NCBI GenBank assembly: GCA_022710585.1
Contig: JAKLGV010000017.1
Span: 1 to 64,000 of the forward strand
Direction: 5' to 3'
Length of the DNA stretch: 64,000 nt
DNA from: Deltaproteobacteria bacterium
GTDB lineage: Bacteria > Desulfobacterota > Syntrophia > Syntrophales > Smithellaceae
A program made the position numbers and the translations under genes. Every line of letters starts with the position of its first letter. The first letter of the stretch is position 1. The notes beneath the pieces are model-generated. The model saw only the letters and a program-made list of their open reading frames with translations, had not been told where the DNA came from and ran no database searches. Shown one piece after another: positions 1 to 64,000 of this stretch.

Positions 1-239
1 ACGACGCGCCTCTAAAGTGGGCTCTCAAAAACAGCAATATGACGCCATCAAAACCCATAAAGAATTATTCAATAAAAGAAATCTACAAGGTCAATGATGT
101 CATCAATCATCCTGTATTCGGGGTAGGCTTTGTCGAGAAAACTATTTGGGACAAAAGCATGTCTGTGTTGTTTAATGATTCCGTGAGATTGATGGCAATG
201 AATATAAATGAAACTCAAGACCGAAGAAGTGAAGAGTAG
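1..239 (+). CDS. Partial hypothetical protein, C-terminal HPxFGxG domain
   Basis: The reading frame is open to the left edge, so the gene probably begins outside the window; an internal ATG lies at position 39. The visible tail contains a motif of the form D-x-I-x-H-P-x-F-G-x-G-x-V followed by a predicted beta-rich stretch. Such tails occur in small deltaproteobacterial proteins that often carry an N-terminal zinc ribbon, which would lie upstream and cannot be seen. No function is known to me. The alternative is a stand-alone 66-residue protein starting at 39, but no good ribosome binding site precedes that ATG. Confidence 0.5.
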   Translation, partial: DAPLKWALKNSNMTPSKPIKNYSIKEIYKVNDVINHPVFGVGFVEKTIWDKSMSVLFNDSVRLMAMNINETQDRRSEE

Positions 240-292
240 GGATAGTGTTTCTTACGGATTGAAAGGCAGTATAATTTTCAATATTGACGTTG

Positions 293-310
293 TGTGGATT
301 ACCGGAAGCA
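293..310 (+). repeat. Short dispersed intergenic repeat, copy 1
   Basis: The 18-mer TGTGGATTACCGGAAGCA lies in the gap after the first gene. It recurs with one mismatch at 58684-58701, and its last 12 bases recur at 60254-60265. All three copies are intergenic. Confidence 0.4.
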
Positions 311-429
311 GTCAATACAAAATTCGACATTCATTATCAGCTTAAATTCTATTCGGGATAATTCACGCGCATCATAAAAGTCAAATTTTTCTTAGCAGAT
401 AAAGAATGAGAGAAAAACGTATCAATTTA

Positions 430-1338
430 TTATTTTGATTCGGTTTTTTTCACCAAAGTTTCAATCTTTTTGTCTTTCTCTGACCAGAGTTCCTGTACCC
501 ATTTGTGCATGGCTTCGCGAAAAGCAGGATCTCCCTCATAATCGCCGTGCATTAAATGCTTGGGAATTTCTATGGTCCTCATTCGCACGGTGATCCGTTT
601 GACTTTCCCGCAAAGAAATTCTCCAAAACCGGGAATACCATCCGGATACACGATCGTAATGTCCAGGATGGAATTAAACTTTTCGCCCAGTACATTTAAA
701 GCCAGCGCCAGTCCTCCGGATTTGGGACGGAGTAGATATTGGTACTCGCTTTTTTGCTTTTCGTGTTTTGCAGGGGTAAAACGCGTGCCTTCCAGAAAAT
801 TCATCACGCTGGTTGGCACGGTGCCGAATTTTTCACAGGCTTTGCGGGTGGCTTCAAAATCTTTGCCTGCCTGTTCCGGATGCTTTTTCAGATATTCCGA
901 GCTGTGGCGGTAAAGAAAAGGATAATCAAGTGCCCACCAGGCAAAACCCATGAAAGGCACGCGAATCAGTTCTCTCTTAATAAAGAATTTTATCAGGGGG
1001 ATGCGCCGATTCAACAAGTACTGCATTACCAGAATATCAACCCAGGATTGATGATTGCTGACCACAAGATACCAACCGTTATAATTTAGATGCTCTGCGC
1101 CCTGAACATCCCACTCGGTTTTTTGAGTAAGGTTCATCCAGCCAATATTGCCGGCAATCCAATTTTCCCCGATCCAGTGCAGAATGTTATTGACAACCTT
1201 AATCAAGGGCGGCCAGGGAATCAGGATTTTCGGAATGGAAACGATAAACAAAAGAGTAACCCAGAACAAGACATTCAAGGTTAGCAGAAGCCCTGCAATC
1301 ACCCCGACGATTTTTGACGGCAAAAAATTCAGCATCAT
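430..1338 (-). CDS. PlsC-type lysophospholipid acyltransferase (YihG-like)
   Basis: A 302-residue membrane-associated acyltransferase that probably acylates lysophosphatidic acid or a related lysolipid at the inner membrane. It has a hydrophobic N-terminal segment (about residues 8-35), then the LPLAT signature H-x4-D seen as NHQSWVD near residue 95, and the second block as FLEGTRF near residue 182. Length and the tryptophan-rich first block resemble the YihG subgroup more than the shorter housekeeping PlsC. The start at 1338 has an AGGG five bases upstream; a second ATG follows directly. It is divergent from typA. Substrate is inferred from family only. Confidence 0.85.
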   Translation of the reverse strand: MMLNFLPSKIVGVIAGLLLTLNVLFWVTLLFIVSIPKILIPWPPLIKVVNNILHWIGENWIAGNIGWMNLTQKTEWDVQGAEHLNYNGWYLVVSNHQSWVDILVMQYLLNRRIPLIKFFIKRELIRVPFMGFAWWALDYPFLYRHSSEYLKKHPEQAGKDFEATRKACEKFGTVPTSVMNFLEGTRFTPAKHEKQKSEYQYLLRPKSGGLALALNVLGEKFNSILDITIVYPDGIPGFGEFLCGKVKRITVRMRTIEIPKHLMHGDYEGDPAFREAMHKWVQELWSEKDKKIETLVKKTESK

Positions 1339-1509
1339 GACAACCCTAAAAATAAAATATTTACAGAAAGTTGCGTGAGCATAAGAAAAAGAGGTTTACA
1401 AGTCAAGAAAATTGTAGCATAGTCGCCGCGAATTACGACACCCGTCTCCAAGAAATAACCGGTTGTGCTCAAAACTGCTATAAATCATAACCTAAAAGGA
1501 TGTAGAAGG

Positions 1510-3327
1510 ATGAAGAAAAATCATTTACGCAATATTGCCATCATTTCCCATGTCGATCACGGCAAAACCACATTGCTTAATGCGATGCTCAAGCAGACCG
1601 GCGTTTTCCATGCCAATCGCGTGGTGGAAGACCGCGTGATGGACTCTATGGATCTGGAAAGAGAACGCGGCATCACCATCATGGCCAAAAATACCGCGGT
1701 GGATTACAACGGAGTGAAAATTAATATCGTCGATACGCCAGGCCATGCGGATTTCGGCGGCGAGGTGGAACGAAGCCTCAATATGGTTGACGGCGCGATC
1801 CTGCTGGTGGATGCCAGCGAAGGACCTCTCCCGCAAACCAGATTCGTTCTGAAAAAAGCCCTCGGTCTGCACCTGCCGATCATTCTGGTCATCAATAAAA
1901 TCGACCGCAGCGATGCCCGCATCGAAGAAGTGATCAATGAAACGTATGATCTCTTCATTGATCTGGGCGCGGAGGAACATCAGATCGAGTTTCCCATTCT
2001 TTATACCAATGCTAAAATCGGCGTCAGCCATAAAAAATTAGGGGATGAAAGCACCGATCTGTCATCCCTGCTTCAGACGATCATCGAATATATGCCGCCG
2101 CCCAGCGGCAACGATGAATCTATTCCACAGTTTCTGGTCACCAATCTGGACTACGATCCCTACGTCGGTCAGATTGCGGTGGGACGGCTGCAAAGCGGCA
2201 AACTGGAAATGAATAATCAATACAGCCTCTGCGCGACAGATAAAATAATCGCCGGTGTGAAGTTTACCGCTCTCTATACGTTCTTCGGGCTGACGAAAAA
2301 ACAGACGGACGTGGTTGAATCGGGGGACATCATCGCTCTCGCGGGAGTGGATAATGTTAAAATCGGCGATACGATTTCCTCTTTTACCGATCCGAAAGCG
2401 CTGCCCCGCCTGCTGGTCGATGAGCCGACCGTGTCCATGATGTTTTATGTTAATGACGGTCCGTTTGCCGGGAAAGAAGGAAAATATTTAACGTCGCGTC
2501 ATCTGCTGGAGCGACTGGAAAAAGAAGCCCTGCGCAATGTCGCTATCAAAATCAAAAAAACAGAAAGAACAGACGCCTTTGAGGTTTGCGGACGCGGCGA
2601 ACTGCAAATGGCGGTGCTCATTGAAACGATGCGCCGCGAGGGCTACGAGCTGATGGTTTCGCGTCCGCGGGTCATTACGCGGGAAGTCAACGGTAAAACG
2701 CACGAGCCGGTGGAACGTCTCTTTCTGGATATTCCGGAAGAATTCGTCGGGAGAATCACCGAAAAACTGTCCATCAGAAAAGGGCGTATGGAAAGTCTCG
2801 TCAACAAAGGTTCGGGCCGGGTTAGCATGGAATTTCTGATTCCGTCGCGAGGATTGATCGGCTTTCGCAGCCAGTTTCTGACGGATACCAAAGGCGGCGG
2901 TGTTATGAATTCCCTTTTGGAAGATTACGCGCCATGGGCGGGCTCTATTCCCCAGCGTCTGACCGGCGTGCTGGTGGCCGACCGTCCCGGCCGTGTCACT
3001 TCTTACGCGAGCTACGCGATGGAAGACCGCGGCGAGATGATCGTGGAAATCGGCACGGAAGTTTATGCGGGGATGGTCGTGGGCGAGCGCAACCGCAGCT
3101 CGGACCTCAATGTAAATATTATCAAGGAAAAGAAGTTGACAAACATGCGGGCATCCACATCCGACGCCACCGTGATTCTAAGGCCGCCGCGCGTTCTGTC
3201 GCTGGACCAGGCCATTGAATTCATCGCCGAAGACGAACTGGTGGAGATAACTCCCAAGAGCGTTCGCCTCAGAAAAATGGAGCTGGACGCGACTAAACGC
3301 CAGATGAAAAGCCGTAAAGAAGACTAA
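1510..3327 (+). CDS. typA: Ribosome-associated translational GTPase TypA/BipA
   Basis: A 605-residue translational GTPase that binds the ribosome and helps assembly and stress or cold adaptation. The G domain starts at once with the P-loop region SHVDHGKTT (about residues 12-20). The effector RGITI, DTPGHADFGGEVER (G3) and NKIDR (G4) follow, then EF-Tu-like domain II, EF-G-like domains and the BipA-specific C-terminal domain. I chose the ATG at 1510 because an AAAAGGA sits at proper spacing and homologues begin near MKKNxLRNIAII; the frame is open further upstream to 1465. Full length for the family. The MBL-fold gene follows after 6 bases. Confidence 0.97.
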   Translation: MKKNHLRNIAIISHVDHGKTTLLNAMLKQTGVFHANRVVEDRVMDSMDLERERGITIMAKNTAVDYNGVKINIVDTPGHADFGGEVERSLNMVDGAILLVDASEGPLPQTRFVLKKALGLHLPIILVINKIDRSDARIEEVINETYDLFIDLGAEEHQIEFPILYTNAKIGVSHKKLGDESTDLSSLLQTIIEYMPPPSGNDESIPQFLVTNLDYDPYVGQIAVGRLQSGKLEMNNQYSLCATDKIIAGVKFTALYTFFGLTKKQTDVVESGDIIALAGVDNVKIGDTISSFTDPKALPRLLVDEPTVSMMFYVNDGPFAGKEGKYLTSRHLLERLEKEALRNVAIKIKKTERTDAFEVCGRGELQMAVLIETMRREGYELMVSRPRVITREVNGKTHEPVERLFLDIPEEFVGRITEKLSIRKGRMESLVNKGSGRVSMEFLIPSRGLIGFRSQFLTDTKGGGVMNSLLEDYAPWAGSIPQRLTGVLVADRPGRVTSYASYAMEDRGEMIVEIGTEVYAGMVVGERNRSSDLNVNIIKEKKLTNMRASTSDATVILRPPRVLSLDQAIEFIAEDELVEITPKSVRLRKMELDATKRQMKSRKED

Positions 3328-3333
3328 AAGTCA

Positions 3334-4302
3334 ATGATCACTGAAATCGAACCGAATTTTTACCGTATCACTTTGCGGATGCCTTATCGCTTAAGGCATG
3401 TCAACGCATATCTGATTGCTCACGGTAAAGAACTGGCGCTCTTCGACACCGGGCTGAACATGCCGCAGGCTTACGAAACTCTGATTCAGGATCTGTCCGA
3501 CATCGGCTTTCGCGTCAAAGATATCAAGCATATTTACCTGACGCATGTGCATACGGATCACTGCAGCATGGCCGGTCTTCTGCAAAAAGAATCCGGCGCC
3601 GAAATTCATCTCTCCCGTGCGGCTTTTGAAGAATATCAACATTTCCGTCAGACCAACCCGACCGTGCAACAATTGAAAAAATTTTATTCGCGCCAAGGCA
3701 TGACGGCTCAACTGATTGATCTTGTCATTGAAGAATATGAAGACATTCGCGGTATCATTGCTGAATTTAGCGCCGATAATTTCCTGTCTGACAAAGAAGA
3801 CTGTGCATTCGGCAACTGGAAATTTGAAGTCATTTTTACGCCCGGCCATGCCGCCGGACACGTCAGTTTTTTCTTTCCGGAAAAATGTTTTTTACTGTCC
3901 GGTGATCACATTCTGCCCTATATCGCGCCGATTCTCAGCCCGAACATATTCGATGATGACTTTCGCTCGCTGACCGCTTATCTGGATTCACTCAGTGCCA
4001 TTGAAAGACTGCCTGTCGGCGCCATTTATCCGGGACACGGCAATTCTTTTGTCGATGTCAGTGAGAGATTATCCGACATCCGCCAACATCATCAAAAAAG
4101 AAAGCTTGCTGTTCTGGATCATATAAACACACAGTCTAAAACCACCTATGAGATTTCACAAGAGATGGTCAGCCCCACTCTTTCCGATTTTGATAGATTT
4201 CTGTCCTTGAATGAAACCCTGACGTATTTAAAGGAACTCAAGGCTGAAGGCGTCATCAGAGAAGACGACATCAACAATGTTTTGGCCTACTCCGGGGCGT
4301 GA
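3334..4302 (+). CDS. Metallo-beta-lactamase-fold hydrolase with C-terminal winged-helix-like domain
   Basis: A 322-residue cytoplasmic MBL-fold hydrolase. The metal-binding block THVHTDH (HxHxDH, about residues 69-75), a later GHAAGH and the PGHG near residue 231 supply the binuclear zinc ligands. The last 80 residues form a helical, winged-helix-like region as in the LACTB2/YqgX-like group. Substrate cannot be told from sequence; thioesterase, glyoxalase II-like and RNase roles occur in this group. It lies 6 bases after typA, so co-transcription is likely. Confidence 0.85.
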   Translation: MITEIEPNFYRITLRMPYRLRHVNAYLIAHGKELALFDTGLNMPQAYETLIQDLSDIGFRVKDIKHIYLTHVHTDHCSMAGLLQKESGAEIHLSRAAFEEYQHFRQTNPTVQQLKKFYSRQGMTAQLIDLVIEEYEDIRGIIAEFSADNFLSDKEDCAFGNWKFEVIFTPGHAAGHVSFFFPEKCFLLSGDHILPYIAPILSPNIFDDDFRSLTAYLDSLSAIERLPVGAIYPGHGNSFVDVSERLSDIRQHHQKRKLAVLDHINTQSKTTYEISQEMVSPTLSDFDRFLSLNETLTYLKELKAEGVIREDDINNVLAYSGA

Positions 4303-4370
4303 GGATTGTAGTTGACAGACAGTGAATAATGAATAATATACGCGCCCTGGTTATTGAAGGATAAGCAATT

Positions 4371-5957
4371 TTGAGCAAACATCTCCAAAAAGAAATTGAA
4401 CGTCGCCGCACGTTCGGCATCATCAGCCATCCCGACGCGGGAAAGACCACGCTCACAGAAAAGCTGCTGCTTTTCGGCGGGGCCATTCAGATGGCCGGCG
4501 CTGTCAAGGCGCGCAAAGCCTCCAAACACGCGCTGAGCGACTGGATGGCCATTGAAAAAGACCGCGGCATTTCGGTGACGTCGTCGGTGATGAAATTCGA
4601 ATACGCGGACTGCGAAATCAATCTGCTTGACACACCCGGCCATCAGGACTTCTCCGAAGACACCTACCGGGTGCTCACGGCCGTGGACAGCGCGCTGATG
4701 GTGATTGACGGAGCCAAGGGCGTCGAGACACAAACCCAGAAGCTGATGGAAGTCTGCCGCCTGCGCAATACGCCGATTATTACCTTCATCAACAAACTGG
4801 ACCGCGATTGCCTGCCGCCGCTGGAAATTCTTTCGGATATTGAAGACAAGCTGCAGATCGAATGCTCACCGCTGTCATGGCCGATCGGCATGGGCAAGCG
4901 TTTCAGGGGCGTTTACAATATGTACGATAAGAAACTCCATCTATTCACGCCGGGAAAAGCAAGACGTTCTGATGAGGGAGTGGTTATCAACGATTTATCT
5001 GATCCGCTGCTGGATGAATTGCTGGAGCGTCAGGCCGATGAACTGCGCGAGGAAGTTGCCCTGCTGGAAGGCGCGGCCAATCCCTTTGATCCCAGGGAAT
5101 ACTTAAAAGCCAGCCAGACGCCGGTTTTCTTCGGCAGTGCCATCAACAATTTCGGCGTCAAAGAACTGCTTGACGCTTTTGTGGAAATCGCCCCGCCGCC
5201 GGTTGTGCGTCCGACAACCACCAGAGCAGTGAGCCCGGAGGAGGACGATTTTTCAGGCTTTGTCTTCAAAATTCAGGCCAACATGGATCCGGCGCATCGG
5301 GACCGCATTGCTTTCATGCGGATCTGTTCAGGACAATTCCAGCGCGGCATGAAAGTTGTTCATCACCGTATCGGGCGGGAGGTATCTCTCTCCAATGCCA
5401 CGATTTTCATGGCGCAGAACCGCACCAATATCGAGGAGGCCTATCCCGGCGATATCATCGGCATTCATAATTACGGTACCATTAAAATAGGCGACACCTT
5501 CACCCAGAAGGAACCGCTCAAATTTACCGGCATTCCGCACTTTGCGCCCGAGCATTTCTGCCGTGTAAGGCTTAAAGATCCGCTGCGGATGAAGCATCTG
5601 CAAAAAGGATTGATCCAGCTTTCCGAAGAAGGAGCGATTCAGGTTTTCAAACCCCTGTGGGGGTCGGATAATATTCTGGGCGCGGTAGGTGCTCTGCAGT
5701 TTGATGTGACCATGTCGCGGCTCAAAGACGAATACAGCGTTTATGCCGATTACGAGAAAGCCGATTACGCCGCCGCCCGCTGGGTCACCTGCGACGACGT
5801 TAAAATAATGGATGATTTCCAAAAGAAGAATCAGACCAATCTGGCTCTTGATGCCGAAGGTAACCTGGTCTATCTGGCGTTAAGCGAGTGGCGACTTTCA
5901 CACACGATGGAAGAATGGCCGAAAGTCAAATTCCATAAGACGATGGAGAAAGGCTGA
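4371..5957 (+). CDS. prfC: Peptide chain release factor 3
   Basis: A 528-residue GTPase that recycles RF1/RF2 from the ribosome after peptide release. The G1 loop [15 protein letters not shown] lies near residue 18. RGISVTSS (G2), [14 protein letters not shown] (G3) and INKLDRD (G4) follow, and the C-terminal RF3 domain is complete. The start is TTG at 4371, preceded by GAAGGA nine bases upstream, and it matches where RF3 proteins begin. It is downstream of the MBL-fold gene on the same strand. Assignment rests on RF3-specific motifs such as the FGGAIQMAG block, which differ from EF-G. Confidence 0.97.
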
Positions 5958-6022
5958 CGGTACCTGACGGGAGTTACCTTCCATTCAACAGGGTTTTTAA
6001 AAGATGCTGTCAGAAAACAAAA

Positions 6023-6052
6023 AACCCGCTCCTTACGGTAACGGGCTTATTT
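6023..6052 (+). terminator. Possible terminator after prfC
   Basis: A short hairpin pairs CCCG with CGGG around a palindromic TTACGGTAA core. On the plus strand it is followed by only a few T residues. On the minus strand it would be followed by a better T run, so orientation is uncertain. Confidence 0.4.
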
Positions 6053-6249
6053 GTTGAAGATTTTGCCGTTTTTACTTTGCTATTTTTGTCGCTGCGCCAT
6101 TAAATGGCGTGCAAACACCGTAGCAAAGTATGAACAAAAATCAAGAGATATTTTGAAAAATATTTTGGCTTGAGGCAATTCATAAAATAAACAATGAGTT
6201 GGAAGTTGAATAAATTGGTCTTAGGCATGAAATTACCTTAAATTTGTTC

Positions 6250-6277
6250 TTGACAAGGCGAAAAAAAAGCGTATTTT
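6250..6277 (+). promoter_or_regulatory. Sigma-70-type promoter for the lipoprotein gene
   Basis: TTGACA at 6250-6255, a 16-base A-rich spacer and TATTTT at 6272-6277. The lipoprotein start codon lies about 55 bases downstream with a strong ribosome binding site. Confidence 0.6.
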
Positions 6278-6330
6278 GCTCACAATATAAGGATTAACTT
6301 TATAAATCTTTGAAAGGAGGTTTGCCTATA

Positions 6331-6555
6331 ATGAAAAAAATATTTGCTATTTTTGTAGCCATGATGCTTGTTGCTTCTTTGTCTCTGTCAGTTGTAGGAT
6401 GCAAAAAAGCTGAAGAACCGGCACCGGCTCCGACAGTTGAAGCTCCTGCACCGGCTCCTGCTCCCGCTCCTGAAGCTACACCGGCTCCTGCTCCCGCTCC
6501 TGAAGCTGCACCGGCTCCCGCAGCACCGGCTCCTGCTCCTGCTCCTGCAAAGTAA
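6331..6555 (+). CDS. Small Pro/Ala-repeat lipoprotein
   Basis: A 74-residue predicted lipoprotein. The N-terminus is a signal peptide (MKK plus about 18 hydrophobic residues) ending in the lipobox VVGC, so Cys25 should be the lipidated residue. Everything after KKAEE is a low-complexity run of Ala-Pro-Glu repeats, typical of an extended, envelope-spanning linker. The repeat is visible at DNA level (two 30-base units). The ATG at 6331 has GAAAGGAGG ten bases upstream; the frame extends to 6310 but that start would include the ribosome binding site. A strong terminator follows, so it is probably monocistronic. Specific role unknown. Confidence 0.8.
   Translation: MKKIFAIFVAMMLVASLSLSVVGCKKAEEPAPAPTVEAPAPAPAPAPEATPAPAPAPEAAPAPAAPAPAPAPAK
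6449..6508 (+). repeat. Tandem 30-base repeat inside the lipoprotein gene
   Basis: Two nearly identical 30-base units (6449-6478 and 6479-6508), each beginning CACCGGCTCCTGCTCCCGCT, followed by a degenerate third. They encode the Pro-Ala-rich linker and could expand or contract by slippage. Confidence 0.8.
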
Positions 6556-6871
6556 TTTGAGCAATAAATTTGCAGATAAATTTCGGGTCTTAGCTTGAAA
6601 AAGTTAAGACCCGATTTTTTATGCCCGCAAGGACGTTGCTTCTTTTCCCTTCTGAGACGCAGTCATTTCCTCCGTTTAATTTCGCAGGATGAGCATGCTG
6701 AATAGTGCGTACCACCGATATTGCCGCACGAAAAAATATTCATTGAAGTTTTTACTGATTTAACGTAGTCACACCAATACGATTATGATCCGAAAAGATG
6801 GAGGCCGTGATGACTGTTTCCGTTGTTTTTCGGGGATTATAAAAGATGAACCCCATCATAGGAGAAAAAAC
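6556..6871. other. Intergenic region after the lipoprotein gene
   Basis: Contains the lipoprotein terminator at its left end. I see nothing else clear in the remaining 250 bases. Confidence 0.6.
6584..6620 (+). terminator. Rho-independent terminator after the lipoprotein gene
   Basis: A perfect 9-bp stem, CGGGTCTTA paired with TAAGACCCG around a 12-base loop, followed directly by a run of T residues. Confidence 0.9.
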
Positions 6872-7219
6872 ATGAGTAATGGCGCCCCCAAAATGACGGA
6901 CATTAAAATTAATACCGATAATCTTTATAGGGAAGAAGCTTTTACAGACCTGACTTTTGCTACCATCAGACGTCTTTTGCCCGTCAAGCTTGACGGCTCG
7001 CCTGATGACAGCAGAGAGCCGATTTTTACCGGCTTGACCCAGCTGATGTCGCCCAACGGGCCGATTCCGGTTCAATGTCTTATTGAGGGCGCGAAATCAC
7101 TCAGCGAAGCGGCGGAAAAATTGCCGGCGGCCATTGAAAAAACCGTTCAGGCGATGATTGCCGAAGCCAAGGAAATGGAGCGACAGGAAGCTTCAAAAAT
7201 CGTTATTCCCGGCCAGTAA
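6872..7219 (+). CDS. Conserved hypothetical cytoplasmic protein
   Basis: A 115-residue soluble protein with no signal peptide or membrane segment. The N-terminal half contains a conserved-looking stretch, FTDLTFATIRRLLPV, then a region rich in Gly-Thr-Gln around TGLTQLMSPNGPIP. The last 45 residues form a charged helix. It resembles short 'cytoplasmic proteins' common in deltaproteobacteria, whose function is not known to me. The start was placed at 6872 because AGGAGA lies eight bases upstream; the frame is open to 6785 but the extra residues look non-coding. Confidence 0.7.
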   Translation: MSNGAPKMTDIKINTDNLYREEAFTDLTFATIRRLLPVKLDGSPDDSREPIFTGLTQLMSPNGPIPVQCLIEGAKSLSEAAEKLPAAIEKTVQAMIAEAKEMERQEASKIVIPGQ

Positions 7220-7434
7220 TTGAGTTTCGACTTTATCTCAAAAATGTTTCTCGTGCATTTGCCATAGACGGGCCTTTCAGCACCCGCCGTTGCCGTATTT
7301 TATCCTTATCCCGATTTGAATAAAGATAATTAATATCAATAAGATAAGTATTTTTGTGCTTTCAAGACGAATATTCTTGATATTATACCCCACTTTCGGT
7401 AAACGGATACAATATTTTGAATCGGGGTTCAATC

Positions 7435-7839
7435 ATGCCGAAAAACATCACAAAAAATGAACTGGCAGGCCTGACTCTGCTGGGCAAAGCGGCCAAACCG
7501 GTGCGCAAGCTGGAGACCTTTCCCAATCGCAATGAAAATCGCGATTATCTGGTCACCATGCAAACGGAGGAATTCACGTGTGTCTGCCCGAAAACCGGCC
7601 AGCCGGATTTTGCTAAAATAAAAATCCAGTACATTCCGGATAAGAAAATTGTCGAATCCAAATCGCTGAAACTTTATTTGTGGTCTTTCCGTGATGAAGG
7701 CGTTTTCCACGAACACGTGACCAACATTATTCTGGATGATCTTGTCGCCGCGCTCAAACCCCGCTGGTGTAAAGTCAGCGCGGAATTTGCCGTCCGCGGC
7801 GGAATCGGAATAACCGTTGATGCTGAATATAAAAAATAA
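7435..7839 (+). CDS. queF: NADPH-dependent preQ0 reductase QueF
   Basis: A 134-residue type I QueF that reduces 7-cyano-7-deazaguanine to preQ1 in queuosine synthesis, in the cytoplasm. The catalytic Cys sits in EFTCVCPKTGQPDFA, and the family signature ESKSLKLYLWSFRD follows. The tunnelling-fold C-terminus with His and Glu substrate ligands is present. The start at 7435 has a weak GGGG upstream; a TTG at 7417 would add six residues. I looked for a preQ1 riboswitch upstream and saw no clear one. carB begins 23 bases later. Confidence 0.95.
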   Translation: MPKNITKNELAGLTLLGKAAKPVRKLETFPNRNENRDYLVTMQTEEFTCVCPKTGQPDFAKIKIQYIPDKKIVESKSLKLYLWSFRDEGVFHEHVTNIILDDLVAALKPRWCKVSAEFAVRGGIGITVDAEYKK

Positions 7840-7862
7840 CTCCCTTTAAGAAAGGACATCCC

Positions 7863-10800
7863 ATGGGAAAAAGAACAGATATTAAAAAAGTTTTGATTAT
7901 CGGCTCGGGGCCGATCGTCATCGGACAGGCCTGCGAATTTGATTATTCAGGAACCCAGGCCTGCAAGGCGCTGCGCAAACTCGGATATCAAATAGTCTTG
8001 GTGAATTCCAATCCGGCAACCATCATGACCGATCCGGGTATGGCCGACGTCACATATATCGAACCGCTCAATTTGCAGACCCTGACGGAAATCATTGAAA
8101 ACGAAAAACCGGATGCCATCCTGCCCAATCTGGGCGGACAGACCGGCCTCAATCTGACTTCGGAACTATACAAAAAAGGCGTTCTGGAAAAACACGGCGT
8201 GAAGGTTATCGGCGTCCAGGTCGATGCGATTGAACGGGGCGAGGACAGAATCGCTTTCAAGGAAACGATGAACAAGCTCGGTATCGAAATGCCCAAAAGC
8301 GAGCCGGCCACGTCCGTGGAAGAGGCGGAAAAGATTGCCGCGAAAATGGGCTACCCCGTGGTCGTTCGTCCGGCTTACACGATGGGCGGCACCGGCGGTG
8401 GCATCGTCTATAATCTGGAAGAGCTGCGTACCATTGCGAGCCGCGGCATTTCGGCCAGTCTCATCGGCCAGATATTGATTGAAGAATCGGTGATCGGTTG
8501 GGAAGAACTGGAGCTTGAAGTTGTCCGTGACGCCAAGAATCAGATGATCACGGTCTGTTTTATTGAAAACGTGGACGCGATGGGTGTGCATACGGGAGAT
8601 TCCTACTGCACCGCGCCGATGTTGACCATCTCTCCCGAATTACAGAAACGTCTGCAGGATTATTCCTACAAAATCGTGGAAGCGATTCAGGTGATCGGCG
8701 GAACCAATGTGCAGTTCGCGCACGATCCCAAAACCGACCGCGTGGTCGTCATTGAAATCAATCCGCGTACGTCGCGTTCTTCCGCGCTGGCTTCCAAGGC
8801 CACCGGCTTCCCCATCGCCCTGATTTCTTCCATTCTGGCCTCCGGTGTGACCATGGATGAAATTCCCTACTGGCGCGACGGATCGCTGGAAAAATACACG
8901 CCATCAGGTGACTATGTTGTCGTCAAATTCGCCCGCTGGGATTTTGAAAAGTTCCCCGGAGCGGAAGACAGACTGGGCACGCAGATGCGCGCCGTCGGCG
9001 AAGTCATGAGCATCGGCAAAAATTACAAGGAAGCTTTCCAGAAATCCATCCGTTCTCTTGAGAAAAAACGCTACGGCCTTGGTTTTGTGAAAGACTTCAA
9101 TTCAAAATCGCTGGAAGAATTGATGGAAATGCTTTCCGAACCGTCCAGCGAAAGACAGTTCATTATGTATGAAGCGCTGCGCAAGGGAGCCGCGGTTGAC
9201 GCGCTGTCGGCCAAAACCTACATTAAAAAATATTTCATCGAACAGATGAAGGAACTGGTCGACCTGGAAGAAAAAATTCTTCAATGCAAAAAGAAAAAAC
9301 TGCCTGATGATTTGCTGATTCAGGCGAAGAAAGACGGTTTTGCCGACAAATATCTGGCGCAGATTCTCGGCAGGGATGAAGAAGAAATCCGCAAACAGCG
9401 TCTGGCGCTGGGCGTGGCGGAAGCCTGGGAAGCCGTGCCGGTCAGCGGCGTGGAAAATGCGGCCTATTATTTTTCCACCTACAATGCCCCAGATACCGTA
9501 TCTGTAACCAAGAACCGCAAGATTATGGTCCTGGGTGGCGGCCCCAACCGCATCGGCCAGGGAATCGAATTCGATTACTGCTGCGTGCACGCGGCATTTG
9601 CCCTGCGCGACGAGGGAATCGAATCCATCATGGTCAACTGCAATCCCGAAACGGTTTCCACCGATTATGACACCTCGAACAAACTTTATTTTGAACCGCT
9701 CACTGTGGAAGATGTTTTGAGCATTTACGAAAAAGAAAAACCGGAAGGCGTGATTGTTCAATTCGGAGGACAGACGCCACTCAACATCGCGGATGAACTT
9801 GCCAGAGCCGGCGTGAACATCATCGGCACCTCACCGGAAACCATCGACCTGGCGGAAGACCGCGACCGCTTCCGCATGATGATGGACAAACTGGGCATTC
9901 CGATGCCCAAGTCGGGGATGGCCAGCAATCTGGAACAGGCGCTCAAAGTCGCCGGTGACATCGGCTATCCCCTGATGGTGCGTCCTTCTTATGTGCTGGG
10001 CGGACGCGGCATGGAAGTTGTGCATGATGAGTCCATGCTCAAACGCTACGTGAACGCGGCGGTTGGCGTCACACCCGAACGGCCGATTCTGATCGACAAG
10101 TTTCTGGAGAACGCCATCGAAGCCGAAGCTGACGCGATTTCCGACGGCACCGACGCTTTTGTTCCGGCCGTCATGGAACATATCGAGCTGGCCGGCGTTC
10201 ATTCCGGCGATTCCGCCTGCGTGATTCCGCCGGTGAGCATTCCGCTGAAGCATATTGATACCCTTAATGACTACACAAAGAAGATCGCCGTCGAATTCGG
10301 CGTGGTCGGTTTGATGAACATTCAGTATGCGATTGCCAACGATGTCGTTTACATCCTGGAAGCCAATCCCCGTGCCTCCCGCACCGTGCCTCTGGTCTCC
10401 AAGGTCTGTAACATTTCCATGGCTCGCCTGGCCACGCAGATCATGCTGGGCAAAAAACTGAAGGATTTGAATCTGCAGAATAAAGCATTCCGTCATTTCG
10501 GCGTGAAGGAAGCGGTATTCCCCTTCAACATGTATCCAGAAGTTGATCCGGTTCTTGGACCGGAAATGCGCTCCACTGGAGAAGTCCTGGGACTGGCCGA
10601 TTCGTTCGGGCTGGCTTACTATAAAGCGCAGGAAGCAACGCAGCAGAATTTACCCTCGCAGGGAACCGTTCTGATTACGGTCGAGGAAAAGGACAAGGGC
10701 GGCGTTCTGGAAGTTGCGCGCGCGTTCAAGAAAATAGGATTCAAAATACTGGCGTCCGAAGGAACTCATAAATTCCTGAATGAAAACTCCATCGAGGCCG

Positions 10801-11063
10801 AAAGAATTTTAAAGATGCACGAAGGCAGACCCAACATTGTTGACGCCATTAAAAACGGAGAGATTCAGCTGGTCATTAACACGCCGGCGGGACGCCTCAG
10901 CAAATATGACGATTCCTACATCCGCAAAGCGGCAATCAAATACAAGATTCCTTATATCACGACCATCGCGGCGGCTGTTGCGGCAGTCAAGGGCATCGCG
11001 GCTCTCAAACAGGGTCACGGCCGGGCGAAATCCCTGCAAAGCTATCACGCGGAGATCAAATAA
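7863..11063 (+). CDS. carB: Carbamoyl-phosphate synthase large subunit
   Basis: A 1066-residue enzyme subunit that makes carbamoyl phosphate from bicarbonate, ATP and ammonia for pyrimidine and arginine synthesis. Two homologous ATP-grasp halves are visible, each opening with the glycine-rich GxGPxxIGQ motif (about residues 13 and 563). The C-terminal allosteric MGS-like domain (about 930-1066) is present. Length is full. No small subunit (carA) is adjacent, so glutaminase partner and carB are split in this genome or carA lies outside the window. A long hairpin follows the stop codon. Confidence 0.98.
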   Translation: MGKRTDIKKVLIIGSGPIVIGQACEFDYSGTQACKALRKLGYQIVLVNSNPATIMTDPGMADVTYIEPLNLQTLTEIIENEKPDAILPNLGGQTGLNLTSELYKKGVLEKHGVKVIGVQVDAIERGEDRIAFKETMNKLGIEMPKSEPATSVEEAEKIAAKMGYPVVVRPAYTMGGTGGGIVYNLEELRTIASRGISASLIGQILIEESVIGWEELELEVVRDAKNQMITVCFIENVDAMGVHTGDSYCTAPMLTISPELQKRLQDYSYKIVEAIQVIGGTNVQFAHDPKTDRVVVIEINPRTSRSSALASKATGFPIALISSILASGVTMDEIPYWRDGSLEKYTPSGDYVVVKFARWDFEKFPGAEDRLGTQMRAVGEVMSIGKNYKEAFQKSIRSLEKKRYGLGFVKDFNSKSLEELMEMLSEPSSERQFIMYEALRKGAAVDALSAKTYIKKYFIEQMKELVDLEEKILQCKKKKLPDDLLIQAKKDGFADKYLAQILGRDEEEIRKQRLALGVAEAWEAVPVSGVENAAYYFSTYNAPDTVSVTKNRKIMVLGGGPNRIGQGIEFDYCCVHAAFALRDEGIESIMVNCNPETVSTDYDTSNKLYFEPLTVEDVLSIYEKEKPEGVIVQFGGQTPLNIADELARAGVNIIGTSPETIDLAEDRDRFRMMMDKLGIPMPKSGMASNLEQALKVAGDIGYPLMVRPSYVLGGRGMEVVHDESMLKRYVNAAVGVTPERPILIDKFLENAIEAEADAISDGTDAFVPAVMEHIELAGVHSGDSACVIPPVSIPLKHIDTLNDYTKKIAVEFGVVGLMNIQYAIANDVVYILEANPRASRTVPLVSKVCNISMARLATQIMLGKKLKDLNLQNKAFRHFGVKEAVFPFNMYPEVDPVLGPEMRSTGEVLGLADSFGLAYYKAQEATQQNLPSQGTVLITVEEKDKGGVLEVARAFKKIGFKILASEGTHKFLNENSIEAERILKMHEGRPNIVDAIKNGEIQLVINTPAGRLSKYDDSYIRKAAIKYKIPYITTIAAAVAAVKGIAALKQGHGRAKSLQSYHAEIK

Positions 11064-11067
11064 ATTA

Positions 11068-11108
11068 ATTGTACCGGATTCCTCTGACGCAGGGGAATCC
11101 GGTACAAT
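11068..11108 (+). terminator. Long perfect hairpin after carB
   Basis: A 15-bp perfect inverted repeat (ATTGTACCGGATTCC, 11068-11082, with its complement at 11094-11108) and an 11-base loop. It lacks a clear T run, so it may stabilise the carB 3' end or act as a Rho-assisted terminator. Confidence 0.65.
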
Positions 11109-11300
11109 CCTATTCCTTACGACCTTTCTTAACTTTTAATGTTTTTGCACGGGGCATTGATCGACACAATGTTAATCCCCGTGAATGACCTGGAATATTT
11201 TTATATTTACACTTACGCGGAAAGGCAGTAGAATCCCCTCAAATCACGAAAAAAACATTGGAGTATATCAACTTTAACTTGCAGCAACAGCGAGGTAATT

Positions 11301-12329
11301 ATGGCACCCGATTTATGGTCCCTTTACGCTCTGATGCTGAAGGCTCGCCTATTTGAAGAAGCCGCTACGAAGCTCTGGTACGAGGGTTTGATTTCCGGCG
11401 AGATGCATCTGGGAACAGGCGAAGAAGGCATTATTGCCGGCGTTGTGTCTCAACTGAGGGATGGCGACGCGATGGCTCTCGATCATCGCGGAACCGCCGC
11501 CTTACTGATGCGGGGCGTTGACTCCGTATCTCTCCTCCACGAATTTCTCGGTCATCCACAAGGCCTTTGCGGTGGCATGGGCGGACACATGCATCTTTTT
11601 TCGAAAGAGCACCTGGCTGCTTCCTCAGGCATTGTCGGTTCAGCAGGACCGGCTGCAGCCGGTTTTGCCCTGGCGGCTCAGTATTTGCATCCCCAGTCGA
11701 TTGCTGTTGCCTTTTTCGGCGACGGCGCGATGAATCAGGGCATGTTGATGGAATCCATGAATCTCGCCGCCGTCTGGAAATTGCCGGTCTTGTTTGTCTG
11801 TAAGGACGATGGCTGGGGCATCACCACCCAATCGGATGTTTCGACAGCCGGCAATCTGGATGACCGCGCCCGAGGACTGGGCCTACTGGCTTTCAGTGTT
11901 GACGGCGTGGATGCAGCCCGGGTGTGGGAAATCGCGCACTCGGCCATTGAGCGTATCCGATCCGGAGAAGGGCCGGTTTTTCTCCATGCCCGATGCGTTC
12001 ATCTCGAAGGTCATTTTCTTGGATTGCAAACGATAAGAATCTTGCGTGATCCTCTCAAAGAAATGCCGAAAGTCGCGGTCGGATTGACAAAATCCATCCT
12101 GAAGTTGCACGGCGCCGCGGTGAGCGAAAGAATTACCGGTCTGAAAAGTATAATGTCTTCCGTTATAGCGGCTCTGCGCGATCCACGGCGGGATCATGCC
12201 CATGACCCAATTCTCCATACGCGAGCGGCCCTGCAGTCGGACGAAACGCGATTAAAAGCCATGGAAGACCGGATGGAAGAGGATATCCATAATATCCTGA
12301 TCACTGTTTTGGGGGAGGTACCATCATGA
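11301..12329 (+). CDS. TPP-dependent 2-oxoacid/acetoin dehydrogenase E1 alpha subunit
   Basis: A 342-residue alpha subunit of a pyruvate-, branched-chain- or acetoin-dehydrogenase type E1. The thiamine diphosphate/Mg motif begins GDGAMNQG (residues 140-147), and the subunit fold matches the family over its length. The usual Asn-Asn of the motif is replaced by Asp169-Asp170 (CKDDGWG), a conservative but unusual change. It overlaps the beta subunit by an ATGA, showing translational coupling. No E2 or E3 gene is nearby, so the acceptor and substrate are uncertain; acetoin-type and orphan E1 are both possible. The start at 11301 has GAGG upstream. Confidence 0.8.
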   Translation: MAPDLWSLYALMLKARLFEEAATKLWYEGLISGEMHLGTGEEGIIAGVVSQLRDGDAMALDHRGTAALLMRGVDSVSLLHEFLGHPQGLCGGMGGHMHLFSKEHLAASSGIVGSAGPAAAGFALAAQYLHPQSIAVAFFGDGAMNQGMLMESMNLAAVWKLPVLFVCKDDGWGITTQSDVSTAGNLDDRARGLGLLAFSVDGVDAARVWEIAHSAIERIRSGEGPVFLHARCVHLEGHFLGLQTIRILRDPLKEMPKVAVGLTKSILKLHGAAVSERITGLKSIMSSVIAALRDPRRDHAHDPILHTRAALQSDETRLKAMEDRMEEDIHNILITVLGEVPS

Positions 12330-13336
12330 AAACCATGTCCTTTATACAGGCGGTTGACGACGCTCTTGCCCAGGCTATGGCTGAAGATCCCCACATTATT
12401 GTCTTTGGTGAAGATATTCCCCTGTTGCGGCGCGACCTGCTGGTGCGTTTTGGCCCCCGGCGCGTGAGGGGAACGCCTATCAGCGAAAGCGCTTTTTTAG
12501 GAGCGGGCGTGGCCGCCGCTATGGCTGGCTTGCGTCCCGTGGTGGAAATGTACATGGTGGATTTTCTGGGAGTGTGCATGGACGCCTTGCTGAACCACGC
12601 CGCCAAAGTCGAGGCCTTTTCCGGTGGAAAATGGACCGCACCTCTTGTTGTGCGTGCACCATGCGGCGGCGGTTATGGCGACGGCGGACAACATGAACAG
12701 TCTTTGTGGGGGATGCTGGCCCATATTCCTGGCCTGACTGTCATTGTGCCATCCACGCCGGCAGACGCCGGCGGACTGATGCTGGCGGCTTTGAAACAAG
12801 ATGGCCCCGTGATTATCCTCGAACATAAACTCCTCTCTGAAATGTGGCTGGAATTTCTCGGTTCGGGAGCACGAAAGACGGTGAGCTTCGATATCCCCGC
12901 CGGGGGGACCAAAGGATCCGTTCCCCAAAAATGGGAACCGCTTCCCCTCGGAGAAGCCACTCTTCGTCGGGACGGGCATGATTTAACGATCATCAGTTTA
13001 GGCGTCAGTGTGCATCGCGCCCTCGAGGCAGCGACGCTACTGGAAGCCGAAGGGATTTCAGCAGGCGTACTGGATCTGCGGACTGTTTCGCCTCTGGACA
13101 AAAAAACAGTCTGTCAGGAAGTCATAAAAACAGGCCGTCTGCTTGTTGTCGATGAAGATTATGAAACCTTTGGTCTCTCGGGTGAACTGGCGGCAGTGAT
13201 TCTGGAAGCAGGCATAGCGTTCAAGTACGCCCGTGTCTGCACGCAGATGACTATCCCTTACAGTCGCCATCTGGAGGATGAGGTTCTCCCTAATGTTAAA
13301 CGTATTTGTACCGCAGCGCAGCAACTGATGAAATAA
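12326..13336 (+). CDS. TPP-dependent 2-oxoacid/acetoin dehydrogenase E1 beta subunit
   Basis: A 336-residue beta subunit partner of the preceding gene. It shows the family order: N-terminal pyrimidine-binding domain with VFGEDIP near residue 30 and the catalytic TPP-contacting Glu in GTPISESAFLGAG, the GGGYGDGGQHEQS loop that binds the metal, and a transketolase C-terminal domain with LDLRTVSPLD. It starts at 12326 in an ATGA overlap with a GGGGGAGG ribosome binding site inside the alpha gene. Together they should form an alpha2beta2 E1. Substrate cannot be told. Confidence 0.85.
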   Translation: MKTMSFIQAVDDALAQAMAEDPHIIVFGEDIPLLRRDLLVRFGPRRVRGTPISESAFLGAGVAAAMAGLRPVVEMYMVDFLGVCMDALLNHAAKVEAFSGGKWTAPLVVRAPCGGGYGDGGQHEQSLWGMLAHIPGLTVIVPSTPADAGGLMLAALKQDGPVIILEHKLLSEMWLEFLGSGARKTVSFDIPAGGTKGSVPQKWEPLPLGEATLRRDGHDLTIISLGVSVHRALEAATLLEAEGISAGVLDLRTVSPLDKKTVCQEVIKTGRLLVVDEDYETFGLSGELAAVILEAGIAFKYARVCTQMTIPYSRHLEDEVLPNVKRICTAAQQLMK

Positions 13337-13361
13337 TGATTTTGAATGAAAGGTGAACCAT

Positions 13362-13703
13362 CTAAGATTGGATTTCAGAGTTTGCAACAAAGCCCAGATC
13401 CTGTAAAATCTCTTTCGCTCTTTGCTCGTCTTCAGCCTTGACCATCAGGCGGGCATAGGCGCCCGCGGCAATCAGCATGATGGAACTTTCTCCCTGAAAA
13501 AAATAAGGAATGTCTTCACCATCGAAAATGGATTTTAAAAAAGATATATCATCCTGATGATACGTGGAAAAAACCTCCACAAATTCATCACCACTGGAAT
13601 GATCAGGCGCCTCCCGCGGCAGCTGATCGATCAGATCAGCGCCGCAGGAGGTGCAGGTCTCAACACCTTCCTGGTATCCTTTTTTGCATCTCGGGCAGAA
13701 CAT
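13362..13703 (-). CDS. Zinc-ribbon protein with DUF2007-like domain
   Basis: A 113-residue cytoplasmic protein. The N-terminus is a zinc ribbon with CPRC at residues 3-6 and CTSC about 17 residues later. The C-terminal two-thirds look like the small alpha/beta DUF2007 ('putative signal transducing') fold: a strand, a helix after DDISFLKSIFDGEDIP, then an AGAYARLMV strand and the helix ending in ILQDLGF. ATG at 13703 gives the zinc ribbon at the extreme N-terminus; a TTG at 13724 is possible. Role unknown. It converges with the E1 beta gene. Confidence 0.7.
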   Translation of the reverse strand: MFCPRCKKGYQEGVETCTSCGADLIDQLPREAPDHSSGDEFVEVFSTYHQDDISFLKSIFDGEDIPYFFQGESSIMLIAAGAYARLMVKAEDEQRAKEILQDLGFVANSEIQS

Positions 13704-13727
13704 AATATTGCTCAATGTTATCAATGA

Positions 13728-14273
13728 TTACTGAAGATAAACGCCGGTACCGATGAAATAGTCTGTGCCGGGAATGGGTTCAACATACCCCATTTTCTTT
13801 TGTTCTCCCTTGACGCCTGGTTTTACCCAATAGAATTCAACAAATCCGCCGCCTTTCTTCGCTGCCGCGTTGAGTTCGCGAATTACAAATTTCCCTTTAA
13901 CATCTTTATGATCATTCAGGTCCTTGCCCTGTAAGTCTTTCTGCGTTGCATGGGCGATATTCACGTTCTTGCTGTTGTAAACGTAAAAATATCCCGATTT
14001 GTCCGGATAGAAACGGATGGAACTGACAAAGCTGCGGATCAGGGCAACTCGTTTGTCTTCTGCCTTTACCTCTTTCAGGATTTCACCCAGTCCCAACGCG
14101 GTAGCATGTACAATATTTTTCGCAATGTCCTTGCCGCACTCAATGCCGGGACTGGAACCTGTCTCAGCAGAACAGATATTGGTTTTCAACATGGTTAATG
14201 TTAAAGAGAATATGGCCGCCATGAAAACAACCGTTCCAACCCTTCCGTAACGTTTAAATTTTCTATTCATCAT
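13728..14273 (-). CDS. Secreted single-Cache domain protein
   Basis: A predicted periplasmic protein of about 181 residues. An N-terminal signal segment (roughly residues 10-36) is followed by a Cache-type ligand-binding domain, with the strand motif SGYFYVYN and, near the C-terminus, a YVEPIPGTDYFIGTGVY block typical of sCache/dCache_2 proteins. There is no transmembrane anchor after the domain and no output domain, so it cannot signal alone. AAGGAGG lies a few bases upstream of two adjacent ATGs (14273 and 14270). It is followed upstream by another Cache-like gene on the same strand, suggesting a pair. Confidence 0.75.
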   Translation of the reverse strand: MMNRKFKRYGRVGTVVFMAAIFSLTLTMLKTNICSAETGSSPGIECGKDIAKNIVHATALGLGEILKEVKAEDKRVALIRSFVSSIRFYPDKSGYFYVYNSKNVNIAHATQKDLQGKDLNDHKDVKGKFVIRELNAAAKKGGGFVEFYWVKPGVKGEQKKMGYVEPIPGTDYFIGTGVYLQ

Positions 14274-14305
14274 CAATCCTCCTTTTTATTTATTGATTAC
14301 AGCAA

Positions 14306-15118
14306 TCACTGCTTTGCTTCCTTGTAGGCTACCACAATCCAGTCGTTATTGAAAAAATGAATTGTTTTCCAGCAAGCCTTTTTCCTGACAATATTTTTTG
14401 TTCCCTGGGCCTGAAATGAATAAAATCCTTGACCGTCTTTTTCTTTAATCATTCTTTTTCCCAGAGCGATCAGCTCAGGATAATTTTTATAGCGAGGATC
14501 TGTAAATATGTTAAGCCCTATCTGTATCTCATCCGTTTCATAAAGAATGACTCCGTCTTTCTGCATCACCCAGCATTTCACGCCCAGTTCTTTCTCAATC
14601 GGAGCGGCCACAACGCCAATGACTTCATCCGGTTTGATCAACATACTCACAGAACCGAGGAATTGTTTTTTGTCCGAAAAAACTGGGTATTCTATGTCAA
14701 CTGATTTTATGCCTTCAACAGAAAGAAATAAATTTCCCATACGCTGTTTTTTTGTCTTCATCATCCTGATGACGGCTTCTTGCCCGGAGATATCTGAACC
14801 TTCGTATTGGCGGTATTTGTCCGGTTCGATCAATTTCATAATGCCTTTTTTATCGATAAATGCGGAATCGATGACATGCGGGCTACCGGATTTCCAATTC
14901 TGTTGCAGAATTTTTCTGATTCGGGCATGGTCATCAGGTTTTGTTTTGCTCATTTCGCCGGCACTACGGGAAATAGTCTTTCCCAGTCCTTTCAAGATGG
15001 TAGAAATTTCTTTCTCGATTTTAGCGGCAGCATTTTCCAGATTATCCTGAGCAAACGCCTGTCCTCCGGCAACGGATAAAAATAAAACTGACATTATCAC
15101 GAATAAAAAACGTTTCAT
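14306..15118 (-). CDS. Secreted double-Cache-like sensor protein
   Basis: A 270-residue predicted periplasmic protein. Signal peptide with cleavage near AFA-QD (about residue 24), a long helix, then a Cache-like region with FIDKKGIMKLIEP and, further on, the membrane-distal/proximal repeat ending in a NDWIVVAY strand. Like its neighbour it lacks a second membrane segment and any output domain. It has an excellent AAGGAGG ribosome binding site. The two genes are 29 bases apart and probably co-transcribed. Ligand unknown; small organic acids or amino acids are usual Cache ligands. Confidence 0.7.
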   Translation of the reverse strand: MKRFLFVIMSVLFLSVAGGQAFAQDNLENAAAKIEKEISTILKGLGKTISRSAGEMSKTKPDDHARIRKILQQNWKSGSPHVIDSAFIDKKGIMKLIEPDKYRQYEGSDISGQEAVIRMMKTKKQRMGNLFLSVEGIKSVDIEYPVFSDKKQFLGSVSMLIKPDEVIGVVAAPIEKELGVKCWVMQKDGVILYETDEIQIGLNIFTDPRYKNYPELIALGKRMIKEKDGQGFYSFQAQGTKNIVRKKACWKTIHFFNNDWIVVAYKEAKQ

Positions 15119-15177
15119 AGATATCCTCCTTTTTTTTGTAAACTCTCTTTATCTTTTAGATCACAACAGAACAATCA

Positions 15178-15966
15178 TTAAACAGCAAGGCCAACAAAAA
15201 TCATGTATTGGAGATAGGCCACAAAACCATTTCTTGTGCATTGAAAGATATTTTCCATTTCTCCGAATTCATCCATCAACCTGCTACGGATTCTCAAGAG
15301 ATCATGTTCATCAATCCCATAGCGCTGTCCGAGTTCAGCCGATGACAATTTCAGCGGCGGCGCCGGAGTGATATCCATCACGTCCCATCTGGCAGCTGTC
15401 ATGCTGTCGAGCAAATCTTCGGCGACAGGGTACCATTTGGGAGAACCCATTTCAAGATACAGACGGTTGATGCACTGCGCTTCCCTTGAGTTCTCAAAAC
15501 AAGCGCTCTGGTGAACGAACATCTCTCCCGTCCGGGCCTGTTGGCGAATGTGTTGAAGGATGGAGGACAAGCCCTCCCTTCCGAAGTAATGCAGAACCGA
15601 CCGCATAATAAAAAAAATGTGTTTTTCATCGCCAGCGACCAGATCGCTACGGCGGAAGTCGGAAATCATGCCGCGGATACAGGAGACGCCTCCCTGTCCC
15701 GCAGCTTCCAGCTGCATTTCGGAACAATCAAGATTGATCGGAATCCTATTTGCCGTTATGCCTTGCTCTACCAGTTCGCGCAAAATAAATCCTGTGCCTC
15801 CTCCCAGATCCGCGACGACATCGGCATCCGCAGCGGATAAATAACGCGTGATGGTTTCAATAAGCGGACGGGCAATGAGGGCATCGGAAAAATACCCCTC
15901 GTGCAGGGCGTTCCACTGTTCTCCATGGACACCGCTTTCCCGCAGGATTTGTTCATCGATCTTCAT
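15178..15966 (-). CDS. Class I SAM-dependent methyltransferase
   Basis: A 262-residue soluble methyltransferase. The SAM-binding motif I is ADLGGGTGF, followed by an acidic residue at the end of the second strand (LDCSEMQ) and a FIMRSVLHYF motif-IV region. The N-terminal helical part precedes the Rossmann domain, as in small-molecule O-methyltransferases of the UbiE/hydroxyneurosporene type. I chose ATG 15966, which has an AGG six bases upstream; a TTG at 15981 would add five residues. Substrate is unknown. It stands alone, divergent from the PEBP gene. Confidence 0.75.
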   Translation of the reverse strand: MKIDEQILRESGVHGEQWNALHEGYFSDALIARPLIETITRYLSAADADVVADLGGGTGFILRELVEQGITANRIPINLDCSEMQLEAAGQGGVSCIRGMISDFRRSDLVAGDEKHIFFIMRSVLHYFGREGLSSILQHIRQQARTGEMFVHQSACFENSREAQCINRLYLEMGSPKWYPVAEDLLDSMTAARWDVMDITPAPPLKLSSAELGQRYGIDEHDLLRIRSRLMDEFGEMENIFQCTRNGFVAYLQYMIFVGLAV

Positions 15967-16042
15967 ATATTGCCTGGCCAAACCATTAGTGAAGCAATGA
16001 TACCACAGCAGGTCCTGGTGTCAAATTGATTCATAAGAGCTA

Positions 16043-16071
16043 TTGACGGTTTGCGCGGCACCGGTTAAAAT
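16043..16071 (+). promoter_or_regulatory. Sigma-70-type promoter for the PEBP gene
   Basis: TTGACG (16043-16048), a 17-base spacer and TAAAAT (16066-16071). The start codon follows 42 bases downstream after GAGGAGG. Confidence 0.65.
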
Positions 16072-16113
16072 AGCCATAAATCCATCGGCTACAGCCTTGA
16101 GGAGGAAAAAGAA

Positions 16114-16677
16114 ATGAAAAAATATCTTCTCTATTTTTTCCTGAGTCTTTGCTTGATTGCCGGCGGCTCAGCGATGCTCCAGGCAAAAGATCCGATAAAC
16201 GCTCAAGTCAAAGGAGGAAAAACCATGGAAATAAAAAGCACATCTTTTAATCATGAAGGCATGATTCCGTCCAAATACACCTGTGACGGCCGGAATATTT
16301 CACCGCCTCTTTCCTGGAGCGGCGCTCCTGAAAAAACAAAGAGTTTTGCCTTGATCTGCGATGATCCTGATGCGCCCGTGGGACTCTGGGTGCACTGGGT
16401 CTTGTATGATATTCCCGCCGTGGTTCAGGCTCTGCCGGAAAATGTCGCCCGCGATGAAAACCTTGCCGGATTGGGGAAAAACGGCAAAAATACATCCAGA
16501 CGCTTCGGGTATGATGGTCCCTGTCCTCCGAACGGCGTGCACCGGTATTATTTCAAATTGTACGCTCTGGATACAATGCTGAATGCGAAAGCCGGCCTGA
16601 CAAAAGATGAATTGCTCCAGGCGATCAAAGGACATGTCCTGGCGGAAGCGCAAATGATGGGCAGATATAAAAGGTGA
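16114..16677 (+). CDS. PEBP/YbhB-family protein with signal peptide and an internal start
   Basis: A 187-residue phosphatidylethanolamine-binding-protein family member (YbhB/YbcL, Raf-kinase-inhibitor-like). The PEBP core starts at residue 38, with the conserved blocks DPDAPVGLWVHW and GYDGPCPPNGVHRYYF. The first 24 residues form a signal peptide, so the long form is exported. Inside the gene an AAAGGAGG at 16210-16217 sits seven bases before an in-frame ATG (16225) exactly at the start of the PEBP core, which would give a 150-residue cytoplasmic form. Bacterial PEBP function is poorly known. The first ATG also has a strong GAGGAGG. Confidence 0.85.
   Translation: MKKYLLYFFLSLCLIAGGSAMLQAKDPINAQVKGGKTMEIKSTSFNHEGMIPSKYTCDGRNISPPLSWSGAPEKTKSFALICDDPDAPVGLWVHWVLYDIPAVVQALPENVARDENLAGLGKNGKNTSRRFGYDGPCPPNGVHRYYFKLYALDTMLNAKAGLTKDELLQAIKGHVLAEAQMMGRYKR
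16210..16227 (+). promoter_or_regulatory. Internal ribosome binding site and alternative start in the PEBP gene
   Basis: AAAGGAGGAAAAACCATG: a near-perfect Shine-Dalgarno seven bases before an in-frame ATG (16225). The site lies in the linker between signal peptide and folded domain. Confidence 0.6.
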
Positions 16678-16704
16678 TTTTTTGATTTGCCGCGTTAATG
16701 ATGC

Positions 16705-18354
16705 TTATCCAGAACTGATTCTGTCTTTTCCGTTCTTCTTGCTCTGATACATCAGTTGATCGACGCGGCTGACAAAATCTCTGATGCTTTCTTTTTGTTT
16801 ATACTGCGACAGTCCGATGCTGACGGTCAAATACACGTTTTTGCCCGGCTGCGGAGAGAAATCTTCCTTGCTTAATTCTTCACGGATTCTTTCCGCGGTC
16901 ACAATGCCTTCCGGTCCTGTGGTCATGGGCAGAATGACGGTAAATTCTTCGCCGCCATAACGGTAGGCGGAATCCGCCTTCCGGAGGCATCTTTTGATGA
17001 CCCGGCCCAGGCGCATTAAAACCTGATCGCCTTCAATATGGCCGTACGTATCATTAAAGACTTTGAAATCGTCGAGATCCAAAAGAAGAAGCGTCAGAGG
17101 ATAATCATAGCGTTCCAACCGATTGATTTCCATTTTGATCTGACTGTGAAAATGCCTTGCGTTATAAAGCTGTGTCAGATCATCAATAATACTGAGCTGC
17201 CGGTATTTTTCTTCGCTTTCTTTCAAATCTTTTTCCAGCTTTTTACGTTCGGTAATATCACGGGACACGGCCTGAAAACCCATAATTTTTCCGCCTTCTA
17301 TGATTAACTGGGCATTCTGTCCGAGCCAGATTTCACTGCCGTCTTTTTTGATGATCGGAAATTCAGAATATGTATTTTTGATTTTCTTGACAAACTGGTT
17401 ATCAAAAAATTTTACAGTCTGCTCACGCATGGAAGGATGAATGATATCAATATAACGTTTGCCGATAATTTCATCTTCATCGTAACCGGTCATCAGGATT
17501 GTGGAAACATTGACAAAGGTGAAAAATCCTTTTCTATCGGTGCGGAAAACCATGTCACTGGCATTTTCCACCAGGGCTCGATATCTTTCCTCGCTGGCCC
17601 GCAGGGACTGCTCCGCCAGCCGGTGCCCCGCGACTTCCTGCTGCAGAGCCTTATTGACAAGCTGGTAATCCATCGTGCGCTCTCTGACCCGCTCTTCCAG
17701 TTCCTGATTCATTTTCTGGAAATTATCTTTTTCAATCTCCAGCTGCTGCTGCATGAAAAAGTCGCGGCGCACGTAAAATTCCATGACGTAACAGGATAGC
17801 ATGCCAACGATATTGCCGCTGAGAAGAAAAAAATTGTTGCTGAGCAGAACAGACGGCGGAATCGGATGGATCCAGATGGCTGTTATTTCGTATAACAAGA
17901 CAATCGCCAGACCGGCAAATGAGGACCAGAGGAACCGGACACAGAGAAAGGAGTAGCCCCACAAAAGAACAAGAATCAGGCCGGCATAATAATAATAATT
18001 GAATGGAGGCGGAGCAATGGCAATCATCCAGACAATGCCTCCGCCGGACAGAATCAGCAGACCCGTGAGAAAAGGGTGCATGTAGGATTTAAACTGACTG
18101 GAAAACGCTGCCAGCGCAGCGCCAAATAGGATGCAGCACACAACGATAAAACGAATCAGCCATAGGGTATATTTTTGTTCCGGCATGAGCAGGGCATCCA
18201 GCATACCGAAGAGCGAGTAGGCCAGTGCTCCCAGGATCAGGACAATGCGGAGTTGGGCGATGGATTCCTGATAATAATAGTTTTGAAACGGCTCTTCAAG
18301 ATGCGAAAACTCGCCGGTAAATTTGAGCGTAAGCGGATGAAATTTCACGTTCAT
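16705..18354 (-). CDS. Membrane-bound PAS-GGDEF diguanylate cyclase
   Basis: A 549-residue inner-membrane enzyme predicted to make cyclic di-GMP. About residues 30-200 contain five or six hydrophobic segments, a MASE-like input domain. A coiled coil (about 205-250) and a PAS domain with its PAC tail (GFQAVSRDITERKK) follow, then a GGDEF domain. The active-site loop is intact as YGGEEF. An RKAD (RxxD) product-inhibition site lies five residues before it, so feedback control is expected. It is convergent with the PEBP gene. Signal unknown. Confidence 0.9.
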   Translation of the reverse strand: MNVKFHPLTLKFTGEFSHLEEPFQNYYYQESIAQLRIVLILGALAYSLFGMLDALLMPEQKYTLWLIRFIVVCCILFGAALAAFSSQFKSYMHPFLTGLLILSGGGIVWMIAIAPPPFNYYYYAGLILVLLWGYSFLCVRFLWSSFAGLAIVLLYEITAIWIHPIPPSVLLSNNFFLLSGNIVGMLSCYVMEFYVRRDFFMQQQLEIEKDNFQKMNQELEERVRERTMDYQLVNKALQQEVAGHRLAEQSLRASEERYRALVENASDMVFRTDRKGFFTFVNVSTILMTGYDEDEIIGKRYIDIIHPSMREQTVKFFDNQFVKKIKNTYSEFPIIKKDGSEIWLGQNAQLIIEGGKIMGFQAVSRDITERKKLEKDLKESEEKYRQLSIIDDLTQLYNARHFHSQIKMEINRLERYDYPLTLLLLDLDDFKVFNDTYGHIEGDQVLMRLGRVIKRCLRKADSAYRYGGEEFTVILPMTTGPEGIVTAERIREELSKEDFSPQPGKNVYLTVSIGLSQYKQKESIRDFVSRVDQLMYQSKKNGKDRISSG

Positions 18355-18606
18355 GATGGACTCTGTAATGGATGAAAAACTTTTCCCTGTTCACCTAACA
18401 ATGAACCTGCGATCATTACGATGCTGACCTGATGGCTTTAGATAACATAATCATCTGGAAATGACAATATTCAATCAGATCAGCGAATTGACCCCGATAA
18501 ACTATTCGAAACCGGTTCAATGACGCCTTCGTTTCTGGAATGCACCGGCTTTTTATTCCTCCGGCGGGAGCGCCCGCAAGGAGATGATGAGTCTATACAG
18601 ATGATG

Positions 18607-19980
18607 TTATTTTTCGCTTAAGAAAAATTTTTCTATTCGGCGGCGGTCGATTTTGCCGGCGGCTGTCCGGTTGATGGCCGAGACAATTTTGACGCGGCGG
18701 GGAACGGCATAGGGCTCCAGCATGTCCATCATCAGCCTTTTTAAGCGGGGTTCAGTCAGATCGCAGGCGACAACCGCGGCGATATCGCTGTCCCGGCCCT
18801 TGTCTGAAGGCAGTGCCAGAACAAAAGCGTCGCTGACCGTGGGCAGTGTTTTAATTTTATTCTGAATGTCCAGCAGATCGACTCTTTTCCCGGCGACCTT
18901 CACAACCCCGTCAGCTCTGCCCAGCAGGACGAAGCTGTTTTTCTCTTCCGTGCGCGCCTGGTCTCCGGTCAGGTTGAAACCGTCAGCGTCTTTTTCCATT
19001 TCCGGAGAGGTGAAATCTGATTTGACACAGAGCCTGCTGTCTTTCAGTTTCCACGAGACAATATCGAAAGTCTGCCATCGGTCGGTGTTGTCGCTCACGC
19101 AACGGGAGGCAATGCCGCCGGTTTCGGTCGAACCGTAGATTTCCGTGATGCCCACTTTGGTCTTTTCCAGAAAATACAGTCCATCCGCCCGATCAAGAGC
19201 GCCCGCGGAAGAAAAGGCGTAGCGCAGGGAGGGAACAGAGAGTCCCTCAACTTTCAGAACCCGGTAATGGATGGGAACGCTGACCAGAACCGATGCTTTG
19301 TTTTTGTTGATTGTCGAAATGATTTCCTGCGGAAAAGTGTAGATATCGGGCAAAATGCGCGCCCGGGAGACAAACGGCACTAAAATGGAAAAAAGCAGGC
19401 CGTAGATATGGTACGGCGGGACAGTCGCCACAAAAATATCTTTATCCGACAGAGCAAATTTATCCCGGATATAAAAGGCTTCCGTGAATAAATTGCGGGG
19501 GGATTTGGACCATACTTTCGGCTTGCCTGTTGAACCGCCGGTAAAAAGACGCAGGAAATGTTCATCGGGATCGATAATCGCTTCGGGCTTTATATTTTCA
19601 GCCGCGGCGGGCAGCGGCGTGATGACTTCCACACCGGGCGGCATTTCTTCCGGCTGATCGGCAATCGCGAAGTTAAAGCCGGTCGCGTCGCGCATTTCTT
19701 TCATGGCGAGGGCCGAAAAGGAATAAGGCAGAATTAATTTACAGGCGCCGGTCAGCGCGGCCAGAATGCAGGCGGCGGCCACCGCCTTGTTCGTTGTGCA
19801 GAGACAGAGATTTTTTTCTCCACTGCATCCGGACAGCGTCTTTTGCAATCCGGCGGCGAGTGCGAACACATCGCCGTAGCTGTATCCGGACAGGGTAAAG
19901 TCTTTCCGGCATACCGTTTTGGACGGCGCCAGCATTTGCTGACAGGCGCTCCGGAAGATGTCTTTTTTGAAATCGGTCAT
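18607..19980 (-). CDS. AMP-forming acyl/aryl ligase, aryl-polyene type
   Basis: A 457-residue member of the ANL adenylating superfamily. It has the P-loop FTGGSTGKPKVW, the YGSTETGG motif and a C-terminal GKIDRR bearing the catalytic Lys. It is shorter than typical acyl-CoA ligases, as are the ligases of aryl polyene clusters (ApeH-like), which charge an aromatic starter such as 4-hydroxybenzoate or coumarate onto an acyl carrier protein. ATG 19980 has GGAAGGGA upstream. It is divergent from the dehydratase-ketoreductase-LolA-DUF3261 genes across a 135-base gap. Role in aryl polyene synthesis is inferred from neighbours. Confidence 0.75.
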   Translation of the reverse strand: MTDFKKDIFRSACQQMLAPSKTVCRKDFTLSGYSYGDVFALAAGLQKTLSGCSGEKNLCLCTTNKAVAAACILAALTGACKLILPYSFSALAMKEMRDATGFNFAIADQPEEMPPGVEVITPLPAAAENIKPEAIIDPDEHFLRLFTGGSTGKPKVWSKSPRNLFTEAFYIRDKFALSDKDIFVATVPPYHIYGLLFSILVPFVSRARILPDIYTFPQEIISTINKNKASVLVSVPIHYRVLKVEGLSVPSLRYAFSSAGALDRADGLYFLEKTKVGITEIYGSTETGGIASRCVSDNTDRWQTFDIVSWKLKDSRLCVKSDFTSPEMEKDADGFNLTGDQARTEEKNSFVLLGRADGVVKVAGKRVDLLDIQNKIKTLPTVSDAFVLALPSDKGRDSDIAAVVACDLTEPRLKRLMMDMLEPYAVPRRVKIVSAINRTAAGKIDRRRIEKFFLSEK

Positions 19981-20115
19981 GATGATCCCTTCCGTCATTC
20001 TTTATGGTTTGCCGCAAAAAGAGGCAAAATTCACTACTGATCAATAAATATCACATTTCTTATTGACTTCTATCCTTTTTTTTCATTAGTTTACAGCAAT
20101 AAATCCATCTTGCCT

Positions 20116-20547
20116 ATGCTGAATATTGATATTGACAATTTAATCCCGCATCGGGAAAAAATAAAAATCGTTACGGGTGTTCATGACATTCAGGACATGT
20201 CCGCCGTCAGCTCGGCAACGGTGACTTCCGAATGGCCGCTCTATGACGGCCAGGCTGCCGATTCGCTGGTTCTGATTGAAGCGATTGCGCAAACCGCGGC
20301 GATTGTGGAGGGTTATAAAAGAAAACAGCGGGGGGAGTCCGGCGTAAAAGGGTGGCTCGTCGGCATCAAAAACGCTGAATTTTACGTGGACAGAATACCG
20401 GTGGGAACTCATTTATTGATCCTGCTGGAAAGTAAATACTCTTTTGACAATTATGGCGTGGTGGAAGGCACCGTAAAGTGCGGAGAGAACATCCTTGTCA
20501 CCGCCACACTGCAGGCCATGCGCCTGAATGACGATGATCAGCAATAA
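20116..20547 (+). CDS. Hotdog-fold 3-hydroxyacyl-ACP dehydratase-like protein, aryl-polyene type
   Basis: A 143-residue single hotdog domain resembling the FabA/FabZ-like dehydratases of aryl polyene clusters. Visible hallmarks are LIPHREK at residue 10, a WPLYDGQAADSLVLIEAIAQT helix with the catalytic-position Glu, and the central strand GWLVGIKNAEF. The usual dehydratase His of GHFPG is not in its normal context, as in the divergent Ape-type dehydratases. Start ATG 20116 lacks a clear ribosome binding site; TTG 20110 is an alternative. It begins a plus-strand four-gene run. Confidence 0.65.
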   Translation: MLNIDIDNLIPHREKIKIVTGVHDIQDMSAVSSATVTSEWPLYDGQAADSLVLIEAIAQTAAIVEGYKRKQRGESGVKGWLVGIKNAEFYVDRIPVGTHLLILLESKYSFDNYGVVEGTVKCGENILVTATLQAMRLNDDDQQ

Positions 20548-20567
20548 GTAAGAAGGAGAGCCAGAAT

Positions 20568-21296
20568 ATGGAGGAGAAGAAAACAGCGATTGTGACCGGC
20601 GCAAGCCGCGGGATCGGACGCGCCACAGCCGTGGAACTGGCGCAAACCGGCTATTTTGTCGTGATCAATTTTAAATCCAATGAAACAGCGGCTCAGGAGA
20701 CACTCAATCTTGTGCGCTCCGCGGGCGGCGACGGCGAGATCTGTCAGTTTGACGTGGCCGATCATGCGCAGACCATCGAAGCGGTGAAAGCGATCACCGA
20801 GCGCCATAAGCATATTCAGGTGCTGGTGAATAACGCCGGAATCACGGCCGACGGTCTTTTCATGCTGCTGGGCGAAGAGGAATGGGACAGCGTCATTAAC
20901 ACCAGCCTGAAGGGATTTTACAACATTACGAAGCCGGTGCTGCGGGAAATGGTCCGTAAGAAATGCGGATCCATCGTTTCCGTTTCCTCGCTTTCGGCGC
21001 TGATGCCCAATCGTGGACAGGCCAATTACGCGGCAGCCAAGGCGGGCATCATTGCCGCTTCACGTGCGCTCGCCGCGGAAGTCGCCCGTTTCGGCGTCCG
21101 CGTCAATGTTGTCGCACCGGGATTGATCGAAACCGATATGATCAAGGAAGCGCCGGTGGCGGAAATAAAAAAAATGATCCCGATGGCGCGCCTGGGTACA
21201 CCCCGGGACGTTGCCGGCGTCATCCGCTTTTTGTGCTCCAGCGACGCCTCTTATATTACCGGTCAGGTCATCGGCATCAATGGAGGAATATGCTGA
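20568..21296 (+). CDS. 3-oxoacyl-ACP reductase, FabG-type SDR
   Basis: A 242-residue short-chain dehydrogenase/reductase that reduces 3-oxoacyl-ACP with NADPH. The nucleotide motif TGASRGIGRA, NNAG, and the catalytic Ser plus YAAAKAG (YxxxK) are all present, and the C-terminus ends in the usual TGQVIGINGG. It follows the dehydratase by 20 bases with an AGAAGGAGA site, and its stop overlaps the LolA-like start. In this context it is likely the ketoreductase of the aryl polyene elongation cycle (ApeQ-like), not the housekeeping FabG. Confidence 0.85.
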   Translation: MEEKKTAIVTGASRGIGRATAVELAQTGYFVVINFKSNETAAQETLNLVRSAGGDGEICQFDVADHAQTIEAVKAITERHKHIQVLVNNAGITADGLFMLLGEEEWDSVINTSLKGFYNITKPVLREMVRKKCGSIVSVSSLSALMPNRGQANYAAAKAGIIAASRALAAEVARFGVRVNVVAPGLIETDMIKEAPVAEIKKMIPMARLGTPRDVAGVIRFLCSSDASYITGQVIGINGGIC

Positions 21297-21931
21297 TCAA
21301 ACGTTATCGTTTTTTATGTTTGCTGGTTTGTGTCTTCTGCGGCGTCTTTTCGATGCTGCATCATTCGGGCGTTGCCGCCGAAAATGATCTGGAAAAGTTG
21401 AGCCGGGAATCCGCACGGATCAAAACCCTCAAGGCTGATTTCGTCCAGAAGAAATCCATGAAAATCCTGACCCGGCCGCTGATCTCGGAAGGCCGTTTTT
21501 ATTTTGCGGCACCTGACGCTTTGCGCTGGGAATATTTCAAGCCGCTGAAGAGCGTCGTCATTGCCCATCAAGGCAATACCAGACGTTACATTTATGCCGA
21601 CGGGAAAATGGCGGAAGACAAATCCGGCGGCGTGCAGGCCATGAAAATTGTCCTAAGCGAAGTGGCCGGTTGGATGACCGGCAGGTTCGACCACAATCCG
21701 TCCTTTAAAGCCGTCGTCAGCCGGAAAGACAATACGGTCATCACGCTGACACCTGTTGATGAAAAAATGAAAAGCATGATTCAAAGAATAGAAATCACGC
21801 TCGCTCAGAAAGCCGGCGTGATTCAATCTGTCAAAATCTTTGAAGGCGCCGACAGCTATACACAAATCAATTTCAACAATGTCAAAATCAACGAGACGAT
21901 AGATTCCTCTGTGTTCCGGAACGTTCAATGA
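21290..21931 (+). CDS. LolA-like outer-membrane lipoprotein carrier
   Basis: A 213-residue periplasmic protein with a signal peptide (MLIKRYRFL plus hydrophobic core). The LolA-type beta-barrel half follows: an IKTLKADFVQKKSMKIL strand, GRFYFAAPDALRWEY and a VxSVKIFEG strand. LolA-like proteins shuttle lipids or lipidated products across the periplasm. LolA homologues are standard members of aryl polyene clusters, where they may help carry the pigment lipid to the outer membrane. ATG 21290 overlaps the fabG stop and uses a TGGAGG inside fabG. Confidence 0.8.
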   Translation: MLIKRYRFLCLLVCVFCGVFSMLHHSGVAAENDLEKLSRESARIKTLKADFVQKKSMKILTRPLISEGRFYFAAPDALRWEYFKPLKSVVIAHQGNTRRYIYADGKMAEDKSGGVQAMKIVLSEVAGWMTGRFDHNPSFKAVVSRKDNTVITLTPVDEKMKSMIQRIEITLAQKAGVIQSVKIFEGADSYTQINFNNVKINETIDSSVFRNVQ

Positions 21932-22581
21932 AAAAATTGTTTCTTTTGTGGCCCCTCTTTTTTCTTTTTTCCTGCACCACGTTGCCGGCCATTCATCCCG
22001 ATTCGTCACCGCTTCGTGAGCCATCCTTCGCCTGTCCGTCCCCCTATTTGAAAGAGAAATCCCGTTTGGTGCACGCCATCGAAATCAGGGCGGCCGGTCA
22101 GACCCGAAATGTGGTGATGGGCGTCACCCTGGTTGATCCTGTTTCCCGATCCATATCCTGCGCGGTCATGACCGCGGAAGGGCTGGTTTTGTTTGAAGCG
22201 GAGTCAACACCGGAAGCCCTCAACGTCATTCGCGCTCTGCCGCCTTTCGATGCCGGACAATTCGCGCAAAATATGGTTGATGACATCAAACTGATTTTTC
22301 TGGAGCCGCAAGGACACTTGCAGGCGAAAGGATATCTCTCTTCCGGAGAGAGGGTCTGTCGCTATCCCGGAGCAAACGGCAGCCGGATTGATGTGATCGA
22401 AAATGATTCGCTGAAAAATGAAATTAAGCAATACTCGCCTTCCGATGTCCTGAAGCGTCATATCCTTCTGGATCAATCGGGAAAGGATGTTTACCGGCAT
22501 ATTGAGCTTAGCGCCGGGGGAGCCTTTGACTACAGACTGGTGATGACTCTTGTGGAAGTTCAGCCGATAGACCCGGATTAA
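21928..22581 (+). CDS. DUF3261-like lipoprotein of aryl polyene loci
   Basis: A 217-residue predicted outer-membrane lipoprotein. The signal peptide ends in the lipobox LFSC (about residue 16). The remainder is a beta-rich domain that resembles DUF3261 proteins found beside aryl polyene genes. It starts in an ATGA overlap with the LolA-like gene, so the two are translationally coupled and probably act together in moving the product to the outer membrane (inference). A bidirectional terminator follows the stop. Confidence 0.65.
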   Translation: MKKLFLLWPLFFLFSCTTLPAIHPDSSPLREPSFACPSPYLKEKSRLVHAIEIRAAGQTRNVVMGVTLVDPVSRSISCAVMTAEGLVLFEAESTPEALNVIRALPPFDAGQFAQNMVDDIKLIFLEPQGHLQAKGYLSSGERVCRYPGANGSRIDVIENDSLKNEIKQYSPSDVLKRHILLDQSGKDVYRHIELSAGGAFDYRLVMTLVEVQPIDPD

Positions 22582-22582
22582 A

Positions 22583-22612
22583 AAAGGGGCTGCCTTGCCG
22601 GTCAGCCCCTTT
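22583..22612. terminator. Bidirectional terminator between DUF3261 and lipase genes
   Basis: A 10-bp stem (AAAGGGGCTG with CAGCCCCTTT) and 10-base loop between two convergent genes. The minus-strand side continues into a run of T residues and should be the stronger direction. Confidence 0.85.
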
Positions 22613-22634
22613 CCTGAAATTCATGAACCAAATA

Positions 22635-23641
22635 TTAATAACCTCTTGCCTTTAAATCCCTGGCCACGTTGACGTAGAAGCCCTTGGCATTCCAGCCGGG
22701 AGTTATGCCGAGGAAATGATTGATTTCATAAAAATGGTTGACGCCCGGATACAATAATGACGTTTTCATAGTCCCTTTCCATACCGGCGCCGAGCAGGTT
22801 GCCCCCGCTTTACACAAGGTCGGAATGCGGGCGCTGTCCAAGGATACCAGACCGTCGTTATCGCCGGCGCCCATCAGATTCATTACGGTATACAAGATAC
22901 CGGCAACGGTTTGCCCAAGAAGATCAGCCGCCGGATTGATATAATTAATCTTGCCGCCGTATGCTTCATACTTCACGCCGGGCATATTGGGCGTATTCGG
23001 ATTAAAGGTATTGATGACGAAGTCGGAAATTAAATTATCAAGCAGCAGCTTGGTATTCTGTTCTCCGGCCATTTCAAAGGTTTCGCCAAATACATCGATC
23101 AGATCGGTTAAAGCATCGCCGACAATCGGGCCGAGAATCGGAATTTCATTGACGCCCAGTACAACACATCGGCGACTTCTGATCCTTTGTGCGTGCCGCT
23201 GATGCTGGTGAGCGTGGCCACTTTAGAGTTGCAGGAACCGGCCGCGCAAACGCCCGGTATCGCATAGTTGGTGATCAGGTTTCTGCTGTCCAGCGGTCCC
23301 ATGGAATGGGCGATCATGTTTATTTTCGAAAACTTATAAAGCGGTCCCCCGAACAGCTTATACTGATAGGCCAGCTCATTGGCGAGCTGCTGAGTTCTGG
23401 GATTGACGCCGTTGAAAGGATCCTGATTGGAAACATAAACTTTGGCGCCTTTTTGTCTTAATGTATTATCAATCCCCCACCAGTAATTGATACCCAGCAT
23501 ATTTTTGTCGCGGAAAAACGCGCCGTGCACGAGCACGATCGGATATTTGGTTTTGCATTCGTCCCACCACCAGGCATTGCCAATGGCGACGCTGCCCAAT
23601 AACATGATTAAACTCATTGATAAAACGAACAGCTTTTTCAT
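22635..23641 (-). pseudogene. Secreted triacylglycerol lipase, frameshifted
   Basis: An exported alpha/beta-hydrolase lipase related to family I (Pseudomonas/Burkholderia type). The start at 23641 has AAGGAGG, then a signal peptide, PIVLVHG (oxyanion region) and the nucleophile elbow AHSMG. SISGTHKGSEVADVL follows, as in true lipases, then a GDNDGLVSLDSAR block with the catalytic Asp and EINHFLG with the His. The frame breaks at 23155-23157: one extra base in this C run (G run on the coding strand) restores a continuous 335-residue protein. It is either a real one-base deletion or a sequencing error. A lipase-foldase-like gene lies 8 kb away. Confidence 0.8.
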
Positions 23642-24183
23642 AGGAGCCTCCTTGATCAATTTTCTTAAATGGTCGATGTTTTTACGATGAAGCGCGATCC
23701 ACACACCAAACCTCTAACGCGCTGGCGGTTTAATGGATCTCATATGGACAGAAAAGGTGCAGGTGAAGATCAAAAACGTACCGGTCGATTTTTGAAAATA
23801 ATACCACCACCATTTTATTTGTCAAGTGGTAATCATTGACCTGTTTTTGTGGCGAAATATTTAAAATATTTCTTTATTAATAAATGTTTATCGGAAACGA
23901 CGTCCTGTTTAATATTGTTTACCACTATGTAAGCTTATAGCCTTTTCCCCTGAAGTGAAAATGATATCTTGTGCCAAAATCTTCTTGACACGCAATTTGC
24001 CGCCTCATATATTCAGCTGCATTAAAGGAACATTCTAATCCATAAATTATTTCCGGACATATTTCGTATTCTGTTATTTTTAACGCTTTTAAGATTTTTT
24101 TCGTCACACATGCCGTCATGAATCGTATCAGTGCATAACAAACGACGCTTGCCCGTCCGTCAATTAAAATAATGGAGGAAGCC
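23642..24183. other. Intergenic region upstream of lipase and Rieske genes
   Basis: AT-rich gap of 542 bases holding the divergent upstream regions of the lipase and the Rieske-like gene. A possible small minus-strand ORF (23925-24119) lies in it. No clear promoter or repeat was seen. Confidence 0.6.
23925..24119 (-). CDS. Doubtful small ORF
   Basis: A possible 64-residue protein beginning MTACVTKK and ending FRGKGYKLT. No ribosome binding site is seen and I do not recognise the family. Its last nine residues, and the underlying 25 bases, closely match the end of the giant kinase/HD-GYP gene (FREKGHKLT, near 26044), so it may be a decayed duplicate fragment. Reported with low confidence. Confidence 0.25.
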   Translation of the reverse strand: MTACVTKKILKALKITEYEICPEIIYGLECSFNAAEYMRRQIACQEDFGTRYHFHFRGKGYKLT

Positions 24184-24663
24184 ATGAAGGAAATGAAAAG
24201 AAGGGAGTTTTTGAAAGCAGGCGCCGCAACGGTTGTTGTTGCCTCAACTTGCCTGTGCGGTTTGAACGGCTGCGCCACCTTTACAAAAGTCGGCGATACG
24301 GTCGCCGTCAGGCCCGAGGCTTTGACCCGAAAGGACGATGAATATCTCATCGATCTTTCAAAAGAGCCGGTTCTGAATCAGGTCGGCGGTGCGGTAAAGA
24401 TCAAGAATGAAGCGATTCCCCAGGGAATCATGGTTGCTCACACCGGGGAGAACGCCTATCAGGTTGTCTCTCTTGCCTGCACGCACCGGGGCGTGGAAGT
24501 CGAATACGACCATAAGAACTGCCGTTTTGTCTGCTCCAGCCTCGGTAGCTCCAAATTTTCTCTGGACGGAGGACTTCTGAGAGGGCCGGCAAAAAAACCT
24601 CTCAAGCCGTTTCAGGCAACAATCCAGAACGGCATATTGTCCATTAAGATGACATCAGGCTGA
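24184..24663 (+). CDS. Rieske-fold Tat-exported protein with incomplete cluster ligands
   Basis: A 159-residue protein with a Tat-type signal (KRREFLKAG) followed by a lipobox-like LNGC at Cys30, so likely a membrane-anchored periplasmic protein. The rest has the Rieske fold: first ligand box C99-T-H101, second box C117-S-S-L120-GS. The second His ligand of the standard CPCHGS box is Leu, so a normal [2Fe-2S] Rieske cluster may not form. ATG 24184 has GGAGG upstream. The sigma-factor gene starts 8 bases later and a ferritin-like gene after that, suggesting one operon. Confidence 0.75.
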   Translation: MKEMKRREFLKAGAATVVVASTCLCGLNGCATFTKVGDTVAVRPEALTRKDDEYLIDLSKEPVLNQVGGAVKIKNEAIPQGIMVAHTGENAYQVVSLACTHRGVEVEYDHKNCRFVCSSLGSSKFSLDGGLLRGPAKKPLKPFQATIQNGILSIKMTSG

Positions 24664-24671
24664 AAAAAATC

Positions 24672-25547
24672 ATGTATAATCCTTTTATAGAAAAACAAGA
24701 CGACGACGATGACGATTGCGGTCTGGTCAGCGAGGCCTGTCACGGTAGTCAGGAGGCTCTGGAGAAGCTCATCCTGCGGCATCAGGCATGGATCTTCAAT
24801 ATCGCTGTGAAGATGGTCATGGATCCCGACGATGCAGGCGACATCACCCAGGAGATTCTCATCAAAATGATCACGGGACTGTCGTCGTATGATCCCCAAA
24901 AGGGGCTGTTTCGGACCTGGCTTTACCGTATTGCGGCAAACCACGTCCTCGACATGAAAAAACGGAAATTTGAAGTGCGAATCCACGACTTTGATACGTA
25001 TGTTTCCCTCATTGAAAAACTGCCGGACCATCGGGACTTTTCCCACCCGGACAAAAAAATGCTCACGGAAGAGCTGAAAACGGGATGCATGATGGGCATG
25101 CTCATGTGCCTGAATCGAAAGGAGCGTCTGGCATTCATTCTGGGCGCTGTTTTCGCCGTCACCGATGTCGTGGGTGCCGACCTGATGGAGGTCACCAGGG
25201 CCGGTTTTCGCCAGCTCCTCTCCCGGGGGCGGCGAAAAGTTCATGCCTATATGAATGGCGTCTGCGGCCAGGTCAATAAAAACAACCCCTGCCGGTGCGA
25301 AAACAAACTCAAAACTTTTCTCGACCTGGGGATGCTCAGTCCCGGCAAGTCCCGTTTTTGCCGGCCCGGCGGCCGGCAGGTGAAGGATGTCATGGCCGAA
25401 CGTCTCGAAGCCTTTGACCGGAGCTACTTCAGCCCGTTTCTTGAACGGTTCCGGGAACAGCCTTTTTACGATCCCCCCGATATAACCATATGGCTTCGCA
25501 ACGCCATGAACGGGGAGGAATTCCGGCAAATCTTCAATATTCACTGA
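24672..25547 (+). CDS. ECF-type sigma factor with C-terminal Cys motif
   Basis: A 291-residue sigma-70 family protein. Region 2 is clear: the DAGDITQEILIKMITGLSSYD block, then GLFRTWLYRIAANHVLDMKKR. Region 4 is recognisable but weak (CLNRKERLAFILGAVFAVT, then LSRGRRKVHAYM). It continues with a Cys-rich stretch CGQVNKNNPCRC and about 80 further residues. ECF factors with such a tail often have metal- or redox-responsive ends. No anti-sigma factor is adjacent. It sits between the Rieske-like and ferritin-like genes, so its signal may be redox or iron related (inference). Confidence 0.8.
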   Translation: MYNPFIEKQDDDDDDCGLVSEACHGSQEALEKLILRHQAWIFNIAVKMVMDPDDAGDITQEILIKMITGLSSYDPQKGLFRTWLYRIAANHVLDMKKRKFEVRIHDFDTYVSLIEKLPDHRDFSHPDKKMLTEELKTGCMMGMLMCLNRKERLAFILGAVFAVTDVVGADLMEVTRAGFRQLLSRGRRKVHAYMNGVCGQVNKNNPCRCENKLKTFLDLGMLSPGKSRFCRPGGRQVKDVMAERLEAFDRSYFSPFLERFREQPFYDPPDITIWLRNAMNGEEFRQIFNIH

Positions 25548-25563
25548 AAAAAGGAAAACCAAT

Positions 25564-26007
25564 ATGAAAGATCTGAAAAAGGAGATTCAAAGATCATTTC
25601 GCCTGGAGATGATCGGCACAGGCCTCTACAGCGCCCTGGCAAAGCAATACGGCAGGCAAAATCCTAATCTCGGGGAAAGGCTTCAGACCTTTTCCGACGA
25701 TGAGCGCATGCACGGACGGCTCTTCCAGAAATGCAGCCAAAACCTGTATGGCAACGCGCTCGGGGGAGAACAGCTCTGGCATTTTGTCGGAAAAATGGCT
25801 GCCTGGGCCATGCGTCCCCTCCCGCTTGAGGCCAAGCTTAAAAAACTGAACATTGCGGAAAAACATGCTGTGGAACAGATCGAACAGGCTCTGGCCACAG
25901 GGGAAGACACGAGCTTTCACAAAGCCATCCGGGTAATTCTCCGCGATGAAAAAGCACATGCGGCATTTTATGACGAATGGCGCTCATCCTCGCCGATGCA
26001 AACATGA
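25564..26007 (+). CDS. Ferritin-like di-iron protein
   Basis: A 147-residue four-helix protein of the ferritin/rubrerythrin superfamily. Ligand-type motifs are seen as LEMIGTGLY (first Glu), SDDERMHGRLF (ExxH) and DEKAHAAFY (ExxH). A hydrophobic stretch in the middle resembles the membrane-interacting helix of COQ7/rubrerythrin-like proteins. There is no rubredoxin domain. It ends the Rieske/sigma/ferritin-like run and likely handles iron or reactive oxygen, or hydroxylates a substrate. The exact reaction cannot be told. Confidence 0.75.
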   Translation: MKDLKKEIQRSFRLEMIGTGLYSALAKQYGRQNPNLGERLQTFSDDERMHGRLFQKCSQNLYGNALGGEQLWHFVGKMAAWAMRPLPLEAKLKKLNIAEKHAVEQIEQALATGEDTSFHKAIRVILRDEKAHAAFYDEWRSSSPMQT

Positions 26008-26043
26008 AGAAGATTGCTGCGACCCGGGGAAATTTAATCTGAT

Positions 26044-29000
26044 TCAGGTAAGCTTATGGCCTTTTTCCCTGAATAATCTCAGGCAGGCGTCGGCCACGAT
26101 ACCGTCGTAAAGCGTTCCCCTGTTTTTTCCGATTTCATCGAGCGCGGCCTCTATGCCCGGGGCCGGACGATGGTAGCGATGGGAAACCATAGCCGATACG
26201 ACATCGGCAACGGCGAGAATTCTCGCCTCCAGGGAAATTTCATCTCCTTTCAGGCCTCTGGGATAGCCGGAACCATCCATTCTTTCGTGATGCTGATGAA
26301 CAATTTGTGCCAGCGGCCACGGGGATTCCACGTTTTTCAGAATCTCGTATCCGCTTCGGGAATGTTCTTTGATTAACGCGAACTCTACACTGGTCAGCTT
26401 CGCGGGCTTGGTCAGTATCTCCGGCGGGATCGACAGCTTGCCGATATCGTGAATGGCGCCGGCCATGCGGATAGCGTCAATCTTTTCCTGAGGCAGGCCC
26501 ATTTCCAGGGCAATATCGCGGGCCACATCCGCCGAACGGACCTGATGCAGGGCGGTGTAGGGATCCCGGACTTCCACGGCGGAAACCATCACCTGAAGCG
26601 TGCTGTCGTAAGCTTTACTCAGGCTCTCCAGGGTCTGCTGCAGTTTGGCTTCCATGTTTTTGCGCTCGGTGATGTCACGGACAACACCCCGAAAGCCAAT
26701 CGGTTTCCCGGATGAATCCTTCTGCAGCAGGATGGATATCTCCACATATCTTTGGGTCCCGTCCTTCCGGATGATCTGCCATTCCAGACCTTTGAGGGAT
26801 TGTCCCGTCTTGTAGACCTTGTTAAACGCTTTGTAGACTTTCCTGGCGGTTTCCGGATCCGTGTATTGCCGGTTGTTCATGCCCATCAATTCCTCTTTGG
26901 AGTAGCCGTGAATCCGGCACACGGCGTTATTGAAGAACGTATAGTTGCCGGCCAGATCAATTTCCCAATAGCCGTCTTCGATATTTTCCAGAGTTGTGGC
27001 CAGCTCGAAGAGCCGGGCATTCTCGATGGATATGGCCGCCTGGGCGGAAATCAAACGGAGCATATCCAGACGCTCCGGCGTGAACGCGTCTTCACTAATG
27101 TTGTTTTCCATATAAAGAATGCCGGAGATTTTGCCCTTGCTGATGATGGGAATGCACAGAATGGACTTGCACCGGCGATGGATGACATAGGCGTCGTCCG
27201 TGAAGGCGCCTTCCTGCGCCGCATTTCCGAGGATGACGTCTTTTCCGCTGTGATGAACGTAGTTGACAATGGCCTGGCAGATGTCGGGACAGTCGCTGAG
27301 CGGAATAGACTGCATCACCTTTGTTTCATCGCGATCCACGTCTTCGCTGGCGTCGATCATCAACTTCCCCTCCGACTCCAGCATGAGATAGCCGCGCTGG
27401 GCGCCGGCGCTGGTGACGGACATATGCATAATTTTCTGCAGGAGCCGCTCCAGCATCATTTCACTGGAGATCACCTGAGACACCTGCATGACTGCGGAGA
27501 GGTCCAGCGCAGCCGACAGATCGCCTCTCGTCTTTGCGGAGGCGGCTGCCTCAACATCCCGGGACGTCGCGGTTTCGGCAGGAACCAGGTCGGGATACAT
27601 TTTCCTGATCTTGTCGATCAGCGCTGTCGCGCCCCACCTGGAATAGCAGGCATACGCCTGAGTCATATACCGTCCGGCCTTTTCATGGTCGTTGATGGAT
27701 CGGTGCATCCCCGCGATAATTTCCGAAGCGATGCCCTCCACGACCAGATCGCCGCAGGTTCTGCACTGTTCAATCGCCTTCTCATAGAGCTTCTCCGCGG
27801 CAGGCAGATCGCCGCGCATCATCCAGGCATATAACGCCTGCATCGATGTATGCATGTAGGAACAGTTCATGGGAGCGCTTTTAGCCCACGCCTTCATTTT
27901 CCGCTCATTGATCTTGATGAAAGCCAAGTGTTTGAGCTTTTCCGCCGGGGCGGCATTTTTATAGACCATCAGCCGGGCAACCGAATCCAGCAGGACCGCG
28001 TATTTGTTGATCAGCACGCCCTGCTGCGAATCCATGTATTTTCTGAATTCATCGGAGGCTTTCAGGGCCAGTTTGTACTCGCTGAAAAGCGAATACAGGA
28101 TTAATTTGACGAACCAGTAAACCGAAAGAGCCGCCAGGTTTTCAGTACTCTTCCACGAGGGTAGAAGCTTCTCCGCGTCAATCGCTTTCCCGGTCAGTTC
28201 CACGGGATGGTCGGATCGCCCCAGCAAATTCAGGATACATTGCCAGGTCATCGACTGCAGCGTCAGGGTATGCCCCTGTTTCATTCCGGCAATGATTCTG
28301 TTGTTTCGCTCCATGTCTTTTTCCAGTTCGGAAAGCTCTTTGCCGGTGAAGATGTGATGCACGTCGGTGAAAAAGAGATTGAAGGTGGCAAAGCCCAGAT
28401 CACCTGTCTCCTGGCCGATTCGGTATCCCTCCAGCATCGGCTCAATGCTGTCTTTCATCGGAGAGGCCCAGTGCCGGACCAGTGCGTTGTACACAAAAAT
28501 GGTTCGGCACTCCTGATCCCGGGCATCCAGTTTATCCACCAGTTTCAGCCCCATTTTTCCGAAAGCCATCGCCGCGTTAAAATTCCACAGCCCCGCCGCC
28601 TGAACAATTCCGAAACCGGCAAACGCGAAGGCATGCTCCGGCGCCAGACCGTATTTGAATATCAGCCGGAAGGTTTTCAGAATAATCAGCGCGAGCAGAT
28701 TGGGATCGGTATAAAAAGCGGCGTGGCCCACGCTGGCCAGGATTTTTCCCGCCGCCAGGATTTCCGGATCGCTGGTTTTCGGCAGGTTGACCAGATCTTC
28801 GGATTTTTTCCCCGCAAGTTTGAGCATGATTCTGATCAGTTCCACAACGATATGAAGTTTGCCGGCTTTCTTCGGCAGCCGGACACCGAACCTGGGCGCG
28901 ATAGTATTCACAATCGGCATGGCCACGTCGATGGCGCCCCGGTAATCCTCGCGCGCGATACAGGCGTTGATCCGCGATGTGTAGATTCCGGCTTTCTCCC

Positions 29001-31425
29001 GTGTGGTCTTCGCGTGCTGCAGAGTGATTTCCGCCAGTTCATTCATCCTGTCGTAATGGCCCATCAGGTAGGCCGCTTCCGTCGCTTCGGTATAAAGGGC
29101 AACCGTAAGAGGGTATTGTTTTGTCCAGGGATTTTCTTCCAGAAGATCTATACCGCTTTTCAGATACTGGAAAGCCGGAGCATAAGCGGCAGAGGCCTTC
29201 GCCTTCTTTCCCGCTTCCAGATTGAGCCCGGCCAGCCATTCCCGTCCGGCGACGTCCTGAATCATCCTGACGCCAAGGTTGAGCTGATCAACGATATAGA
29301 AGAGTTTGCCCGGCAGATCTTTTTCGCCGGCTGTATCCAGAACCCTTTTCCCTATTTTGTAGTGAAGCGCCGATTTATCCTCTTCCTTCACCAGCGAATA
29401 GGCCGCCTCATGAATCCGGTCATGATGAAAGACGTAGTCATCGCCGATCTTGCTGACCATGCCCTCATGTATGGCTTCGGTCAAATCCCCCAGCGCCGCT
29501 TCAACGGTTGAATTTCTCACCGCTGCCAGCGTTTCCAGATTAAACCGGTTGCCGATGCAGGCGCAGATCTTCAAAACATCCCGGGTGGCCGCCGGGAGCT
29601 TTTCAATCTTCCCGGCCATCATCTGTACCAGATTGTCGGCAACTTTCATCCGGCTGATTTCGCCCACATCCCACTGCCAGCCCTGCGTTCCTTTATGGAT
29701 AATCATCTTTTCATTGTAAAGTGTATGCAGGAACTGATTCACGAAAAAGGGATTACCGCCCGCTTTTTCCTGGATCAGCCCGGCCAGTCCGAATCCTCTT
29801 TCTTCGGAGCAGCGAAGAAAATTAACGACCAGCTCCGTCACTTCTTTCTTTTTCAAAGGGCCCAGCGTGATTCTGTCCATACGGATACGCTGCCGCTCAA
29901 TGTCTTTCAGAAGTTCGGCAAACGGATGCGCTTCATCCACCTCGTTGTCCCGGTATGAAAATATGATGAAGAGATGATGGATGTCGCTGCAAATGATGTT
30001 TTTCATGAGCTGAAGACTCGCCCTGTCCGCCCACTGCAAATCATCCAGAAAAAGCGTCATCGGATGTTCCTTTTGCGGAAAGACGCCCATGAATTTTTCA
30101 AACACGAAATTAAAACGGTTTTTGGACTCCTCCGGCCCCAACAGCGGCAGTTCCGGCTGCTGCCCGATAATCAATTCGACTTCGGGAATCACATCGGTGA
30201 TGACTTTGCCGTTATCGCCCAGGGCTTTGGAAAGATTTTCTTTCCAAAGATTGATCCTGGCCGCGCTTTCCGAGAGGATTTGTTTCACCAGTAGTTGAAA
30301 CGCCTGAATAATGGCGCTGTACGGCTTGTCTCTTCTGAACTGCTCGTATTTGCCGGAAATAAAATAGCCGTGCCTGGCCACGATCGGCTTATGGATTTCA
30401 TGAATCATGGCCGACTTGCCGATACCCGGCGCGCCGGAGACAATCATCACCGAGATGCCCTTTCCCCGTTCAGCGGCTTCCTCAAATCTCGATATCAATG
30501 TATTGATCTCTTTTTCCCGTCCGAAAAGTTTCTGCGGAATGATGAACCGGATGGAGATGTCGTTTTTTCCCAGTTCAAATGAATCGATTCTGTTCTTCTC
30601 TTTCAGTTGCTTCAGGCATTCCCTGAAATCCGCCTCCAGACCGAAGCCGTTCTGGTATCTGGCTTCCGGATTCTTAGCCAGCAGCCTCATGAGGATATCC
30701 GAGACGATGACCGGGATTCGCGAATCCAGCTTCACCGGGGCCTTCGGCATCATGGCAATATGGGCATGAATGAGTTCCATGGGATCCTGAGATTTAAAGG
30801 GCAGCAGACCGGTCAGCATCTCATACAGCGTAATGCCCAGCGAATAAAGGTCGGTGCGGTAATCCACAGATCTGTTCATCCGGCCGGTTTGTTCGGGAGA
30901 CATATAGGTCAGCGTGTCGCTGATGAAACCGGGATTGTAAACCTCATCATTTTCATGCGTCAGGATGGCTGCGATGCCGAAATCCGTGATTTTCAATTCT
31001 TTCGTGTCCGGATGAATCAGGATGCTTTTGGGTTTGATGTTTCTGTGAATGATGCTCCGGGCATGCAGAGCTCCGAGCGTTTCAGCGATATTAGCCGCGA
31101 TGATCAGAAAGGATTGGATATCGAATTTTTCACCGCCGCGCAGATAGTCTTTAACGGGAACTCCCTCAAAATCCTCCAGGATAAGGGCAAATCCGTCTTT
31201 CTGGTCGATCATCTCGATAGTCTGAACGACCGTTTTCAGATCGAGGTTTTTAATGAGATCGTATTCCAGCCGGAATTGTGCCATCTCGGATGGGGTTGCG
31301 TGAGACGTCTTGAGCAGCCGGACAATGAACGATTCGGTTTCATTTTCCTTGTGGCCCCGGTAAACGGTGGAATTTCTGCTCTCGAACAATTTTTCCCGAA
31401 GGATGTAACGGCCGATCTTTTCCAT
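26044..31425 (-). CDS. Giant kinase-like/AAA/GAF/PAS/HD-GYP signalling protein
   Basis: A 1793-residue cytoplasmic signalling protein. Domains in order: Ser/Thr protein-kinase fold (1-275), AAA-type ATPase (about 300-500; Walker A GAPGIGKS 331-338, Walker B LFLDDLQWAD), a long TPR-like helical region (about 600-1270), GAF (about 1300-1470), PAS (1476-1590) and HD-GYP (about 1600-1793; HDIGK 1659-1663, GYP 1720-1722). The kinase keeps DFG (148-150), but its catalytic loop reads HRN (127-129) instead of HRD, so it may be a pseudokinase. The output is probably hydrolysis of cyclic di-GMP, complementing the nearby GGDEF cyclase. It stands alone. Confidence 0.9.
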   Translation of the reverse strand: MEKIGRYILREKLFESRNSTVYRGHKENETESFIVRLLKTSHATPSEMAQFRLEYDLIKNLDLKTVVQTIEMIDQKDGFALILEDFEGVPVKDYLRGGEKFDIQSFLIIAANIAETLGALHARSIIHRNIKPKSILIHPDTKELKITDFGIAAILTHENDEVYNPGFISDTLTYMSPEQTGRMNRSVDYRTDLYSLGITLYEMLTGLLPFKSQDPMELIHAHIAMMPKAPVKLDSRIPVIVSDILMRLLAKNPEARYQNGFGLEADFRECLKQLKEKNRIDSFELGKNDISIRFIIPQKLFGREKEINTLISRFEEAAERGKGISVMIVSGAPGIGKSAMIHEIHKPIVARHGYFISGKYEQFRRDKPYSAIIQAFQLLVKQILSESAARINLWKENLSKALGDNGKVITDVIPEVELIIGQQPELPLLGPEESKNRFNFVFEKFMGVFPQKEHPMTLFLDDLQWADRASLQLMKNIICSDIHHLFIIFSYRDNEVDEAHPFAELLKDIERQRIRMDRITLGPLKKKEVTELVVNFLRCSEERGFGLAGLIQEKAGGNPFFVNQFLHTLYNEKMIIHKGTQGWQWDVGEISRMKVADNLVQMMAGKIEKLPAATRDVLKICACIGNRFNLETLAAVRNSTVEAALGDLTEAIHEGMVSKIGDDYVFHHDRIHEAAYSLVKEEDKSALHYKIGKRVLDTAGEKDLPGKLFYIVDQLNLGVRMIQDVAGREWLAGLNLEAGKKAKASAAYAPAFQYLKSGIDLLEENPWTKQYPLTVALYTEATEAAYLMGHYDRMNELAEITLQHAKTTREKAGIYTSRINACIAREDYRGAIDVAMPIVNTIAPRFGVRLPKKAGKLHIVVELIRIMLKLAGKKSEDLVNLPKTSDPEILAAGKILASVGHAAFYTDPNLLALIILKTFRLIFKYGLAPEHAFAFAGFGIVQAAGLWNFNAAMAFGKMGLKLVDKLDARDQECRTIFVYNALVRHWASPMKDSIEPMLEGYRIGQETGDLGFATFNLFFTDVHHIFTGKELSELEKDMERNNRIIAGMKQGHTLTLQSMTWQCILNLLGRSDHPVELTGKAIDAEKLLPSWKSTENLAALSVYWFVKLILYSLFSEYKLALKASDEFRKYMDSQQGVLINKYAVLLDSVARLMVYKNAAPAEKLKHLAFIKINERKMKAWAKSAPMNCSYMHTSMQALYAWMMRGDLPAAEKLYEKAIEQCRTCGDLVVEGIASEIIAGMHRSINDHEKAGRYMTQAYACYSRWGATALIDKIRKMYPDLVPAETATSRDVEAAASAKTRGDLSAALDLSAVMQVSQVISSEMMLERLLQKIMHMSVTSAGAQRGYLMLESEGKLMIDASEDVDRDETKVMQSIPLSDCPDICQAIVNYVHHSGKDVILGNAAQEGAFTDDAYVIHRRCKSILCIPIISKGKISGILYMENNISEDAFTPERLDMLRLISAQAAISIENARLFELATTLENIEDGYWEIDLAGNYTFFNNAVCRIHGYSKEELMGMNNRQYTDPETARKVYKAFNKVYKTGQSLKGLEWQIIRKDGTQRYVEISILLQKDSSGKPIGFRGVVRDITERKNMEAKLQQTLESLSKAYDSTLQVMVSAVEVRDPYTALHQVRSADVARDIALEMGLPQEKIDAIRMAGAIHDIGKLSIPPEILTKPAKLTSVEFALIKEHSRSGYEILKNVESPWPLAQIVHQHHERMDGSGYPRGLKGDEISLEARILAVADVVSAMVSHRYHRPAPGIEAALDEIGKNRGTLYDGIVADACLRLFREKGHKLT

Positions 31426-31490
31426 AAGCGTAAATCTCTCGACAAGGAATCCTTTTCTAATTTATCGCGATGAAGGGACTCAAAAATCGG

Positions 31491-32504
31491 CTATTTATTC
31501 ACCGCCGAGCCCGCACCCTTTTCAATCGCCAGTCTTCTGCGCAGGGCATCCGCTTCGTCGCCATACATCTGATTTTGAAGTTCGCTGATCCTTTTTTCCT
31601 TTTCCGCTTTTTCCAGAGAGGCATCATGGATGATCTCCGCTTCCCTGGCTTTATAATCCTGATCCATCTTTTCGTTTTTGGCGATGGCTCGGTCCACTTC
31701 CTCGAAACCGCGCACCTGTTCGGGCGAGAACAGCTCTTCCCGGAAAATTTTGATCTGTGATTTTCTGGCTTCTTCGCTCATTTCCGAAAAGTCTTTTTCA
31801 TACATCGCCAGCTTTTCTCTGTATTTGACATAGGGTTCGGCATAGGCATCCACGTTTTGCGCTTCATCTCCCCACATATCCTGATTCAACTGCTGCAACC
31901 TTTTTTCTTTTTCCGCACCGTACATATCTCTGCTGTTGAGGATGGCGCCGCGCCGCAGAGGATACTCCTCGGCTTTGATGCTGGCGCCAAAGAGCACATC
32001 GGCGATCTCCCGGCCAAAGACCTCCCGGCGGTAATTCTGAAGTTTGTGCAGAAAGCTCACGGTTTCTTCCGTGGTTTTAGGCATTCCCCATTCGTTTGCC
32101 TTCTCGCCCAGCGTCAACTGATACCGGACAAACTTTTTGTATAATTCAAAAAGCTTCCCGGCCATGGCCTCCGGCATTGAGTCATCAAGATATTTCCGGA
32201 CGTTTTCCAGAAGCTCTTCTTCGCTATCGAATTCTTTGAAATTCTCGTCGAGGAACATAAAGAATTTTATGGTGTAGGGATTGACAATGCTGTCTTTGAA
32301 GTAGTCCTTCGCGCTTTCCTCCTTGAAGTTGATATCTTTGTAAAATATTTCGATGTCCTTCAATTTAATCGGAGAGTTTTTGTCAAAAACAAAACCTTTA
32401 TCGGCGTTGACTTCATCGGATTCTGTCATTTTTCTGATGACCAGCGCCACGATCAATATCAGAAGGATCACCACGACGACCGCAAATATCTTTTTCTTAT
32501 TCAT
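31491..32504 (-). CDS. Lipase-specific foldase-like (Lif) membrane protein
   Basis: A 337-residue protein with one N-terminal transmembrane segment (residues 5-24), then an all-helical periplasmic domain rich in charged residues. The layout and several stretches match lipase chaperones: FFMFLDENFKEFDSEEELL corresponds to the RxxFDYxLSA region, and RREVFGREIADVLFGA to the second conserved block. Two similar helical segments near the C-terminus begin EKEKR. Such foldases hold and fold secreted family I lipases. The matching lipase is 8 kb away and frameshifted. The ATG at 32504 is chosen because the membrane helix follows directly. Confidence 0.65.
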   Translation of the reverse strand: MNKKKIFAVVVVILLILIVALVIRKMTESDEVNADKGFVFDKNSPIKLKDIEIFYKDINFKEESAKDYFKDSIVNPYTIKFFMFLDENFKEFDSEEELLENVRKYLDDSMPEAMAGKLFELYKKFVRYQLTLGEKANEWGMPKTTEETVSFLHKLQNYRREVFGREIADVLFGASIKAEEYPLRRGAILNSRDMYGAEKEKRLQQLNQDMWGDEAQNVDAYAEPYVKYREKLAMYEKDFSEMSEEARKSQIKIFREELFSPEQVRGFEEVDRAIAKNEKMDQDYKAREAEIIHDASLEKAEKEKRISELQNQMYGDEADALRRRLAIEKGAGSAVNK

Positions 32505-32629
32505 GGGAGATTCGCCCCCAAGTGGTATTTTATTTTGAACAATATTTATTGTTGGGATAGACGGAAGTATATGAATAACGTCGTCGCCTGTCAATAGATT
32601 TCAGGCCACTTTGTCAAATGAACAATAAC

Positions 32630-32659
32630 TTGACACACAGACAACCAATAATATATGCT
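32630..32659 (+). promoter_or_regulatory. Promoter of the tRNA-Ala gene
   Basis: TTGACA (32630-32635), 18-base spacer and TATGCT (32654-32659), about 30 bases before the tRNA. Confidence 0.65.
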
Positions 32660-32690
32660 TCCCGACGTTTTTAGTAATAATGCCGGAACT

Positions 32691-32766
32691 GGGGATGTAG
32701 CTCAGCTGGGAGAGCGCGACGTTCGCAATGTCGAGGCCAGGGGTTCGATCCCCCTCATCTCCACCA
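32691..32766 (+). tRNA. tRNA-Ala (anticodon CGC)
   Basis: A complete cloverleaf of 76 bases: acceptor GGGGATG with CATCTCC, D stem GCTC/GAGC, anticodon stem CGACG/TGTCG with the loop TTCGCAA (anticodon CGC, reading GCG), a T arm with GGTTCGATCC, discriminator A and an encoded CCA. A terminator follows 30 bases later. Confidence 0.97.
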
Positions 32767-32798
32767 AAACCTAATGTAACAAAGTCCCAAGAAGTGCA

Positions 32799-32827
32799 AA
32801 AACCCGTTAGAAATAGCGGGTTTTTTG
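32799..32827 (+). terminator. Terminator of the tRNA-Ala transcript
   Basis: Stem AACCCGTTA/TAGCGGGTT closed by a GAAA tetraloop and followed by T residues. Confidence 0.9.
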
Positions 32828-32951
32828 TTGCAGGTGGCGTATTTGACAATAGAGTTCTTTTATCGGCTGTGTTTCCGGACATGAATTCATGGGCCAAAGA
32901 AAAACCATCCGGTGTTAAAATCAGACCAATACGACCTGGACTTGATATACT

Positions 32952-33677
32952 TTACTTCAGGAAAAATATCCGTCTGAAAATCAGATGGGTGAAGGTTGAG
33001 GAGTTGCGGCAGAAATCCACAAAAGGGCGGAAATGAGAAATTCTTCCACCTTCCGGATTGTAGCGAACACGAATTGGCGCTTCAATAACCGGTATGCCAT
33101 TTCTGTTGGCGTGAACCAGAATTTCCACTTCAAACTGAAAGCGACGCGCCTTTGTTTTTAAGTGACGCGCTTCGGGCAGCGGGTAAATACGAAATCCGCT
33201 TTGCGAATCTGAAATGGCGGGGCCTCCGGAGGTCCACACCCAGAAGTTGGAAAACTTCCGTCCGAAACTGCTTGTCCAGGGAACATCCTTGCCCGCCATG
33301 CCTTCCCGGGCTCCGACAACAATCGGCCGCGTATGTTCAGGAATGGCCTTGATAAGATTGATTGCATCTTCCGGATAATGCTGGCCATCGGCGTCAACGG
33401 TAATGGCAAAGTCGGCCACATCAGCTGCGGCTGCAAAGCCTGTCAGAATAGCTGCGCCCTTCCCTTGATTCTGTTCATGCCGCAGGATTTGAATGCCTTT
33501 GATTTCTTTGATCTGATTATACATGTCGTCAGTTGAACCATCGTCAACGACAAAAACCGGAAAGCCCAGCGCCTGCGCATCATTCACAACCTGCGGCACC
33601 GTCCCGGCATGATTGTAAACGGGAATGACAAAAGCAAAACGATTTTGATTATTAGATTCAATCAAATTTTTTTTCAC
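32952..33677 (-). CDS. Family 2 glycosyltransferase
   Basis: A 241-residue GT2 enzyme of the dolichol-phosphate-mannose-synthase-like type. The GT-A signature runs FVIPVYNHAG, VVDDGSTDD and the DADGQH (DxD) metal-binding site; a QSGFR motif follows. No membrane helix is obvious apart from a hydrophobic C-terminal end. It starts with GTG at 33677, overlapping the stop of the DhaL-DegV gene (TGATGTG) with AAAGGA upstream, so it is translationally coupled and is the last gene of the radical SAM/ammonia-lyase operon. GT2 enzymes are usual members of aryl polyene clusters; the sugar and acceptor are unknown. Confidence 0.85.
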   Translation of the reverse strand: MKKNLIESNNQNRFAFVIPVYNHAGTVPQVVNDAQALGFPVFVVDDGSTDDMYNQIKEIKGIQILRHEQNQGKGAAILTGFAAAADVADFAITVDADGQHYPEDAINLIKAIPEHTRPIVVGAREGMAGKDVPWTSSFGRKFSNFWVWTSGGPAISDSQSGFRIYPLPEARHLKTKARRFQFEVEILVHANRNGIPVIEAPIRVRYNPEGGRISHFRPFVDFCRNSSTFTHLIFRRIFFLK

Positions 33678-33678
33678 A

Positions 33679-35400
33679 TCAAAGTCCTTTGGAGTCCGGG
33701 AGAAATGCTATTCCCCACGTCCCCGGGCCCATATGCGCGCCGGACGTCAGCGACAGCGGCTGCAGAATAATTTCCGCTTTCTGATAAAGCTCCTCGATCT
33801 TTTTTTTAAACGTGCCTTCCACCCAATTTTTGTTGTCGGAATATTCCAGCATAATAAGAGCGCGGGAAGCGTCTTGAATGGCGGCGTCGAGTTTTTTTAG
33901 CGCGAACCTCACCTGATCTTCCTGATTTTTTGCCGTGCCGACTTTCTTTGCCCCCTCGGGCAGAGGTGAAATGATTGGCTTGACGTTCAGCATATCGCCG
34001 AAGAAAGCGCCGGTTTTGGACAGACGTCCGCCCTCGGCCAGGTATTGCAGTTTGTCCAGAAAGACATATTCTTTGCAGGCATCGACGGCTTTTCCGGCAA
34101 AGGCGACCGCCTTCGTCATATCTCTTGTTTCGGCCAGATAGCGGGCGGTGGCCAGCGCGATGATTCCCAGCCGTCCCGACGCCGCGCCGGTATCCATAAT
34201 CAGAAAACGGTCCTGCTTATGGTTTTCATTCCTCCACTGCTGTGCTGTCTGATAATTGCCGGTAAAAACGGAGCCCACGCACAGATACAAAACTTTTTCA
34301 AAGCGCTCCAGAACACTTTCATAAAACTGATGTCTTTCGTAAACAGAGGCCTGGGATGTGGACACCTTCACACCCTTTCTCATCGCGCTGTATAGATCTT
34401 CGGGATGAAAAAAGGTTTCGGGCAGGCTTTTATCGCCAACGGTCAGGTAACTGTTCAGCAACGTGAAGCCGTATTGCTTCGCGTCCTGATGGGTGAGCGA
34501 TCCGGCGGCATCGGTCATGATATGAAAGGCCCCGCCGTCCTTGGATTGCATAAACTCGGTGACCTGAGAGGCGAGATGATCGTCTTCCCAGCGGATGACT
34601 TGCCCCAGCCCGTCTATCTGCGAGCGGACTTTTTCCTTATTATCGGTGTGCAGATGAATTTTATAAAGTTCGCCGTCCGGAATAATGATCACCTCTTCCT
34701 GAACGCTGGTGATGATTTTGATGTCCTCAGACGAGGCGCGGGGCGCCCTGACGACAAAGTCAACGCAATAGCCGGATTCGGTTTTTTCATGAAAGGAAGA
34801 AGAAATTTTAAGTCGATCTTTGAACGTCTCCGTCACCGGGCGGCAACCATCCGGAATCCCGGCGAGCATGTAAAAGAATCCTTCAAAAAAAATATAGATG
34901 CCCAGAGCGCCGGCGTCCACCACACCCGCATCCTGCAGACGCGGGATTTGTTCGTAGGTTTCATGAACAGCCTTTTCCAGGGACGCAATGACGGCATCCG
35001 CCGCCGGTTTATCGGGTATTTTTTTCCCGGCCAGAGTTTCAGCCAGCGCGTCAAAGACGCTCAACATGGTACCGGGACGGGGATGGCTCACCGCACGCCA
35101 TGCTTTCTTTGAGCCTTCTGAGGCGCGGTCGGCAAGCTGTGAAACGTCGTCCGCCATACAAAAAGCGGAAAAAAACTGTGAGGCGATATTGCCGGAATTG
35201 CCGCGCGCCGACAGCAGCAAGTCATGAACTATTTTTTCATTCGGCTGTCCGGCGTGGCGCAGCGGGAGGAGGCTTAAGTTCAGGTTTCTTCCCGTGTCGC
35301 CGTCGGCAACGGGAAACACATTGATGGAATCCAGGAGATCCGCGCGGGCAATCAGGCGCTCCAATCCGGCAATCAAAGATTTTTGCAGAACATCTTCCAT
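33679..35400 (-). CDS. DhaL-DegV fusion, fatty-acid-kinase-like
   Basis: A 573-residue fusion. Residues 1-200 are a DhaL/Dak2 kinase domain with the ATP-Mg motif VADGDTG (about 31-37), ARGNSG (65-70) and DAGVVDAGALG. A linker follows, then a DegV lipid-binding domain from about residue 285 (TDAAGSL, STSQAS, YLAEGGRLSKTG and KPIISP). In Gram-positive bacteria separate FakA (Dak2) and FakB (DegV) phosphorylate fatty acids. Here both activities appear in one chain, so it may make an acyl phosphate. It lies 2 bases downstream of the thioesterase, which could release the acid it uses. Activity is inferred. Confidence 0.85.
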   Translation of the reverse strand: MEDVLQKSLIAGLERLIARADLLDSINVFPVADGDTGRNLNLSLLPLRHAGQPNEKIVHDLLLSARGNSGNIASQFFSAFCMADDVSQLADRASEGSKKAWRAVSHPRPGTMLSVFDALAETLAGKKIPDKPAADAVIASLEKAVHETYEQIPRLQDAGVVDAGALGIYIFFEGFFYMLAGIPDGCRPVTETFKDRLKISSSFHEKTESGYCVDFVVRAPRASSEDIKIITSVQEEVIIIPDGELYKIHLHTDNKEKVRSQIDGLGQVIRWEDDHLASQVTEFMQSKDGGAFHIMTDAAGSLTHQDAKQYGFTLLNSYLTVGDKSLPETFFHPEDLYSAMRKGVKVSTSQASVYERHQFYESVLERFEKVLYLCVGSVFTGNYQTAQQWRNENHKQDRFLIMDTGAASGRLGIIALATARYLAETRDMTKAVAFAGKAVDACKEYVFLDKLQYLAEGGRLSKTGAFFGDMLNVKPIISPLPEGAKKVGTAKNQEDQVRFALKKLDAAIQDASRALIMLEYSDNKNWVEGTFKKKIEELYQKAEIILQPLSLTSGAHMGPGTWGIAFLPDSKGL

Positions 35401-35402
35401 GA

Positions 35403-35819
35403 TTAAAAACCGAAGGCGCTGCGAATTTCCTGCGGAACACTGAAGATCATTTCCATGTCGGGAACCCTGACGGTGACCTGTTCCGTGCGGCCGCGGGCGC
35501 AAACCTTGCCGCTGTCGGCATGGCGAATTTCAAAATCCACAATGATTTTCACGCGGGCGTCCACCAGCGTCGCCTTGCAGATGATTTCATCGCGGTGACG
35601 CAAAGGCAGAATATGTTTGGTCGATGTCTTGATGATGGGAAAGATGAGCTTCTGCTTTTCAAAAAAGGCGTAGAGGTCGATACCGCTATTTTCAAAAAGC
35701 GCCGCGCGGGCCACTTCAAAATAGTTCAGATAGTTGGCATGCCAGACGATCTGCATGGGATCGAGATCAAAAAAAGGAATTCTTATTTTTACTTCAAAGC
35801 TTTTTTGTTTTTCCGTCAT
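35403..35819 (-). CDS. Hotdog acyl-CoA/ACP thioesterase (4-hydroxybenzoyl-CoA thioesterase family)
   Basis: A 138-residue single hotdog domain of the YbgC/4HBT type. The catalytic motif is FFDLDPMQIVWHANYLNYFE (about residues 15-34), with Asp at the nucleophile position and the family HxNY. It begins in an ATGA overlap with the upstream ammonia-lyase gene, so the two are coupled. Thioesterases are found in aryl polyene clusters (ApeK-like). It may hydrolyse an aryl- or polyenoyl-thioester; an ORF extension to 35861 looks spurious. Confidence 0.85.
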   Translation of the reverse strand: MTEKQKSFEVKIRIPFFDLDPMQIVWHANYLNYFEVARAALFENSGIDLYAFFEKQKLIFPIIKTSTKHILPLRHRDEIICKATLVDARVKIIVDFEIRHADSGKVCARGRTEQVTVRVPDMEMIFSVPQEIRSAFGF

Positions 35820-37369
35820 GGCTTTAGTTTGAAGAAGTCGGAGTATTGAATGGCCGAGCACACGTTCTCGATGTCCCGATCCATCGCCCGGTCATCCACC
35901 ACCGGCGCGCTGACCGACCGGATATTGCTCATAAGATTGGCCAGTGCCGGCCGGGCATCGATATTGTTTCGGATGTCGCAGGCTTGCGCCGCGGCCAGAA
36001 GGTGAATGGCCACAACGCGTTCTGTCAGCGTGCAGACCCGTTCGGCGTCGCGCGCCGCGATGGTTCCCATGCTGACCTTGTCCTGATTATGCGATTCGGT
36101 GGAGCGCGAAAAAGATGCCGCCGGCATGGTGGCCTTCAATGCTTCCGCCGTCAGCGCCGATGAAGAAATCGACATGGCCTTGAAGCCGTGGCGCAATCCC
36201 TTTTCCCCGGCGGATTTCCTGACCAGATCGCCCGGAAGTCCGCGGTTGAGATTCGGATTCACCAGCAGCATGACCTGCCGGTCACACATATCGGCCACGG
36301 ATGCCAGCGCCGCCTTGAGTCCGTCCATGGCAAAAGCGATGTGGCCGCCATAGAAATTGCCGCCCATCAGCACGTCGCCGCTTTGCGGATCGAAAAGCGG
36401 GTTGTCGTTGGAGCTGTTGGCTTCCCTTTCCACCCATTTCTTAATCCATTCGAGACTGTCATATAAGACACCCGCGACCTGCGGGGCGCAGCGCAGGGAG
36501 TAGGGATCCTGAAGCGTCTCCAGTGCGTCATCTTCCAGGTGGACGGATGCCACTCTGGCCTTCAGAAGTTTGACAATCTGCGCGGAGACAAAAATCTGAC
36601 CTGGAAAGGGTTTGGCTTCGGAAATAACCGGATGATAATGCTGGGCGTTGCCCTTGAGGGCGTGAATGGAAAGCGCGGTGGCGGAAATTACGGCGGATAA
36701 AATCCGCCAGGCCCTCTCCACCGCCAGAACAGCGATACCCGTCATGGTGGTGGTGCCGTTGAGCATGGCCAACGGCTCTTTGGGCAAATACCGGTAGGGT
36801 TTAATGCCCGCCTGCTTTAAGGCTTTTGCCGCCGGCATGGTCTTGCCCCGGTAAATGACGTCGCGCTTGCCCGTCAGACAGGCGCCGACATAAGACATCG
36901 GCGTCAGATCGCCGGAGGCGCCGACCGAACCTTCGCAGGGGACCACCGGTGTGATGCCGTGATTGAGAAAATCGGCCATTTGTTTCAACAGCGCGATAGA
37001 TACGCCGGAATAGCCGCGGGCCAGACAGATGATGCGGCACAGCATCGCCGCCCTTGTTTCTTCAATACCGATGGGCTCTCCCGTGCCGCAGCCGTGGAAT
37101 TCAAGAATGTTGACGCCATTTTTCATGGCGATTTCCATGGACATGCGCTTGCCGCACGATTTGCCGTAGCCGGTGGTGACGCCGTAAACAGGGATCCCCT
37201 TCTGCATGGCATTAATGAGAATCTTCTGCGTCTTCTCCATTTTTTTTATAAAGGAAGCTGATGGGCTGATTTGCACGGGAACACCGTAGCGCGCCACAGC
37301 AATAATATCATTGAAGTCTACAAAGCTGCCGTCAATGACCAGAACGGCCTTGTGATTATTCTTTTTCAT
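35816..37369 (-). CDS. MIO-type aromatic amino acid ammonia-lyase
   Basis: A 517-residue ammonia-lyase that would convert Phe, Tyr or His to the 2,3-unsaturated acid without cofactor. The MIO-forming triad Ala151-Ser152-Gly153 is within EGSVGASGDLTPMSY, and the catalytic Tyr is in VTTGYGK (Tyr68). The selectivity pair lies in LEFHGCG: Phe91-His92 where tyrosine lyases have His-Leu. The PMSY after the triad resembles PAL/TAL more than HutH. No hut genes are nearby. The product, cinnamate or coumarate, would suit the adenylating ligase at 18.6-20 kb as an aryl polyene starter (inference). AAAGGA precedes ATG 37369. Confidence 0.85.
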   Translation of the reverse strand: MKKNNHKAVLVIDGSFVDFNDIIAVARYGVPVQISPSASFIKKMEKTQKILINAMQKGIPVYGVTTGYGKSCGKRMSMEIAMKNGVNILEFHGCGTGEPIGIEETRAAMLCRIICLARGYSGVSIALLKQMADFLNHGITPVVPCEGSVGASGDLTPMSYVGACLTGKRDVIYRGKTMPAAKALKQAGIKPYRYLPKEPLAMLNGTTTMTGIAVLAVERAWRILSAVISATALSIHALKGNAQHYHPVISEAKPFPGQIFVSAQIVKLLKARVASVHLEDDALETLQDPYSLRCAPQVAGVLYDSLEWIKKWVEREANSSNDNPLFDPQSGDVLMGGNFYGGHIAFAMDGLKAALASVADMCDRQVMLLVNPNLNRGLPGDLVRKSAGEKGLRHGFKAMSISSSALTAEALKATMPAASFSRSTESHNQDKVSMGTIAARDAERVCTLTERVVAIHLLAAAQACDIRNNIDARPALANLMSNIRSVSAPVVDDRAMDRDIENVCSAIQYSDFFKLKP

Positions 37370-38621
37370 CGAATTTCCTTTCCCGGACTGCCGGCCGTCG
37401 ATCTCGCGGCTTGTAAGTGCCGTCCGCCTTTTCCTTATCCATAACTTTTTTCAGCAGTTTAAACATCTTGTAATTCTGCGGCTCTTCTTCGTAAAATTTG
37501 TCCCAGCAGTAATAATAAAGCTCCTGAAGTTTTTCCGGCGTTAATGCCTGAGGCTGAAAAACGACCTTTCCACAGGTGTAATCGTTCCAGTCGTAAGAAA
37601 ATATTCTTTTCGCATTGTGCAAATCGTCGAAGGTCTTTGTGTGCGGAAAGGGAGTGAGAACCGTGAACTCTGCCATATCCAGCTCAACGTCCAGGAGAAA
37701 ATCAACCAGTTTCTTGATATAATCTTCGGTATGGTAATCCAGGCCCAGCAGGATACTGCCTTCCACCGCGATGCCGTAATCGTGATAGCGCTTGATGCGG
37801 TCACGGATAAAATCGGACGTGTCGAAAATCGCCTGATAGACAAACCATGCGCCGGCCTGCGCGGCCAGATCCAGCACATGATCGTCGTTTTCAATGGGAT
37901 GGCAGCACCATTTCTTTTTCAGGGGAATCATTTCCCGGAATAAATCCATCTCCCATTGTTTGTCCTGCGCCAGAGAATTATCCACAATAAAAAGGCGGTT
38001 ATTGTCGATCTTCGCCATTTCTTCGACAACCTTATCATAAGGACGGGGCCGGAACTTCCGACCGCCCAGAAACCGCACCGCGCAGGGATAGCAGTTGAAG
38101 CGGCACCCCCGGGACGCGTGCACCAGGTCCACCATCTGTACACCGCGATAATTGTACATTTCACGGTTGAGAATGCCGCGCCTTGCTGTGCCCACGCTTT
38201 CAATAGGCGGAAAATCCTGCATGTAGTCATAAATTTTTTGCAATCTGCCGTTTCGGAAATCGTCAAAAACCCGTTCCATCCGGCCTTCGGCTTCGCCCAG
38301 AAAAACACTGTCGGCATGCAGTTGAGTTTCCTCGGCGTGCAGCATCGTGGCAATGCCGCCGAAAATGACCTTGATGCCTTTGGCGCGGAATTGACCGGCG
38401 ATTTCCCAGCCGCGTTTGATCTGCGCCGTCAGCATCATCGAAATGCCGACAAAATCGACCGCCTGATCAAAATCAATGTCCTGAATGTTTTCATCAATGA
38501 ATTCAACGCGCACATCATCGGGCAGTGCGGCGGCAAAAACGACCGGCCCGTGCGGCGGCAGAATAAACCGCGTCTGCCGATCGAGCTTTTCCCACTTCGG
38601 ATAGATCAGTAAAAAATTCAT
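37356..38621 (-). CDS. B12-binding-domain radical SAM enzyme
   Basis: A 421-residue class B-type radical SAM protein, first gene of a minus-strand operon. The N-terminal cobalamin-binding-like domain (about residues 1-130) has VGISMMLTAQIKRGWEIA and VIFGGIATMLHAEE. The radical SAM core then shows ASRGCRFNCYPCA (CxxxCxxC, 4Fe-4S ligands). The cobalamin-binding His signature is not clear. Such enzymes catalyse methyl transfer or ring rearrangement. Its stop overlaps the ammonia-lyase start by 14 bases. I chose ATG 38621 over a GTG at 38636. Substrate unknown; an aryl polyene or lipid modification is possible. Confidence 0.85.
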   Translation of the reverse strand: MNFLLIYPKWEKLDRQTRFILPPHGPVVFAAALPDDVRVEFIDENIQDIDFDQAVDFVGISMMLTAQIKRGWEIAGQFRAKGIKVIFGGIATMLHAEETQLHADSVFLGEAEGRMERVFDDFRNGRLQKIYDYMQDFPPIESVGTARRGILNREMYNYRGVQMVDLVHASRGCRFNCYPCAVRFLGGRKFRPRPYDKVVEEMAKIDNNRLFIVDNSLAQDKQWEMDLFREMIPLKKKWCCHPIENDDHVLDLAAQAGAWFVYQAIFDTSDFIRDRIKRYHDYGIAVEGSILLGLDYHTEDYIKKLVDFLLDVELDMAEFTVLTPFPHTKTFDDLHNAKRIFSYDWNDYTCGKVVFQPQALTPEKLQELYYYCWDKFYEEEPQNYKMFKLLKKVMDKEKADGTYKPRDRRPAVRERKFDEKE

Positions 38622-38664
38622 AAAATTTTCTTTCACGTATTTTATAGCTTACGCAACAAAGCCC

Positions 38665-38693
38665 TGTTTACAACATTTTCCAATTTACGCCAA
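38665..38693 (-). promoter_or_regulatory. Candidate promoter of the radical SAM/ammonia-lyase operon
   Basis: On the minus strand: TTGGCG, 17-base spacer, TAAACA, about 44 bases before the radical SAM start. Confidence 0.45.
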
Positions 38694-38892
38694 TAAAAAA
38701 TTATTCATCAAAGACCGGAAGGCCCCAATCCGTTTGTTTTGAAATTCTTCACGGATCCATCAACAGAAAAATAAATTTCCGCATCCGGATTTTTTCCTCT
38801 TTTCAACGCCGTCACGATGTTATAAGAAAAACCTTCAGATCCATAAAAGAATGAAATGCTGCAAAGCAACGCCGCCGGGTGAAGGAGTTTAA

Positions 38893-39954
38893 ATGAATTT
38901 ATTGCAGGAAGTCTATGGGGGAAATACCATCCAAAACTGGCTTGTCGCCTTATTGACGTTAATCCTGGCCTTCGCGGCGCTGAAAATCATCCAGCGGCTG
39001 GCGATTCGCAAGCTTTCCCGGCTGGCCGCGGCAACGGAGACTCAGATTGACGATCTCTTCGTCTGCATGCTCAGAAACACAAAATCTTTCATTCTTCTGA
39101 TCCTTTCTGCTTATATCGCGTCTCAAACGATTTATATCTCTCCCGCGATTTCCGGATTCTGGCAGAAACTGGCGATCCTGATGCTGATCTTGCAGGGAGG
39201 GCTTTGGGCCGGCGCCGGCATTTCATTCTCTTTTGACCAGACGATCCACCGGAAAATGGAAGCGGATGCTTCCAGCATCACCACCCTTAAGTTTTTAAAG
39301 TTCATCTCCCGTTTCATCCTCTGGACTATTGTACTGCTGTTAATCCTGGATAATCTGGGATTCAACATTACCGGACTGGTCGCGGGTCTGGGAATCGGCG
39401 GCATCGCCGTAGCGCTGGCCGTGCAGAACATTTTGGGCGATTTGTTGGCCTCACTTTCCATCATTCTGGATAAGCCTTTTGTCATCGGTGATTTTATCGA
39501 GGTCGATTCCCTTTCGGGGACGGTGGAGTATATCGGGCTGAAAACGACTCGGCTCCGCAGCCTCAGCGGGGAGCAGCTCATCTTCTCCAATAATGATCTA
39601 CTGAAGAGCCGCATCCGCAATTACCGGCGAATGTCCGAGAGGCGCGTTGTGTTTGGTTTAGGGATTGATTACCGGACGCCTCCGGAAAAATTGCAGGAAA
39701 TTAATATGATCATCACCGGAATCATCGGGAAGATGGAAAATGTCCGCTTTGACCGTGTTCATTTCAAAGAATACGGAGACTCTTCTCTGAAATATGAGGT
39801 CGTGTTTTTTGTCACGAATCCGGATTATAAAATTTATATGAATGTTCAGGAATCGATTAATCTGGCCATCTTCAGAAGCTTCCGTGAAAAAGGCATTCAG
39901 TTCGCCCATCCCGTCCGGACAATCTTTATGCAAAACGAAGCAAAAGAATTCTGA
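38893..39954 (+). CDS. MscS-family small-conductance mechanosensitive channel
   Basis: A 353-residue inner-membrane channel that releases solutes on osmotic downshock. Four or five N-terminal hydrophobic segments (to about residue 165) end with the pore helix, seen as the glycine/alanine-rich GLGIGGIAVALAVQN. The MscS beta domain follows (FVIGDFIEVDSLSGTVEYIGL) and a C-terminal alpha/beta vestibule. The gene stands alone, with GAAGGAG upstream of ATG 38893. Confidence 0.92.
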   Translation: MNLLQEVYGGNTIQNWLVALLTLILAFAALKIIQRLAIRKLSRLAAATETQIDDLFVCMLRNTKSFILLILSAYIASQTIYISPAISGFWQKLAILMLILQGGLWAGAGISFSFDQTIHRKMEADASSITTLKFLKFISRFILWTIVLLLILDNLGFNITGLVAGLGIGGIAVALAVQNILGDLLASLSIILDKPFVIGDFIEVDSLSGTVEYIGLKTTRLRSLSGEQLIFSNNDLLKSRIRNYRRMSERRVVFGLGIDYRTPPEKLQEINMIITGIIGKMENVRFDRVHFKEYGDSSLKYEVVFFVTNPDYKIYMNVQESINLAIFRSFREKGIQFAHPVRTIFMQNEAKEF

Positions 39955-40065
39955 CGGAGCAATGAAAGCATATGCGCAACAACCCGTATATATCCTGCTC
40001 CTGATCTTGAGAGAAACCCTTTTGAGTCATCCACCATTTTTTTATCAAAAAGACCATCACACGCA

Positions 40066-40094
40066 TTGACAATCGACTGCCTTGCCTGTATAAG
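40066..40094 (+). promoter_or_regulatory. Sigma-70-type promoter of the PAS-LuxR regulator gene
   Basis: TTGACA (40066-40071), 17-base spacer, TATAAG (40089-40094). A CCCTCT/AGAGGG hairpin lies just after it in the 100-base leader. Confidence 0.7.
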
Positions 40095-40196
40095 GTATCC
40101 CTCTACAGAGGGGGGTATAAAACGCAGGGAGACGCGAGCAGAATCACCGGAGGCCTCTCTTCGTGCTATTAAATAAACAATTTCAGGGACAGGTAT

Positions 40197-41477
40197 ATGA
40201 AAGAAGTCAGCATTGATAATTCATTGGAAGAAATTAATTTTCTGAAGAACAGAATAAAAGAACTGGAAGAGCTCGTGCGTCAAAAAGAGTCGACAGAGCA
40301 TCATCTTCCCGAAGAAAATATACTCAGGACGATCATGCGTCTATCTCCCTGCATGGTTGTCGTGACCAGACTCGACGGCACTATTTATGAAATCAGCGAC
40401 ACGTCGTTGCGACAATTCGGATTAACCCGAGAGGAAGTAATCGGCAAGACGTCCAGAGAGGTGGGTATCACGTCAAGTCAGGACCCGGAAAAAACAAAGG
40501 AAATGATCTTACGGGATGGAGGATTCCGGAATCTGGAAAATGTACACCATCTTAAGAACGGCAGCGTTTTCACATGCGTGGAGTCCGGGGAAATCGTCCG
40601 TGCCGGGAACGAACAATTCTTTGTGGTGATCGTGACGGACATCACCGCCCAGAAAGAGAGCCTGGATGCTCTGATCAGCGAAAGGGACTTCAGCAAAGCG
40701 CTCATCGACAGTCTGCCGGGATGGTTTTATGTCATCAATGAAAATTATCAATTTGTCCTCTGGAACAAAAACCTGGAAACCACAACCGGCTATTCGGCGG
40801 ATGAAATCCGGAAGATGAAGGTTTCCGATCTTCACCGGGAAGCGGATCAAAAACTGGTATTAGAAGAAACAAAAAAAGCCTTAAGCCAGGGAGAACACCG
40901 GGCGGAAGCGGATGTCGTTTCAAAAGATGGAACGGTCAAAACCTATTTCTTCAACTCAAGAAAAATCAAATATCGGGGCGCGGATTGCATGGTCGGTAAC
41001 GCCATCGATGTCACCGACAAAAAAATCATCGAGCAGGAATTGAAAAATCATGCCGATAACCTGGAAGACGCCAATATCGCTCTGCGTGTTCTGATGACCA
41101 AGAAAAATGCCGATCAGGACAACCTGGAGGAAAAGCTGCAGACCAACATCAATGAACTTGTGATGCCTTATCTGAAAAAAATGAAAAACGCTGATCCGAA
41201 TGACCGCATCGCAAAATATCTGGGTATTCTGGAGAAGAATCTTGAGGATATCCTTTCCCCTTACATGAGGGACTTTCAGTCCGCCTATAGAAACCTGACG
41301 CCTCAGGAAATTCAAATTGTCGATATGATTAAAAACGGAAAAAGAACAAAGGATATTGCCAAGATGCTCAACGCATCCGAACACACGGTTATGACCCATC
41401 GGAACAATATCAGGAAGAAACTGAAGCTGGTGAACTCTAAAACCAACCTTCGGACGCATATTCTTTCTCTGAAATAG
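40197..41477 (+). CDS. Orphan PAS-PAS-LuxR transcription regulator
   Basis: A 426-residue cytoplasmic regulator with no receiver domain. An N-terminal coiled coil (about 8-35) is followed by PAS1 (about 45-150), PAS2 (about 165-275, ending VGNAIDVTDKK), a second coiled coil, and a LuxR-type HTH (about 360-426). The HTH reads LTPQEIQIVDMIKNGKRTKDIA ... EHTVMTHRNNIRKKL, a complete GerE fold. It probably binds DNA after sensing a small molecule or redox state through the PAS domains. Its target is unknown; the KS pair and the Ole cluster lie next downstream. Confidence 0.88.
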   Translation: MKEVSIDNSLEEINFLKNRIKELEELVRQKESTEHHLPEENILRTIMRLSPCMVVVTRLDGTIYEISDTSLRQFGLTREEVIGKTSREVGITSSQDPEKTKEMILRDGGFRNLENVHHLKNGSVFTCVESGEIVRAGNEQFFVVIVTDITAQKESLDALISERDFSKALIDSLPGWFYVINENYQFVLWNKNLETTTGYSADEIRKMKVSDLHREADQKLVLEETKKALSQGEHRAEADVVSKDGTVKTYFFNSRKIKYRGADCMVGNAIDVTDKKIIEQELKNHADNLEDANIALRVLMTKKNADQDNLEEKLQTNINELVMPYLKKMKNADPNDRIAKYLGILEKNLEDILSPYMRDFQSAYRNLTPQEIQIVDMIKNGKRTKDIAKMLNASEHTVMTHRNNIRKKLKLVNSKTNLRTHILSLK

Positions 41478-41674
41478 CAATTATTTTACATACACATTTC
41501 ATTCTTGTATATTCACAAATAATCCTTGCAAATTCTAAAAAATTAGGATAAGAGCTACCCCAATTTTTTTCGGCGAAAACTGCGCGAATTAAATCCCGCG
41601 GAATTACAATCGTTCATTTTAACTTATAGGAATATTGAAAAGATATTATTCTCCAAAAAATAAGGGATGTTCCT

Positions 41675-42073
41675 TTGGAAAATGACACAAAATATAAAAT
41701 CTCAACGTTTATGAACGATGGCATTATGGAGGTGACTGTCACAGGCAGGGCGGCGGGGCGCGACTTTGAAACCATGGTCAGCGAGGTAGGTGCCATCGTG
41801 AAAGCCGGTCAAGTGACGAAGGTACTCCTTGATGTTCGTGGTCTTGATGAGCGGATCAATCATGCGGAAATCTATCGTTTTGTCAGAAATCGACCTTCTT
41901 TCCTTTACGATATGCAAGCCGCAATTGTGGACCTTCCGGAAAATGCTCCCTATGCAAACGCGATTAAAAATGCCGGGCTGCCGTGGAAATGGTTTCCCGA
42001 TATGGAACCCGCGAAAGATTTTCTCAACGTTAAAAAGCAGGGCCACAAAATAAAAATATTCGATAAGCTGTGA
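41675..42073 (+). CDS. STAS/SpoIIAA-like small protein
   Basis: A 132-residue soluble protein with an alternating strand-helix pattern resembling SpoIIAA-like (STAS-superfamily) proteins: DGIMEVTVTGRAAG, a VTKVLLDVRGL strand, then PSFLYDMQAAIVDLP. Such proteins bind lipids or act as anti-anti-sigma factors. The start is TTG at 41675, with AAGGGA upstream; no nearby ATG gives a better reading frame. It stands alone, between the PAS-LuxR gene and the chain-length-factor gene. Function uncertain. Confidence 0.6.
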   Translation: MENDTKYKISTFMNDGIMEVTVTGRAAGRDFETMVSEVGAIVKAGQVTKVLLDVRGLDERINHAEIYRFVRNRPSFLYDMQAAIVDLPENAPYANAIKNAGLPWKWFPDMEPAKDFLNVKKQGHKIKIFDKL

Positions 42074-42114
42074 TTGGCTGTGCTCGTGGCGAAATGAACG
42101 AAAGCCGGCTGAGA

Positions 42115-43356
42115 TTACCTTCCCAGAATTAAATAGCAGTAGGTTCCGCCGAAAGAAATACCCGCCAGAGCGGCGTTGTCGATTTCCAGACCTTTCTTCT
42201 CATCTTTCACAAACGCAAGCGATTCCAGGGGATGCTCAAGTCCTGCCGTCGGGGGCAGAGATTTTTTCTCGATGGCCAGAGCCATGGCGCAGGCCCTGAT
42301 CCCGCCCCCGGAAAAGCTTTCTCCCAGCACGCCTTTCATCGCCATGATGGATGGCTGCTCATCCGGGGATCCCCCTATCTGCGAATACGCTTCGGATTCC
42401 GCCGCGTCAAGATGGGTGTCGCCGTTGGCCGCCGCAAAGATTGCCTGCAGATCATGAACAGCAATGCCTGCGTTTTTCAGCGCGCGGTGAAGCGTCTGTT
42501 GGATGCCATCCGGATTCCGCGGCCAAACGTTGGGCCGGATCGGCGAAGAGCCCATTCCCACACCCTTGATTTCGCAATAAGGATGACGCCCCCGGGCTTC
42601 GGCTGATCGCAGACTTTCCAGACAAATAATGCCGCAGCCCTCTCCGGCGACGGTGCCGTTGCGGTCTCTGTCGAAGGGGCGGCAGGATTCCTCTTTGCCG
42701 TTTTGCGGTGAAAGCGCGTGGAACTTCGTCAGCGCCTGAAAATAAAATTCGGATAAAATATCCGCGCCGCCGGCAAAAATAAAATCCGCCGTGCCGCGCC
42801 TGATTTCCGCCGCCGCGTAAGCGATCGCGTTTTCGGCGGACACGGCGAAATGCGTTACGGTGGTGTTCACGCCGCGAAAGCCCAGTTCGATGGAGGTATG
42901 GCCGGCGGCGGCGTTCATCACGGTATTCGGCACCAGAATGGGATTGACGGATGCCGGGCCGTCTTTGAAAAGGGTTTGCAGAAACTGGGCGGTGATGTCG
43001 GTCGCCCCGAAAGCGGTTCCCAGCACAATGCCGACGCGGTCACGGTTTTCCGCGGTGATTTGCATGCCCGCGTCATTGAGAGCCAGTCGCGCCGCCGCGG
43101 CCGTCATCAGAGATATTTTGTCCATCCGCCGGATGTTTTTCACGGAGATGAAATCACGCGGGTTGAAGTTTCTGACTTCCGCGCCCAGATGGGAGGAAAA
43201 CGCGTTGGTGTTAAAGGACGCGATTTCCGCGATGCCGGTTTCGCCCGCAAAAAGTCTGCCGCCGAATTCTTCCCTGCCGATCCCCAGAGGCGTCACCATG
43301 CCGATGCCGGTGACAACGACGCGCTGCGCCTTATCGATTTGCCGGCCGTTAGTCAT
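42115..43356 (-). CDS. Catalytically dead ketosynthase, chain-length-factor-like (KS-beta)
   Basis: A 413-residue thiolase-fold protein of the FabF family. All three catalytic positions are replaced: the Cys is Phe170 (VTHFAVSAENAI), the first His is Asn310 (AANGDTH) and the second is Glu345 (LGESFSGGG). This is what is seen in chain-length factors of type II polyketide synthases, which pair with an active ketosynthase. Its start overlaps the end of the upstream active ketosynthase by 8 bases, so the pair is made in equal amounts. In aryl polyene systems such a KS/CLF pair makes the polyene chain. Confidence 0.85.
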   Translation of the reverse strand: MTNGRQIDKAQRVVVTGIGMVTPLGIGREEFGGRLFAGETGIAEIASFNTNAFSSHLGAEVRNFNPRDFISVKNIRRMDKISLMTAAAARLALNDAGMQITAENRDRVGIVLGTAFGATDITAQFLQTLFKDGPASVNPILVPNTVMNAAAGHTSIELGFRGVNTTVTHFAVSAENAIAYAAAEIRRGTADFIFAGGADILSEFYFQALTKFHALSPQNGKEESCRPFDRDRNGTVAGEGCGIICLESLRSAEARGRHPYCEIKGVGMGSSPIRPNVWPRNPDGIQQTLHRALKNAGIAVHDLQAIFAAANGDTHLDAAESEAYSQIGGSPDEQPSIMAMKGVLGESFSGGGIRACAMALAIEKKSLPPTAGLEHPLESLAFVKDEKKGLEIDNAALAGISFGGTYCYLILGR

Positions 43357-44617
43357 GAGCGGCGCCCTTTTCTGAATATTTGCCGAAAATCAACGTCGTG
43401 TTGTTGCCTCCGAAAGCGAAGGAGTTGGAAAGAACGGCGCGCAAATCGGCTTTTCGGGAACCGGACGTGACGTAATCCAGATCGCACTGCGGATCGCTCT
43501 GCCGATGGTTGACGGTGGGCGGAATGAACCCCTGACGGATCGCCAGAACGGAAACAATGGCCTCCAGAGCGCCGGAGGCCCCCAGGGTATGCGCGTGCAT
43601 GGATTTGGTGGAGCTGACAGGAATTTCGTAAGCGCGCTTTCCGAAGACTTCTTTGATGGCTCTGGTTTCCGTCACATCATTGACGGGTGTTGCCGTTCCG
43701 TGCGCGTTGATGTAATCGATATCATCCGCGGTCAGGCCGCTGTCCTGAAGCGCCGTCCGCATGGCGCGCACGGCGCCTGAAGCCTGTTCATCCGGCGCTG
43801 TCATATGATAAGCATCGCAGGTAATGCCGTAGCCCAGCATCTCGCCGTATATTTTTGCTCCCCTCTGCAGAGCCGATTCCAGCGGCTCCAGAATCATAAT
43901 GGCCGCAGCCTCTCCCAGAGAAAGTCCGGCGCGGTCTTGATCAAAGGGGCGGCACGTTTCGGGATCAACGGATTTCAGCGCGTTGAAAGCGGCAAAGGTC
44001 AGCCGGCTCATAGGCTCCACACCGCCGGTGATCATAACAGAGGCATGTCCGTCAGCGATAAAATCACGCGCGCAGCCGATGGCTGTGGCGCCGGCGGAAC
44101 AGGCGGTCATAAAAGTTGATTTTGGTCCGGTCAAACCCAATACGGATGCTATGCAGTCGGTGGAAGAAGCGCAGAACAAAGAAGCCAGAGCGGAAAACTT
44201 CGCGTTTTGTCCCGGATGGCTCAGGTAATCCTTGTAGAATTCTTCTCCCTCCAGAAGTCCTCCCGCACCGCCGCCAAGGGCGATGCCGGTTTTTTCTTTT
44301 AATGCTTCCGGCAGCGGATAAAGTCCGGCGTCGCGCAAAGCTTCAATGGTCGCGGCCAGAGCCATCTGGTCCGCCCGCGACGTTCGTTTGATGGAAAACT
44401 CCGGGGGAATATGATCGCGGGGAACGAAACGCTTGATCTGGCCGCCCGTTTGAGAACGAAAGCCGCCGGTGTCAAACAGGTCAATAACCTCAATACCGCA
44501 GCGGCCTTCCTGAAGCGCCCTTGCGAAATCATCAGCATTACCGGCGATAGCGTTGAGCGTGCCCATGCCGGTAATAACGATACGTTTTTTCAACCCTATG
44601 TTTCTCCCGGTATTCAT
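43349..44617 (-). CDS. Beta-ketoacyl-ACP synthase II-type, active partner of KS-beta
   Basis: A 422-residue FabF-like condensing enzyme. The catalytic residues are Cys173 (TACSAGATAI), His306 (NAHGTATPVND) and His343 (HTLGASGA), all present. Typical sequence GFAFGGNN near the end (here SFAFGGNN) is kept. With the downstream dead paralogue it probably forms a heterodimer that elongates an aryl or polyene chain on an ACP. ATG 44617 has GGGAG upstream. It is divergent from fkpA, with separate promoters in the shared 157-base gap. Confidence 0.9.
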   Translation of the reverse strand: MNTGRNIGLKKRIVITGMGTLNAIAGNADDFARALQEGRCGIEVIDLFDTGGFRSQTGGQIKRFVPRDHIPPEFSIKRTSRADQMALAATIEALRDAGLYPLPEALKEKTGIALGGGAGGLLEGEEFYKDYLSHPGQNAKFSALASLFCASSTDCIASVLGLTGPKSTFMTACSAGATAIGCARDFIADGHASVMITGGVEPMSRLTFAAFNALKSVDPETCRPFDQDRAGLSLGEAAAIMILEPLESALQRGAKIYGEMLGYGITCDAYHMTAPDEQASGAVRAMRTALQDSGLTADDIDYINAHGTATPVNDVTETRAIKEVFGKRAYEIPVSSTKSMHAHTLGASGALEAIVSVLAIRQGFIPPTVNHRQSDPQCDLDYVTSGSRKADLRAVLSNSFAFGGNNTTLIFGKYSEKGAAHD

Positions 44618-44636
44618 CTGACTCCCATCGAATCAA

Positions 44637-44665
44637 AACTTAATGGGGCGACAATCAAAAGTCAA
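44637..44665 (-). promoter_or_regulatory. Candidate promoter of the KS/CLF pair
   Basis: On the minus strand: TTGACT, 17-base spacer, TAAGTT, about 20 bases before the KS start codon. Confidence 0.5.
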
Positions 44666-44704
44666 ATAAATATTCACAGCCGATGGTTGCTTCATTAAAA
44701 TCTC

Positions 44705-44733
44705 TTGACACATCAGGCGTTGATTTCTATAGT
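44705..44733 (+). promoter_or_regulatory. Sigma-70-type promoter of fkpA
   Basis: TTGACA (44705-44710), 17-base spacer, TATAGT (44728-44733), 41 bases before the chosen start. Close to consensus. Confidence 0.75.
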
Positions 44734-44774
44734 GGGTAAAATTTTCACCAAAAAAATTTCAGGAAAGGATGATT

Positions 44775-45515
44775 ATGAGAAAATTTATAATTTGTTTTAT
44801 TATTTGTGTACTGACTGTTCCGGTGTGGGCCGCACAACCCGAAACAGATGATCAGAAAACGCTCTACGCGATCGGTGTCATGATGACGAAACAACTGTCG
44901 GTTTTTAACCTGTCGGTGGAAGAATACGGATTCATTCAGCAGGGCATTGCCGACGTTGCCAAAGGTCAGAAACTGGCTGTCGAGCCGGAAGCCTTCGCGA
45001 AAAATATCGGTGAGTTTGCCAAGGCAAGAATGGCGGCTGCCGCGAAGAATCAAAAAGAACTGGCCAAGCCTTATCTGGAAAAAGCGGCGCATGAGAAGGA
45101 CGCCGAGAAATTGGATTCGGGACTGATTTACCAGCCGATTAAAATCGGAACCGGGGTTCAACCCAAAGCATCGGATACGGTCAAGGTTCACTACGCCGGC
45201 TCTCTGATCGACGGTAAGGAATTTGACAGTTCCGTCAAGCGCGGTGAACCGGCTCAGTTTCCCCTGGGACAGGTGATTCCCTGCTGGACGGAAGGCGTCG
45301 CGAAGATGAAAGTCGGCGGCAAGGCCAAACTGATTTGTCCTTCGGATATCGCTTACGGTGATCAGGGCAGACCGCCTTTGATTCCCGGCGGCGCGGCGCT
45401 GGTTTTTGAAATTGAGCTGCTTGATATTATTAAAGATACCCCTGAAAAAGAGGCAACCGCTCCCAAACCGGCAGCCAAGAAACCGGAAGCCTCCAAGGCA
45501 AAAGGAAAGAAATAA
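44775..45515 (+). CDS. FKBP-type periplasmic peptidyl-prolyl isomerase
   Basis: A 246-residue exported prolyl isomerase of the FkpA/Mip type. Signal peptide (to about VWA-AQ), a helical dimerisation domain (about 25-120) and the FKBP domain, seen as VKVHYAGSLIDGKEFDSSVKR, then LGQVIPCWTEGVAKMKVGG and AYGDQGRPPLIPGGAALVFEIEL. A Lys/Ala/Pro-rich tail ends the protein. I chose ATG 44775 because AGGAAAGG lies six bases before it; the upstream ATG at 44769 would leave no spacing. A terminator follows. It is probably unrelated to the flanking lipid genes. Confidence 0.92.
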   Translation: MRKFIICFIICVLTVPVWAAQPETDDQKTLYAIGVMMTKQLSVFNLSVEEYGFIQQGIADVAKGQKLAVEPEAFAKNIGEFAKARMAAAAKNQKELAKPYLEKAAHEKDAEKLDSGLIYQPIKIGTGVQPKASDTVKVHYAGSLIDGKEFDSSVKRGEPAQFPLGQVIPCWTEGVAKMKVGGKAKLICPSDIAYGDQGRPPLIPGGAALVFEIELLDIIKDTPEKEATAPKPAAKKPEASKAKGKK

Positions 45516-45542
45516 TTGACGCGAGATTGAACATTCTTTCTG

Positions 45543-45572
45543 GGGGGTGGGCGGCAAGTCCACCCCCGTTTC
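45543..45572 (+). terminator. Terminator after fkpA
   Basis: GGGGGTGG (45543-45550) pairs perfectly with CCACCCCC (45560-45567) around a 9-base loop, followed by GTTTC. Confidence 0.75.
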
Positions 45573-45877
45573 TATTGTTATGAATTTCCTCGCCCTGGCT
45601 TTTGAAACGGCAAATTACAACCCGGACAGCGCCTGCGCCCCGGTTCCGCTTCCAGTCGAAGACAATAAAATTGTTGAACAGAAATCGTTACTCATCCGCC
45701 CTCCCTACCAATCACTTGTTTTCACCTAATTCCTTTAACAGTGATTTGCGCCATCACGATGCCCTTTCCGATACGCTGGCCTGCACGAAAATAATGATCG
45801 AAATTCTTAAAAATACATAAGCTTATAAAACATGAGCGCTGCCTCAATATAAATTGAGACTTTCCTCAACTTTTCTG

Positions 45878-45906
45878 TTGACATCAGCGATGAAGATTGT
45901 TAATAG
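45878..45906 (+). promoter_or_regulatory. Sigma-70-type promoter of the FAS-CrtI-Ole operon
   Basis: TTGACA (45878-45883), 17-base spacer, TAATAG (45901-45906). About 110 bases of leader follow, with short inverted repeats before a T-rich run at 45988-45996 that could act as a weak attenuator. Confidence 0.7.
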
Positions 45907-46022
45907 AACAACCGATTCAACAACCCTGTATTTTATTTTAATTGGAGAACCGCAACCGCTGGCGCAGTTGTCGGCAAGAGGTGGTTATTTTTTCTTAATC
46001 ATAAACTGAATGGAAAAGGTCT

Positions 46023-47264
46023 GTGAAGCATAGCTCAAAAACACGCGTAGTCATTACCGGTGTCGGATTAACCGCTCCCAACGCAAACAATCTCAAGGAT
46101 TTCCGCGAAGCGCTGCTGTCCCAAAAATCGGGAATTACCGAGATGGACGTGCGCTACATGGGAAAAGTGGCCGTCGGCAACTGCAATTTTGACGAATTTC
46201 TCTATCAAAAGAAAAAAATGCGCAGACGGGGAACGCGCGCCGGTTCCATTTCCATTTATTGCGCCCATGAAGCGCTGATCGACAGCGGGTTGTCCGCGGA
46301 TGCGCTGGTGAAAGACAGGACGGGCATCTATCTGGGGATTACCGAACACGGCAACGTCGAAACGGAAAATGAAATCTATGAGCTTCATGAAAACAAGCTC
46401 GACGCGGGTTTGTGGTCGCATCATCATAATCCCCGGACCGTGGCCAACGCGCCGGCCGGAGAAGTCAGCCTGAATTTAGGCATTACCGGCCCGACCTATA
46501 CCATCGGCGCGGCCTGCGCGGCGGGCAATATCGGAATTATTCACGGCATGCAGATGCTGCAGTTGGACGAAGTGGATCTGGCGTTGGCCGGAGGTGTTTC
46601 CGAAAGCACGGGAACGTTCGGTATCTTTGCCGGTTTCAAGAGTCAGGGCGCGCTGGGGTCTCATGAGGATCCCACGAAAGCCAGCCGTCCGCTGGATGTC
46701 GATCGTAACGGCATTGTTGTCTCCGAGGGAGGGGCTGTTTTTGTCCTGGAACGACTGGAGGATGCCTTGAAACGGGGCGCGAAAATATACGGCGAAATCG
46801 CCGGATATCATATCAATTCCGACGCCGCGGATTTTGTTCTTCCGGATACACAAAGGCAGATTGAGTGTATGAATGCCGCAATGGCCAAGGCAAAAATTAC
46901 AGCCTCTGACATTGATATTGTCAATCTTCACGCGACTGGAACAACATCAGGCGATATTAACGAATCGGAAGCCGTCCGCGCCGTTTTCGGCCAGTCCGAC
47001 AATACCTACATCAATTGTACCAAAGGCTTCATCGGCCACGCGATGGGCGCCGCAGGAGCGCTGGAACTGGCGGGAAACCTGCCCAGTTTTACCGACGGCA
47101 AAATTCATTCATGCAAAATGATCGAAAACGTCGATCCCAAGTGTGGCATGAAAAATCTGGTGAATGGCGAGCCTGTCGAAAAGGACGTTCGTTATATTCT
47201 GAGCAATTCTTTCGGAATGCTCGGAATTAATTCCATATTAATCATTAAAAAATATCAACCATAA
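46023..47264 (+). CDS. Beta-ketoacyl-ACP synthase, FabF-like, of the Ole operon
   Basis: A 413-residue condensing enzyme opening an 11-gene run. Catalytic Cys165 (GAACAAGN), His303 (NLHATGTT) and His339 (GFIGHAMGAAG) are intact. It differs clearly from the KS pair upstream. It should elongate acyl chains on the adjacent ACP. The start is GTG at 46023 with GGAAAAGG just upstream. The ACP follows after 21 bases. Together with FabG, FabZ and FabI homologues later in the operon, it makes a dedicated type II fatty-acid-synthase set. Chain length made is unknown. Confidence 0.9.
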   Translation: MKHSSKTRVVITGVGLTAPNANNLKDFREALLSQKSGITEMDVRYMGKVAVGNCNFDEFLYQKKKMRRRGTRAGSISIYCAHEALIDSGLSADALVKDRTGIYLGITEHGNVETENEIYELHENKLDAGLWSHHHNPRTVANAPAGEVSLNLGITGPTYTIGAACAAGNIGIIHGMQMLQLDEVDLALAGGVSESTGTFGIFAGFKSQGALGSHEDPTKASRPLDVDRNGIVVSEGGAVFVLERLEDALKRGAKIYGEIAGYHINSDAADFVLPDTQRQIECMNAAMAKAKITASDIDIVNLHATGTTSGDINESEAVRAVFGQSDNTYINCTKGFIGHAMGAAGALELAGNLPSFTDGKIHSCKMIENVDPKCGMKNLVNGEPVEKDVRYILSNSFGMLGINSILIIKKYQP

Positions 47265-47285
47265 ATTTTACAGGGAGGTAGAATC

Positions 47286-47543
47286 ATGGACTATCAGTCT
47301 ATCAGGAAAAAAATTATTGATATCATCGCGGAGATCGCCATCGATGAGGATCTTTCCAACCTGGATGACAATATCAGACTCCGGGAACAGCTCGATATGG
47401 ATTCCATGGATTTTCTGGATGTCGTGATGGAACTGAAAAAACGGTACAAAATAGAAGTTCCCACCGAAGATTACATGAAACTGGCAACCTTGAAAAGCTG
47501 CATTGAATATCTGGGGCCCAAATTTGCATTAAGTCCGGCATAA
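47286..47543 (+). CDS. Acyl carrier protein
   Basis: An 85-residue acidic ACP. The phosphopantetheine attachment site is the Ser in LDMDSMDFLDVV (about residue 39). The helical four-bundle pattern and size fit. GGGAGGTAG precedes its ATG. It overlaps the next gene by one base (TAATG). It is probably a specialised ACP, dedicated to this operon and distinct from the housekeeping one. Confidence 0.92.
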   Translation: MDYQSIRKKIIDIIAEIAIDEDLSNLDDNIRLREQLDMDSMDFLDVVMELKKRYKIEVPTEDYMKLATLKSCIEYLGPKFALSPA

Positions 47544-48928
47544 TGACACAGTATGATACTGTTATCATAGGCGCGGGTATGTCGGGTCTGGCCGCCGGAA
47601 TCAGGCTGGCCATGTTCGACCAGAAAGTATGTATTCTGGAGCGGCATAAGGTTCCCGGCGGTCTGAATTCCTATTATGAACGCCAGGGCCGGAAGCTGGA
47701 TGTCGGCCTGCATGCCATGACCAATTTTGCCCTCCGGGGCGAAAGAGGCCGGCCTTTAACCAAGCTGCTGAAACAATTAAGAATCCCCTACGAAAAACTG
47801 GAACTGTCGCAGCAGAATTTTTCCCGGATTGCTTTTCCGGAGCGTGACCTTTCCTTTTCCAATGACCCGCGGCTGCTGATGGAGGAAGTTGAAAAAAAGT
47901 TCCCCGATCAGAAAGACAATTTTACGCGGCTGCTCGATCTCATTATAAATTTTGATGATGTTAATCTCCACAATAAAGCCGAAAGCGCCAAAGCAAAAGT
48001 CCGGGAAATCATCACCGATGAGCGCCTGCTCGAGATGCTTTTCTGTCCTCTCCTGATTTACGGCAGCGCTTGGGAAAACGACATGGATTTTTCCCAGTTT
48101 GTCATCATGTTCAAAAGCATTTATCTGGAAGGCTTCAGCCGTCCCCAAAACGGTGTGCGCACCGTAATTAATTTGCTTCTCGAAAAATACAAACAGTCCG
48201 GCGGCGAACTGCGTCTGGGCACAGGCGTTAAAAACATCGATGTGGAAAATGGCGTCGTCACCGGCGTCACGCTCGATTCCGGCGAAAAAATTCGGGCGAA
48301 TAAGGTCATCTCGTCCATCGGTCTGCCGGAAACGATGAATATCGCCTCCCCAAAAGCGGATGCGCCGGTCACCGGCAATATGAGTTTTACGGAAACCATT
48401 TTATTCTTTGACAAGAAGCCCGCTGATGCCGGTATCCGGGAAACCATCATCTTCTACAACGACGACGAAAAATATCATTATCAAAGACCGCAGACCTTAT
48501 GCGATTATCGCAGCGCCGTTCTTTGCTTTCCCAACAATTTTGGCCATGATGATTATGATGAAGGAATCATCCGTGTCACCTTTATTGCCAACTTCGATCA
48601 ATGGAATGAACTTGAGAGGCCGACGTATCTTCAAATGAAAAAAGAAGTGCGCGATCAGGCGCTGGCCCTGACAGCAAAACTGTTTCCGCAATTTCAGGTC
48701 AATCTTCTTTATCACGATGTTTTCACCCCGAAAACGATTACGCGCTACACCGGCCATTATCAAGGCGCCGTTTACGGAACCACGCAAAAAGCCCGGGACG
48801 GACGCACCGGCATCAGAAACCTTTTTATCTGCGGGACGGATCAGGGCTTTCTGGGCATTGTGGGCGCGATGCTCAGCGGCATTTCCATGGCCAACCTGCA
48901 CGGCCTGATGAACGGAGAAAGCGCATGA
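47543..48928 (+). CDS. CrtI/phytoene-desaturase-like flavoprotein 1
   Basis: A 461-residue FAD-dependent amine-oxidase/CrtI-family protein. The N-terminal dinucleotide-binding motif is VIIGAGMSGLAAGIRL with the ERHKVPGG strand. The C-terminal flavin-binding region is FICGTDQGFLGIVGAMLSG, matching the CrtI signature. In this context it may introduce double bonds into, or isomerise, an acyl-ACP chain rather than a carotenoid; no carotenoid synthesis genes are nearby. It overlaps the ACP stop by one base and oleA by four (ATGA). Substrate is inferred only. Confidence 0.8.
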   Translation: MTQYDTVIIGAGMSGLAAGIRLAMFDQKVCILERHKVPGGLNSYYERQGRKLDVGLHAMTNFALRGERGRPLTKLLKQLRIPYEKLELSQQNFSRIAFPERDLSFSNDPRLLMEEVEKKFPDQKDNFTRLLDLIINFDDVNLHNKAESAKAKVREIITDERLLEMLFCPLLIYGSAWENDMDFSQFVIMFKSIYLEGFSRPQNGVRTVINLLLEKYKQSGGELRLGTGVKNIDVENGVVTGVTLDSGEKIRANKVISSIGLPETMNIASPKADAPVTGNMSFTETILFFDKKPADAGIRETIIFYNDDEKYHYQRPQTLCDYRSAVLCFPNNFGHDDYDEGIIRVTFIANFDQWNELERPTYLQMKKEVRDQALALTAKLFPQFQVNLLYHDVFTPKTITRYTGHYQGAVYGTTQKARDGRTGIRNLFICGTDQGFLGIVGAMLSGISMANLHGLMNGESA

Positions 48929-49956
48929 AGTTTAAGAACGCCGTTATCTCTTCCTTTGCCTATCATCTTCCCGAACAAATTATGACGACGGAAGCCATTG
49001 AAGAAAAACTTGCCCCTCTGTATCAGCGCCTCAAACTGCCGGCCGGGCGCATCGAACTGATGACCGGCATAAAGGAAAGGCGCTTCTGGCCGCCTGGCAC
49101 CATGCCCAGTGATTTGTCCACTCAGGCCGCCCGAAATCTGTTTGGAAAAAAAATCGTTCAGCCGGAGCAGATCGATTTGTTGATTCATGCCTCCGTCTGC
49201 CGCGATTTTCTGGAACCTTCAACGGCTTCGATTGTTCACCATAATCTGGGGCTGAAGGCGGAAATCATGTTTTTTGATCTCTCCAACGCCTGCCTGGGAA
49301 TGATGAGCTCCTTTGTCGTCGCCGCCAACATGATTGATAACGGTTTGATTAAGCACGCACTCATCGTCTCCGGTGAAAACGGCGGCCCGCTGCTTTTTCA
49401 TACGATTGAGCATTTATTAAAAGATGAAAATATCACCAGAAAAAGCATCAAGAAATATATTGCGAATTTAACCATCGGTTCTGCCGCTGTCGCCTATACC
49501 GTTTCGCACAAGGATTATGTCGATGATGGACACCTCCTTCTGGGGGGAGCCTCTCTGGTGGATTCATCCGCCAATGTTCTCTGCCGCGGCGGCGGAGACA
49601 CCCACTCCCTGATGATGGAAACCGATTCCGAAGAGCTGATGAAATCCGGCGTCGCGCTGGCCGAAAAGACCTGGGCCCAAACCAAACAGGAACTGGAATG
49701 GACCAACGAAGATGTTGATTATTTTGTCGGCCATCAGGTGGGCATCGCGCATGAAACCCTTCTCAAACAAATATTAAAACTCGAAAACTGCCCCACTTTT
49801 ACCACTTACCAGTATCTGGGCAATACGGGAGCCTCCGCATTGCCCATCACGCTCAACATTTTTGACGAACAAAATAAAATTCCCAAAGGCAGCCGGGTCG
49901 GTCTGCTGGGCATCGGGTCGGGCCTCAATTCCATTATGCTGGGGGTCCAGTGGTAA
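48925..49956 (+). CDS. oleA: OleA-type long-chain acyl head-to-head condensing enzyme
   Basis: A 343-residue thiolase-superfamily enzyme that condenses two acyl thioesters without decarboxylation of a malonyl group, giving a 2-alkyl-3-ketoalkanoate. It has the OleA signature SVCRDFLEPSTAS with the essential Glu97, catalytic Cys123 (SNACLG), His270 (VGHQVG) and Asn300 (LGNTGAS). This separates it from FabH. The ATGA overlap with the flavoprotein gene and the adjacency of oleB-C-D secure the assignment. In this operon its substrates may be unusual acyl-ACP or acyl-CoA chains. Confidence 0.95.
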   Translation: MKFKNAVISSFAYHLPEQIMTTEAIEEKLAPLYQRLKLPAGRIELMTGIKERRFWPPGTMPSDLSTQAARNLFGKKIVQPEQIDLLIHASVCRDFLEPSTASIVHHNLGLKAEIMFFDLSNACLGMMSSFVVAANMIDNGLIKHALIVSGENGGPLLFHTIEHLLKDENITRKSIKKYIANLTIGSAAVAYTVSHKDYVDDGHLLLGGASLVDSSANVLCRGGGDTHSLMMETDSEELMKSGVALAEKTWAQTKQELEWTNEDVDYFVGHQVGIAHETLLKQILKLENCPTFTTYQYLGNTGASALPITLNIFDEQNKIPKGSRVGLLGIGSGLNSIMLGVQW

Positions 49957-50810
49957 GACCCGATTGGCTGAATAAACTCTATCCGTTTAAGTCCAATTTT
50001 TTTAAACTGAAAGAGAATCTTTCCCTGCATTATTTGGACGAAGGAAAGGGCGAACCGATTCTGATGCTGCACGGCAATCCCACCTGGTCCTTTTATTACC
50101 GGAATCTGGCAGCGGAGTTTTCCAGATCTCACCGGGTCATTGTTCCTGATCATATCGGCTGCGGCCTTTCGGACAAGCCTCAGGATTACGAATACACGCT
50201 CAAGCAGCACATCGACAATCTGGAAAAACTAGTCACACATCTCAAACTAAGAGATATTGTTTTGATTATCCATGACTGGGGCGGCGCCATCGGGTTCGGC
50301 CTTCTGGAGCGGCATCCGGAACTGGTCAAGAAGATTGTTATTCTGAACACCGCCGCTTACACGTCAGAAGTGATCGCCTTCCAGATTAATATGTGCCGGA
50401 TTCCCGTTCTGGCCGAACAGGTGATTCGTCGCCTGAACGGCTTCGCGCTGACGGCAACTTACATGGCGGTAGCGAAAAAAATGCGGCCGGAAATCAGAAA
50501 AGGTTATCTTTTCCCTTATGACAGTTATGCGAACCGCATCGCCACGGCAAAATTTGTCGCGGATATTCCGATGAACCCGAACCACCGCAGTTATCAGACA
50601 TTAAAGAACATCGAGCTATCGCTCTCCAAACATCACTGCCCCATCCTGATTCTCTGGGGCAGGAAGGATTTCTGCTTTCACGATTATTTTCTCAATCGCT
50701 GGCGGGAAATTTATACGCACGCGACAGTTAAAATATATGAGAATGCCGGACATTATGTGCTGGAAGATGCCAAAGACGAAATTATTGCAGAACTGAAAAA
50801 TTTTATTTAA
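49950..50810 (+). CDS. oleB: OleB-type beta-lactone decarboxylase
   Basis: A 286-residue alpha/beta-hydrolase of the haloalkane-dehalogenase-like group. The nucleophile Asp109 lies in IHDWGGAIG, the oxyanion region in HGNPTWSFYYR and the catalytic His in NAGHYV (about 268). In the Ole pathway OleB decarboxylates the beta-lactone made by OleC to give a cis-olefin. It starts with GTG at 49950, overlapping the oleA stop by 7 bases. Sequence alone could suggest a dehalogenase, but the order A-B-C-D supports OleB. Confidence 0.93.
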   Translation: MVRPDWLNKLYPFKSNFFKLKENLSLHYLDEGKGEPILMLHGNPTWSFYYRNLAAEFSRSHRVIVPDHIGCGLSDKPQDYEYTLKQHIDNLEKLVTHLKLRDIVLIIHDWGGAIGFGLLERHPELVKKIVILNTAAYTSEVIAFQINMCRIPVLAEQVIRRLNGFALTATYMAVAKKMRPEIRKGYLFPYDSYANRIATAKFVADIPMNPNHRSYQTLKNIELSLSKHHCPILILWGRKDFCFHDYFLNRWREIYTHATVKIYENAGHYVLEDAKDEIIAELKNFI

Positions 50811-50843
50811 ATCCGGGTTCATTACGGTGAGAAGCTGCCGATT

Positions 50844-52469
50844 ATGAATATCGCTGATCGTTTTACCGACACGGCAAAAAAATACAAAAACAAAGTTGCG
50901 GTGAAATATCCCCGCCGCGCGGGTAAGAATTACCGCTACGACGCCATCACGTTCGGGGAGCTGGAATCGCTTTCCAACCAGTACGCCAATGGTCTTTCCG
51001 GCATCGGGTTTCGCCGCGGCAGCAAAACGCTTTTGTTTGTCCGTCCCTCCCTCCAATTCCCCGCGCTGGTTTTCGCTCTCTTTAAAATAGGCGTCATTCC
51101 CGTCCTGATTGATCCCGGCATGGGTCGGAAAAATCTTCTCACAGCCATCGAAGAAATCGCCCCGGAGGGTCTGATTGCCGAACCGGAAGTCCACTTGATG
51201 AGAATTCTTTTCAGCAAATCCTTTAAATCTGTCCGATTCAAAGTGACAACCAAAGGGCCCAAGGTTGGAAATTGTTTTCCCCTGTCCATGCTGGAAGATT
51301 CCAAAAATACTTTTGAGAGCGCTCAACTGGAGCCGGATGAAATGGCCGCAATTCTTTTTACGTCCGGCGGTACGGGCCGTCCGAAAGGCGTCGTTTACAC
51401 CCATAAAATTTACACGGAACAGACACGCCTTCTCCGGGAACTTTTTTCCCTCAACGAAAATGAAATCGATTTGCCGTGCTTCCCGCTCTTTTCTCTTTTT
51501 ACCCTCTGCATGGGTATGACCTCCTGCATTCCGGATATGAATCCGTCGCAGCCGGCCAAAGCCGATCCTAACAAATTACTGCAGAACATCACGGATAACA
51601 AAGTGACTTTTATGGCCGGTTCACCGGCCATCTGGGAAGCGCTGGGGGATTACTGTGAAAAAAATAAAATCACCCTGCCTTCTGTCAAATATCTGGTGAT
51701 GTTTGGCGCGCCGGTCAGAAACGAGCTTCACGAAAAATTCAGCAGGATTCTTCCCAACGGCACGACCTACACCCCTTACGGCGCGACAGAAAGTCTGCCG
51801 GTGGCCAATATCTCGGGAAAAATCATTCTGGAGCAGACCGCTGCATTGACCGCGCAGGGCAGGGGAACCTGCGTCGGCATGCCGGTACCCAGTGTGGAAG
51901 TTTCCATCATCGAGATCAGGGACAACATCATTGAAAACATTTCCAAAGCAAAAATATTGAAACCGTATGAAATCGGAGAAATTATCGTTAAGGGTGATAT
52001 TGTAACGCAATGTTATTATAACTCGCCGCAGGAAACCGCTCAGGCCAAGATCAAAGACGGTGAATCGATCTGGCACCGGATCGGCGATCTGGGCTACAAG
52101 GATGACCGGGGAATGATCTGGTTCTGCGGCCGCAAAACGCATCGTGCGGAGACGGATTCCGGCCTGCTCTGTTCGGTGATGTGTGAGGCGATCTTTAATG
52201 CTCATCCGGACGTCCGGCGCTCAGCTCTTGTCGCTCTGGGAGAAAAAGGAAAACAATCCGTGGCCATTGTGATTGAAAGAAATACGGTGGGCAAGAAATT
52301 CAACAAAAAAATATTAGAGCAAGAGCTGCTGCGTCTGGCGGGAAACAACGCTTTGACCGCCAGGATCAAATCCATCCATTTCTGCGATCATTTTCCGGTT
52401 GATGTCCGCCATAATATCAAAATCGATCGCCTGAAGCTGGCCGATGAAGTTGCGCGGGGGAAGATATGA
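50844..52469 (+). CDS. oleC: OleC-type beta-lactone synthetase
   Basis: A 541-residue ANL-superfamily enzyme. ATP-binding motif LFTSGGTGRPKGVVYTH, YGATESLP and the GDLGYKDDRGMIWFCGRKTHR region are present; the FCGRKxHR form is typical of OleC. It adenylates the beta-hydroxy acid made by OleD and closes it to a beta-lactone. The distance to oleB is 33 bases and it overlaps oleD by ATGA. Assigning it as OleC rather than an acyl-CoA ligase rests on context and the CGRK motif. Confidence 0.93.
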   Translation: MNIADRFTDTAKKYKNKVAVKYPRRAGKNYRYDAITFGELESLSNQYANGLSGIGFRRGSKTLLFVRPSLQFPALVFALFKIGVIPVLIDPGMGRKNLLTAIEEIAPEGLIAEPEVHLMRILFSKSFKSVRFKVTTKGPKVGNCFPLSMLEDSKNTFESAQLEPDEMAAILFTSGGTGRPKGVVYTHKIYTEQTRLLRELFSLNENEIDLPCFPLFSLFTLCMGMTSCIPDMNPSQPAKADPNKLLQNITDNKVTFMAGSPAIWEALGDYCEKNKITLPSVKYLVMFGAPVRNELHEKFSRILPNGTTYTPYGATESLPVANISGKIILEQTAALTAQGRGTCVGMPVPSVEVSIIEIRDNIIENISKAKILKPYEIGEIIVKGDIVTQCYYNSPQETAQAKIKDGESIWHRIGDLGYKDDRGMIWFCGRKTHRAETDSGLLCSVMCEAIFNAHPDVRRSALVALGEKGKQSVAIVIERNTVGKKFNKKILEQELLRLAGNNALTARIKSIHFCDHFPVDVRHNIKIDRLKLADEVARGKI

Positions 52470-53443
52470 AAATTGTCGTGACCGGAGCGGGAGGTTTTCT
52501 AGGCAGGAATCTGGCTGCCGCCCTGTTGTCAAGAGGTCATCAGGTTTGGAACTTCAGCCGTCAGAATCACCCCCAACTACAGGCGATGGGCGTTGAAACC
52601 ATTTGCGGCAATCTGCAAAACGCAGCCGATGTGGTGGCGGCGTTCAAAGGAATGGATGTTGTCTTTCATGTCGCTTCCCGCGTGGGCATCTGGGGCGATT
52701 ATGATAAGTATTACCGGACAAATGTTGTCGGCACTGAAAATGTTATTAAGGCGTGCAGGGCCAACGGCATCACAAAGTTAATCTATACCAGCACGCCCAG
52801 TGTGGTTTTTGACGGCGGCGATATCTGCGGCGCCGATGAGACCAAGCCGTATGCCCAACACTTCTATAATTACTACTCTCAAACCAAAACAATTGCCGAA
52901 CAGATGGTTTTAAAGGCCAATGATGAAAAACTATGCACTGTCGCGCTGCGGCCCCATCAGATCATCGGGCCGGATGATCCGCATCTTGTCCCCCGTCTGG
53001 TCCAGGCGGCAAAGCAAGGCAGACTGAAAATAGTTGGAAACGGAAAGAATCTTGTGGATGTCACCTACATTCAAAACGCGGTTGACGCGCATATTCTCGC
53101 CTTCGAAAAACTGGCCCCTCAATCGAGGGTAGCGGGTCAGGCTTATTTCATAGGTCAGGAGTGGCCGGTGGTGCTGTGGGATTTTATCAACGAGATTCTG
53201 GCGCGCCATCATCTGCCGCCCATCACCAAAAAAGTGCCGGCGGGTGTTGCTTTTAATAGTGGATTATTTTTTGAAAATTGGTATAGATTTTTCAAAATTA
53301 ACGGAGAGCCGCCGATGACGCGGTTTGTGGCGATGCAGTTTTCGCGCTCCCATTATTTTTCCCATGAAAAGGCAAAAAAAGATTTCGGCTATGAGCCGAA
53401 GATTTATATTGAACAAGCGTTAAATCTGACAGTGAGGAAGTAA
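52466..53443 (+). CDS. oleD: OleD-type NAD(P)H-dependent 2-alkyl-3-ketoalkanoate reductase
   Basis: A 325-residue extended SDR/epimerase-fold enzyme. The nucleotide-binding motif is VTGAGGFLGRNLAAALL and the active site is YYSQTKTIAE (YxxxK). It reduces the OleA product to the beta-hydroxy acid used by OleC. It overlaps oleC by four bases. The next flavoprotein gene begins directly after its stop (53444). Confidence 0.93.
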   Translation: MKIVVTGAGGFLGRNLAAALLSRGHQVWNFSRQNHPQLQAMGVETICGNLQNAADVVAAFKGMDVVFHVASRVGIWGDYDKYYRTNVVGTENVIKACRANGITKLIYTSTPSVVFDGGDICGADETKPYAQHFYNYYSQTKTIAEQMVLKANDEKLCTVALRPHQIIGPDDPHLVPRLVQAAKQGRLKIVGNGKNLVDVTYIQNAVDAHILAFEKLAPQSRVAGQAYFIGQEWPVVLWDFINEILARHHLPPITKKVPAGVAFNSGLFFENWYRFFKINGEPPMTRFVAMQFSRSHYFSHEKAKKDFGYEPKIYIEQALNLTVRK

Positions 53444-54862
53444 ATGCTTTTGAACAAGAATGATCAAATCACACAAAAATACGATGTCGTCATCATCGGC
53501 GGCGGGCTGGGAGGTCTGACAGCCGCCAACAAACTGGCGAAGAACGGCCGCAAGGTTCTCCTGCTGGAATCTCACGATAAACTTGGCGGATTCGCCACCT
53601 GGTTTCATCGCCGCAAACATATTTTTGATGTCTCGCTGCACGGCTTTCCGGTCGGCATGGTGAAAACCTGCCGCAAGTACTGGAGCAAGGCCATTGCCGA
53701 TAAAATTATTCAGCTCAAGCGGGTCCGGTTCATTAATCCCCTGTATCAGATCGAAACAGATTTCACAGTGGAAGATTTTACCAGCAAACTCGTCAACGAT
53801 TTTAAAATTCCCAAAGAACAGGTTGATAATTTTTTTAATCTGATTATGAATATGAATTATTACGATAACAAGGAAATGACGAATGGCGAACTGCTGGAAA
53901 GTTTTTTCCCCGGCCGAAAGGACGTTCATCGATTTCTCATCGAGCCGATTGTTTACGCCAATGGCTCCACGATGGAAGACCCGGCCATTACCTACGGCAT
54001 TGTCTTTTCTAATTTTATGAGCAAGGGCGTTTTCACCTTTCAGGGGGGCACGGACCTGGTCATTCAAATGATGCAGGAAGAGCTCCTGAAGAATAATGTT
54101 GATATTCGCCTGAAATCAAAAGTGGAAAAGATTGCTGTGGAGAATAATATCTGTCAGGGTGTCGTGGTGAACGGTGAGTTTGTTGCGTCCAAGTCGGTTC
54201 TGTCCAACGGCAATCTCATCGGAACGATTTTCAATATGGTCGGAGAGGACAAGTTCAAGCCTGAATTTATCGAAAAAGTGAAGAAGGTCAGGCTCAACAC
54301 CAGCTCCTGTCAGGTTTACATGGGAATCAGGCAAGGGGAAACGATTGAGGATATCGGCGATCTGATTTTCTACTCGGAAGCCGGGGAATTCAAAACCGAT
54401 GAACTTTTATCCATGAATACAACCAGCCGGACGTTTTCGCTTTACTATCCAAGACTCAGACCGCAACTGGCCGATGCCGGCTACACAATCGTTGCCTCCA
54501 CCAACGCGCGTTATGAAGATTGGGCAAAACTGAGCAAAGAAGATTATGAAGCAAAAAAACAGGAACTGATTGACGCAACGCTGGTTAGCCTTGAAAAAAT
54601 CATTCCGGATGTCAGAAAAAAGATTGATTATATCGAAGCGGCGACACCTCTTACGATCAAGCGATACACACATCACGAAAGGGGTTCTTCTTTCGGAACC
54701 AAGCATGAAGGCTTGGATGTCTCCATGAAACTGCATCACGAGATAAGCGGTTTATTTCATACCGGTTCCGTTGGCATCATCATGTCCGGCTGGCTTGGCG
54801 CTGCCAATTACGGCGTCATTCAGTCTTACGAAGTGGATAACTATCTGGATAAGCAAAACTGA
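53444..54862 (+). CDS. CrtI/phytoene-desaturase-like flavoprotein 2
   Basis: A 472-residue FAD protein, second of its kind in this operon. The motif [16 protein letters not shown] and ESHDKLGG open the protein, and a C-terminal [20 protein letters not shown] matches the FAD-binding end of the CrtI family. It differs from the first copy in sequence and is not a recent duplicate. Two such enzymes could carry out sequential desaturation or isomerisation of an acyl chain, or desaturation on both sides of a growing polyene. The gene starts one base after the oleD stop. Confidence 0.8.
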
Positions 54863-54869
54863 GGTGCAT

Positions 54870-55610
54870 ATGTTTGATTTCAATCATCAGAGGGTCATTG
54901 TCACCGGCGGAACGCGAGGCATCGGAGCGGGAATTGCCGAGGCGTTTCTTCAGGCCGGCGCAACGGTAATCGCCGTCTATTCTTCCAATGACGCGGCCGC
55001 CAATGAATTTAAAAATAAAAATGCGCAATATGCCGACAGGCTCGATATACAAAAATATGATATCTCCTCTTCACCGGCGGTTAAAAATCTCTTCACGTAT
55101 CTGGATGAAAAATATCCGTCTCTGGAAGTGCTGGTGAATAATTCAGGCATCCGGCAGGATGCCGTAGCCGCTCTCATGACGGATGAGCAGTGGAAAAAAG
55201 TCCTGGAAGTCAACCTGACCGGAACATTTTTTATGTCGCGGGAAATCATTCCACGTTTTATGTCCAATCGCTTCGGACGCATTATCAACATCAGCTCGCT
55301 GGGCGGAGACATCGGTTTTCAGGGACAGGCCAACTACGCGGCCTCCAAGGCCGGACAGATTGCCATGACCAAGTCATTATCTAAAGAAGTGGCCAAAAAA
55401 GGCATTACCGTCAATTGCGTTTCGCCGGGCTTTATTGATACGGAGCTCATCGGCGATCTTCCCGAAGAACAGCGCAAAGAATACCTGAAGATGATCCCGC
55501 TCAAACGCTTCGGCAAGGTGCAGGAAGTGGCCCATGCGGTTCTCTTTCTGGCAGGCAGGGAAGCTTCTTATATTACCGGCACAAACATCACCGTCGCGGG
55601 AGGTTTGTAA
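54870..55610 (+). CDS. 3-oxoacyl-ACP reductase, FabG-type SDR
   Basis: A 246-residue SDR. TGGTRGIGAGIA, NNSG and the catalytic ISS plus YAASKAG are all present, and the end TGTNITVAGG fits FabG. It is the ketoreductase of the operon's dedicated fatty-acid module. ATG 54870 has GAGGTG upstream, and its TAA stop shares one base with the dehydratase ATG. A longer frame upstream (to 54771) overlaps the flavoprotein gene and is not used. Confidence 0.9.
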   Translation: MFDFNHQRVIVTGGTRGIGAGIAEAFLQAGATVIAVYSSNDAAANEFKNKNAQYADRLDIQKYDISSSPAVKNLFTYLDEKYPSLEVLVNNSGIRQDAVAALMTDEQWKKVLEVNLTGTFFMSREIIPRFMSNRFGRIINISSLGGDIGFQGQANYAASKAGQIAMTKSLSKEVAKKGITVNCVSPGFIDTELIGDLPEEQRKEYLKMIPLKRFGKVQEVAHAVLFLAGREASYITGTNITVAGGL

Positions 55611-56026
55611 TGGAAGAGATTCTTGCCGCCATTCCGCAGCGTCCGCCGTTTCTTTTTGTCGACAGGATTCTCTCCAGAGAAGGCAATTCCATCGCGACGG
55701 AAAGAACCTTAAGAGCAGACGAATATTTTTTCCAGGGGCATTTTCCCGGAAATCCCATCATGCCCGGTGTGCTGTTGTGCGAAGCCTGTTTCCAGACCGG
55801 CGCCATCTTAATGGGCGCGGGCAGCCAGCCGGGTCTGGGCGTGGTAACCAGAATAAAAGATACAAAATTTAAAAGTTTCGCCCGGCCCGGGGATACCCTG
55901 ACCATTTCAGTGACGCTTGACGATCAGGTGGACAACGCCTTCTATATGAGCGGGACAATCCGGATTGCCGACAAGTTAATTTTGAAGATCATCTTTCAGG
56001 CGGCGCTCCTTCCGCCGGAACAATGA
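55610..56026 (+). CDS. FabZ-like 3-hydroxyacyl-ACP dehydratase
   Basis: A 138-residue single-hotdog dehydratase. The catalytic His is in FFQGHFPG and the catalytic Glu in LLCEACFQ, both in their normal contexts, with NPIMPGV between. At the N-terminus the common LPHRxPF is IPQRPPF. It starts on the last base of the fabG stop, so coupling is strong. It should dehydrate 3-hydroxyacyl-ACP for this operon's FAS set. FabA-like isomerase activity cannot be excluded. Confidence 0.9.
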   Translation: MEEILAAIPQRPPFLFVDRILSREGNSIATERTLRADEYFFQGHFPGNPIMPGVLLCEACFQTGAILMGAGSQPGLGVVTRIKDTKFKSFARPGDTLTISVTLDDQVDNAFYMSGTIRIADKLILKIIFQAALLPPEQ

Positions 56027-56036
56027 GAGGATAAAT

Positions 56037-56828
56037 ATGGACTTTCTGCAGGTAACAGGAAAAATATTTTTGGTGACCGGCGTCGCCAACAAAAAGAGCG
56101 TCGCCTACTTTATCGCCAGAGGGCTTATCGATAACGGCGCAAAGGTGATTTTTTCCGTTCAGAATGAAGACAATCAAAGCAAGACTCAGAAGCTTTTCCC
56201 GGACAGCAACGTATTAATTTGTGATGTCGAGAATCCTGACAGCATTAATCGGTTGGGAGAATATTTTCAGACAAATAACATCAAGCTTTCCGGTTTTGTT
56301 CACTCCATTGCCTTTGCCAATTACAGCGAAGGGCTCAAGCCTTTTCACGAAACCAAAGTTGAAGATTATCTGCAGGCGACCAATATCTCCTGCTTTTCAC
56401 TAGTGGCCATTTCCAACGCTTTGAAAAATTCGTTTGCGGAAGACGCTTCCATCGTTACCATTTCCATCAGCAACACCCGCGCAACAGCCTACGGTTACAT
56501 GGGGCCGATCAAGGCCGCCCTGGATGCCACGGTGGCGTTCCTGGCTAAATCATTGTCGGAAATATCAAGAATCAGGGTGAATGCTGTCTGCGCCGGGCCC
56601 TTGAAGACTTCGGCCTCCGCCGGTATTCCGGGATATGTGAATAATTATCTTTTCGCCGAACAATTAACGCTGAGAAAGGCCGCGCTTAAAACCGAAGAAG
56701 TAGCCAACACGGCCATCTTTCTGCTCTCGCCTGTTTCGGCCGGGATCAATGCCACGGGCATCGTGGTTGATGCCGGCATGTCCTGCAATTACTTTGATCA
56801 GGATATCGTCAATCGGGCCATGCGCTAA
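56037..56828 (+). CDS. FabI-like enoyl-ACP reductase
   Basis: A 263-residue SDR of the FabI type, completing the fatty-acid cycle by reducing enoyl-ACP with NAD(P)H. VTGVANKKSVAYFIARGL is the divergent FabI nucleotide motif, HSIAFA the SIA(F/N) signature and YGYMGPIK the FabI-type Tyr-x6-Lys active site. GAGG precedes ATG 56037 by about ten bases. Having its own enoyl reductase suggests that some elongation cycles are fully reduced and others left unsaturated. Confidence 0.9.
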   Translation: MDFLQVTGKIFLVTGVANKKSVAYFIARGLIDNGAKVIFSVQNEDNQSKTQKLFPDSNVLICDVENPDSINRLGEYFQTNNIKLSGFVHSIAFANYSEGLKPFHETKVEDYLQATNISCFSLVAISNALKNSFAEDASIVTISISNTRATAYGYMGPIKAALDATVAFLAKSLSEISRIRVNAVCAGPLKTSASAGIPGYVNNYLFAEQLTLRKAALKTEEVANTAIFLLSPVSAGINATGIVVDAGMSCNYFDQDIVNRAMR

Positions 56829-56844
56829 ATCAAAGGACATTACA

Positions 56845-57339
56845 ATGACCACGCCCCTCATCTCCATCGTCGGCAAATCCAATTCCGGCAAAACGACCTT
56901 GGTGGAAAAATTGATCCCCGAACTCATCAAGAGGGGATACCGCGTCGCTACCATCAAGCACAACAAGCACGGATTCGATATCGACCACGAAGGCAAGGAT
57001 AGTTGGCGGCATAAAAAAGCAGGCGCCTGCACGACGGTGATTGCCTGCCCGACAAGAGTGGCTTTGATCGAAGACATTGACCGCGACTACTCTCTCGCGG
57101 AAATCAGAGACAAGTATATTAAAGATGCGGATGTTATTCTTGCCGAAGGTTACAAGGGCAATCCTTTCCCCAAAATTGAAGTTTACCGGGCAGAACTCAA
57201 GCGTGAATTGCTCTGCGGTAAAGAAGACAATCTGCTAGCCCTTGCCTCCGACACAAAACTGGACGTCAGCGTTCCCTGCTTCGATATCAACGATATAACA
57301 AGTATCGCCGATTTGATCGAAAACAAATTCCTTCAATAA
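56845..57339 (+). CDS. mobB: Molybdopterin-guanine dinucleotide biosynthesis protein MobB
   Basis: A 164-residue P-loop GTP-binding protein that assists formation of the molybdopterin guanine dinucleotide cofactor. The Walker A motif GKSNSGKTTLVEKL is at the N-terminus, followed by IKHNKHGFDIDHEGKDSWRHKKAG and a GYKGNPFPKIE block typical of MobB. It begins 16 bases after fabI with AAAGGA upstream and ATG at 56845; an ORF extension to 56749 overlaps fabI. It is co-directional with the Ole operon but probably has an unrelated job. Confidence 0.92.
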   Translation: MTTPLISIVGKSNSGKTTLVEKLIPELIKRGYRVATIKHNKHGFDIDHEGKDSWRHKKAGACTTVIACPTRVALIEDIDRDYSLAEIRDKYIKDADVILAEGYKGNPFPKIEVYRAELKRELLCGKEDNLLALASDTKLDVSVPCFDINDITSIADLIENKFLQ

Positions 57340-58018
57340 AGCAGAGCCCGGCTATCCTTGAGAGGACAAACAATGTCAAGTGAAGTTTTGTCGCAGTCGT
57401 GGACTTCATCTACTTATCCACGGTATTTGGGTGTCATTAAATTTGATGATAACGGGTTGAAAGGTTGCTTGCAATACTAATTGTATCAAGCAATGATTTT
57501 ATCCATCTAAAATATAAAACCGGCGATTGATGTTAAAACCAACCGCCGGTTAATTCAAATGTGGAAAGCATTAGCGGACATTAATTAATTTAATAGAACC
57601 GTCCCCTTTCTTTTCCGAATCTTTTTTTAAGCTGAAAAAAATGCTTGTGACTATTGGATAAATCAAAAATCTTAAGTTTGTCGGAATTATTTACAGTTTG
57701 AAATAGCAACCAATATAAAAATTTCTTGGGTTAGAATATTTGTGCATGCTGTTTAAAAAGCAAAAAGTCTAAGCTTTATTGGATATTATACAGTCTTTAA
57801 TATAGCCACCCATCACAAGCACGTTCAGAACCAGACAAGTTTGCATTACTTTGTAAGCGTCGGTATTCTTTACATTTATTAATTCCATCCAAGCATGATG
57901 TTTTAATATGCCAGTTATATTAAATAGATAAGAAATGGTTCATTTTATGCATTCTTCAACGTGCAATTATTAAATAAGGGACATAGGAATTTCACCAATA
58001 TTTCTTTGGAGGGAAATC
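57340..58018. other. Intergenic region between mobB and the PEP-CTERM gene
   Basis: A 679-base AT-rich gap. It contains a hairpin AACCGGCG/CGCCGGTT (57517-57551) and the motif AGAACCGTCCCCTTTC (57595-57610), which resembles sequences near REP-associated elements. I see no gene and no convincing promoter for the next gene. Confidence 0.6.
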
Positions 58019-58552
58019 ATGAAAAAAAGATTTATGTTAATTGTCGTGGTATTCGCCTTCTGCTTACTTGTAGCACCCGTGTGGGCTGACAACTATTTTT
58101 TGGATGTAATCCCTATGGGGTGGGATTATGGCAATGTGCCTGTCGGAACTTTCTCAACTGCAAGTTTTGATTTGGTGAGCCTGGGGCCAACTGAGGTGTG
58201 GATTTACACTATAGGGCTTACTGCCAATGCAACACTCCCCATGCCTGACGCACATAGTGATGGATATACATTGGGCGCCTTTTCATTTAACACTTATCCC
58301 ATTTTGCCCATTGCATTACCAGTGGGTGAATATATCTCAGTCGATGTGGTTTTTACACCCCCAAGCCCGGGATATTACAGCGTCTACTTGGGAATAGACA
58401 GTAATGACTCTGTGCCTCCCCCTGGAGCGTTAGCGTTTTTACTTTTGGAGGGATATGGCATCAATGTTACCGTTCCCGAACCAACAACATTGATTCTTCT
58501 AGGACTTGGTCTAATTGGACTGGCAGGTGTGAGGAGAAAGTTTCAGAAATAA
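58019..58552 (+). CDS. PEP-CTERM exported protein with ASH/choice-of-anchor-like domain
   Basis: A 177-residue exported protein. Signal peptide (to about VWA-DN), then a beta-rich region resembling the ASPM/SPD-2/Hydin or choice-of-anchor D domain: DYGNVPVGTFSTASFDL, a VDVVFTPPSPGYYS strand and DSNDSVP. It ends with the PEP-CTERM sorting signal VPEPTT, a hydrophobic stretch and a basic tail RRKFQK. Exosortase would cleave or anchor it, but no exosortase gene is in the window. GGAGGG precedes ATG 58019. A terminator follows. Probably a surface or extracellular-matrix protein. Confidence 0.85.
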   Translation: MKKRFMLIVVVFAFCLLVAPVWADNYFLDVIPMGWDYGNVPVGTFSTASFDLVSLGPTEVWIYTIGLTANATLPMPDAHSDGYTLGAFSFNTYPILPIALPVGEYISVDVVFTPPSPGYYSVYLGIDSNDSVPPPGALAFLLLEGYGINVTVPEPTTLILLGLGLIGLAGVRRKFQK

Positions 58553-58599
58553 AATCCGACTTCATCGGGTTTAGAAACCATTGTTTTTACCATGGAGTA

Positions 58600-58631
58600 A
58601 AAAGGCAGGGCTAGGGGCTCTGCCTTTTTTC
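58600..58631 (+). terminator. Terminator after the PEP-CTERM gene
   Basis: AAAAGGCAG pairs with CTGCCTTTTTT; T-rich tail. Good intrinsic terminator. Confidence 0.85.
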
Positions 58632-58683
58632 ATTTTTATTGATTATTGTTTGTAAACTAGCATAAAAATGGAATTTGATAAAT

Positions 58684-58701
58684 TGTGGACTACCGGAAGC
58701 A
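58684..58701 (+). repeat. Short dispersed intergenic repeat, copy 2
   Basis: TGTGGACTACCGGAAGCA, one mismatch from 293-310. Confidence 0.4.
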
Positions 58702-58914
58702 CCAAATGAAAATTTAATTTCCGAACCGACAGAATTATGGAACGCATCTACAAACAAATGAATTTTAAAATTCTGGATGTTGATTATTCCTATTCGAAAG
58801 GTTCACGAAAAAATCAGCCGGAGCGTAGCGATCGGGTGGATTGACGGGTTAAGCTCTCATATAAAAGTATGACCCATGTAACCAGAACAATCCGTTACCT
58901 ATCTCCACGTTCGC

Positions 58915-59970
58915 TCATTGACGACGCTTCGATAATACGGATACTGACACACCCGCTGCTAGGATGGAGAAAATCAAAGCCAGCAGGTATAAGTTGAAGT
59001 GCTCCCCTAGGGTGAGCTTCAGCCATTCGGCAAGCAACATCTTCACTCCCACTATCATCAGGATCAGCGCGAGAGAGACCTTCAAGTATCTGAACTTAGT
59101 TACCATGCCAGCCAGTGCGAAGTAAAGAGATCGCAGACCGAGTATCGCGAATACATTGCTGGTGAACACCAAGAACGGGTCGCTCGTGATGGCAAAGATG
59201 GCAGGGATCGAATCAACGGCAAAGATTATATCGGTCGTCTCGACCATGACGAGTGCCAACGCCAGAGGCGTGAGGAGCAGGGTTCCCGGTCGAGCTTTGT
59301 CCACGACCTCATCCGGGACAGTTGGCGCACCTGGAAACTCACTCTCGTAGGATGCGGGTGCACCAGCGCGAACAACAAAGTGTTCGCCGTGAAACCTGGC
59401 GGTTACCGGGAACAAGCGGCGCGTCAACCGAACGATTATATTCCTATTCGGATCGGTTTGATCGTTCTTGAGAAAGAGCATCTTTGTTGCTGTCAGGATC
59501 AAAAATACGGCGAACAGGTACAGGATCCAGTGGAACTCGGCGATCAACTTCGCTCCGACAACGATCATCAAACCTCGCAGGAGCAGCGCGCCAAGGATGC
59601 CCCAAAACAGCACGCGGTGCTGGTAGATCGGCGGCACCGCGAAGAAGCCAAAGATCACTGCGATCACGAAGATGTTGTCCACGCTAAGGGACTTCTCTAA
59701 GATGTAGCCGGTCAGGTACTTCTCCGTTGCTGCTGCGCCCCCGTTCGTCAGCCCATCGACTGCGTCCACCATAGTGCCGAGGCCGAACCACTGGTTGCTG
59801 TATGCAAAATACACGAACACTGAAAACGACAACCCCATGGATAACCACACGGCCGACCAGATGACGGCCTCCTTAGCACTGACGATGTGAGCTTTACGGT
59901 GAAAGATGCCCAGGTCAAGTGCCAGCATCAGTAGGACAAACGCTATAAATGCTATCCAGATCGATATCAC
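58915..59970 (-). CDS. TerC/Alx-family membrane protein
   Basis: A 351-residue inner-membrane protein with about nine hydrophobic segments. The family signatures LEKSLSVDNIFVIAVIFGFF and ETTDIIFAVDSIPAI, both with Asp in the membrane, are present. TerC/Alx proteins take part in manganese or calcium homeostasis or tellurite resistance. A good GAGGGAGG precedes the start. I looked for a yybP-ykoY-type riboswitch upstream and saw none. Base and codon use looks richer in GC-ending codons than its intergenic surroundings, and the locus is flanked by repeats, so acquisition by transfer is possible. Confidence 0.9.
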   Translation of the reverse strand: MISIWIAFIAFVLLMLALDLGIFHRKAHIVSAKEAVIWSAVWLSMGLSFSVFVYFAYSNQWFGLGTMVDAVDGLTNGGAAATEKYLTGYILEKSLSVDNIFVIAVIFGFFAVPPIYQHRVLFWGILGALLLRGLMIVVGAKLIAEFHWILYLFAVFLILTATKMLFLKNDQTDPNRNIIVRLTRRLFPVTARFHGEHFVVRAGAPASYESEFPGAPTVPDEVVDKARPGTLLLTPLALALVMVETTDIIFAVDSIPAIFAITSDPFLVFTSNVFAILGLRSLYFALAGMVTKFRYLKVSLALILMIVGVKMLLAEWLKLTLGEHFNLYLLALIFSILAAGVSVSVLSKRRQ

Positions 59971-60016
59971 TCGTTGTGTGCCTCCCTCATGGGCTTGTGT
60001 CGCTTAACGTTTAATA

Positions 60017-60161
60017 TACCCAGTGGGTATTTTCCGATATTTTGTGCAATCCTACTTTATTTCCGAAAAAATAAAAAGAATAAATACATCGTAAAATCAA
60101 TATTGTTGACTTTTCTCTGCGGGTCTTTTGGTCTTTATTATCGGGAAATACCCGGCGGGTA
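60017..60161. repeat. 145-bp segment bounded by inverted palindromic repeats
   Basis: Left arm 60017-60039 (TACCCAGTGGGTATTTTCCG then ATA) and right arm 60139-60161 are inverted copies with about 19 of 23 matches. Each arm contains its own TACCCxxxGGGTA palindrome. It could be a miniature inverted-repeat element or a pair of regulator-binding sites next to terC. Confidence 0.45.
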
Positions 60162-60253
60162 AAACATAGAATATTTGTCCAAGGTAAAGAAAACCGACAT
60201 TAATGAATACTGTTTGAAAGAGTTTATAAATTTGAAAATTATCTGAATCTCAC

Positions 60254-60265
60254 TTACCGGAAGCA
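60254..60265 (+). repeat. Short dispersed intergenic repeat, copy 3 (partial)
   Basis: TTACCGGAAGCA matches the last 12 bases of the repeat at 293-310. Confidence 0.3.
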
Positions 60266-60294
60266 AATAAGGCAACTTATGACATTTTAGTATC

Positions 60295-60756
60295 CTAATA
60301 GTAGCATCTGTCGATACAGGTGTTCTGGTAATTCAGGCAATTTGTATTGCAAACCGTACGTTCATAACTTCCTAAAGTTTCAGCACTGATGAACGTGTTG
60401 CGGGCACAATCCGATTCACAGGAACTGCGCTCCATTTTGCACTCGCGTTCGCATTCAGCGTTCGGCTTCCTGATTCGAAGCGTGTCCGCTTTTACTTTCT
60501 CCTGTTCCGTGATGGCCTTTTCCTGCTCTGTTACAGCCTTTTGCTGCTCGATATATTCTTTGTTGGCCTGTTCTGCTATCGAAGGTTTTGAAAAGGATTC
60601 CTTGAGCTGACACGTCATCCCGTCTTTAGGCAGACTTGACATGATTTCATTTCCATCCTTATCGATACAAAGATATAATGCTCCCGGCCATGCCGAAACA
60701 GTGAAAAGAAAAATGACGGCCAAACAAATAATACCCTGAAGATATTTTATTCTCAT
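60295..60756 (-). CDS. Exported cysteine-rich protein with two CX3C-X6-CX3C motifs
   Basis: A 153-residue protein with a signal peptide, then a short LYLCIDKDGNEI strand pair as in DUF4124-like domains, a Glu/Lys-rich coiled coil (about 68-92) and a C-terminal Cys-rich part. That part contains two identical spacings: CERECKMERSSCESDC and CNTNCLNYQNTCIDRC (each Cx3C-x6-Cx3C), which would form disulfide-linked helical hairpins in the periplasm. I do not recognise the family. It is divergent from the Rrf2 gene. Confidence 0.65.
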   Translation of the reverse strand: MRIKYLQGIICLAVIFLFTVSAWPGALYLCIDKDGNEIMSSLPKDGMTCQLKESFSKPSIAEQANKEYIEQQKAVTEQEKAITEQEKVKADTLRIRKPNAECERECKMERSSCESDCARNTFISAETLGSYERTVCNTNCLNYQNTCIDRCYY

Positions 60757-60838
60757 AACTTTCTCTCCCTATCAGCAATATTTACTTCCGTTGATTTAGT
60801 TAAATTATATCATCATTGCATATTTTTGATAATATTTC

Positions 60839-60867
60839 TTGACAAACAATCGCTAATACCTTAATTA
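60839..60867 (+). promoter_or_regulatory. Sigma-70-type promoter of the Rrf2 operon
   Basis: TTGACA (60839-60844), 17-base spacer, TAATTA (60862-60867), 46 bases before the Rrf2 start. The region around 60868-60900 could hold the regulator's own operator. Confidence 0.7.
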
Positions 60868-60913
60868 CTAGCAAAACGATAGTATTGATAGAAAATAATA
60901 AGGTGTTGAATAT

Positions 60914-61351
60914 ATGAAGCTTTCTACAAGATCACGCTACGGATTAAGATTAATGCTGGCTTTGGCCAGAAACTACGGTAAAGGAAATACTTTCCTCAAG
61001 GATATTGCCCGTGAGGAGGAAATTTCCGAGAAATATCTGAGTCTTATTATGATTCCGCTGAAAGGAGTCGGTCTGGTGAATTCCTTGCGGGGATCATCCG
61101 GCGGCTACACACTGGCCAAGGAGCCTTCGCAGATTACATTAAAAGATATCGTGGATGTTCTGGAAGGCGATTGTCTGGTTGATTGCCTGAAGAACCCCAA
61201 GACCTGCTCGAAGGTCAGCACCTGTGCCAGTCGGGATATTTGGGCGTTGCTGGGCGGAAAGATTTCGGAGACGTTGAGTTCGATCACGCTGGAGCAACTT
61301 GTGATAATGAACAGGGAGAAAATGGAGAAGGCCATCAGCCCGTCCATTTAA
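60914..61351 (+). CDS. Rrf2/IscR-family transcription regulator
   Basis: A 145-residue winged-helix regulator. The HTH region RYGLRLMLALA...ISEKYLSLIMIPLKGVGLVNSLRG and the wing SSGGYTLAK match Rrf2. Cys87, Cys91, Cys98 and Cys104 lie in the loop where IscR binds its Fe-S cluster (IscR spacing 92/98/104), so redox or Fe-S sensing is likely. It precedes mnmA, metY and cysK on the same strand, suggesting control of sulfur supply; a CymR-like role is the alternative. Confidence 0.88.
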   Translation: MKLSTRSRYGLRLMLALARNYGKGNTFLKDIAREEEISEKYLSLIMIPLKGVGLVNSLRGSSGGYTLAKEPSQITLKDIVDVLEGDCLVDCLKNPKTCSKVSTCASRDIWALLGGKISETLSSITLEQLVIMNREKMEKAISPSI

Positions 61352-61383
61352 CGGCAACATTAAAAAGAAAGCGTGGAAAGACA

Positions 61384-63745
<2,362 letters not shown>

Positions 63746-63768
63746 CAAACAGACATGGAGGTTATCAA

Positions 63769-64000
63769 ATGGCTAAAATTTATGATGACATCACCAAGAC
63801 TGTCGGAAGAACGCCGCTGGTGCGGCTCAACCGCATCACCAAGGATTTACCGGCAACGTTTCTGGTCAAACTGGAATCGTTTAATCCGCTCTCCAGCGTC
63901 AAGGACCGTATCGGCGTTGCCATGATCGAGGCTGCCGAAGCCAAGGGATTGCTCAATCAAGACTCGGTCATTATCGAACCGACCAGCGGCAACACTGGCA
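63769..64000 (+). CDS. cysK: Cysteine synthase, partial at window end
   Basis: The first 77 residues of an O-acetylserine sulfhydrylase. The PLP-binding Lys is in [11 protein letters not shown] and the substrate-loop TSGNTG is reached at the end of the window. ATG 63769 has TGGAGG upstream. It continues beyond the right edge and follows metY, matching a sulfur operon. Confidence 0.93.

Follow-up and report, generated by a model that had tools for sequence, protein, structure and literature searches.

A predicted one-chain fatty-acid kinase in a polyene/ladderane-like lipid gene cluster of Desulfobacterota

The FakAB/PlsY chemistry is known from Firmicutes, where it serves the use of exogenous fatty acids. 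FakAB of these bacteria (S. aureus, Enterococcus) combines a DhaL ATP-binding domain, a linker with a Cys-His-His triad, and a DegV/FakB domain with carboxylate-site residues. The N-terminal domain of S. aureus FakA is active together with the linker, in which Cys240, His282 and His284 are located; the C-terminal domain is FakB-like and serves to dock FakB (PMC9136124).

Aryl polyene and flexirubin clusters (ape, flx/dar) contain an ammonia-lyase, a KS/CLF-type pair, KR, DH, a thioesterase, a GT2 glycosyltransferase, LpxL-like acyltransferases, LolA and an MMPL exporter. There is no kinase among the ape genes ApeA-R, and how the aryl-polyene chain reaches its lipid anchor is left open in the APE literature consulted (PMC8253772). 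Ladderane-type FAS clusters, described for Kuenenia and Desulfotalea, contain a B12-binding/radical SAM protein (rSAM) of family TIGR04072, further radical SAM proteins, divergent KS and ACP; acyltransferase, thioesterase and DegV are unmentioned in the text of Rattray 2009 (PMC2649909).

We analyzed a stretch of 64,000 nucleotides (hereinafter the window) from a Smithellaceae genome of the order Syntrophales, phylum Desulfobacterota (GCA_022710585.1, contig JAKLGV010000017.1). A gene on the minus strand (33679-35400) encodes a DhaL/FakA_N domain, a FakA linker and a DegV/FakB domain in a single chain. Its ATG at 35400 gives a protein of 573 aa; the longest mechanical start is an in-frame TTG at 35502. 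The three domains, each matched over its own Pfam cut-off and all read from the minus strand, are a Dak2/FakA_N ATP-binding domain (aa 30-175, 34876-35313; Dak2, 1.5e-18), a FakA linker domain with the Cys-His-His triad (aa 209-282, 34555-34776; FakA-like_M, 9e-7) and a predicted DegV/FakB fatty-acid-binding domain (aa 292-568, 33697-34527; DegV, 2.6e-43). NCBIfam likewise assigns aa 6-286 to a YloV/FakA half and aa 293-566 to DegV. Both sets of matches agree with the preliminary description of this DNA, which had placed FakA- and FakB-like modules in one polypeptide.

Unlike FakAB of Firmicutes, the protein is one chain, has T-G-N where the canonical FakB loop reads S-G-T, and belongs to a specialised-lipid cluster in a genome without PlsX. 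Pfam finds no match in it to FakA-like_C, the C-terminal FakB-docking domain of FakA, and DegV occupies that place. Since this domain is missing and the NCBIfam score for NF038248 is far under the cut-off, the strict model does not class the fusion as a FakA orthologue. The genome (2.95 Mb) holds one Dak2 gene and one DegV gene, and both are the fusion. Its nearest copy, 81% identical, is in a genome of the same genus, and a homologue scan over genome contigs matched close relatives only. A misassembly is ruled out because the same architecture recurs in 53 of the 79 genomes of the order and in about 33 of the 394 genomes of the phylum.

Residue conservation was assessed in 51 fusion homologues that are 38-81% identical to the fusion of the window. 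D33, D35, N39, G70, P107, G110 and T111 of the Dak2 domain are present in all 51. The linker triad is nearly as constant (C212 in 51, H249 in 50 and H251 in 49). In the DegV domain, R459 and H556 are invariant, S377 is found in 50 homologues and T348 in 49 with Ser in the rest; T380 is also conserved. From an alignment to DegV/FakB structures and background knowledge, we take T348, S377, R459 and H556 to be the FakB carboxylate site. A model of the whole fusion built from 13 close homologues had a pLDDT of 50 and was uninterpretable, so the lipid-binding pocket, which the preliminary description had singled out as a point to check, was examined on the sequence instead; the presumed carboxylate-site residues proved near-invariant. 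The DegV domain modelled alone has a modest pLDDT of 62, and its fold matches fatty-acid-binding DegV/FakB structures.

The order of N-terminal domain, linker and DegV would make a plausible complete enzyme, because FakA needs only FakA_N and FakA_L for activity, FakA_C being a docking domain similar to FakB (PMC9136124). The sequence thus gives strong grounds for assigning the fusion as a predicted fatty-acid kinase. The domains, the triad and the carboxylate-site residues are conserved and the DegV model matches known structures; the fusion is therefore likely to be a working carboxylate kinase for long-chain acids.

The kinase gene is part of a five-gene operon on the minus strand. A 4HBT_2-type (YbgC/FadM-like) thioesterase (TE; 35403-35819; Pfam/NCBIfam) lies 2 bases upstream, as had been noted before: its stop codon is at 35403-35405 and the kinase ATG at 35398-35400. 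Upstream of it are a MIO-type aromatic amino-acid (histidine/tyrosine-like) ammonia-lyase with the MIO motif ASGD (HAL; 35816-37369; Pfam/NCBIfam and motif) and a B12-binding/radical SAM protein (37356-38636; Pfam/NCBIfam). Directly downstream of the kinase is a GT2 glycosyltransferase (32952-33677; Pfam and neighbourhood). The rSAM gene is the best-conserved one of the cluster, with about 67-73% identity across most families where it is present, above the kinase; it matches curated families weakly, TIGR04072 at just 50 bits. Pfam and motifs also identify, on the minus strand, a beta-ketoacyl synthase with an active-site Cys (TACSAG; 43349-44617) and its partner, a chain-length-factor-like KS protein without this Cys (42115-43356). 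In this genome three plus-strand genes lie between the pair and the kinase operon, whereas in sister genera the two are contiguous or nearly so. The previously suggested polyene operon thus holds as an aryl-polyene-like cluster, but in the window it is not a single operon.

Two further minus-strand genes were seen in the window beyond GT2: a lipase-chaperone (Lif) family protein (31491-32594), and a signalling protein of 1793 aa (26044-31425) in which we read Ser/Thr kinase, AAA, GAF, PAS and HD domains.

rSAM, HAL, TE and the fusion form a tight block in the Smithella family, at each of the 14 loci taken from named records (one of these has a broken fusion), and also in further genera. Where the contig extends that far, GT2 follows the fusion immediately or within about 1.6 kb. 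The arrangement rSAM-HAL-TE-fusion-GT2 is conserved across the order. In sister genera this block is preceded by the KS/CLF-type pair, an AMP-ligase and an acyl-CoA dehydrogenase, and followed by an MMPL-methyltransferase fusion, an LpxL-like acyltransferase and a DarH-type acyltransferase, the last of which is also a flexirubin-type feature. Other families show the same genes, joined by KR, a LolA whose nearest family is flexirubin LolA2, and a protein of 225 aa. Among the export and acyltransferase genes, GT2 alone adjoins the kinase in the window; LolA, MMPL and LpxL are found in the sister genus and in other families. Every home-family locus examined has TE immediately before the fusion, as do families f4, f7, f17, f19, f29, f49, f66 and f79. 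A link to acyl-metabolism genes, for which the preliminary description had suggested a survey of other genomes, is thus present in many of them.

Judged by predicted gene content, this neighbourhood is that of an aryl polyene/flexirubin cluster to which a fatty-acid kinase and several radical SAM proteins are added, together with the divergent PlsY described below (PlsY2). The membership of the fusion gene in a polyene/ladderane-like lipid cluster is well supported, and it rests on the conserved gene neighbourhoods. We found no description of a DegV protein or a fatty-acid kinase in aryl-polyene or natural-product clusters in the open-licence PMC literature. As a separate observation, the MMPL transporter beside the kinase cluster carries a fused C-terminal methyltransferase (L098:5012-8119, minus strand; L056:10922-13990, plus strand).

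The preliminary description had also suggested that the kinase product feeds a PlsX/PlsY-type lipid transfer. PlsX was found over the cut-off in none of the 79 genomes of the order, the source genome included, and control genomes were positive. A PlsY-type link exists statistically. PlsY and the fusion are each present in 53 of the 79 genomes, with both in 49 and neither in 22; PlsY without the fusion occurs in G053, G073, G078 and G038. Of the order's 20 other families, six carry the fusion and every one of these has PlsY, against only two of those without the fusion (p = 0.002; the calculation conservatively counted three such PlsY families instead of two). The PlsX part of the suggestion is therefore not supported, and the PlsY part is supported as a link, which is physical in six genomes (see below). 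As PlsX is absent from the genome and the sampled order, the kinase product would feed a PlsY-type enzyme directly. The remaining 26 genomes have no PlsY match at all and presumably rely on a PlsB-like GPAT.

PlsY2 is encoded at the end of a conserved cluster that across the phylum is often merged with the fusion cluster; the Smithella copies of this cluster and of the kinase operon lie on separate contigs. This cluster encodes a B12/rSAM protein, a polysaccharide deacetylase, a dehydratase, ACP, two radical SAM proteins, two KS, a 4HBT thioesterase of its own, a 307-aa protein of unknown family and PlsY2. Its B12/rSAM protein matches TIGR04072 with 393 bits against a cut-off of 360. By its predicted genes the cluster is ladderane-type in the sense of Rattray et al. 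(PMC2649909); unlike the described ones, it has a thioesterase and PlsY2 at its end and is linked to an acyl kinase. The protein before PlsY2 (L068:12197-13120) has versions of ~510 aa in L049 and L076, and the long L049 version has a C-terminal 4'-phosphopantetheinyl transferase domain.

Co-occurrence was tested in 394 genomes of the phylum that are at least 90% complete. We defined the PlsY2 group by a search with PlsY2 itself (E below 1e-40), which gave 19 genomes including its own; the next match was at 1e-24. The fusion is present in 16 of the 19 (Fisher's test gives p = 8e-17 over genomes and 2e-7 over families, the latter being fairer since genomes are not independent). The distance between the two genes is 4 kb in G056, 9 kb in G193, 10 kb in G122, 18 kb in G084, and 26 kb in G049 and G068; in G377 it is 90 kb. 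A seventeenth genome (G437) has unfused fakA and fakB genes 18 bases apart and 3.8 kb from PlsY2, and Pfam shows that this FakA retains the C-terminal docking domain. The pair is possibly an independent recruitment of a fatty-acid kinase. It was found at L115:297-2879, near PlsY2 and a polysaccharide deacetylase. In the two other PlsY2 genomes (G254, G426) a search for the kinase found none.

For PlsY2, as in the PlsX/PlsY pathway, an acyl-phosphate is the proposed donor, and the G3P clamp (S35, R45, K104, N180) with H177 is intact in 26 of 26 sequences. PlsY2 differs from canonical PlsY in forming a separate H92N group: the acyl-phosphate-binding His92 (aaPlsY numbering) is Asn in 25 of 26, and Thr41 is found in 18. 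In Aquifex PlsY, H92N leaves 7% activity (PMC5700162). PlsY2 of L068 (13169-13756) and its relatives are thus natural carriers of a replacement at a residue that is hard to replace by mutagenesis, with the clamp intact.

On these grounds we propose that the home of the fusion would be an aryl-polyene/ladderane-like lipid pathway of Desulfobacterota, in which it would act as a one-chain fatty-acid kinase whose FakB part stands where FakA has its docking domain. The KS/CLF-type pair and the FAS-like cluster would make an unusual, probably polyene, chain, and the 4HBT thioesterase would free it from ACP or CoA as an acid. The DegV half would bind this acid and the DhaL half would phosphorylate its carboxyl group with ATP, as homology and the conserved residues suggest. 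The acyl-phosphate, derived from free acid and ATP rather than through PlsX, may then pass directly to PlsY2, with glycerol-3-phosphate or a similar molecule as the acceptor; co-occurrence and linkage point to this coupling. GT2, the LpxL-like acyltransferase, MMPL and LolA would decorate and export the lipid. On balance, we lean slightly towards such a sequence of release by TE, phosphorylation by the fusion and attachment by PlsY2 to a glycerol-phosphate acceptor without PlsX. PlsY2 cannot be the sole use of the fusion, since about half of the fusion genomes of the phylum lack it: 17 of the 33 have no PlsY2, have PlsX and, in all but G089, canonical PlsY. They include f32, f56, most of f66, f81, f90 and f114. 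Further points against the sequence are the Asn at His92 of PlsY2, the genomes with PlsY or PlsY2 but no fusion, the separate contigs in Smithella, and the absence of HAL and TE beside the fusion in f32, f81, f90 and f114. In addition, the E. coli APE thioesterase ApeK is dispensable, and in vitro it was not seen to hydrolyze ACP intermediates (PMC8253772). We also considered replacement of PlsX as the sole role of the fusion. This is weakened by the same PlsX-containing genomes and by many genomes, about 48 in the phylum by a hand count, that keep canonical PlsY and have lost both PlsX and the fusion.

The fusion could instead be a housekeeping kinase that supplies bulk phospholipid synthesis with acyl-phosphate made from ordinary free fatty acids, either recycled or imported, PlsY2 being the general GPAT of a PlsX-less lineage. 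Smithella relatives live on fatty acids, and the fusion is the only Dak2/DegV gene of a genome that lacks PlsX. Moreover, G056, G064 and G070 have the fusion and PlsY and no PlsB-like match, so the fusion with PlsY may be the only route there. However, a PlsB-like GPAT (scoring under the NCBIfam cut-off) is present in 72 of the 79 genomes of the order, which means that PlsY2 is usually not the bulk-phospholipid enzyme. In most families the fusion is in a specialised cluster, PlsY2 is in a ladderane-type one, and PlsY is missing as well from most fusion-free genomes of the order. We therefore regard the housekeeping role as unlikely.

The adjacent lyase suggests another substrate, the aryl acid that the preliminary description had considered: the fusion would phosphorylate lyase-made cinnamate or coumarate for loading onto ACP as a starter unit. 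The lyase adjoins the fusion in nine families, and in f90 the fusion is directly preceded by an AMP-ligase gene; the best family of this ligase, under its cut-off, is 4-coumarate-CoA ligase. Yet the lyase is absent near the fusion in f19, f20, f27, f66, f32, f81, f90 and f114, and in the last four of these TE is missing as well, with another gene in its position. Since the fusion persists in such clusters, an aryl acid is a less likely substrate than a long acyl chain. In addition, the ligands of DegV/FakB proteins are long fatty acids, and loading of ACP from acyl-phosphate needs PlsX, which the sampled order lacks. Starter activation is thus quite improbable. We give least credence to a proofreading or salvage function, in which TE would clear stalled ACP intermediates and the kinase would merely recycle the freed acids: proofreading has been proposed for ApeK (PMC8253772), but it leaves the association with PlsY2 unexplained.

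If the proposed TE, one-chain kinase and PlsY2 series were a general PlsX-independent route of Desulfobacterota for attaching a polyene or ladderane-like chain to a membrane lipid, a tentative extension that we consider possible rather than probable, it would fill the step left open in aryl-polyene biosynthesis. The acyl-phosphate would explain how an aryl polyene is handed over to its lipid anchor, and the FakAB/PlsY chemistry would gain a biosynthetic role in Gram-negative anaerobes. For the PlsX-less order, an ATP-dependent acyl-phosphate would be the only predicted donor for its PlsY.

The window also contains a hydrocarbon-type gene set. On the plus strand, positions 48925-53440 encode an OleA-OleB-OleC-OleD-like series of KSIII, alpha/beta hydrolase, olefin beta-lactone synthetase-like ligase and OleD-like reductase. 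Within 46023-57339 it is flanked by KS, ACP and a CrtI-like oxidase on one side and by CrtI-like, SDR, FabZ and SDR genes on the other. With these flanks the set is probably responsible for polyunsaturated hydrocarbon synthesis; such hydrocarbons have been reported for Desulfotalea (PMC2649909).
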